IMG/VR virus record: IMGVR_UViG_3300025646_006412
Span: 1 to 28,789 of that record
Strand: one strand, 5' to 3'
DNA from: a virus
DNA: 28,789 nucleotides
Shown: piece by piece, positions 1 through 28,789 of the stretch
Position numbering within the stretch: position 1 is the first letter of the stretch
Layout of the letters: every line of letters starts with the position of its first letter
The notes under the pieces: model-generated
Databases searched by the model: none
Told to the model about the DNA's origin: nothing
Seen by the model: only the letters and a program-made list of their open reading frames with translations
Program-made: the position numbers and the translations under genes

Positions 1-1
1 A

Positions 2-418
2 GACATCGGTCACGATAATAAAAAGGTATGGGATAAGATTATGGCAGATGGTGGATCTGTACAAGATCTTAAGTTTCTTGATGATTGGTGTTTTGTTAAA
101 GATCAATTAATGAAATGTAAAGATGTACCAGAATTTGAAGAAGGAACTCCTTTTAAAGATGTGTTTAAAACCTTTAAAGAAATTAATCAATTAGAATTAG
201 TAAGACAAGCCGGTATACGACAGCAATATGTAGACCAGGCAGTTTCTCTTAACCTTGCATTCCCTAAAGAAGCTACTCCTAAGTGGATTAACCAAGTCCA
301 CATGGAAGCATGGAAACAAGGAATTAAGACACTTTATTATATGAGAACCGAATCCGTACTTCGCGGTGATATTGCCGCAACTGCTATGGATCCAGATTGT
401 TTAAGTTGTGATGGATAA
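2..418 (+). CDS. nrdA: Ribonucleoside-diphosphate reductase large subunit, C-terminal end (partial)
   Basis: The reading frame is open from the window edge, so only the last 138 or so residues are present; the ATG at 41 is internal, not a start. The end has the class I NrdA signature: a stretch reading KTLYYMRTESV, typical of the final part of the barrel, and a flexible tail with a Cys-x-x-Cys pair (CLSC) two residues before the stop. In class I reductases such a tail cysteine pair passes electrons from thioredoxin or glutaredoxin to the active-site cysteines. The enzyme reduces ribonucleotides to deoxyribonucleotides; T4-like phages carry it to supply phage DNA synthesis. The following gene starts inside this one (ATG 411), so translation is probably coupled. 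The catalytic cysteines and allosteric sites lie outside the window. Confidence 0.85.
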   Translation, partial: DIGHDNKKVWDKIMADGGSVQDLKFLDDWCFVKDQLMKCKDVPEFEEGTPFKDVFKTFKEINQLELVRQAGIRQQYVDQAVSLNLAFPKEATPKWINQVHMEAWKQGIKTLYYMRTESVLRGDIAATAMDPDCLSCDG

Positions 419-1151
419 GTATATTTTAGGACCGTGTTCTTTAGAGAATACGTTAAACTGTAAAACTGTATTAGATGCCTTAATTCCTGTTATGGAAGGA
501 AAGGACTGGTATTTTAAAGGATCTTTTGATAAAGCCAACCGAACCTCTATCTATTCTGATAGAGGTCCTGGCATTCATAAAGGCTTAGATATTTTTGCTT
601 GGATAAAGGAAACTTATCCAGGTATAAAATTAGTTACCGATATTCATGAACCTTGGCAAGCAGAAAAGCTTTCAGGTTATATTGATATGATTCAGATTCC
701 AGCATTCTTATGTAGACAAACTGATTTAGTTGTTGCTTGTGCAAAATGGTTTAAACACATCAATGTAAAGAAAGGGCAATGGCTATCTCCACAAGCAATG
801 GAACATGTAGTTACTAAGATTAAAGAAGTTAATCCTGATGCTAAAGTATACATAACCGAAAGAGGAACATCGCTTGGTTATAGTGGTTTAATGCCTGACT
901 TTAGGGCAGTTGATATTATGAAATCTTTTAGTGATGGCGTCTTTTTAGATTGTACACACTCAACACAAAAGCCTAAAGGAGAAACTACCGGAGGTGACCG
1001 AGAACTTGCTAAGAAGTATGCTCTTGCTGCTCATATTTTTGAATATGACGGCGTATTTATTGAAACTCATCCAGATCCTAATAATGCAATATCAGATGCA
1101 GATAGTCAAGTTGAATTAGAGTGGATTGTGTCTCAAATAAATAATATATGA
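411..1151 (+). CDS. kdsA: 3-deoxy-D-manno-octulosonate 8-phosphate synthase (KDO-8-P synthase), metal-dependent type
   Basis: This gene likely condenses phosphoenolpyruvate with arabinose 5-phosphate to give KDO 8-phosphate, precursor of the KDO sugar of lipopolysaccharide. Family motifs are present in order: GPCSLEN near the start, SFDKANRTS followed by RGPG, TDIHEPWQAE, IQIPAFLCRQTDLV, VNVKKGQ-like (INVKKGQWLSP), TERGTSLGYS, DCTHSTQ, GGDRE and FIETHPDPNNAISDADSQ. The cysteine of GPC together with the His of CTHS, the Glu of IETHP and the Asp of ISDAD match the ligands of the metal-dependent class, as in the Aquifex enzyme. At 246 residues it is a little shorter than cellular enzymes (about 270-285). 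ATG 411 overlaps the nrdA stop; a GTG three bases upstream is a possible alternative. A related PEP-condensing specificity cannot be excluded, but the AFLCRQTDL signature is strongly KdsA-like. Confidence 0.88.
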   Translation: MDKYILGPCSLENTLNCKTVLDALIPVMEGKDWYFKGSFDKANRTSIYSDRGPGIHKGLDIFAWIKETYPGIKLVTDIHEPWQAEKLSGYIDMIQIPAFLCRQTDLVVACAKWFKHINVKKGQWLSPQAMEHVVTKIKEVNPDAKVYITERGTSLGYSGLMPDFRAVDIMKSFSDGVFLDCTHSTQKPKGETTGGDRELAKKYALAAHIFEYDGVFIETHPDPNNAISDADSQVELEWIVSQINNI

Positions 1152-1639
1152 AACAAAAACAATCCGCAGGTCTTGCTATAATTTATAATGGTATGGTTCT
1201 ATTAGGTCATACCACCAGTCGCGGTTGGTACGGATCTTATGGTATTCCAAAGGGTGGGATTGAAAAAGGTGAATCAAAACTTGATGCAGCTATAAGAGAG
1301 ACATATGAAGAGATTGGAATTAAAGTACCTAAATCTCTAATTGATCCTACTGAATATACATTTGCTGTAACTTCAAGAAACCAAGAATATAACAAAATTG
1401 TATATTACTACATTGTTAAACTTGACGATTTATCTCAAGTAGGCCTTAAAGATACTAAAGTTCCTAAATCACAATTACAAGTTGAAGAAATTGATTGGGC
1501 AGGTTTTATTTCTTATAATGAAGCTAAAAAGAGAATTATGAAATCCCAGATAAGTTTAATTAATAACCTTGTAGGTAAAGGACTTTTAGAAAAGAATAAC
1601 ATTATTTTAAAGTTTAAAGACTTTGGAACTAGATTATAA
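1148..1639 (+). CDS. Nudix hydrolase
   Basis: The protein has a complete Nudix box at residues 36-58, with Gly36, Glu42, Arg50-Glu51, Glu54-Glu55 and Gly57 in the canonical G-x5-E-x7-RE-U-x-EE-x-G-U spacing; these residues hold the divalent metal ions for cleavage of a nucleoside diphosphate linked to another group. Length (163 residues) is normal for a single-domain Nudix enzyme. Its ATG overlaps the stop of the kdsA gene by four bases (ATGA), and its own end overlaps the next gene by 17 bases, so it belongs to the sugar-nucleotide operon. That context suggests a nucleotide-sugar or nucleotide housekeeping role, for example hydrolysis of a sugar nucleotide or of a modified nucleotide, but the substrate cannot be read from the sequence. 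Confidence 0.85.
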   Translation: MKQKQSAGLAIIYNGMVLLGHTTSRGWYGSYGIPKGGIEKGESKLDAAIRETYEEIGIKVPKSLIDPTEYTFAVTSRNQEYNKIVYYYIVKLDDLSQVGLKDTKVPKSQLQVEEIDWAGFISYNEAKKRIMKSQISLINNLVGKGLLEKNNIILKFKDFGTRL

Positions 1640-2678
1640 CATATTACTTGGGAGAAAACCTATCTTAACTGATTTTTCTACAATCCAAGATTACATAAAA
1701 GGAAAAAGAGTTATTGTTACCGGCGGTGCTGGATCAATAGGTAGTGAAATAGTAAGACAGTTAATAAAGTTTAATGCATCAAGCGTAGTAGTCTATGATA
1801 ATGCAGAAGCATCAGTATTTCATTTAGAACAAGAAATTTCAAGATCAAATCCTAAGTCTCATATCAAATATGTTATAGGTGATGTTAGGGATAAGTATAG
1901 GCTTGAAGAAATTTTTGATAGTTTTAAGCCTAATGTAGTTTTTCATGCAGCTGCATATAAACATGTACCTATGATGGAATTAAATCCGGTAGAAGCTGTT
2001 AAAACTAACGTGCTAGGTACTATGAATGTTGCAAACGTTTCTTATATGAATGAGGTTGAGAAATTTGTAATGGTTTCAACCGATAAGGCAGTAAATCCTA
2101 CAAACATAATGGGGGCTACTAAAAGAATAGCAGAATTATACACACAATTCTTAGAAGAGAAATCTTCTACATCATTCATTGTTACTAGGTTTGGAAATGT
2201 GTTAGGATCTGAAGGATCCGTGATACCTACATTTGTTTCTCAAATCAATAGAGGTGGTCCTGTAAGTGTTACCCATAAGGAAGTCATTAGATATTTTATG
2301 ACAATTCCTGAGGCATGTCAATTAGTTTTACAGGCAAGTTCATTAGGTTTAGGTGGTGAAGTTTTTCTATTTGACATGGGAGATCCTGTTAAGATAGATG
2401 ATTTAGCAAAAAATCTTATTAAGTATTTTAACAGTGATGCCGAAATAGAATATATTGGTCTAAGGCCAGGTGAAAAACTTTATGAGGAACTTTTATGCGA
2501 TGGCGAAAATGTTACTCCTACTGAAGATCCTAATATAATGAAACTTAAGCATATAGATTATGACTTTAAGAGCCTAATACCTAAAATAGAAAAGCTTTCT
2601 AAAATAAGATCAAATGATTTTTATAAAATCCTATTATTAGTTAAAAGTATCGTACCTGAATTTAAAAGAGAGGAGTAA
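1623..2678 (+). CDS. UDP-N-acetylglucosamine 4,6-dehydratase-like (PglF/FlaA1/CapD family, soluble form)
   Basis: This extended short-chain dehydrogenase likely converts UDP-GlcNAc to the UDP-4-keto-6-deoxy sugar. A Rossmann motif GGAGSIG sits at residues 34-40, preceded by the LLGRKPI segment typical of the CapD/WbpM/PglF family. Further family motifs are HAAAYKHVPMMELNP (about 108-122), VSTDKAVNPTNIMGATKR (about 151-168), TRFGNVLGSEGSV and RPGEKLYEELL. The usual YxxxK is replaced by MxxxK at 163-167, as described for WbpM-type enzymes. At 351 residues it lacks the membrane domain of long PglF/WbpM proteins. The only usable start is TTG 1623, since an in-frame stop lies at 1608-1610; it overlaps the Nudix gene by 17 bases. 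With the next two genes it reconstitutes the bacillosamine pathway. Confidence 0.85.
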   Translation: MELDYNILLGRKPILTDFSTIQDYIKGKRVIVTGGAGSIGSEIVRQLIKFNASSVVVYDNAEASVFHLEQEISRSNPKSHIKYVIGDVRDKYRLEEIFDSFKPNVVFHAAAYKHVPMMELNPVEAVKTNVLGTMNVANVSYMNEVEKFVMVSTDKAVNPTNIMGATKRIAELYTQFLEEKSSTSFIVTRFGNVLGSEGSVIPTFVSQINRGGPVSVTHKEVIRYFMTIPEACQLVLQASSLGLGGEVFLFDMGDPVKIDDLAKNLIKYFNSDAEIEYIGLRPGEKLYEELLCDGENVTPTEDPNIMKLKHIDYDFKSLIPKIEKLSKIRSNDFYKILLLVKSIVPEFKREE

Positions 2679-3229
2679 TGATAAACATCTATGGAAAGGG
2701 TGGTCATGCAAGAATGATCAATGCAACATTAAAAAATGATCCCAAAAAACATTGGGTTATTGGTGGTTTATATAATGATGATGATTATGAATCTGCTGAT
2801 AACAATTTACTTTGGATTATAGGGGTTGGTAGTAATGAACATCGTAAGTCAATAGTAAATCGTAACTCGTTTAGATATGGTTCATTTGTATTTAGTTCAT
2901 ATGAAAATGCAAAGAGTATAGGAGACGGTTGTTTTCTTGCACCAGGCTCTGTTGTTCAAAATGATGTTTCTATTGGAAATCATGTAATAATAAATACATC
3001 TGCATCGGTGGATCACGATTGTAAAATTGAAGACTTTGTACATATCGCGCCTAATGTAACCTTATGTGGAGCTGTTGAAATAGGGGAAGGTTCTTTTATA
3101 GGTGCAGGGTCGGTGGTCATACCAGGTGTTAAGATCGGAAAGAATTGTATAATTGGTGCAGGAAGTGTAGTCATTAGAGATATTCCTGATAATTCAAAAG
3201 CATACGGAAATCCTGCTAAAATAAAATAA
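2678..3229 (+). CDS. PglD/NeuD-like sugar-nucleotide O/N-acetyltransferase (left-handed beta-helix)
   Basis: The N-terminal part has a small nucleotide-binding fold with IYGKGGHA at residues 4-10 and IIGVGSNEHRKSI, the same layout as PglD. The rest is a run of hexapeptide repeats ([I/V/L]-G-x4), such as VSIGNHVIINTS, VEIGEGSFIGAGSVV and VKIGKNCIIGAGSVV, ending in the family tail GNPAKIK. His113 in VDHDC aligns by pattern with the catalytic base of PglD (EHEC there). In the Pgl pathway this enzyme acetylates the C4 amino group of the UDP-amino sugar using acetyl-CoA, giving UDP-N,N'-diacetylbacillosamine. The ATG overlaps the previous stop (TAATG), and a purine-rich AGAGAGGAG lies just before it, one of few clear Shine-Dalgarno-like sites here. 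NeuD-type sialate acetylation is an alternative role. Confidence 0.82.
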   Translation: MINIYGKGGHARMINATLKNDPKKHWVIGGLYNDDDYESADNNLLWIIGVGSNEHRKSIVNRNSFRYGSFVFSSYENAKSIGDGCFLAPGSVVQNDVSIGNHVIINTSASVDHDCKIEDFVHIAPNVTLCGAVEIGEGSFIGAGSVVIPGVKIGKNCIIGAGSVVIRDIPDNSKAYGNPAKIK

Positions 3230-3230
3230 T

Positions 3231-4334
3231 ATGAAAAGAATTTACTTATCGCCACCGCATATGTCAGGTTCGGAACTTGAGTATATAAAAGAGGCATTTG
3301 AACAAAATTGGATCGCACCTATAGGTCCAGCATTAACTAAGTTTGAACAATCTGTTGCTGATTATGTTGGATCAAAATATGCAGTCGCGGTATCATCAGG
3401 TACTGCAGGTATACATTTAGCATTAAGAGCATTAGGAATAGGTGAAGGCGACAACGTTATCTGTTCTTCATTAACTTTTGCAGGTACGGTAAATCCAATT
3501 AAGTATCTTGGTGCTAACCCGGTGTATGTAGACTCTGATCCAATATATTGGAACATTAATCCACTCCTTCTAGAAGAGGCTATACTTAAATTATCCGAAA
3601 AACCAAAGGCTATTATTCCTGTGCATATATTTGGTGTTCCTTGCCAAATGGATGCAATTAAAAAAATCGCAGATGCCTATGATATTCCAATTATTGAAGA
3701 TGCTGCTGAAAGTTTAGGATCTCAGTTTAATGGAAAGCATACTGGTACATTTGGCAAGATTGGAGTTTATTCATTTAATGGTAATAAACTTCTAACTACG
3801 TCAGGTGGAGGTATGGTTGTAACTGATGATAAAGAAATAGCAGATCAAATTAAATTTTTATCAACCCAGGCAAAGGATCCTATGCCATATTATTGGCATA
3901 CGCAAATCGGATATAATTACAGAATGAGTAATGTGCTTGCTGCTATAGGTGTCGGTCAAATGGAAACTATTGAAGATAAGATAAAAAGAACCAGGGAAAT
4001 TCGCCAAAGATATGAAGAAGAGCTAAGTGAATACTTTATGTCATTTCAAAACGAAAGACCAACTGATAGATCTAATATGTGGTTAAGTTGTGCCTTATTA
4101 AAAGAAGATCATAAACCAGCCGATCTTATTGATCATCTTAATGAAGCTAACATTGAAGCTAGAAGAATTTGGTGTCCTATGCACATGCAACCTATATATG
4201 CAGAAGATTCTAAATATATAAATGGAACGGCTGATGCTCTATTTGATCGTGGTGTATGTTTACCATCAGGTTCAAGTATGACAGACGAAGATTTAGATAG
4301 AGTAATATCCGAGATAAAAAAATTCTTTAATTAA
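3231..4334 (+). CDS. UDP-4-amino-sugar aminotransferase (PglE-like, DegT/DnrJ/EryC1/StrS family)
   Basis: This PLP-dependent sugar aminotransferase is 367 residues, normal for the family. Its opening YLSPPHMSGSELEYIKEAF closely resembles PglE of Campylobacter. The PLP-binding region includes SSGTAGIHLALRALG (about 55-69), the conserved Asp157 in IIEDAAESLGS, and the Schiff-base lysine Lys186 within SFNGNK, followed by TTSGGGM. YNYRMSNVLAAIGVGQME and a C-terminal CLPSGSSMT are also PglE-like. It would transfer an amino group from glutamate to C4 of the 4-keto sugar made by the dehydratase two genes upstream, feeding the acetyltransferase just upstream. It starts one base after the previous stop, preceded by an A-rich leader (AAAATAAAATAAT) rather than a Shine-Dalgarno site. 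Other 4-amino-6-deoxy sugars are possible products. Confidence 0.86.
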   Translation: MKRIYLSPPHMSGSELEYIKEAFEQNWIAPIGPALTKFEQSVADYVGSKYAVAVSSGTAGIHLALRALGIGEGDNVICSSLTFAGTVNPIKYLGANPVYVDSDPIYWNINPLLLEEAILKLSEKPKAIIPVHIFGVPCQMDAIKKIADAYDIPIIEDAAESLGSQFNGKHTGTFGKIGVYSFNGNKLLTTSGGGMVVTDDKEIADQIKFLSTQAKDPMPYYWHTQIGYNYRMSNVLAAIGVGQMETIEDKIKRTREIRQRYEEELSEYFMSFQNERPTDRSNMWLSCALLKEDHKPADLIDHLNEANIEARRIWCPMHMQPIYAEDSKYINGTADALFDRGVCLPSGSSMTDEDLDRVISEIKKFFN

Positions 4335-5233
4335 TGGACATAGTATCGTATGAAGATTTTTTATTGTTAGAAAAGCATGTAGGACCTAACTTTGAAATCT
4401 TACTTGAGAAAAATCTAACAAACGAAATTGATAAGAAAATCAAATTTGGTATTGTTATGCCTACTCATAAGATATCGGATGGTGGTGCCCAAGCAGGACG
4501 CCAAAAGTTTATGAATACTCCAGATTTACTTAGAGATTCATTAGGATCAATCAAGGATCAAAAATATGATAATTATGTAGTTTACCTGGTTGGTGATAAG
4601 TACGACGGTGATGAAGAAATCAAAGCTGTAATGGATGAAGTTATTCCTAAGGGAAAGCTTAAGTACCATAATCTATCAACGCCAGGTGAAAGAAATAAAG
4701 GTTTTACAAAACAACAATTTAGATATACCGCAGGATGTGGTGCTATGAATAAAGGCCTTCAGATGGCTAAGAACGATGGGTGTGATTACATCGTAAGAAT
4801 AGACCATGATGATAAGTGGAGCCCAGATCATTTAGAGCTCTTGGCAAAAGCATACACACAATATCCTGAATTAGCATATGTATTTACTCGTAGTCGTAAA
4901 AAGGTGGATGCAACTAATTCTTCAAAAAAGTTTATGTATCAACCTAGAGAAGAAAGACATACCACTACAATCGAGCCAAACAACCTAGGGTATACTCATG
5001 GCGATGTAAGTCATTCAGCGGTTTCATGGAGACCTAGTATGTGTGGTGATTTAAGATATCGTGATGCTGACGCCCAATCTAAATCGGAGCCTAAAATACC
5101 AATGACCAAAACTAATCCTGCTGATGTTGATATGTTTAATCGTATGATGAAAGCAATTAAAGATAAGGGTCATAAGTATATGTACATTCCAAGACTAACA
5201 AGTTTCTATAGAAACAGAAAAGGTAAATTCTAA
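4334..5233 (+). CDS. Glycosyltransferase, GT2-like (GT-A fold)
   Basis: The core starts near residue 37 (IKFGIVMPTHK), the first strand of a GT-A nucleotide-sugar domain. It continues with VVYLVGDKYDGDEEI, the stretch ERNKGF, and the metal-binding acidic motif IVRIDHDDKWSPDHLELL, with DHDD at 157-160. A C-terminal segment DVDMFNRMMKAI...YIPRLTSFYRNRKGKF resembles the end of GT2 domains. It is 299 residues with no membrane segment, so it is probably soluble. The ATG overlaps the previous stop (TAATG), making it the last gene of the first sugar operon and a natural candidate to use the sugar nucleotide made upstream. Acceptor and donor cannot be inferred; DNA, virion protein and envelope glycan all remain possible. 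Confidence 0.8.
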   Translation: MDIVSYEDFLLLEKHVGPNFEILLEKNLTNEIDKKIKFGIVMPTHKISDGGAQAGRQKFMNTPDLLRDSLGSIKDQKYDNYVVYLVGDKYDGDEEIKAVMDEVIPKGKLKYHNLSTPGERNKGFTKQQFRYTAGCGAMNKGLQMAKNDGCDYIVRIDHDDKWSPDHLELLAKAYTQYPELAYVFTRSRKKVDATNSSKKFMYQPREERHTTTIEPNNLGYTHGDVSHSAVSWRPSMCGDLRYRDADAQSKSEPKIPMTKTNPADVDMFNRMMKAIKDKGHKYMYIPRLTSFYRNRKGKF

Positions 5234-5237
5234 AGAA

Positions 5238-5246
5238 TATATAATA
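5238..5246 (+). promoter_or_regulatory. Putative late promoter box TATATAATA
   Basis: TATATAATA lies 30 nt before the ATG of the histone-like gene, just after the stop of the GT2 gene. Nearly the same box occurs at matching distance before four other genes in the window. It resembles the T4 late promoter core TATAAATA, which is read by the gp55-gp33-gp45 system, and this window encodes gp55-like and gp45-like proteins. The assignment is an inference from recurrence and spacing. Confidence 0.5.
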
Positions 5247-5267
5247 AAACAATCAAAAATAAACATT

Positions 5268-5444
5268 ATGGAAAAATTTGAAGAAATCAAAGCGTTAATC
5301 GCAGCAGTTGAAGAAGATGTAGAAAAATTCTACGCTAAAGGAAACAAGGCAGCTGCCGTAAGAATTCGTAAATCTATGCAAGATGTTAAGAACCTTGCTC
5401 AAGAATTAAGAATTCACGTACAGGATACTAAAAACAATATGTAA
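5268..5444 (+). CDS. Histone H1-like (Hc1-family) small DNA-binding protein
   Basis: This 58-residue gene begins MEKFEEIKALIAAVEEDVEKF and continues through AKGNKAAAVRIRKSMQDVKN to a tail ending QDTKNNM. The layout is an acidic amphipathic helix, a KGNKAAxxRxRK basic turn and a second helix. This pattern is that of the short histone-H1-like (Hc1) proteins found throughout Bacteroidetes, which bind DNA non-specifically. It is the best host clue in the window. The gene stands alone: a promoter-like TATATAATA box precedes it and tandem hairpins follow it. In a phage it could coat or compact DNA, adjust host nucleoid structure or accompany packaging. No divergent base composition is obvious; a host-derived gene is likely given the family distribution. 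Confidence 0.8.
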   Translation: MEKFEEIKALIAAVEEDVEKFYAKGNKAAAVRIRKSMQDVKNLAQELRIHVQDTKNNM

Positions 5445-5462
5445 TCTATTATTAACTGCACC

Positions 5463-5484
5463 CCTATTACTGTTTAGTGATAGG
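5463..5484 (+). terminator. Hairpin upstream of the histone-gene terminator
   Basis: CCTATTAC (5463-5470) can pair with GTGATAGG (5477-5484) around a six-base loop, eight pairs including one G-U. It has no T tract of its own and sits directly before the stronger terminator hairpin, so it may stabilise the 3' end or act as a small regulatory structure. Confidence 0.4.
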
Positions 5485-5486
5485 TT

Positions 5487-5516
5487 AAAGGACCACCTAA
5501 AAGTGGTCCTTTTTTG
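5487..5516 (+). terminator. Rho-independent terminator after the histone-like gene
   Basis: AAAGGACCAC (5487-5496) pairs with GTGGTCCTTT (5503-5512) around the loop CTAAAA, and the stem runs into a T tract ending at 5515. This is a strong intrinsic terminator. It separates the small histone-like gene from the second sugar operon, which then has its own promoter-like box at 5559. Confidence 0.85.
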
Positions 5517-5558
5517 TTGCTTAAAGTCCTATTTAGTTGAAACCTTTTTTAAATCCTC

Positions 5559-5567
5559 TATATAATA
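5559..5567 (+). promoter_or_regulatory. Putative late promoter box TATATAATA (second sugar operon)
   Basis: TATATAATA, followed by ATAAA, lies 27 nt before the ATG of the HAD gene and about 45 nt after the terminator at 5487-5516. A new promoter is needed here because of that terminator. The 13-base string TATATAATAATAA recurs exactly before the gp55-like gene at 26472. Confidence 0.5.
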
Positions 5568-5585
5568 ATAAATCACTTAGATTAT

Positions 5586-6140
5586 ATGGAGAAATGCTTA
5601 ATTATAGATTTTGACGATACTTTAGTAGATACTATTGATACTCATGCAGATTCTTGGAAGCATGCATTGGAGCGAGTACTAAATACTGATGTACCTATTG
5701 AAACGGTCATGGCTGATATTAATTATGGTATGGATGTTTTACTTAAGAAGTATCAACTAACCAAGGAAGAATCTAAATTAGCCCAAAAATATAAAAAGGA
5801 AATCTTTGAAAAGAACATACATAAAACAAAGGTAAATAAATTACTTTTGTACATTATTGAAAATGATCTTTTTGAAAACTGTATTATTGCATCAAACTCA
5901 TCTAGAGAAAACCTTGACAAAATTATGGCATATCATGGTATTGATCAAAATCTTTTTTGGGGTATCTTTACCAGAGATGATGTAAAGAATAAAAAACCAC
6001 ATCCTGAAATGGGTGAAATGATATTTAGACACTTAAGAGCTTCATACCAAAAAGAAGACTATCTAATGGTAGGTGATTCTGAAGTAGATAAAATGTTTGC
6101 TCGTAAACTTGGAATTAAATGCATACTAGTAAAATTTTAG
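5586..6140 (+). CDS. HAD-family phosphatase
   Basis: All four haloacid dehalogenase motifs are visible: motif I IIDFDDTLVDT with nucleophile Asp8 and Asp10; motif II IASNSSRE (Ser103 or nearby); the motif III lysine in KNKKPHPEM (about 135-142); and motif IV GDSEVDKMFA (163-172). The cap inserted after motif I is helical, like phosphoglycolate phosphatase and beta-phosphoglucomutase relatives. Length is 184 residues. It opens the second sugar operon, overlapping the next gene by 22 bases. With the kinase and nucleotidyltransferase that follow, it probably dephosphorylates a sugar phosphate during synthesis of an activated sugar. It could serve as the KDO-8-phosphate phosphatase missing from the first operon, but no residue decides this. 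Confidence 0.82.
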   Translation: MEKCLIIDFDDTLVDTIDTHADSWKHALERVLNTDVPIETVMADINYGMDVLLKKYQLTKEESKLAQKYKKEIFEKNIHKTKVNKLLLYIIENDLFENCIIASNSSRENLDKIMAYHGIDQNLFWGIFTRDDVKNKKPHPEMGEMIFRHLRASYQKEDYLMVGDSEVDKMFARKLGIKCILVKF

Positions 6141-6865
6141 TAGGAAACAGTGGGGATAAAGTTTATCTTCACGATGATAAAGTCATTAAGGAAGCAGGTG
6201 TATATCCTGAAAAGTTTAAACAACAAATGGATTGGTTGGTAAATTGCCATCATCCTAATTTTATTGATGTTAAACCTATTTCGGAAACTTCATTTGAAAT
6301 GAAAAGGTACCCAACGTGGTATGATCAAATTTGTAATCAACCTTTGGTTAAATCCATTTCTCAGTTGGATGATCTTATTCATATTGTAAATTCATTTGAA
6401 GGTCATGGTAAAGATATAGATACCAGAGCTTATCTTGATAAGTTAGAAAGCCGTACTGGTTATAAGTATGAAGGTAATCTGGATGGTGCATCCAAGTGGG
6501 GTTTTGTTCATGGTGATCTAACCGTAAGTAATATCCTATATGATAAAGATTTTATCTTTATTGATCCTAGAGGTACTGAAGAACAAGACTATTACGATTT
6601 TGGTAAGCTTATGCAATCCTTTGTAATGGAATATGAAGCCCATATATACAATAACCGCAATACTAAATATTCAAAGTTTTGTAAGGAAGCCCAGAATATA
6701 ATGTATGAATGGTACGATGAATATTTATTAAAGTTTTATCTTGCTGTTCATTTATTAGGTGCTGTACCATTCTTTGAATTAAATGAGAGATATGAATTGG
6801 CAGGTATGTTCCTTAAAAAAGGGCATGAATTATTTGATGAATTAGAAATTAAATACACAAAATGA
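6119..6865 (+). CDS. APH/choline-kinase-like phosphotransferase
   Basis: This protein has the catalytic loop of the aminoglycoside phosphotransferase/choline kinase superfamily: HGDLTVSNIL at 131-140 (Asp133 base, Asn138 metal ligand) and FIDPRG at 147-152 (Asp149). The N-lobe has GDKVYLHDDKVIKEA with a candidate ATP-binding lysine. It likely phosphorylates a sugar, amino-alcohol or similar small molecule with ATP. ATG 6119 lies 22 bases inside the preceding HAD gene, and the gene ends in an ATGA overlap with the following nucleotidyltransferase. A kinase next to a nucleotidyltransferase recalls LicA-LicC (choline kinase and cytidylyltransferase) and sugar 1-kinase/nucleotidyltransferase pairs. 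Which of these applies is not visible. Confidence 0.75.
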   Translation: MHTSKILVGNSGDKVYLHDDKVIKEAGVYPEKFKQQMDWLVNCHHPNFIDVKPISETSFEMKRYPTWYDQICNQPLVKSISQLDDLIHIVNSFEGHGKDIDTRAYLDKLESRTGYKYEGNLDGASKWGFVHGDLTVSNILYDKDFIFIDPRGTEEQDYYDFGKLMQSFVMEYEAHIYNNRNTKYSKFCKEAQNIMYEWYDEYLLKFYLAVHLLGAVPFFELNERYELAGMFLKKGHELFDELEIKYTK

Positions 6866-7569
6866 ATAGAGTAAGAAAGGCAATTATTTTGGCCGCAGGC
6901 AAATCTACAAGATACGGATCAAATAAACTTATCGATCCTATCGTAGGTAAATCTACAGTACAGTACTGCATTGAGTTCTGTATTGAAAATGGAATTGAGG
7001 ATGCTTATGTAACCATTAGTAAATCTGACTTCTTTTTTAAGAATTTTAATACTAAGCTATCCCATCCTATTATTGAATCTTTATCACAGTATAAAGATAG
7101 AATTAACATCTATTATGAATTTCAAAGGGATGATGAGTATGGTCCAGGTGCTGCTATTAAAGCATGGAAGGATGCTTTTTACGAGCCTTTCCTATGTTTA
7201 TTTGGTGATAATTTCTATAGAGGTAATATTGGTTTAGAATATCATAATCCTAACATATCAGTTGTTACTTATAAAGATTATGAAACTCGTGCAAGGAATC
7301 TTCAATTAGCAACTATCCTAGATAATGTAGTTGTAGAAAAACCTCATGGTGTTGTACAAGGTAGATACTTTTGTGGTTATATGATTTTTGCAAAAGAAGC
7401 CTTTGATAACTTAAGTAGTATCAGGTTATCAAATCGTAATGAATATGAAATTACTCATCTTATTAATTCAATGAAAGATTTGGAATTTCAAGAGCTAGGA
7501 ATTAATTGGTATGACCTAACATATGAACAAGATAAAAAAGTAATTGAACAAATAATCCAAAGTAAATAA
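6862..7569 (+). CDS. Sugar-phosphate nucleotidyltransferase-like protein
   Basis: The protein opens with KAIILAAGKSTRYGSNK (residues 6-22), a variant of the G-x-G-x-R pyrophosphorylase motif that binds the nucleotide triphosphate, followed by YYEFQRDDEYGPGAAIKAWKDAF and the metal-binding FGDNFY. At 235 residues it matches short NTP_transferase proteins that make NDP-sugars or CDP-alcohols. It likely activates the product of the kinase gene just upstream, with which it overlaps (ATGA). It lacks a left-handed helix domain, so it is not a bifunctional GlmU type. The substrate is unknown. Confidence 0.78.
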   Translation: MNRVRKAIILAAGKSTRYGSNKLIDPIVGKSTVQYCIEFCIENGIEDAYVTISKSDFFFKNFNTKLSHPIIESLSQYKDRINIYYEFQRDDEYGPGAAIKAWKDAFYEPFLCLFGDNFYRGNIGLEYHNPNISVVTYKDYETRARNLQLATILDNVVVEKPHGVVQGRYFCGYMIFAKEAFDNLSSIRLSNRNEYEITHLINSMKDLEFQELGINWYDLTYEQDKKVIEQIIQSK

Positions 7570-7570
7570 T

Positions 7571-8833
7571 ATGAAAGACAACGTAAAGAAAGTAGGTTTC
7601 TTTAAACTTGGAAAGGCAATTAAGTTTAATGAAAACAGTTGGAATGCCATCGGTGGTGACTGTGAGCCTAAACAGTTGATCTGCTCTATTGCCAAAAGAA
7701 ACCCTAATGTTGAATATTGGCTTCTTAGTCCAAATGATTTAGGAAAGGTTAGAGCTAAACAAAAACCAAAGGTAAATTCCTTGTTTGGTGATCCTACTCC
7801 ACAGGAAAGCGAAATTCCAAATAATATTAAGGAATTTCATTCAACTATGAATGATCGTAAATCAACAGACGAAGCGGTTGAAACTATCAAAGGTTTAGGT
7901 TTAGATTTTATCTTTTTCTATACAGGACCAACTAGTACTGTTAATATTGAAAACTTTATTAATAAAGTAGATGGAAGTGGTACTGTTAAAACGTTGGACT
8001 TCTTTAAGTATTATGCAGCCCCAATTATTAAGGCAATGAATGAAATGCCTAAGACTCCTATTGTAGGATTATTGGTAGATAACCGTTATGTGCTTTCATG
8101 TAAAGATTACACGGCGCATAATAGACCAACCTATTATTTGGCTCAAAATAACTTTGAATTAGATGAAGAGTATTTCTGCAACCCTCCTACTCGGGAAACT
8201 GCAAAAATTCATTCTACTTTTGAATACTCAGGTATTGAAACAGTATTCCTTTTGGATAAGAAGCGTTATGATATAGATGAACTCTTTGCTATGAAAAAGA
8301 CCAATTCATTTATGATGCTCCAAAATCAAGGAAAAGGTTCAGGTGGAATGGATCGCTGGGATCCTGTTAGAGATTACATTGTAGAGAATGGAATACAAAC
8401 CGATATTTATGGTAAGTGGGATGATGAAATTAAAGAAAAATATCCTGATTGGTTTAAAGGGGAAATGAGAATTGAATCAATGACTAATGAACTTCTTGCT
8501 ACCAAGTATACCTTCTGCGTTCCTATTAAAGAGGGAATGGTCACTTCTAAGTATGCAGAAATGTTACACTATGGTATTATACCTTTCTTACATCCATCTT
8601 ATGATACTGAATTTAATGTATTCCCTGAAGGACATTTTATCAGATGTAAATCACCAGAAGATCTTAAAAAGAAAATTGAATTCTTAAATGATAACCCAGA
8701 ACATTATAAGAAGCTATTCTATAATCTCCAAGAAAAGTATCTTAAAGATTCTTATTATACTGGAGAACATGTAGATAATAAAATATGGGAAGCATATAAT
8801 CACGTAACACAAAATCAAACAGTAAATGTATAA
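7571..8833 (+). CDS. Putative GT-B-like glycosyltransferase
   Basis: This 420-residue protein is not firmly recognised. Its C-terminal third looks like the donor half of a GT-B glycosyltransferase: ELLATKYTFCVPIKEG, then SKYAEMLHYGIIPFLHPSYD (an E-x-L-x-x-G-x-I-P-F segment that in GT-B proteins contacts the nucleotide sugar), then a helical tail beginning SPEDLKKKIEFLNDNPEHY. The N-terminal half contains alternating strands and helices, such as KVGFFKLG and LDFIFFYTGP. No membrane segment is evident. It starts one base after the nucleotidyltransferase gene, so it may use the activated sugar made there. The general layout recalls phage DNA glucosyltransferases as well as ordinary envelope glycosyltransferases, and sequence reading cannot separate these. 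Confidence 0.6.
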   Translation: MKDNVKKVGFFKLGKAIKFNENSWNAIGGDCEPKQLICSIAKRNPNVEYWLLSPNDLGKVRAKQKPKVNSLFGDPTPQESEIPNNIKEFHSTMNDRKSTDEAVETIKGLGLDFIFFYTGPTSTVNIENFINKVDGSGTVKTLDFFKYYAAPIIKAMNEMPKTPIVGLLVDNRYVLSCKDYTAHNRPTYYLAQNNFELDEEYFCNPPTRETAKIHSTFEYSGIETVFLLDKKRYDIDELFAMKKTNSFMMLQNQGKGSGGMDRWDPVRDYIVENGIQTDIYGKWDDEIKEKYPDWFKGEMRIESMTNELLATKYTFCVPIKEGMVTSKYAEMLHYGIIPFLHPSYDTEFNVFPEGHFIRCKSPEDLKKKIEFLNDNPEHYKKLFYNLQEKYLKDSYYTGEHVDNKIWEAYNHVTQNQTVNV

Positions 8834-9848
8834 TCCAGAAACTAAAATCCTAATAACCGGAGGAGCCGGGTTCGTAGGTACTAACTTTATTAATGACCTT
8901 CTTAATCGTGGTCATAACCCAGACTGCATCGCAGTAGTAGATAATCTTTCTCATGGTACTTATCTGCCACAAGTACATGATAAGATTAAGCATTTTTATA
9001 AGGAAGATATTCGTAATGAATATGTAAAGAAGATCATTGCTGAATTTGGACCTGATTACATCTATCACTTTGCAGGTCTTGTTTCAATTTATGACTGTCA
9101 CGCTGATCCTTATGAAGCTGTTGATAATAACATTTTAGGAAGTATTAATATTCTTGATGCAGCTGCCGAAAATAATGTTAAGAGAGTTATCTTTAGCGAA
9201 ACTTCAGCGGTATATGAAAACTGTGAAATGCCTGATGGTGGATTTAATGAAACACAATCAGATCCTACAACGGTTTATTCTACAACTAAGGCATGTTTGG
9301 CTCTTATTGCAGAATCATACTCTCGTACTAAAGGAGTTAATTATACTGCATTACGTTACTTTAATGTAGCCGGGCCTTTACAAGATTATGACAGAACGAT
9401 TCCGCCGGTATTTGCCGGATTCATTATTCGTTTAATGGCTGGTAAAAATCCTATCATCTTTGGGGATCCAATGAAAGCCCGTGACTATATTGATGTGGAT
9501 GATGTAAATGCATTCCACATGTTATGTATGGAAAGTGAAAAAACGGCTAACCAAACATTTAACTTAGGCACTGGTAAAATGACTACCTTAATGGATCTTA
9601 AAGATATTATTGGAGATGCTATGGGAATTCAGAATGTTCAGTATGATCAATATGGTGCAATTGCAGGTGAGGCTCTTAATATTCGGGCTGATATTTCTAA
9701 GGCTAAATCTATAGGTTGGGAACCTAAGAAATCAATGGTTGATACAATTAAGAAAACTATTACATATCTTGAAGAAGAGGTAAGCCAAGGTAACATTGAT
9801 CCTCTTACGTTCATGGAAGATTTAGAAATAGAAAAGGTTAAGATATGA
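8826..9848 (+). CDS. NAD-dependent nucleotide-sugar epimerase/dehydratase (extended SDR, GalE-like)
   Basis: The Rossmann motif GGAGFVG is at residues 12-18, an acidic residue ends the second strand (VVDNLSHG), and the catalytic residues are the SETSAVY region (about 124-130) and Tyr151-x3-Lys155 in YSTTK. ALRYFNVAGP and NLGTGKMTTLMDL are further extended-SDR features. At 340 residues it is a full-length nucleotide-sugar epimerase or 4,6-dehydratase family member. It overlaps the preceding gene by eight bases and the following methyltransferase by four (ATGA), placing it in the second sugar operon. UDP-glucose/UDP-GlcNAc 4-epimerase activity is a reasonable first guess; specificity is not determined. 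Confidence 0.82.
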   Translation: MYNPETKILITGGAGFVGTNFINDLLNRGHNPDCIAVVDNLSHGTYLPQVHDKIKHFYKEDIRNEYVKKIIAEFGPDYIYHFAGLVSIYDCHADPYEAVDNNILGSINILDAAAENNVKRVIFSETSAVYENCEMPDGGFNETQSDPTTVYSTTKACLALIAESYSRTKGVNYTALRYFNVAGPLQDYDRTIPPVFAGFIIRLMAGKNPIIFGDPMKARDYIDVDDVNAFHMLCMESEKTANQTFNLGTGKMTTLMDLKDIIGDAMGIQNVQYDQYGAIAGEALNIRADISKAKSIGWEPKKSMVDTIKKTITYLEEEVSQGNIDPLTFMEDLEIEKVKI

Positions 9849-10462
9849 ACCAAGAAGAATATAAATTTGAATCCGACTATTGGGGAAATTGTGTAAATAC
9901 TTTAGATGAAGATATTAAGCATTTTCTATATGCAAATGCAATGGGTATTCCTAGAGTAAGTGCATATGAGTTAAGTATCGGCGGTAGAAAAATTCTTGAT
10001 ATAGGTGGAGGCCCTTCATCAATGTTACTCCAAGTAAAGGATCATGGGGGATCAAAGGTAATTGATCCTATTGAGTGGCCATCATGGACAGCTGAAAGAT
10101 ACAAATCGCATAACATAGAATTTGAACAAAAAACCGGTGAAGAAATAAATGAAACTGGGTGGGATGAGGTTTGGATTTATAATTGCCTTCAACATGTAAT
10201 TGATCCTCAAAAAATAATTGAGAATGCAAAGAAGGCAGCACCTGTACTTAGAATATTTGAATGGTTAGATATTCCTGTTCACGAAGGGCATCCACATGAA
10301 CTAAAGGAGGATCTTCTAAATGAATGGATCGGTCAACCAGGTAACACTATTCATGTTACTTTTGGTGATTATACTGATTATCTTAAAACCAACTTATTAA
10401 GATTTAACCGAGATGGTGAAGGTGCTAAATGTTATTATGGGTTTTTTGAACATGAAAAATAA
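9845..10462 (+). CDS. Class I SAM-dependent methyltransferase-like protein
   Basis: The glycine-rich SAM-binding motif I reads KILDIGGGPSSM at about residues 49-60. A motif II-like acidic position follows (KVIDPIEWPSW), then the strand DEVWIYNCLQHVIDP, which resembles motif IV and the post-motif IV helix of small-molecule methyltransferases. Length is 205 residues, a minimal Rossmann methyltransferase. Its position between a nucleotide-sugar epimerase and a cytosine methyltransferase suggests sugar O- or C-methylation or base modification, but the substrate is not visible. The start overlaps the epimerase stop by four bases. Confidence 0.7.
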   Translation: MNQEEYKFESDYWGNCVNTLDEDIKHFLYANAMGIPRVSAYELSIGGRKILDIGGGPSSMLLQVKDHGGSKVIDPIEWPSWTAERYKSHNIEFEQKTGEEINETGWDEVWIYNCLQHVIDPQKIIENAKKAAPVLRIFEWLDIPVHEGHPHELKEDLLNEWIGQPGNTIHVTFGDYTDYLKTNLLRFNRDGEGAKCYYGFFEHEK

Positions 10463-10470
10463 AATAAGAT

Positions 10471-11733
10471 ATGAGTAAAGAATTAAAATGGGGAACAATT
10501 ATTCCGCTGATTGGTGGAAGTGCAATTGGCTGTAGTAAGTCTACAGGAAACGAACCATCATTCCATTTAAGTTATGATGCTTTTGCTGCTAATGAAAGCC
10601 ACATTGAAAGATATTGGCCTGATGTACCAATGTACAGATTGGACCATGAAGACTTAGAAATACCTGGAGAAACTTTTGAAGGTGTTGATTATGTAAATTC
10701 AGTATGTCCTTGTGCTGGGCTATCTTTATTAAACTCTGCTAGCGGTTCCGCCGCATCTAGAGGATCTGATGCAGTCCAAAATAAATGGATGTATGAATCA
10801 TCTGAATATATTTTGGAGCACGTAAAACCTAAGGTTCTCTGGGGGGAAAATGCACCTGGTCTTTTTACTAAGATGGGTGAGGGTGTTGTACAAAGACTTA
10901 GAGAAATAGCAGAGAAGCATGGGTATAGCTTTTCTTTAATTAAAACTAATACTGAACTACATGGTATTCCTCAGAGAAGAATGCGTACATTCTATTTCTT
11001 TTGGAACACGCCAACAGTTCCTATGTTAGATTGGAAATTTAGAGAAAAGAAAAAGCTTATTGATTATCTTAATGAAATTCCTAAGGATGCTACTCAACAG
11101 GATATGTTTATGGTACCTGGTAAAGTAACAGATCATTTTAGACCTTACGAATTTGTTTTAGAAAAAGAAGGTTTAACTCATGCCGAGTTTTCTGCCAAGT
11201 TCAAGAAAGGCACTATTGCACAGTATCTTGACAGTAATGAATTGCTTGATGAATGCATTGAATGGCTTAGAGAAAGATATCCAAAGGAAGGGTTTTCTAA
11301 TAAAAAATCAACAAAGACGTTTATTGATATGTTAGAACATCAAAAGAATAAAGTAAGCCAAGGTCTTGGTTATTGGGATGCCTCACCACACTTCTTTCAT
11401 GATTCATTTTCTGCTCTTATCGGTAGAAATATGTTTAATGGAGTTCATCCTGTAGAAAATCGCTATCTTAATGTAAGAGAAATGCTACACCTAATGGGAT
11501 TGCCTTTAGACTTTGAAATTGAATCATCTCGCCAAGTTAATCATATTGCACAGAATGTACCCGTTACAACTGCAATGGATATGGCAAATGAAGTAAAGAA
11601 GTTTTGTGAAGGGAATGCAAAAATGACAAACTATACATTCTTAAAACAAGATAATACTAATCATAAAATTATTGCAGCCGAAGAAATCGGAGCATCACCA
11701 AAAAAGAAGTATAAAGTAAAAAGCGTGATATGA
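10471..11733 (+). CDS. DNA (cytosine-5) methyltransferase-like protein
   Basis: The C5-methyltransferase motifs appear in order. Motif I is TIIPLIGGSAIG (about 9-20), motif II is LSYDAFAANESHIERYWP, and motif IV is SVCPCAGLS with the catalytic cysteine at 81. Motif VI is the ENA of LWGENAPGLF (126-128), and motif VIII is GIPQRRMRTF (QRR at 168-170). A C-terminal RYLNVREMLHLMGLPLDF with HIAQNVPVTTAMDMANEV corresponds to motifs IX-X. The catalytic set looks intact at 420 residues. Such enzymes methylate cytosine C5 in DNA, often to escape restriction. No cognate restriction enzyme is present. Motif IV has CPCAG instead of PPCQG, and motif X has QNVPV instead of GNAVPP, so it is a divergent member. 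It sits between sugar genes and a glycosyltransferase. Confidence 0.78.
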   Translation: MSKELKWGTIIPLIGGSAIGCSKSTGNEPSFHLSYDAFAANESHIERYWPDVPMYRLDHEDLEIPGETFEGVDYVNSVCPCAGLSLLNSASGSAASRGSDAVQNKWMYESSEYILEHVKPKVLWGENAPGLFTKMGEGVVQRLREIAEKHGYSFSLIKTNTELHGIPQRRMRTFYFFWNTPTVPMLDWKFREKKKLIDYLNEIPKDATQQDMFMVPGKVTDHFRPYEFVLEKEGLTHAEFSAKFKKGTIAQYLDSNELLDECIEWLRERYPKEGFSNKKSTKTFIDMLEHQKNKVSQGLGYWDASPHFFHDSFSALIGRNMFNGVHPVENRYLNVREMLHLMGLPLDFEIESSRQVNHIAQNVPVTTAMDMANEVKKFCEGNAKMTNYTFLKQDNTNHKIIAAEEIGASPKKKYKVKSVI

Positions 11734-12740
11734 AAGAAAATGCATTAGCCATCGGGGTATCAAGCCTTGAGTTTATGAATATTCTTTTGACCTATTATCC
11801 AAAGAATATTAAAGAAACATTTGACATTTACCTATTCGTAGATAATACAAAAGTTACTTCTGAACAGGTTAATGATGTTATATCAAATCATAATGTGACT
11901 ATCTTTAAAAATGCAAAACATATTATCATAAAAGACCTTTATGATTATTATGTAGATAAACATTCTTATGAAGGTAAGGCTAAGGACTTCTTATATACTC
12001 ACGGTTGTCTATTTAAGGTTCTTATGCCAATGTATCTTAAAGAAAAGTTCGGGGTAAAAAGAACTTATGTTTCTGATGACGATGTTTTTATCTTTAATGA
12101 TTTAAGTTATATGTTTACCAAATATAAAGGATTTGGTTATAAGAAAGAAAACTTATTTAACTTAAGGAATAAAGATAAGTATGAAGTTTTGGCAGCCTTT
12201 AATGAAATCTTTGAAGTTGATTTTTCATTAGAGAAAATGAATGCATTATCTATTAATGCAGGTAATATCATTTATGGAGAAGATCCTAAGATGGAATATT
12301 ATTTTAAAAGATATATGAATCATCCAATGGTTCATCATCTATTCTTTGACTTTGAAGGATATACAAGTTGGACGGTAGAACAAAGATTCCATCATTGGAA
12401 CTTTCATAGGTTAATGGAGGAAGGTAAACCTGTTGATATTTTAGGACCTAAAGATTTAAGGCTAATGCAAAATGTAAATAAAAAGGCATTAGCAAACAAT
12501 GAACAACCATTATACCTAAAACAAGTTACACCTTCTCTGATGCATTATGCAATCGGTGTTAAGAAACCTATCTTCTTAAGACAGTTTCTTAAAGGCATAG
12601 AATGGAAGTTTGGTTTTGAATATCAACCACAGTATGAACTACAAGATATCTTATACGATGAGGCATGGAGACCTCCTGCATTTAAACAAGTTCAGGCTGA
12701 GATGAAAGGTACAAAAACTAAAGTAACTTCTCTATTTTAG
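11730..12740 (+). CDS. GT-A-fold glycosyltransferase (GT8-like) with clamp-motif-like C-terminus
   Basis: The protein has ALAIGVSSLEF and FDIYLFVDN strands and a DxD-type metal site in TYVSDDDVFIF (Asp116-118), followed by ALSINAGNIIYG and, near the C-terminus, a His-Tyr segment (SLMHYAIGVKKPI) reminiscent of the HxxGxxKP motif of GT8 enzymes. Length is 336 residues, with no clear membrane segment. The last residues are KVTSLF; the split polymerase downstream also ends TSLF, and T4-type clamp-binding peptides are short hydrophobic C-termini of this kind. The next gene is the clamp. It overlaps the methyltransferase gene by four bases. A DNA-modifying glycosyltransferase acting at the fork is an attractive but unproven reading. 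Confidence 0.68.
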   Translation: MKENALAIGVSSLEFMNILLTYYPKNIKETFDIYLFVDNTKVTSEQVNDVISNHNVTIFKNAKHIIIKDLYDYYVDKHSYEGKAKDFLYTHGCLFKVLMPMYLKEKFGVKRTYVSDDDVFIFNDLSYMFTKYKGFGYKKENLFNLRNKDKYEVLAAFNEIFEVDFSLEKMNALSINAGNIIYGEDPKMEYYFKRYMNHPMVHHLFFDFEGYTSWTVEQRFHHWNFHRLMEEGKPVDILGPKDLRLMQNVNKKALANNEQPLYLKQVTPSLMHYAIGVKKPIFLRQFLKGIEWKFGFEYQPQYELQDILYDEAWRPPAFKQVQAEMKGTKTKVTSLF

Positions 12741-12766
12741 ACTTAAACTAAGTAACTATTAATCAA

Positions 12767-12774
12767 TATAACAA
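12767..12774 (+). promoter_or_regulatory. Weak TATA-type box before the clamp gene
   Basis: TATAACAA, followed by TAAAC, lies 25 nt before the clamp ATG in the 51-nt gap after the glycosyltransferase gene. Spacing fits the other TATATAA-type boxes but the core is less similar, so this is only a candidate. Confidence 0.25.
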
Positions 12775-12791
12775 TAAACAAATTCAAAACA

Positions 12792-13541
12792 ATGGAAGCA
12801 ACAATTGAAAAAATCGATGGATACGAATTAAGTTCGTTCGTCAAGAAACTTCTTCCTATTGACAAATTCATCTTTATGAAAATTGGTCAAGAAGGAACTG
12901 TCTCATCTGTGTATTTCCCAGAGCGAGATGCGGTTAAGTTGGTAACCACTCCAACAAAAGATATCTTTGAAACTGATATTACCCAACCTGTTAAAGTAAG
13001 CTTTTACAATGGTACTAAAGTAATTGATGCATTGGCTCATTTTAACGGTGATTTAAAGGGTCGCATTAAGTATTCTGAGTATGACGGAGAACTTATGGCA
13101 AGTGATTTTATTTTAGAGAATGATGATCTTCAAATTAATCTTGCATGTAGTGATCCTTCGCTTTCTTTTATGGAAATGAGTAAAGAAGAAACTGATCGTG
13201 CGTTTGGAACTGATTCTAAGATGTTTGAATTTGACCTTCTTACCACTCATGTAGATCGTATGAGATCTCTGTTTAACCTTGATAAGGATGAGGATATCTT
13301 TACTATTTACACAAGTGAAAAAGGAATTGGAATTAAAGGTACTTCTTACGATGCTACTCTTTGTCATACATACGATTCAAATGTTGAAACAGGAGCCAAG
13401 GTTGTAATTTATAAAAAGTATCTAAATCTTTTGGACAAGGAAAATTACAAAGTGGTCGTATGTGAGAATAAGGTTGTATTCCGCTCTTTAGATACAAACA
13501 CTCACCTAACTGTAGCCGTTGCTATTACTGACGAGGATTAA
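12792..13541 (+). CDS. 45: DNA polymerase sliding clamp (T4 gp45-like)
   Basis: The 249-residue protein fits the two-domain gp45 fold. In the N-terminal half, a strand like VKVSFYNGTKVIDALAHF matches the gp45 'YDLNGFLGIL' segment, then come IKYSEYDGELMASDF and the ACSDPS stretch. In the C-terminal half, FEFDLLTTHVDRMRSLFNL parallels the second domain's opening helix and the ending NYKVVVCENKVVFRS...LTVAVAITDED closely follows the gp45 end. The trimeric clamp tethers the polymerase to DNA and, in T4, also activates late transcription with gp55 and gp33. The call rests on pattern and on neighbours (polymerase part, UvsX, helicase, gp46/47). A weak TATA-type box and an A-rich leader precede the ATG. 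Confidence 0.75.
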   Translation: MEATIEKIDGYELSSFVKKLLPIDKFIFMKIGQEGTVSSVYFPERDAVKLVTTPTKDIFETDITQPVKVSFYNGTKVIDALAHFNGDLKGRIKYSEYDGELMASDFILENDDLQINLACSDPSLSFMEMSKEETDRAFGTDSKMFEFDLLTTHVDRMRSLFNLDKDEDIFTIYTSEKGIGIKGTSYDATLCHTYDSNVETGAKVVIYKKYLNLLDKENYKVVVCENKVVFRSLDTNTHLTVAVAITDED

Positions 13542-13562
13542 TAAATTTAGATAATCCTACAG

Positions 13563-14261
13563 ATGACATTTGATATATTTGATACAGACATCTATTACAT
13601 AAACCTGGACTCTCACGTAGAGAGAAAGGAAATGTTTTTGTCCGAAATGAAATCTGCTGGGTTTTCTAAAGAAAGATTACATCGTGTAAGTGGAGTACCT
13701 AATGAATATAAAGATGGATTTGATTCTCATATAAAAGCATTAAAAATCGGTCTTGAAGGAGGCAAACCTTTTATCGTTATTGAAGATGATATGAAGGTTA
13801 ATCAATTGCCTCCCAAGATCAATCTTTTTTCTTATGGTACTCCGATAGTAAATGCATTAAGTTTGGCTGCAAGTAGGTATGGTGTTTATGATCATGTTAA
13901 TTATGACGGCCCTTTCTATACTTCCTATAACTATGTAATTAAAGCAGATATACAGCATCAACATATAGTTAGAATCTTTAATATGATAGTAGGAAATGCA
14001 GTCTATTATCATGACTTAGAATATGTAAAATCTTTAATTAAAGAACTTGAATTCTTTTATAGAATAAGGATTTATGTATCTCCAGTAACAAAGAGTTTAT
14101 ATAAAGGGGCGATGGATCTTAATTATGATTCATATATTCCATTTGATGCTATAATGGCTTTTATGCAACCTACCACATTTTTTACTGCATTAAAAACCCC
14201 TGCATTTTACCATCCAGATGGTTTGGAACAGGTAACAAGATTTAATCTAACTGAGATTTAG
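13563..14261 (+). CDS. Glycosyltransferase family 25-like protein
   Basis: The opening DIYYINLDSHVERKEMF (residues 9-25) is the hallmark of GT25 (LPS beta-1,4-galactosyltransferase and collagen galactosyltransferase) proteins. It is followed by a helix ending in AGF, the HRVSGV strand, SHIKAL (55-60) and the acidic IVIEDDM with EDD at 74-76. The later NAVYYHDLEYVKSLI and DLNYDSYIPFDAIMAF are consistent with the second half of the domain. Length is 232 residues, typical of bacterial GT25. It lies alone between the clamp and the split polymerase, an unusual place for a sugar gene in a T4-like replication cluster. The acceptor is unknown. Confidence 0.8.
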   Translation: MTFDIFDTDIYYINLDSHVERKEMFLSEMKSAGFSKERLHRVSGVPNEYKDGFDSHIKALKIGLEGGKPFIVIEDDMKVNQLPPKINLFSYGTPIVNALSLAASRYGVYDHVNYDGPFYTSYNYVIKADIQHQHIVRIFNMIVGNAVYYHDLEYVKSLIKELEFFYRIRIYVSPVTKSLYKGAMDLNYDSYIPFDAIMAFMQPTTFFTALKTPAFYHPDGLEQVTRFNLTEI

Positions 14262-14265
14262 CATT

Positions 14266-14284
14266 AAACCTTTTATGAAGGTTT
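14266..14284 (+). terminator. Hairpin between GT25 and the polymerase half (weak terminator candidate)
   Basis: AAACCTT (14266-14272) pairs with AAGGTTT (14278-14284) around the loop TTATG. The stem is seven pairs and the T tract is only the three bases of the stem, so termination would be partial at best. CATATAAAA follows directly at 14285-14293, 16 nt before the polymerase ATG. Confidence 0.3.
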
Positions 14285-14300
14285 CATATAAAATTAAAAT

Positions 14301-15416
14301 ATGACCGAAGAACTAAAAAAAGTAAAAGAAGAGGCAAGTAAGTATTACAACTATGAACAGGCTGTTAAGCTTATGCTTAACTCTATTTATGGTGCATTTG
14401 GTAATCCTTACTTCTATTTCTTTAATGTTGATATTGCAGAAACTATTACCTTGCAAGGTAAGGATGCAATTCTCTATACTGAGATTTTAATTAACAAATA
14501 CTTTAAAGAGTTTTGGCATAAAGATCTAGATGCTCATAATCAGTTAGGCATACAGGTAACAGGTAAAATTGAAAACCCTGTAGGAATTTATATTGATACA
14601 GATTCAATTTATGTTAAGTTTGATGAGGTCATTAAAAAGTCTACTTGGCAAGGCAGCGAAAAAGAGTTTATACTTAAGATATATAAAGTAAGATTAGCAG
14701 ATTATATTGAAAAGATCTTACAAAAATATGCAGATGATAATAATGCAGAAAACTTTTTAAGCTTTGAATTGGAGAGTATTGCAAAGAATGCAATATGGCT
14801 CGCCAAGAAAAAGTATATGCAGAATATTGTTTGGAAAGATCCTAATATTCATTATGATGAACTATCTAAAATTAGTGCAAAAGGATTTGAAATTATTCAA
14901 TCGTCAACTCCAGTTTTTGCCAGAGAAAAACTGAAAGATCTATTAACATATATCTTTTCGGTTGATCAATTAGATATGAAAGAATTTGCTAACTTACTTA
15001 AAGATATTAAAAGACAATTCAGATTGGCTAACACAGATCAAATAAGTTTTTCTAAAAAGGTTAACAATTACCAAAAGTACATTGTTAATGATTATGATCA
15101 ATTTGAGATTGGTTTAAAATGCCCTATTGGAGTAAGGTCTGCCGGTTATCATAATTATCTTTTAAACAATTCAGGCCTTAAGGGTAAATATCAACCACTA
15201 GGTAACGGAGAAAAATTAAAAATGTATTTCTCTGTAGATAAATCATGTGATGTATTCGCATATGCTCCTGGTGAATATCCTTATGAATTTGCACCTGATG
15301 TAGATTACGACAGACAATTTGAAAAAACAATATTAGATCCAATTAACCGAGTCGTAACGGCAATGGGGTTTAAGGCATTTAATCGTAACTTAATTTATAC
15401 TACGAGCCTTTTTTAA
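14301..15416 (+). CDS. 43B: Family B DNA polymerase, C-terminal half (split T4 gp43)
   Basis: The 371 residues correspond to the fingers-to-thumb part of T4/RB69 gp43. Motif B is AVKLMLNSIYGAFGN (about 21-35) with Lys23 and Tyr30-Gly31. Motif C is GIYIDTDSIYV with the catalytic DTDS at 99-102, and the KKKY-type motif is LAKKKYM (167-173). A thumb-like domain and a C-terminal TTSLF, resembling gp43 clamp-binding tails, complete it. The exonuclease domain, motif A (DxxSLYP) and the first palm part are missing. The upstream frame is closed by a stop at 14295-14297, and ATG 14301 begins inside the fingers helix pair. This is therefore a separately encoded subunit, not a truncation at the window edge; the partner must be elsewhere in the genome. 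Confidence 0.88.
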   Translation: MTEELKKVKEEASKYYNYEQAVKLMLNSIYGAFGNPYFYFFNVDIAETITLQGKDAILYTEILINKYFKEFWHKDLDAHNQLGIQVTGKIENPVGIYIDTDSIYVKFDEVIKKSTWQGSEKEFILKIYKVRLADYIEKILQKYADDNNAENFLSFELESIAKNAIWLAKKKYMQNIVWKDPNIHYDELSKISAKGFEIIQSSTPVFAREKLKDLLTYIFSVDQLDMKEFANLLKDIKRQFRLANTDQISFSKKVNNYQKYIVNDYDQFEIGLKCPIGVRSAGYHNYLLNNSGLKGKYQPLGNGEKLKMYFSVDKSCDVFAYAPGEYPYEFAPDVDYDRQFEKTILDPINRVVTAMGFKAFNRNLIYTTSLF

Positions 15417-15428
15417 AATAAAAATGAT

Positions 15429-16604
15429 ATGAACGACAAAAGAACATTTAGAATCCATGTATTAGGTTTACCTCATACAAAAACAACAAAGGACTTTACT
15501 GCTTGCGCTTACACGCAAAAAGTATGGAAGTTTTGTAAAATGATGAAAGGCCGTGGCCATTACATTATGCACTATGGTCATGAAGATTCCAATCCTGCTG
15601 CTGATGAAAATGTTACAGTAATTACAAATGAGGTTTGGGAAAAGGTCTATGGATCTCATGATTATAAGACTCATTTGTTTAAGTATGATACACAAGATGA
15701 AGCATACCAAACATTTTATAAAAATGCAATTGAAGAAATTGGAAAAAGAAAACAGAAAGGTGATATCATTCTTCCATTCTGGGGTTCAGGTGTAAGACCT
15801 ATCTGCGATGCTCACGGTGACCTTTGTATCATTGAGCCTGGTATTGGTTATGCAGGTGGTATGTGGTCAGTTTTTAAAATCTTTGAATCCTATGCAATAT
15901 ACCATGCATATTGTGGATTAGGTAATGTTAGTATGTGTAATCAGAGCTGGTTTGATCAGGTGATTCCTAACTATTTTGACCTAGATGAATTTGAATACAG
16001 CCATGAAAAAGAAGACTACTTCTTATATGTAGGTAGAGTATATGATGGTAAAGGTGTTAATATTGCAATTCAAGCAACTCAAGCCATTGGAGCTAAATTA
16101 AAAATAGCAGGACAAATTGGAGATGAATTTTATGAAAAGAATCCATGGCCTGATCATGTTGAATTTGTAGGTTATGTAGGCTCTGAAGAAAGAAAGGCAT
16201 TAATGAAAGGTGCTATCGCATCGTTCTTACCTTCTATGTATGTTGAACCTTTTGGCGGAGTTCAAATTGAAAATCTATTATGTGGTACTCCAACCATTAC
16301 AACTGATTGGGGTGCCTTTGCCGAAAATAATATACAAGGTGTTACTGGTTATCGTTGCCGTACTTTTGAAGACTTCGTTAAAGCCGCTCATGACTGTCGC
16401 GCTGGAAAAATTAGACCAATCGACTGTAGAAATCATGGAGAAAACTTTTCATTAGAGGCAATTGCACCAAAATATGAAAAATACTTTGCACAAGCTGCAA
16501 ACGTTACCCAAGCAAAAGGTTTCTATACAATCGAGGATCCTACTTTATATTCCGATGAATGGTTAAACACTCATAAGGATTTTGTATTTACTAAAAAAAA
16601 CTAA
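15429..16604 (+). CDS. GT4-like (GT-B) glycosyltransferase, possibly first half of a frameshift fusion
   Basis: A complete GT-B glycosyltransferase is visible: an acceptor half with IHVLGLPHT and a helix-rich middle, then the donor half starting DYFLYVGRVYDGKGVNIAIQA (about 196-216). The nucleotide-sugar motif of GT4 is at Glu273-x7-Glu281 in VEPFGGVQIENLLCGTP, followed by TDWGAFAENN. Length is 391 residues. It ends with Thr-Lys-Lys-Asn and TAA, where the codons form the slippery heptamer A AAA AAC (16595-16601). A -1 shift there enters the next open frame and would make a 689-residue two-domain protein. The start ATG follows an A-rich leader with TAAAATAAAAATGAT. The mature domain is full-length without the fusion. 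Confidence 0.82.
   Translation: MNDKRTFRIHVLGLPHTKTTKDFTACAYTQKVWKFCKMMKGRGHYIMHYGHEDSNPAADENVTVITNEVWEKVYGSHDYKTHLFKYDTQDEAYQTFYKNAIEEIGKRKQKGDIILPFWGSGVRPICDAHGDLCIIEPGIGYAGGMWSVFKIFESYAIYHAYCGLGNVSMCNQSWFDQVIPNYFDLDEFEYSHEKEDYFLYVGRVYDGKGVNIAIQATQAIGAKLKIAGQIGDEFYEKNPWPDHVEFVGYVGSEERKALMKGAIASFLPSMYVEPFGGVQIENLLCGTPTITTDWGAFAENNIQGVTGYRCRTFEDFVKAAHDCRAGKIRPIDCRNHGENFSLEAIAPKYEKYFAQAANVTQAKGFYTIEDPTLYSDEWLNTHKDFVFTKKN
16595..16601 (+). other. -1 frameshift slippery heptamer A AAA AAC
   Basis: The zero-frame codons ACT AAA AAA AAC TAA end the GT4-like gene. The in-phase heptamer A AAA AAC is a classical X XXY YYZ -1 slip site, immediately followed by the stop. After a -1 shift the frame is open for another 298 codons to 17497. 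A weak six-pair stem (CAACCT 16617-16622 with AGGTTG 16633-16638) lies downstream, further away than usual. The eight-A run also allows transcriptional slippage. Confidence 0.6.
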
Positions 16605-17497
16605 AGCCTAGAATAGCAACCTATAATGAATCAGGTTGGGCAATAGGTAGAATTCATACTGGGTTAGATCAATTTTTAAATGATGAATACGAATTTGTTC
16701 ATTATGATTGGTCTAACCCAGATCATGTTAAAGAGCTATGGACTGATGGAGGTTGGAAAAACTTTGATATCTTATTAGGAAATGGGACTTTGTCTAACAT
16801 AGGAGGTTTACCACCAGAAGCATATGAAAAAATGGTATGTGCTATTTGGTCAATGCCACGGTTAAGTAATCACTTCAGAGAAACTATAATGCCAGATGAA
16901 AGAATATCATGGGCATGTACAGGTATTGATTTAGAACAATATCTAAGAGAAGAATACCAAATATCAGCATCACATGTGGTTGCAGGTGTTAGTCCTAACG
17001 ATTTTTATCCTACTAGAAAAATTACTAAAATTAAGAACGTTGGTTTAAATGGCATCCCATTTGTTAATTCAGGCTGGGATGAAATTAAAAGACCAGAAAT
17101 GCTAGTTGACATTGCTAATGGCATTGGGGGAGAGCCAATATTTATACATGGAAAGGATCTCTCTGAAGCAAATACTATGTATAATGATATTGATATGTAT
17201 ATTTGTACTAGTACAAATGACAGAGGACCTTATGGTATAGCCGAAGCTGCATTCTGTAAAATACCGGTTATTTCAACTAACACCGGGTTTGCATTACAAT
17301 TTAAAAGTATAAAAACATTTAATACAGCAGAAGAAGCAATTGAAATTATCAATGAATTAAATTCATCGGAAGAAAAATTAGAAAAGTATATTGACGAAGT
17401 ATATGAAGAAATAACACAGGCTCTGAATTGGGAACATGTAGTTAACACCTATTGGAAACCCATATTCGAGAAAAAATTGGCATTAAACAAACCTTAA
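16595..17497 (+). CDS. Second glycosyltransferase (GT-B/GT4-like) domain, open frame without a canonical start at its true N-terminus
   Basis: The frame is open from 16595 (in-frame stop at 16592-16594). Before the first usable start codon, TTG 16790, it already encodes protein-like sequence: PRIATYNESGWAIGRIHTGL, then FVHYDWSNPD and FDILLGNGT, a typical first Rossmann strand region of a GT-B enzyme. The C-terminal half has the GT4 donor motif in DRGPYGIAEAAFCKIPVISTNTGF. There is no ATG, GTG or TTG upstream of 16790, and starting at 16790 would delete about 65 residues of the fold. Translation therefore probably arises by a -1 shift from the preceding glycosyltransferase. A non-canonical start (for example ATA 16613) or a homopolymer sequencing error are the alternatives. 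UvsX follows after 27 nt. Confidence 0.75.
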   Translation, partial: KKLKPRIATYNESGWAIGRIHTGLDQFLNDEYEFVHYDWSNPDHVKELWTDGGWKNFDILLGNGTLSNIGGLPPEAYEKMVCAIWSMPRLSNHFRETIMPDERISWACTGIDLEQYLREEYQISASHVVAGVSPNDFYPTRKITKIKNVGLNGIPFVNSGWDEIKRPEMLVDIANGIGGEPIFIHGKDLSEANTMYNDIDMYICTSTNDRGPYGIAEAAFCKIPVISTNTGFALQFKSIKTFNTAEEAIEIINELNSSEEKLEKYIDEVYEEITQALNWEHVVNTYWKPIFEKKLALNKP

Positions 17498-17524
17498 AAA
17501 TTACATATAAAAATAAAATCAAAT

Positions 17525-18724
17525 ATGGCAAAAGAGTTTTCATTCGCAGACTTAAACAAAGAAATGGCAAAACACTCCACGTACGGAGATACCTTGGACA
17601 AGTCTACAGTATCAGAGATTGATCATTTTATCCCAACGGGTAATTTTAATCTTAATGCATGTTTAACAGGATCTTTTAAAGGTGGTTATCCAAATAACCG
17701 AGCAGTTGCATTAGCCGGGCCATCCGGTACAGGAAAAACTTTCCTTCTTCTTAATTCAATTAAACAGGCACAAGATATGGGATATAGTATTGTATTCTAT
17801 GATTCCGAAAATGCCGTTGATAGAGAACTGGTAGAAAAGTTTGGAATTGATTCAACTCGGTTTAGATATGAACCTTGTAATACTGTTCAAGAATTTCGTA
17901 GCTCGGTAACTGCATTAACTGATCTTTTAATTGATCAAAAAAGTAAAGGGGTTGAATTACCTAAGATATTAATCGCCCTTGATTCTGCCGGTAACCTTGC
18001 AACACAAAAAGAAATTGATGATGCTAAAAGTGGATCTGATAAAGCAGATATGACTCGCGCTAAATTGTTAAAATCAACATTCCGTATTCTTATGACTAAG
18101 TTAGGTATCTGTAAGATTCCTTTCTTATTTACAAATCATACATACCAAACACAAGACCTATTCTCAAAACAGGTTGGTGGAGGTGGTACCGGTCCTGAAT
18201 ATGCTGCGTCTATTATTCTTTTCTTAGGTAAAGCAAAACTAAAAGAAGGAACGGAACAGACAGGAATCGTTGTAACTGCAAAACCAAATAAAAACCGATT
18301 TGCTAAACCTCTTCCAATTAAATTCCATATTTCTTTTAACAAAGGTATGAATCCTTATATTGGTTTAGAGGAATATATTAGCTGGGATAATTGTGGTATT
18401 GAAAGAGGAAGGTTTATTACAGAGTCTGCATATGAAAAGTTAACCGATGCAGGAAAGGCTGAATGCCGCCAACATATCTATAACAGAGATGGTAATGATG
18501 TTACTGTTTATTTCCAACCTGCTGCAACTGCACGTAAGCTCTGTGTAGCCCATCTTAATGATACTGTTGAGCTTAATGAATTATTTACACCTAAGGTAAT
18601 TACACAAGAAGTTTTAGATAGATTAGAACCTATTGTAAATGAAAAATTCAAATATGGTACCGATGATTTGGATTTAGGGGATCTATCTGAAATGCTTGAA
18701 GCCGATGTTAGCGAAAACGCTTAA
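17525..18724 (+). CDS. uvsX: UvsX recombinase (RecA/Rad51-like)
   Basis: This 399-residue protein (T4 UvsX is about 390) catalyses strand pairing and exchange in recombination-dependent replication and repair. The Walker A motif is GPSGTGKT at 65-72, followed by the helix FLLLNSIKQAQ; the catalytic glutamate region is YDSENAVDRELV; Walker B is ILIALDSAGNL. The FTNHTYQ strand and a glycine-rich DNA-binding loop KQVGGGGTGPEYAAS are present, as in T4-type UvsX. The C-terminal acidic tail (DDLDLGDLSEMLEADVSE) also fits. The ATG is preceded by CATATAAAAATAAAATC, an A-rich leader that may include a promoter-like box. The next gene overlaps its end. Confidence 0.93.
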   Translation: MAKEFSFADLNKEMAKHSTYGDTLDKSTVSEIDHFIPTGNFNLNACLTGSFKGGYPNNRAVALAGPSGTGKTFLLLNSIKQAQDMGYSIVFYDSENAVDRELVEKFGIDSTRFRYEPCNTVQEFRSSVTALTDLLIDQKSKGVELPKILIALDSAGNLATQKEIDDAKSGSDKADMTRAKLLKSTFRILMTKLGICKIPFLFTNHTYQTQDLFSKQVGGGGTGPEYAASIILFLGKAKLKEGTEQTGIVVTAKPNKNRFAKPLPIKFHISFNKGMNPYIGLEEYISWDNCGIERGRFITESAYEKLTDAGKAECRQHIYNRDGNDVTVYFQPAATARKLCVAHLNDTVELNELFTPKVITQEVLDRLEPIVNEKFKYGTDDLDLGDLSEMLEADVSENA

Positions 18725-19004
18725 TACCCCAAAGCTTAAGGTAAAATATGTATTAGGTAACCATGCGATGGTACCAGGTTACCCTGATGCAGAAGATATT
18801 ATCTTTGAACTTATTAGAGATTATTGCGGTAAAGTAGCAAAGGATATTAAGTTTACAAATGTTTCCTTACAAAAGAAATACAGTTTAACCGAAGATAAGA
18901 CATCAGCCATTATAGAAAAATTAATGGCTGATGGTATTTTAGAGGTATCCTTACAAAATTCTGCGTATACCACATATGAAGTTATTCGTAATCCTTATGA
19001 ATAA
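18705..19004 (+). CDS. Small winged-helix-like protein downstream of uvsX
   Basis: ATG 18705, inside the end of uvsX, gives a 99-residue protein; a TTG nine bases upstream would add three residues. The middle is predicted helical (DAEDIIFELIRDYCGKVAKD) and is followed by a helix-turn-helix-like stretch (NVSLQKKYSLTEDKTSAIIEKLMADGILEV) with a short beta-wing-like end (NSAYTTYEVI). That layout resembles small winged-helix DNA-binding proteins. In T4 the place between uvsX and gene 41 is held by gene 40, but no similarity to gp40 is evident. It may act in replication or recombination by position; function is unknown. Confidence 0.6.
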   Translation: MLAKTLNTPKLKVKYVLGNHAMVPGYPDAEDIIFELIRDYCGKVAKDIKFTNVSLQKKYSLTEDKTSAIIEKLMADGILEVSLQNSAYTTYEVIRNPYE

Positions 19005-19038
19005 ACTAAATATAGATTTATGCATAAAAAAATAAAAT

Positions 19039-20325
19039 ATGAATTCCAGTATTGATCACGAAAAAATATTCTTTAACTACTTCTTAAAGAAGCCAAGTTA
19101 CTTAAAGAGTGTTCGCCCTGGGTTCTTTTCAAATAATGACTTAGATCATGTTGCTAAATTAGCAAAAGATTTTTATGTTAAGTTTGGCGAGAGTCCTTCC
19201 AAAGAACAAATGAAGGCTTTGGTTAAAGATGATCCTAATGAAATACCTGGTGATATAGTTTCTTCTGTTTATGATGTTAATATCGCAGAGTATGATCCGG
19301 ATTGGTTAAAGAGAACTGGTGAAGCCTGGGTTAAATGGAAACATTTTGATAAGCAATTAGTTAAGACTATCGAATTTGTTAAAACCCAAGATGTTTCACC
19401 AGAAAATGTTGCCGATGTAGTACAGAGAGCAATCGGTATGATCTCTACTGAAGGATCACTTAATTTTGATACTGATGTAGGTTTAGACTTCTTTAATCCT
19501 GAACACCACATTCAGAGAAAAACTAAAAAGCTTGAAACAGGATGGAATTTTATTGATAATGTATCAGGCGGAGGTTATGATCCTAAAGCACTTGTAATTT
19601 ATGCAGGTGAACAAAACGTAGGTAAATCTATTTGGTTAGCTAATGATGCATCTAACTTTGTTAGAATGGGTCATAATGTGGTTTTCATCACTGCTGAAAT
19701 GTCTGCACAGAAGGTACTTAAAAGAATTGGTTCTAATCTTCTTGATATCTCAATGATGGAATATGACGAGAAATCAGCCAACAGAGATTTTGTAAAAAGA
19801 AAACTCGAAAGAATTTCAAGAGGGTTACTTCCACCAGGCAAACTTTTCGTAAAGGAATTTCCAACTTCACAAGGTACTGTTCTTGATATTGAAGCATATC
19901 TTAAAGACCTTGAAGAAACGCAAGATCATAAAGTTAATGTACTTGTAGTTGACTATATAAATATTTTAGCCAATTATAGAAATCCTAATACTGAAAATAC
20001 ATATATGAAGATTAAGCAAATTGCCGAAGATCTTCGTGCTCTCGCCGTAAAACGCGATATGCTCGTAATTTCTGCTACACAAATTAACCGTGGTGCCTGG
20101 GATTCAACTGAAATTAAAATGGAAAACATTGCTGAATCCGCAGGTCTTGCTCACACCGCTGATGTTATGTATGCAATTATTCAAGATGCTATGATGCATG
20201 CCAATCGTGAGTATTGGTTAAAAGTACTAAAAATTAGAGATGGTCAAGGTAAAGGATCAAGGTGTAGATTTATGATTGATTATGATCACATGAGAATTAC
20301 CGAAACCGACGACATTACACATTAA
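19039..20325 (+). CDS. 41: Replicative DNA helicase (T4 gp41-like, DnaB superfamily)
   Basis: The protein is 428 residues. The N-terminal domain (about 1-150) is helical as in gp41/DnaB. The RecA-like motor follows: KKLETGWNFIDNVSGGGY leads to the Walker A GEQNVGKS at 190-197, then VVFITAEMSAQKVLKRI (H1a), Walker B VLVVDYINIL, and ISATQINRGAWDS (H3) with ENIAESAGLAHTADVMYAI (H4). It would unwind the fork as a hexamer on the lagging strand. A cell-type loader or fused primase domain is absent. It lies in the same order as in T4 (uvsX, small gene, 41). The start follows a leader reading AAAAAAATAAAAT. Confidence 0.92.
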   Translation: MNSSIDHEKIFFNYFLKKPSYLKSVRPGFFSNNDLDHVAKLAKDFYVKFGESPSKEQMKALVKDDPNEIPGDIVSSVYDVNIAEYDPDWLKRTGEAWVKWKHFDKQLVKTIEFVKTQDVSPENVADVVQRAIGMISTEGSLNFDTDVGLDFFNPEHHIQRKTKKLETGWNFIDNVSGGGYDPKALVIYAGEQNVGKSIWLANDASNFVRMGHNVVFITAEMSAQKVLKRIGSNLLDISMMEYDEKSANRDFVKRKLERISRGLLPPGKLFVKEFPTSQGTVLDIEAYLKDLEETQDHKVNVLVVDYINILANYRNPNTENTYMKIKQIAEDLRALAVKRDMLVISATQINRGAWDSTEIKMENIAESAGLAHTADVMYAIIQDAMMHANREYWLKVLKIRDGQGKGSRCRFMIDYDHMRITETDDITH

Positions 20326-20327
20326 TT

Positions 20328-20762
20328 ATGCAAGAAGATAAAATATTTAACAATTCATACGGAGACTATGATCCGTCTGAAAGCAAAATATCATTTACAG
20401 TATCTCCAACATACGGTGATGATATGGATCCTGATGATAAAATGCATTATGAATTGTTATTCAAAAAAGTTGATTCATTAATAAAGGGTAGTAACTTTGA
20501 ACACCTAAATGAAGTTACAACAGATGGAGTTATTAAGAAATTAAATAAGGTACAAATTAATAAGGTGTATTCTCATATTATTGAACATTTAGGAACTGCT
20601 TATACTAGGATTGATTTATTTGCTGTAATTTCAGATTACTTTGATGTATTTCCAAATAAGTTCTATAACTCCTTATCCAATAAATTTAAGGATGAACTAA
20701 TTAAAGAATTGGATGATAAGTACAATATCTTAGAGAAACGCAAAATTCGTAAACTTTTCTAA
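20328..20762 (+). CDS. Hypothetical protein, possible gp33-like late transcription co-activator
   Basis: The 144-residue protein has an acidic, probably disordered N-terminus (about 1-40) and a helical C-terminal domain (VQINKVYSHIIEHLG, then TRIDLFAVISDYF, then NSLSNKFKDELIKELDDKY), ending KRKIRKLF. The spacing of hydrophobic residues in the last two helices resembles T4 gp33, the co-activator that bridges RNA polymerase and the gp45 clamp. The hydrophobic C-terminal LF would serve like the clamp-binding tail. This is pattern-level similarity only. It sits two bases after the helicase and two bases before gene 47. If not gp33, it is an unassigned conserved-looking replication-cluster protein. 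Confidence 0.7.
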   Translation: MQEDKIFNNSYGDYDPSESKISFTVSPTYGDDMDPDDKMHYELLFKKVDSLIKGSNFEHLNEVTTDGVIKKLNKVQINKVYSHIIEHLGTAYTRIDLFAVISDYFDVFPNKFYNSLSNKFKDELIKELDDKYNILEKRKIRKLF

Positions 20763-20764
20763 AA

Positions 20765-21850
20765 ATGGCTAGAGTATGGATGGTAAGTGATTCTCACCTT
20801 GGGTGTAGATCAAATTCAGTTTTATGGCTAAACATTATTGAAGATTATTTCTTTAATTTCTTTATTCCTCTTGCTAAGAAAGAGTATAAAAAGGGTGATG
20901 TTCTTTTTCACTTAGGTGATGTATTTGATAATCGTCAAAGCTTAAATCTTGCTGCACAGGATTTAGGCATTCGTGTTTTTGAGGAACTTTCTAAAATCTT
21001 TCCAGAGATTCATGTTATTGTAGGAAATCATGATATTATGAGAAAGAATTCAAATGACATTTCATCTGTTGACTGTATTAAGTATATCCCTAATGTTACT
21101 GTACATAAAGAACCTAAGGTATTAGAGTATGACGGAACTAAATGTTTACTTATGCCATGGCGTAGAGATGCTGCTCATGAAAAAGAAACATTAGGTAAGA
21201 TTAAAGGAAAGATAGATTATATGTTCTGTCATACCGAAACCCAAGGTGTACAAACGAGTCCTAGTACTCGCCACCTACATGAAGGCGGTAATGACTTAAA
21301 TACATTTAAACGATTTAAAAGAGTTTATTCTGGTCATATTCATTATCGTCAAGAAAAGGAAAACTTTGTTCTTGTAGGCAATCCTTATCAAATGACAAGA
21401 TCAGATAGAGGAAACCAAAAAGGCATCTACATACTAGATTTAAATAGTGGAGACCACCAGTTTATCCAGAATGAGAGATCACCAATCTTTATACGGTATT
21501 ATATTAATGATATATTAGAGAGGCGTATGGAGGATATATTAAAGGAAATTGAAGGAAATTTTGTAGATATTTTTATTCCATCAAATGTTTTAGGAAAATA
21601 TAATATCAATAAGTTTATGGATTTTCTTGATGGCCATGCTAAGAAACTTGAGCCAAGAATATATGATGAAGAGAACCCGGTAGATTTTGAAGATGAGCAA
21701 ACATCCGATTTTAGTGGAGAACTAAATCTTATGAATATTGCTGCTGAGTATATTGAAGGACTTAACTATGATGCTGATTTAAAAGAAAGATTAGTCAAAT
21801 CAGTATTGGAATTATATAAGCAAACGATAACCCCAACATATGAGGATTAA
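20765..21850 (+). CDS. 47: Recombination nuclease subunit gp47 (SbcD/Mre11-like)
   Basis: Metallophosphoesterase motifs occur in order: DSHLG (9-13), FHLGDVFDNRQ (about 48-58), VGNHDIMR, CHTE, and SGHIHYRQ followed by GNPYQMTRSD. These are the two-metal ligands of the Mre11/SbcD/gp47 nuclease. Length, 361 residues, fits T4 gp47 (about 340). With gp46, encoded by the overlapping next gene, it forms the end-resecting complex needed for recombination-primed replication and host DNA degradation. The 3' end overlaps the gp46 gene by 11 bases, which suggests coupled synthesis. The start is two bases after the preceding stop. Confidence 0.93.
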   Translation: MARVWMVSDSHLGCRSNSVLWLNIIEDYFFNFFIPLAKKEYKKGDVLFHLGDVFDNRQSLNLAAQDLGIRVFEELSKIFPEIHVIVGNHDIMRKNSNDISSVDCIKYIPNVTVHKEPKVLEYDGTKCLLMPWRRDAAHEKETLGKIKGKIDYMFCHTETQGVQTSPSTRHLHEGGNDLNTFKRFKRVYSGHIHYRQEKENFVLVGNPYQMTRSDRGNQKGIYILDLNSGDHQFIQNERSPIFIRYYINDILERRMEDILKEIEGNFVDIFIPSNVLGKYNINKFMDFLDGHAKKLEPRIYDEENPVDFEDEQTSDFSGELNLMNIAAEYIEGLNYDADLKERLVKSVLELYKQTITPTYED

Positions 21851-23507
21851 CAAAGTACAGTTTAAGAATTTTGCCAGCTATGGAAATCGTGTACAGACGA
21901 TTGATTTTGATAAAGAAAAAAGTGATCTTTATCTTGTATTAGGTGGCAATGGTGCAGGTAAGAGTACATTGGCAAAGGTCATAACATATCTATGTTATGG
22001 TAAAGTAGAAGGCGCAAACCTTAGAGATCTTCCTAATAGAGTAAACGGAGCCCTTTGGGGTAAAATTTGGATGGAGAGTAAAGGTAACCAAATTGAAATA
22101 GAGCGAGGAATTAATCCAGGTATATTTAATGTTTCAATAAACGGTACTGAATATGATGTTGCAGGTAAGGCAAATTTACAAGAGTTCTTAGAAACTGAAA
22201 TATATGAAATACCTTACCATGTATTTAAGAATGTAATTATCTTATCAGTAAATGACTTTAAGTCTTTTATTACAATGTCTCCTTATGATAAGAAACAGAT
22301 CATTGATAGAATCTTTGGCTTTTCTGTGATTAATGAAATGAGGGAATTGGTAAAGAATAAGAGAAGAAATATCATAGAAGAAATCAGAACTTTTGAAGAT
22401 GAGATTAGAACTCTTGACGATTCTATTAAATCTGTTCTTACTAAGATTGAGCAATATGAAGAAGCCAATAAGGAAAAAGATGCTACAAAAATAGCAGAGC
22501 TGAAACAGAAGCTGATTGATCTTAATGAAGCAAGAAAAAAGTTAAAAGAAGCTAATGATAAGACAAAGGAAAAGATACATGAAAATGACGAGGAATACCG
22601 GGAGAAGAGCAAAAGGGAATCCGAGATTAAATCCGAAATCAATACGATTAAGAAGGGTCTTGAATTGTACAACAACAATACATGCCCAACATGCCAGGCT
22701 CCTCTAGATTCTGAATTTCATCAACATATTAAAAAAGAAAAAGAAGATTCATTAATTACTCTTAACGAGAGTTACGATTCAATTAAAACTGAGGTATCTG
22801 ATGTTGATACTAAATTAACTACATTAAGAGAACAGGGAAAACAAATCCACGTTAAAGTAGGTCAATTAGAAAGCCAAATGAATAGTCTTAAAGATGAGTT
22901 AATTTCTTTGGCCGAAAAGGATGGTAATGAAGATAGTCATTTACAGGATCTTATTAAAGAATTTAAAGAAAAGAAAGAAGAAAAGGATAAAGGAAAACTT
23001 AAAAGTGAAGGTGAGGACTACTACTTAACCATTCTTGAAAACCTAATGGGTGATGACGGAATTAAAAATCTCGCAGTTCGGTCTATCTTACCATCATTCA
23101 ATAATCATATCTTAATAATGGGTAAAGAGATGGGAATTCCTTTTGGAATACGATTTGATGATAAGTTTAATTGTACCCTCCATCATTTAGGTCAAGAGAT
23201 AAGCCCAAAGACTTTAAGTACCGGCGAAAAGAAAAAGGTTGACTTTGTAATTATCATGGCATTAATGAAAATGATTAAAGTAAGATTCTCAAGTCTCAAT
23301 ATTTTATTCTTGGATGAAATCTTTTCTTCTATTGATAGCGATGGGGTTTATCATATTATAAACATTCTTCATGAAACTATTCAAGATATAGGATTAAATA
23401 CATTTGTAATCAACCACACAGTTCTTCCTAGTGAATATTTTGATAAGAAGCTTGAAATTACTAAAGATGCAGGATTTTCGGAATTTACTATTCAAAGCAT
23501 TGGATAA
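21840..23507 (+). CDS. 46: Recombination nuclease ATPase subunit gp46 (SbcC/Rad50-like)
   Basis: The 555-residue protein is a short Rad50-type SMC ATPase. Walker A is GGNGAGKST at 35-43, a coiled coil runs from about 175 to 390, and its apex carries a zinc hook CPTC (Cys282 and Cys285). The ABC signature is LSTGEKKKVD, and Walker B is LNILFLDEIFSSID. The Q-loop region FKNVIILSVNDF is also visible. It binds and opens DNA ends for the gp47 nuclease. Length is close to T4 gp46 (560). It begins inside gene 47. The following gene starts after a 25-nt gap, where the replication block gives way to structural genes. Confidence 0.94.
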   Translation: MRINKVQFKNFASYGNRVQTIDFDKEKSDLYLVLGGNGAGKSTLAKVITYLCYGKVEGANLRDLPNRVNGALWGKIWMESKGNQIEIERGINPGIFNVSINGTEYDVAGKANLQEFLETEIYEIPYHVFKNVIILSVNDFKSFITMSPYDKKQIIDRIFGFSVINEMRELVKNKRRNIIEEIRTFEDEIRTLDDSIKSVLTKIEQYEEANKEKDATKIAELKQKLIDLNEARKKLKEANDKTKEKIHENDEEYREKSKRESEIKSEINTIKKGLELYNNNTCPTCQAPLDSEFHQHIKKEKEDSLITLNESYDSIKTEVSDVDTKLTTLREQGKQIHVKVGQLESQMNSLKDELISLAEKDGNEDSHLQDLIKEFKEKKEEKDKGKLKSEGEDYYLTILENLMGDDGIKNLAVRSILPSFNNHILIMGKEMGIPFGIRFDDKFNCTLHHLGQEISPKTLSTGEKKKVDFVIIMALMKMIKVRFSSLNILFLDEIFSSIDSDGVYHIINILHETIQDIGLNTFVINHTVLPSEYFDKKLEITKDAGFSEFTIQSIG

Positions 23508-23532
23508 ATAAATAGTAACATAGTAATTTTAG

Positions 23533-24537
23533 ATGTCAGCATATAACCAAGAATTTAATAAGGATAATACAATACTTAGGTACATAACTGTTGCTACACT
23601 AGCAGAGTTAAGGAATAAGGTATTCTATTATAATCAAACAGATGAAGATACTGTTGTTAAGATTAATGTCCCTTTTTATTACTCTATTACTGGTAATGAA
23701 AGGTTTCTTTTAGATAACTTTCTTTTTGATGCCGAAGCAAACGGTAAAGCAATTGGAGATTATGAAGTAGTTCCTAGAGGTGTGCTCCAACTAAATTCTT
23801 TAGCTATTGATTCTGGCAGTCAAACCAATAAATTTACTCGCGGAGAATTTGTTCAGGAGGTTGATGGTCAATTAAAAACATTTGCATTAGAAACAAATTT
23901 CTTACCTATAACAATGACGTTTGGTATTACTGTGGTATGTTCTAATAATTTAGAAATGCTAAAAGTTACCGAAGCAATCATGTCAAAGCTATATAAGACA
24001 ACTATGTATAGTGTAGATCTAGGTATGTTTAGAGTAGAATCCTCTATGGCAGTGCCAGAAGACTACTCACAGGATAGGCTTTTTGAATTTGGTCTGAATG
24101 ACAAGAAAGAATTTAATGTTACATTTGATTTAGAAGTTAAATCATTTATGCCAGTATTTGAAGGAGGAATTCTATTAACCGAGGTTGTAGAAATGACCAA
24201 GCAGGCAATTGCAGCAGCTACCAGCGGTGGCGGCGGTGGCGGCGGTGGCGGCAGTACTGGTAGTTCTACTCCGCAAGGAATTGGGTTATTTAGAACCGGC
24301 CCCAATGGCGAGATTGGTATTCAATTTGGTGGAGTATTCCAGGAATTTAACTATACAATTGAGGACATTAAGAAATCTCCAGTTACATCATCATCAGATT
24401 CTAATAGCGGTTATGTTAACCCAGATACTATCAAAACAGGAGGTCCTTATTTAGAAAATAATATTGACAGCGCACCTATAGTACCAGAGGCAAATGAAAG
24501 TAAAGAATATAGGAATGCGGATGATAATCAAGGATAA
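23533..24537 (+). CDS. 15: Tail-completion/sheath-stabiliser protein, T4 gp15-like
   Basis: The first 210 residues follow the T4 gp15 pattern. There is an N-terminal helix (TLAELRNKVFYY) and VVKINVPFYYSITGNERFL, like 'IRVPITYASKEHFMMKL' of gp15. Next come VPRGVLQLNSLAID, LPITMTFGITVVCSNNLEMLKVTEAIMSKL and YSVDLGMFRVESSMAV, and finally FNVTFDLEVKSFMPVFE, like 'WSLTFEVNGWMYPPV'. In T4 a gp15 hexamer caps the tail tube and sheath for head joining. A run of nine glycines at 232-240 then links to a low-complexity C-terminal extension of about 95 residues. The assignment rests on pattern similarity to gp15. Confidence 0.62.
   Translation: MSAYNQEFNKDNTILRYITVATLAELRNKVFYYNQTDEDTVVKINVPFYYSITGNERFLLDNFLFDAEANGKAIGDYEVVPRGVLQLNSLAIDSGSQTNKFTRGEFVQEVDGQLKTFALETNFLPITMTFGITVVCSNNLEMLKVTEAIMSKLYKTTMYSVDLGMFRVESSMAVPEDYSQDRLFEFGLNDKKEFNVTFDLEVKSFMPVFEGGILLTEVVEMTKQAIAAATSGGGGGGGGGSTGSSTPQGIGLFRTGPNGEIGIQFGGVFQEFNYTIEDIKKSPVTSSSDSNSGYVNPDTIKTGGPYLENNIDSAPIVPEANESKEYRNADDNQG
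24226..24252 (+). repeat. Tandem repeat (GGTGGCGGC)x3 encoding nine glycines
   Basis: Three exact copies of the nine-base unit GGTGGCGGC encode an uninterrupted Gly9 linker in the gp15-like protein. The tract is strikingly GC-rich inside AT-rich DNA and is a likely site of length variation between related phages. Confidence 0.9.
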
Positions 24538-24558
24538 ATTAACTTTGAGATCTTAGAA

Positions 24559-24567
24559 TATATAAAA
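24559..24567 (+). promoter_or_regulatory. Putative late promoter box TATATAAAA
   Basis: TATATAAAA inside the string GAATATATAAAACAA lies 28 nt before the ATG of the 611-residue gene. The same 15-base string occurs before the portal gene at 27917-27931, which is strong internal support for a shared promoter element. Confidence 0.55.
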
Positions 24568-24586
24568 CAAATCAAAGTACTTAAAT

Positions 24587-26422
24587 ATGAATAGTTCAGT
24601 CAATGAAGGACAAACTCAGGTTTATATGGATGGCGGTATTAATCCACAATACGGAGTTAATACTAATGCGCCTTATCTAAATAACCCTCCTAAGCAACTT
24701 ATAGACATTATTAATGAATTCTATAGAAGTGGTAAATCAGATTCTCAGGTTTTAGCTATTTTAGTTGGAATGGGAACACCTCAACAATTAGCAATGTCTG
24801 GAATTAATGCTTATAAGGCTGGTATGAATATGTATACAACAGAAAATAACAATAAACAAAAAAATCATAACAAAATGAACTTTACACTTACGGAATTGTA
24901 TGAAAATGTTATGAAGAGTATCAATGGCCTAAAAGAAATGGAATCTGATAATTCAAGAGTTTCTTATACTGCCAAAAATGCTCTCGGCATTTTAGAAAAT
25001 TCATTAGGACAGTTTCCTATGAGATTTAAATCTGAGGATGTATCCGTTGTCAGCGAAGAAATTGAAAACAGTGTTAATCCAACACTTAAGTTTAAGATTG
25101 CTAAAAACTTACACAATGCATTATCTTCAGCAGCATGGCTTAATCCTGTTAAAGAATTAAGATCATACATCGCTAACACTTATGATAATGGTAAGTGGTC
25201 ATATAAAATTGCTGAATCTATCGAAAGAAATTCTGCACAAAGAGGAAAGCTTTATGAAGGTCTTACTTCAGAATTGACTTCTCTTCTTTCAGAATCAGAA
25301 GATGGTTTAAAAACTAAATTAGGAATTGTTGCATCTAAGCACCCATGGTCAAATGATTGCAAAAATATTCTTAATGAAATGGCAGAAGCTGAACATAAGG
25401 CAACTGCAAATAACTCTGGAAAGATTACATCAATTCTTTCTCCTGTATTGGAAAACGAAAATGGTCTTACTTTCCACCTTCACGGAAAGAATTACAATTA
25501 TAATGGTAAGGAAATCACCGAAACTAAAGTTGAGGATTCCAGATTCTTTGATGTTCTTGAAGGATTAAAGTTATTTAAGCACACTGGAGATTCTTTGGTA
25601 ACATTCAGTGAAAACGGAAAAACTTTAGAATTTAATCTTACTGAAGGAACTCTTAAGCTAGGAGACATTGATTTAACTAACTCAAGCGTTATTGAATTAA
25701 AAGAATCTTTATTAGGAACTGGCTTCTTTGGTTACAGAGAGCAATGGAAAGTTGATCAAGTTTGCAGATTCTTTGAATCTGTTGATATGTTAGCAGAAAT
25801 GGATAACTTTACAAATATTCAATCAACTGAGTTTTTGAATCTTTTCTTAACAATGATTGCTGTTGAAGAAGGTATCTGGGTTAATAAGGTTAACGGTGGA
25901 ATGCAACTTAATGAAATGAATTTTATTCCTTCTGCTACTGAAGCCGTTAATGTTATTAAAGAATTCATTAATTATGATGCTTCTTCAATCTTATCCGAAA
26001 GATTAATTGCCGAAGGAAATGAAAAGGCGGCTAACGATAAGAAAAGAGCTGATATCAATGATAAGATTTCTTTTTTAGAAGAAAAGAAAACTAAGATTGC
26101 TGAAACTATGAAAAAGGTTGGAGAAACCGAAGAACTTAAAGAAGCTATGAATTTATTGGATTCTGAATTATCTAAGTTTGAGAAAGAACTCCAAGAAACC
26201 TTTTCTGTCGTTGAAAAAAAAACTAAAGATCAATATCTAGACGATGGATATGTTGAAGCCGAGGTTATTAAAACATCAGGCGGTCTTAGAAAAGGCGATG
26301 AAGTTTTGGTAAATGCAGAAGAATATACTTCTCTTGGTGATGATGATTTGTTAAATTCAATTAATCCTAAGACAGGAAAAACAACAATCATCAAAAAAGA
26401 AATTGTTAAGGTACAATTATAA
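24587..26422 (+). CDS. Large phage protein of unknown function, probable virion or head-assembly component
   Basis: This 611-residue protein is not recognised. The N-terminal 80 residues contain a small helical domain (PKQLIDIINEFYRSGKSDSQ, then VLAILVGMGTPQQLAMSGINAY). A polar spacer rich in Asn and Lys (about 85-96) follows, then a long mainly helical body. A charged coiled coil occupies about 484-549 (with FLEEKKTKIAETMKKVG), and the last 60 residues look like a small beta module (KGDEVLVNAEEYTSLGD). No enzymatic motif, signal peptide or membrane segment is visible. A promoter-like box precedes it and a strong terminator follows, so it forms its own unit in the late region. A second ATG at 24875 has an A-rich leader and could give a 515-residue product. 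Confidence 0.85.
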   Translation: MNSSVNEGQTQVYMDGGINPQYGVNTNAPYLNNPPKQLIDIINEFYRSGKSDSQVLAILVGMGTPQQLAMSGINAYKAGMNMYTTENNNKQKNHNKMNFTLTELYENVMKSINGLKEMESDNSRVSYTAKNALGILENSLGQFPMRFKSEDVSVVSEEIENSVNPTLKFKIAKNLHNALSSAAWLNPVKELRSYIANTYDNGKWSYKIAESIERNSAQRGKLYEGLTSELTSLLSESEDGLKTKLGIVASKHPWSNDCKNILNEMAEAEHKATANNSGKITSILSPVLENENGLTFHLHGKNYNYNGKEITETKVEDSRFFDVLEGLKLFKHTGDSLVTFSENGKTLEFNLTEGTLKLGDIDLTNSSVIELKESLLGTGFFGYREQWKVDQVCRFFESVDMLAEMDNFTNIQSTEFLNLFLTMIAVEEGIWVNKVNGGMQLNEMNFIPSATEAVNVIKEFINYDASSILSERLIAEGNEKAANDKKRADINDKISFLEEKKTKIAETMKKVGETEELKEAMNLLDSELSKFEKELQETFSVVEKKTKDQYLDDGYVEAEVIKTSGGLRKGDEVLVNAEEYTSLGDDDLLNSINPKTGKTTIIKKEIVKVQL

Positions 26423-26440
26423 CCTCTCCACTATACTAAG

Positions 26441-26470
26441 AGCCGACAGAATAAACTGTCGGCTTTTTTT
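26441..26470 (+). terminator. Rho-independent terminator after the 611-residue gene
   Basis: AGCCGACAG (26441-26449) pairs with CTGTCGGCT (26456-26464) around the loop AATAAA and is followed by a run of seven T ending at 26470. It is a strong intrinsic terminator. A new promoter-like box begins two bases later. Confidence 0.9.
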
Positions 26471-26471
26471 G

Positions 26472-26480
26472 TATATAATA
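26472..26480 (+). promoter_or_regulatory. Putative late promoter box TATATAATA before the sigma-like gene
   Basis: TATATAATA, extended to TATATAATAATAAAA, starts two bases after the terminator T tract and 26 nt before the ATG of the gp55-like gene. A promoter is required at this place because of the terminator. The sequence matches the box at 5559. Confidence 0.55.
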
Positions 26481-26497
26481 ATAAAATAATGTAGATT

Positions 26498-26863
26498 ATG
26501 CCAAGGAAAAGAAATTATCTTAACAATAGAGACCTATTAGAAGAAATCATAAAATCCCAAGAACTGGATGAATTAACCCCAAAGGCATTAGAGTTCTTAA
26601 TGCTCTTAGCCGATAAATGTTCAAGAAAACTAACCTACCGAGATCCTCAGGATAGAGAAGACTGTATCGCATATGCTTATATGGATCTTTATAGATACTG
26701 GAGAAACTTTAATCCAGAAAAAAGTACAAATGCATTTGCATATTTTACTGAAATAGCAAAAAGAGGATTTGCAAAAGGTTGGAATAAATTACACCCAAAG
26801 AAATATGCAGGAACCGTATCAATAGATGGGGGAACTGATAGTGAAGGAATTTATACAATCTAG
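26498..26863 (+). CDS. 55: Late-transcription sigma factor, T4 gp55-like (short form)
   Basis: The start RKRNYLNNRDLLEEIIKSQ parallels gp55 'YNYVNNKELLQAI'. The body ALEFLMLLADKCSRKLTYRD...DREDCIAYAYMDLYRYWRNFNPEKSTNAFAYFTEIAKRGFAKGWNKL parallels the gp55 segment corresponding to sigma region 2, including the 'K.NPHAYITQACFNAFV' helix that contacts the promoter -10-like element. gp55 directs host RNA polymerase to TATAAATA-type late promoters. At 121 residues it is shorter than T4 gp55 (185) and lacks the C-terminal part with the clamp-binding tail. The ending (VSIDGGTDSEGIYTI) overlaps the next reading frame. A TATATAATA box 26 nt before the ATG suggests it is itself transcribed from such a promoter. 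Confidence 0.72.
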   Translation: MPRKRNYLNNRDLLEEIIKSQELDELTPKALEFLMLLADKCSRKLTYRDPQDREDCIAYAYMDLYRYWRNFNPEKSTNAFAYFTEIAKRGFAKGWNKLHPKKYAGTVSIDGGTDSEGIYTI

Positions 26864-26873
26864 TATAATACCA

Positions 26874-27350
26874 ATGAGTATAAAAAAAGTTAAACCAACT
26901 CCAAAGTCAGGCTATAAGCAAGGTTATTATAAACCTCATAATCCTGAAAAGTATATGGGACCAGGTCCTATTATATACCGTAGTAGTTGGGAACGAAAAT
27001 TTTGCCATTGGTGTGATCATAATGAAAATGTTATTAAGTGGATATCCGAACCTTTTGCAATTAAGTATTTTAATATCCTAGATAAAAAATTTCATAATTA
27101 CTATCCGGATTTTTATGTAAAAATGAATAAGGATGGAATTCTTGAGGAATATGTAGTTGAGATTAAACCTAAGGCACAATTACAAAAACCAAAACCTCCT
27201 AAGAGAAAAACTGCAAAAGCAATGGCTAATTTCAAATATGGGTATGAAACCTATGTTAGAAATCTTTGTAAGACAGAAGCTCTTAATAAAGCAGCAGAGC
27301 AGAGAAAGTTTAAAGTTATGCTAATAACCGAGGATTCAAATTTATTTTAG
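26874..27350 (+). CDS. 4: Head completion protein, T4 gp4-like (nuclease-fold)
   Basis: From ATG 26874 the protein is 158 residues. GYKQGYYKPHNPEKYMG, YRSSWERKFCHWCDHNENVIKW, SEPFAIKYFNILDKKFHNYYPDFYV and EEYVVEIKPKAQ match the T4 gp4 (gp50/4) head-completion family. The E...PDF...EIK arrangement is that of a PD-(D/E)xK nuclease fold. In T4 the protein acts after packaging to make heads competent for tail joining. The frame also contains ATG 26826, but the sixteen extra residues are not family-like and overlap the sigma gene, so the later start is preferred. The C-terminus ends SNLF. Confidence 0.8.
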   Translation: MSIKKVKPTPKSGYKQGYYKPHNPEKYMGPGPIIYRSSWERKFCHWCDHNENVIKWISEPFAIKYFNILDKKFHNYYPDFYVKMNKDGILEEYVVEIKPKAQLQKPKPPKRKTAKAMANFKYGYETYVRNLCKTEALNKAAEQRKFKVMLITEDSNLF

Positions 27351-27352
27351 TT

Positions 27353-27925
27353 ATGATAGTTGGTAATTTTCAAGATGACTTAGATATTTACTTAGCCGAA
27401 AATAAAGGTAGAACTGGAGCTTCTAAAGCATCTACCAAAGACTTGGCAAAGGCAGGGCAAAAATCAAAAGGTGTTTTAGATCAAGGTAAAATGTATAGCT
27501 TTAGATATTTTACCGAGGATGAAACTTTTTATGATACCTACCCAATCGTTATTGGATTAGGAAAATCTATAGACGGCAATCAATTAGGTATTAACTTACA
27601 TTACATTCCTTATGATGCAAGAATTCCATTCGTAAAAGATATTGTAAGATCTTTTGGTTCTATAATGGAAAGAGAATCAAATAAAGCAATAGGAAATCCT
27701 AATGCCCAAAGCTTTCTTGCTGATTTTAATTATGAAACTGTTAGTAGGTCATTAGGAAGGAAATACAATATTAAATATGCAATAAGGCAGTATAGATTAG
27801 ATAGAATGAAAAAGCCAAGAGTATTAGGATATGAAGATTGGTATATTGGTACTGTTAATGATGATAACTTTTTCTTTGGTGGAACAATACTGAATGCGCA
27901 AGCATTATATTACAAGAATATATAA
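27353..27925 (+). CDS. Phage protein of unknown function between gp4 and the portal
   Basis: This 190-residue protein opens with a polar, lysine-rich segment (GRTGASKASTKDLAKAGQ) and then a compact domain with GKMYSFRYFTEDETFYDTYPIVIGLG and GNQLGINLHYIPYDARIPFV. A helical and aromatic C-terminal part follows (REDW-like YEDWYIGTVNDDNFFFGG). In T4 gene 53 follows gene 4, but this sequence has no visible likeness to gp53. The Y-F-D-x-x-P...GINLHY pattern looks like a conserved phage structural module, and location between head-completion and portal genes supports a virion or assembly role. Its stop overlaps the portal gene's promoter-like box. Confidence 0.8.
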   Translation: MIVGNFQDDLDIYLAENKGRTGASKASTKDLAKAGQKSKGVLDQGKMYSFRYFTEDETFYDTYPIVIGLGKSIDGNQLGINLHYIPYDARIPFVKDIVRSFGSIMERESNKAIGNPNAQSFLADFNYETVSRSLGRKYNIKYAIRQYRLDRMKKPRVLGYEDWYIGTVNDDNFFFGGTILNAQALYYKNI

Positions 27926-27927
27926 AA
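27919..27927 (+). promoter_or_regulatory. Putative late promoter box TATATAAAA before the portal gene
   Basis: TATATAAAA lies 26 nt before the portal ATG, within the 15-base string GAATATATAAAACAA that also precedes the 611-residue gene. It overlaps the stop codon of the preceding gene, so coding constraint explains only part of it. Confidence 0.55.
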
Positions 27928-27944
27928 CAACAAATAAATAAAGT

Positions 27945-28789
27945 ATGGCAGGTTTTACTGACAGACGAGGTCCTCTTACAAATTCAAACCCAGTTAGAAA
28001 GATTTTAAAGGATTTATCTAACTTAGGGATGGCGTATGATGACATGATCATTCGTAATTCAAGAGCAGTTGGTTTTACTGAGAACCAAATAGGTTACACA
28101 TTTAATCCTATGGGATCAGATGCAGATGATATCTATTCTGCGTTTGCTGCTCTATCCCTAACTGATACTAGTCTTAAAAAGAATATTTCATTCTTTGATA
28201 AAGATTATGAAAAGAAGAGAGATCAACTTAGAACTTTTGCAGTACAGGATGAGATTGAAGATATCTTGGATGTGCTAACCGATGAAGCTATTGTATTTGA
28301 TGAAAGTAATTACTGTGCATATGCCGAGTTTAATGGTCATATAAGTAATTCAATAGAGGAAGAAATTGCTGATATTTATAATAACATCTACAATTACTTT
28401 GGATTTAACGATGCTATTCAACCTTGGAATTATTTCAGAAAGTGGTTAGTCGATGGCTTTCTTGCATTTGAAATAGTTTATAATGATAAACAAACGGAGA
28501 TTATAGGATTTAAAGAATTAGACCCTATATCTCTAATGCCTGGAATTGATTCTGACACTGGAAAGAAACAATGGGTCCAATACAAAGGTGGTGGTGCTAA
28601 AGAAAGAAAGCTTTGGGATTCTCAAATTATTTACCTTTCATATTCTCAAGTCAATTCACCCCAAAGAATCTCTTATGTTGAAAGACTTATACGTTCTTTT
28701 AATCTTTTAAGAATCATGGAAACCACCAGAATTATCTGGGCTGTTTCAAATGCTTCATTTAAGACACAGTTTATTATCCCTGTTGGTGG
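27945..28789 (+). CDS. 20: Portal vertex protein, T4 gp20-like (partial, N-terminal)
   Basis: The frame runs from ATG 27945 off the window end, giving 281 residues of a protein that is over 500 in T4. Portal features are KKRDQLRTFAVQDEIEDILDVLTDEAIVFDE, like gp20 'LR..A..DEI...LD.I..EAVV.D', then WNYFRKWLVDGFLAFEIVYN, IIGFKELDPISLMPG and the QIIYLSYSQVN strand, all in the gp20 order. The portal is the twelve-fold ring at the head vertex through which DNA is packaged. The 18-nt spacing from the preceding stop holds an A-rich leader (AACAACAAATAAATAAAGT) and no clear Shine-Dalgarno site. Confidence 0.88.
   Translation, partial: MAGFTDRRGPLTNSNPVRKILKDLSNLGMAYDDMIIRNSRAVGFTENQIGYTFNPMGSDADDIYSAFAALSLTDTSLKKNISFFDKDYEKKRDQLRTFAVQDEIEDILDVLTDEAIVFDESNYCAYAEFNGHISNSIEEEIADIYNNIYNYFGFNDAIQPWNYFRKWLVDGFLAFEIVYNDKQTEIIGFKELDPISLMPGIDSDTGKKQWVQYKGGGAKERKLWDSQIIYLSYSQVNSPQRISYVERLIRSFNLLRIMETTRIIWAVSNASFKTQFIIPVG

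Follow-up and report, generated by a model that had tools for sequence, protein, structure and literature searches.

A putative programmed −1 recoding site at the A-run between two glycosyltransferase genes of a T4-like environmental phage and its relatives

Introduction

Does the A-run between two adjacent glycosyltransferase genes of a T4-like environmental phage serve to fuse their products by a −1 shift, or is the second gene, which lacks a start codon of its own, expressed independently or merely misread by sequencing? The window analyzed here, meaning the whole stretch of DNA under study, is a 28,789-base IMG/VR record (IMGVR_UViG_3300025646_006412) consisting of a single contig. A preliminary description, made from the sequence alone, had favored a programmed −1 fusion over an independent gene and had named a homopolymer error as the main competing explanation. 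We assessed these alternatives by a combination of comparative genomics, structure prediction of the second protein and RNA folding analysis.

Results

Anatomy of the GT1-GT2 junction

The two glycosyltransferase genes, termed GT1 and GT2, lie between a polymerase gene and a recombinase gene, as follows.

14301..15416, + strand: C-terminal DNA polymerase (gp43-like) gene, upstream neighbor of GT1 (phrog_1918, E=4.5e-66)
15429..16604, + strand: GT1, GT4-like GT-B glycosyltransferase, 391 aa, zero-frame product, stop TAA (PF00534, E=2.6e-18; phrog_3408, E=1.3e-164)
16593..16600, + strand: A8 run
16595..16601, + strand: in-phase slippery heptamer A_AAA_AAC, abutting the GT1 stop (identified from the sequence; an in-phase heptamer is also present in other lineages)
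16601..17497, + strand: GT2, in the −1 frame, 298 codons plus stop, predicted GT-B fold, without its own start codon (frame, AlphaFold2, Foldseek and a weak match to Pfam Glycos_transf_1)
17525..18724, + strand: UvsX-like recombinase, downstream neighbor of GT2 (phrog_97, E=8.6e-60)

GT1, which has 63 related loci in IMG/VR, ends in ACT AAA AAA AAC TAA, with its last codons at 16593-16595 (AAA), 16596-16598 (AAA), 16599-16601 (AAC) and 16602-16604 (TAA). Sequence, phase and frames thus bear out the original reading that A_AAA_AAC stands in the correct phase for a tandem −1 slip. No stop interrupts the −1 frame between 16595 and the one at 17495-17497, the first post-shift codon is CTA (16601-16603), and the predicted products are 391 residues (GT1) and 689 residues (GT1-GT2) long. 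The earliest ATG, GTG or TTG in the GT2 open frame is a TTG at residue 66, followed by an ATG at residue 80.

The peptide T-K-K-K-L-K-P-R, proposed earlier as the signature of the junction, stands for some mechanisms and falls for another. A tandem slip in the P and A sites should give mostly T-K-K-N-L-K-P-R, because AAC is decoded as Asn before the ribosome slips, whereas T-K-K-K-L-K-P-R is expected if an A is inserted in the mRNA or if the slip precedes the decoding of AAC. The junction peptide of the window phage (TKKN-LKPR versus TKKK-LKPR) would therefore help to separate ribosomal from transcriptional slippage.

GT2 as a glycosyltransferase

An AlphaFold2 model of GT2, built from an alignment, has a mean pLDDT of 89.9. 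Its best solved matches in Foldseek are GT4-type GT-B enzymes, including PimA, MshA and BshA (for PimA, 2gej, E 1.6e-9 and TM 0.67), and the Pfam family PF00534 (Glycos_transf_1) is matched at E=2.1e-5, under the curated cut-off. With two Rossmann-like domains in the model and solved GT4 enzymes among its matches, GT2 is predicted to be a GT-B (GT4-like) glycosyltransferase, in agreement with the preliminary assignment of the 298-codon shifted frame. The first strand of the model (beta1, residues 6-11) comes directly past the slip site and the second (beta2) spans residues 33-38. Given that the first start codons are at residues 66 and 80, beta1-alpha1-beta2 of the fold precede any start codon, and a GT2 initiated at either position would, according to the model, lose about the first half of its N-terminal Rossmann domain.

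The first 65 or so residues had been described as protein-like in spite of lacking a canonical start, and codon-position differences agree with this. For residues 5-70, which precede or surround the earliest candidate starts, GT2 sequences differ pairwise 527/333/967 times by codon position, a pattern that indicates that the −1 frame is translated and under purifying selection.

Conservation of the junction across lineages

A search of IMG/VR with GT2 returned 16 loci at 48-68% identity, to which a profile search added L091 (42%), L092/L093 (41%), L094 (40%) and a fragment, L096. After removal of near-copies, 13 distinct lineages including the window remained, with GT2 about 41-67% identical to that of the window. 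In 13/13 of them, an A8-A10 run stands at the end of GT1 or just before it, and GT2 follows in the −1 frame. The run is A8 in the window, A10 in L015 and A9 in the other 11 lineages; the heptamer outside the window is an in-phase A_AAA_AAA in all 12, and L091 has in addition A_AAA_AAC, with the ending AAA AAA AAC TAA. None of the 13 lineages has an ATG, GTG or TTG ahead of the first beta-strand of GT2 (the GTG of L010 falls within that strand). The run begins at codon position 1, 2 or 3 of GT1 depending on the lineage, while the frame relation is constantly −1. Runs of at least eight A are rare elsewhere (five in ~109 kb of the window and the 12 homologous loci), yet one lies at the junction in every lineage, which argues against chance.

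This conservation bears on the proposal that the homopolymer was misread or misassembled and conceals an in-frame fusion. The A8 run is indeed a homopolymer, and the window is known from one contig. However, such errors would scatter across frames, whereas the separate contigs of many lineages share one frame relation at run lengths of 8, 9 and 10 and in differing phases, and the GT2 loci of the IMG/VR relatives include no in-frame GT1-GT2 fusion. Identical junctions recur in separately assembled contigs, namely in six IMG/VR contigs (L002-L006 and L017), in L008/L009 and in L011/L014. The agreement of these contigs effectively excludes the error formerly regarded as the main competitor, and for the family as a whole we ruled it out on the basis of the 13 lineages and of L107, a locus of a sister family described below; its probability is negligible.

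Phase variation, in which replication slippage in the A-run would toggle the fusion within a population, was weighed on the same data. Glycosyltransferase genes that contain homopolymer tracts are well-known examples of phase variation. All sampled lineages are nevertheless in the −1 state, with no "on" in-frame variant in any contig, and we hold this explanation to be very improbable.

The homologue alignment that had been suggested as a check thus found the two domains separated by a slip site in 13 lineages and fused in frame in none. GT2 relatives were found neither in bacterial genomes nor among INPHARED phages, and no near-copy of the window junction was retrieved from IMG/VR by pattern searching.

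A sister family with a start codon at the slip-site position

When every locus was scanned with a GT2 profile, GT2 homologues standing on their own turned up immediately after GT1 in other phages. In this sister family (~30% identical), the start codon of GT2 is an ATG that overlaps the GT1 stop as ATGA in L098, L099, L105 and L106; the overlap of the two genes is ATGATTAA in L100-L104, and the ATG of L133 and L136 falls slightly before the end of GT1. The start Met of the stand-alone homologues aligns at the slip-site position, and an ATGA overlap already fixes the −1 relation between the two genes. One member of the sister family, L107, has no ATG there. It reads GTA AAA AAA AAA GAA TTG ATA ACC CTT TAA, with an A10 run, GT2 in −1 and an in-phase slippery heptamer, an arrangement known from a single contig. 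A maximum-likelihood GT2 tree requires two state changes between slip site and ATG, also across bootstraps; the root of this tree is not known, so that any direction of change would have to be inferred. L107 and the two changes on the tree indicate that slip site and start codon substitute for each other.

Homologues with their own ATG had been put forward beforehand as an observation that would tell against a fusion. They occur only in the sister family and not in the clade of the window, and the position of their ATG makes it an alternative state rather than a start codon for the GT2 of the window. The same alignment lends some plausibility to an independent GT2, made by reinitiation at a non-canonical codon beside the GT1 stop as a leftover of the ATG-coupled state, since the ATG of the sister family lies at or near that stop. 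On the other hand, the lineages share no candidate codon: the ATA of the window is GTG in L010, GTA in L015 and L092, CTA in L091 and ATA in the others, and it encodes merely a variable hydrophobic residue of beta1. A non-canonical start was therefore dropped as a candidate. It would also leave the A8-A10 run of 14 lineages unexplained, and we consider an independent GT2 improbable.

In the sister locus L106 (687-3004), two tandem GT1-like copies precede the ATG-started GT2.

Proposed recoding mechanism

With the −1 relation, the A-run and the missing start codon kept in 13 lineages and in L107, the preference for a programmed −1 fusion is upheld. Judged from sequence comparison, the junction is probably a conserved programmed −1 recoding site that gives both GT1 and GT1-GT2, and we put the probability of this reading at about 0.8. 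We propose that most GT1 translation stops at or just after the A-run, which would yield the 391-residue glycosyltransferase, and that a fraction shifts to the −1 frame on the run (on A_AAA_AAC in the window), so that GT2 would be added. The 689-residue product would then carry two GT-B domains with a lysine-rich linker between them. The ribosome may slip with the help of structured RNA downstream, and the joint production of GT1 alone and GT1-GT2 would determine how much glycosyl transfer proceeds in one step and how much in two. Slippage appears to be the sole route to GT2 in the clade of the window, in which case the slip site would do the job that the ATG does in the sister family. What the sequences show is the anatomy of the junction, its conservation, the missing start codons, purifying selection acting on the −1 frame and selected RNA structure downstream; the slippage itself, its site, its frequency and the substrate of the enzymes are inferred.

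RNA structure downstream of the A-run

Two hairpins are predicted past the heptamer in the window, neither of which figured in the preliminary description.

16606..16648, + strand: proximal RNA hairpin, weak, 4 nt after the heptamer (position and pairing partners poorly conserved)
16659..16721, + strand: distal long RNA hairpin, outer arms 16659-16673 and 16707-16721, 58 nt after the A-run (folding z-score; inverted repeat I3; synonymous-codon test)

The 120-nt stretch from 16651 has a folding z-score of −7.9, the lowest of 956 folding windows (the next lowest being −4.9). In a synonymous-codon test the distal hairpin of the window scored z=−3.9, with 0/400 recoded versions as low. L010, a sister lineage, shares this long hairpin and lacks the 4-nt spacing of the proximal one. 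Seven lineages (L003, L007, L008, L011, L012, L013 and L015) instead fold AATTCATAC and GTATGAATT with their flanks into another hairpin at a shifted position. In these nine lineages, which are the closest, no stretch examined is as structured as the one beside the junction (by a small margin in L010), and that one folds better than its synonymous-codon versions (z −2.5 to −7.2, at most 3/400 as low); a stricter within-region permutation agrees in 8/9, the exception being L015. These tests show that the downstream RNA structure is under selection in the nine lineages. Third positions at invariant codons of residues 21-45 likewise vary less (0.22 versus 0.39, p=0.012), in a small sample and over a stretch picked after the hairpin had been seen. 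RNAalifold on the nine lineages together showed little covariation, with two double-sided pairs, because the hairpins of the two lineage groups differ. Folding each group separately gives a better fit, though informative changes are few, with two double-sided pairs in the seven sequences and none in the window/L010 pair.

The long hairpin begins ~38 nt after the A-run in the seven lineages, 58 nt in the window and 71 nt in L010. Frameshift stimulators are usually located 5-9 nt from the slip site (PMC7618472), and this hairpin is thus too far away for a classical stimulator. No such strong structure was found past the A-run in L016, L091, L092 and L094, so it is not required for the GT1/GT2 arrangement. 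It could stimulate frameshifting from afar or together with a bound protein, or shield a rarely translated part of the mRNA. A bolder idea, that the hairpin is a new distal recoding element, rebuilt with different base pairs in the two groups and acting through a bound protein or ribosome queueing to let the phage switch the GT1:GT1-GT2 ratio and the glycan built, is speculative and in our view unlikely.

Ribosomal or transcriptional slippage

If recoding takes place, ribosomal slippage is the somewhat favored form of it, while transcriptional slippage is a substantial but lesser contender. In the latter, the polymerase would add one A (or drop two) on the A8-A10 run and normal translation of the altered mRNA would give the fusion. 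It is a sub-hypothesis of recoding, and its probability overlaps that of the main reading; taken over all explanations we regard it as doubtful. Runs of 9A are of the classical slippage length, and 9A kept among homologues has been proposed as a hallmark (Baranov 2005, PMC1088944). A9 is present in 11/13 lineages although its phase relative to GT1 differs (1, 2 or 3), including the four distant lineages that have no strong structure. For the ribosome speak the in-phase heptamer of every lineage, the single direction, the selection on downstream structure and the run of just A8 in the window, and the last three of these also count against the polymerase. A uniform −1 direction has been taken as a sign of ribosomal over transcriptional shifting, transcriptional cases often going both ways (Antonov 2013, PMC3711429), and downstream RNA that has yet to be made cannot act on the polymerase, although structure there is selected in nine lineages. 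Furthermore, the coding frame 24587-26422 contains another A9 run, and a slip on it would truncate the product.

The host is also relevant to this question. A Shine-Dalgarno-like motif was found upstream of only 2/30 window genes, and the upstream regions are A-rich. Scarce Shine-Dalgarno motifs are a Bacteroidota trait, which suggests a Bacteroidota-type host for the window phage, and frameshift rules from E. coli may consequently not apply. In E. coli, A_AAA_AAC is less shifty than A_AAA_AAG (PMC5009743), and a proven IS case uses A_AAA_AAC with no established stimulator (PMC4066793).

Discussion

Programmed −1 fusion of adjacent ORFs is already well known. IS-element transposases (OrfA-OrfB of IS3, IS1 and others) are made by −1 shifts at A-rich heptamers, and some IS elements use 9A transcriptional slippage (PMC5009743, PMC4066793, PMC1088944). 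Those systems produce the transposase of a mobile element, whereas the present one concerns a pair of phage GT-B glycosyltransferases with a strong hairpin far downstream. The dnaX gene (ribosomal A_AAA_AAG in E. coli, transcriptional A9 in Thermus) shares the A-run and the two products from one gene, but its shift leads to a shorter product, while that at GT1/GT2 would lead to a longer, two-enzyme product. The lambda G/GT tail assembly chaperone and other phage capsid and tail shifts resemble GT1/GT2 in a programmed −1 event near the end of the first ORF that adds a C-terminal extension (PMC5009743); their products serve virion assembly or structure, unlike an enzyme pair. The ATGA-coupled sister pairs (L098-L106) concern the same two genes and, with an ATGA overlap, the same −1 relation, but with separate initiation and unfused products. 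Among open-licence PMC papers on glycosyltransferases and frameshifting or slippage we found no earlier fusion of this kind for glycosyltransferases and none from a phage, which accords with the earlier impression that a slip-made double glycosyltransferase would be new for a phage.

GT1 without GT2 is common, and in Synechococcus phage ACG-2014f it sits amid tail-fiber-like genes. The pair would most likely act on virion or surface glycans, transferring glycosyl groups in two steps. The DNA beta-glucosyltransferase of T4, which is located similarly, near gene 43 and uvsX, keeps DNA a candidate acceptor. DNA glucosylation of the T4 type would call for an enzyme that makes 5hmC; a Tet/JBP search of the contigs of six relatives gave no match, and a control search was equally silent.

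Phage recoding examples in our sources are mostly structural or assembly genes, and recoded glycosyltransferases would extend recoding to surface-decorating enzymes. A start codon and a slip site would be shown to substitute for each other in at least two lineages, and the coexistence of slip-site and ATG-started members, with the hairpin present or absent, would constitute a natural experiment on the origin of a recoding site. Because gene callers split such pairs and shorten the second enzyme by ~65 to 80 residues, the automatic annotation of these phages goes wrong at this point.

Genomic setting of the window

The polymerase gene upstream of GT1 (14301-15416) is a separate gene of 371 aa, and its match to gp43-like profiles is confined to their C-terminal part (phrog_262, 498-841 of 856). 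L016 and L092 have the same split gene ahead of GT1. For the UvsX-like protein, uncultured huge phages and Prevotella Lak phages head the matches listed.

The window phage also carries a sugar-nucleotide cluster at 408-9848. It encodes a DAHP-synthase-I family enzyme, presumably KDO-8-P-synthase-like, a polysaccharide-synthesis dehydratase (Polysacc_synt_2), a PglD-like acetyltransferase, a DegT aminotransferase, an epimerase, and GT2-family and other glycosyltransferases. A C5-cytosine DNA methylase is encoded at 10471-11733 (PF00145, E=1.3e-18).

Rfam and tRNA scans of the whole window gave no match, including in a gap of ~350 bases between two genes (5234-5585) that has no ORF of at least 60 aa and whose RNA is predicted to be fairly strongly structured (z −4.5 at 5431). 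At 26371-26550, around and after the end of the ORF 24587-26422, there is also a cluster of low folding z-scores (−4.3 to −4.9). The second A-run of the window, an A9 (TTGAAAAAAAAACTAAAG) at 26214-26222, lies within this long ORF, and a slip on it in either direction would end translation within a few codons.
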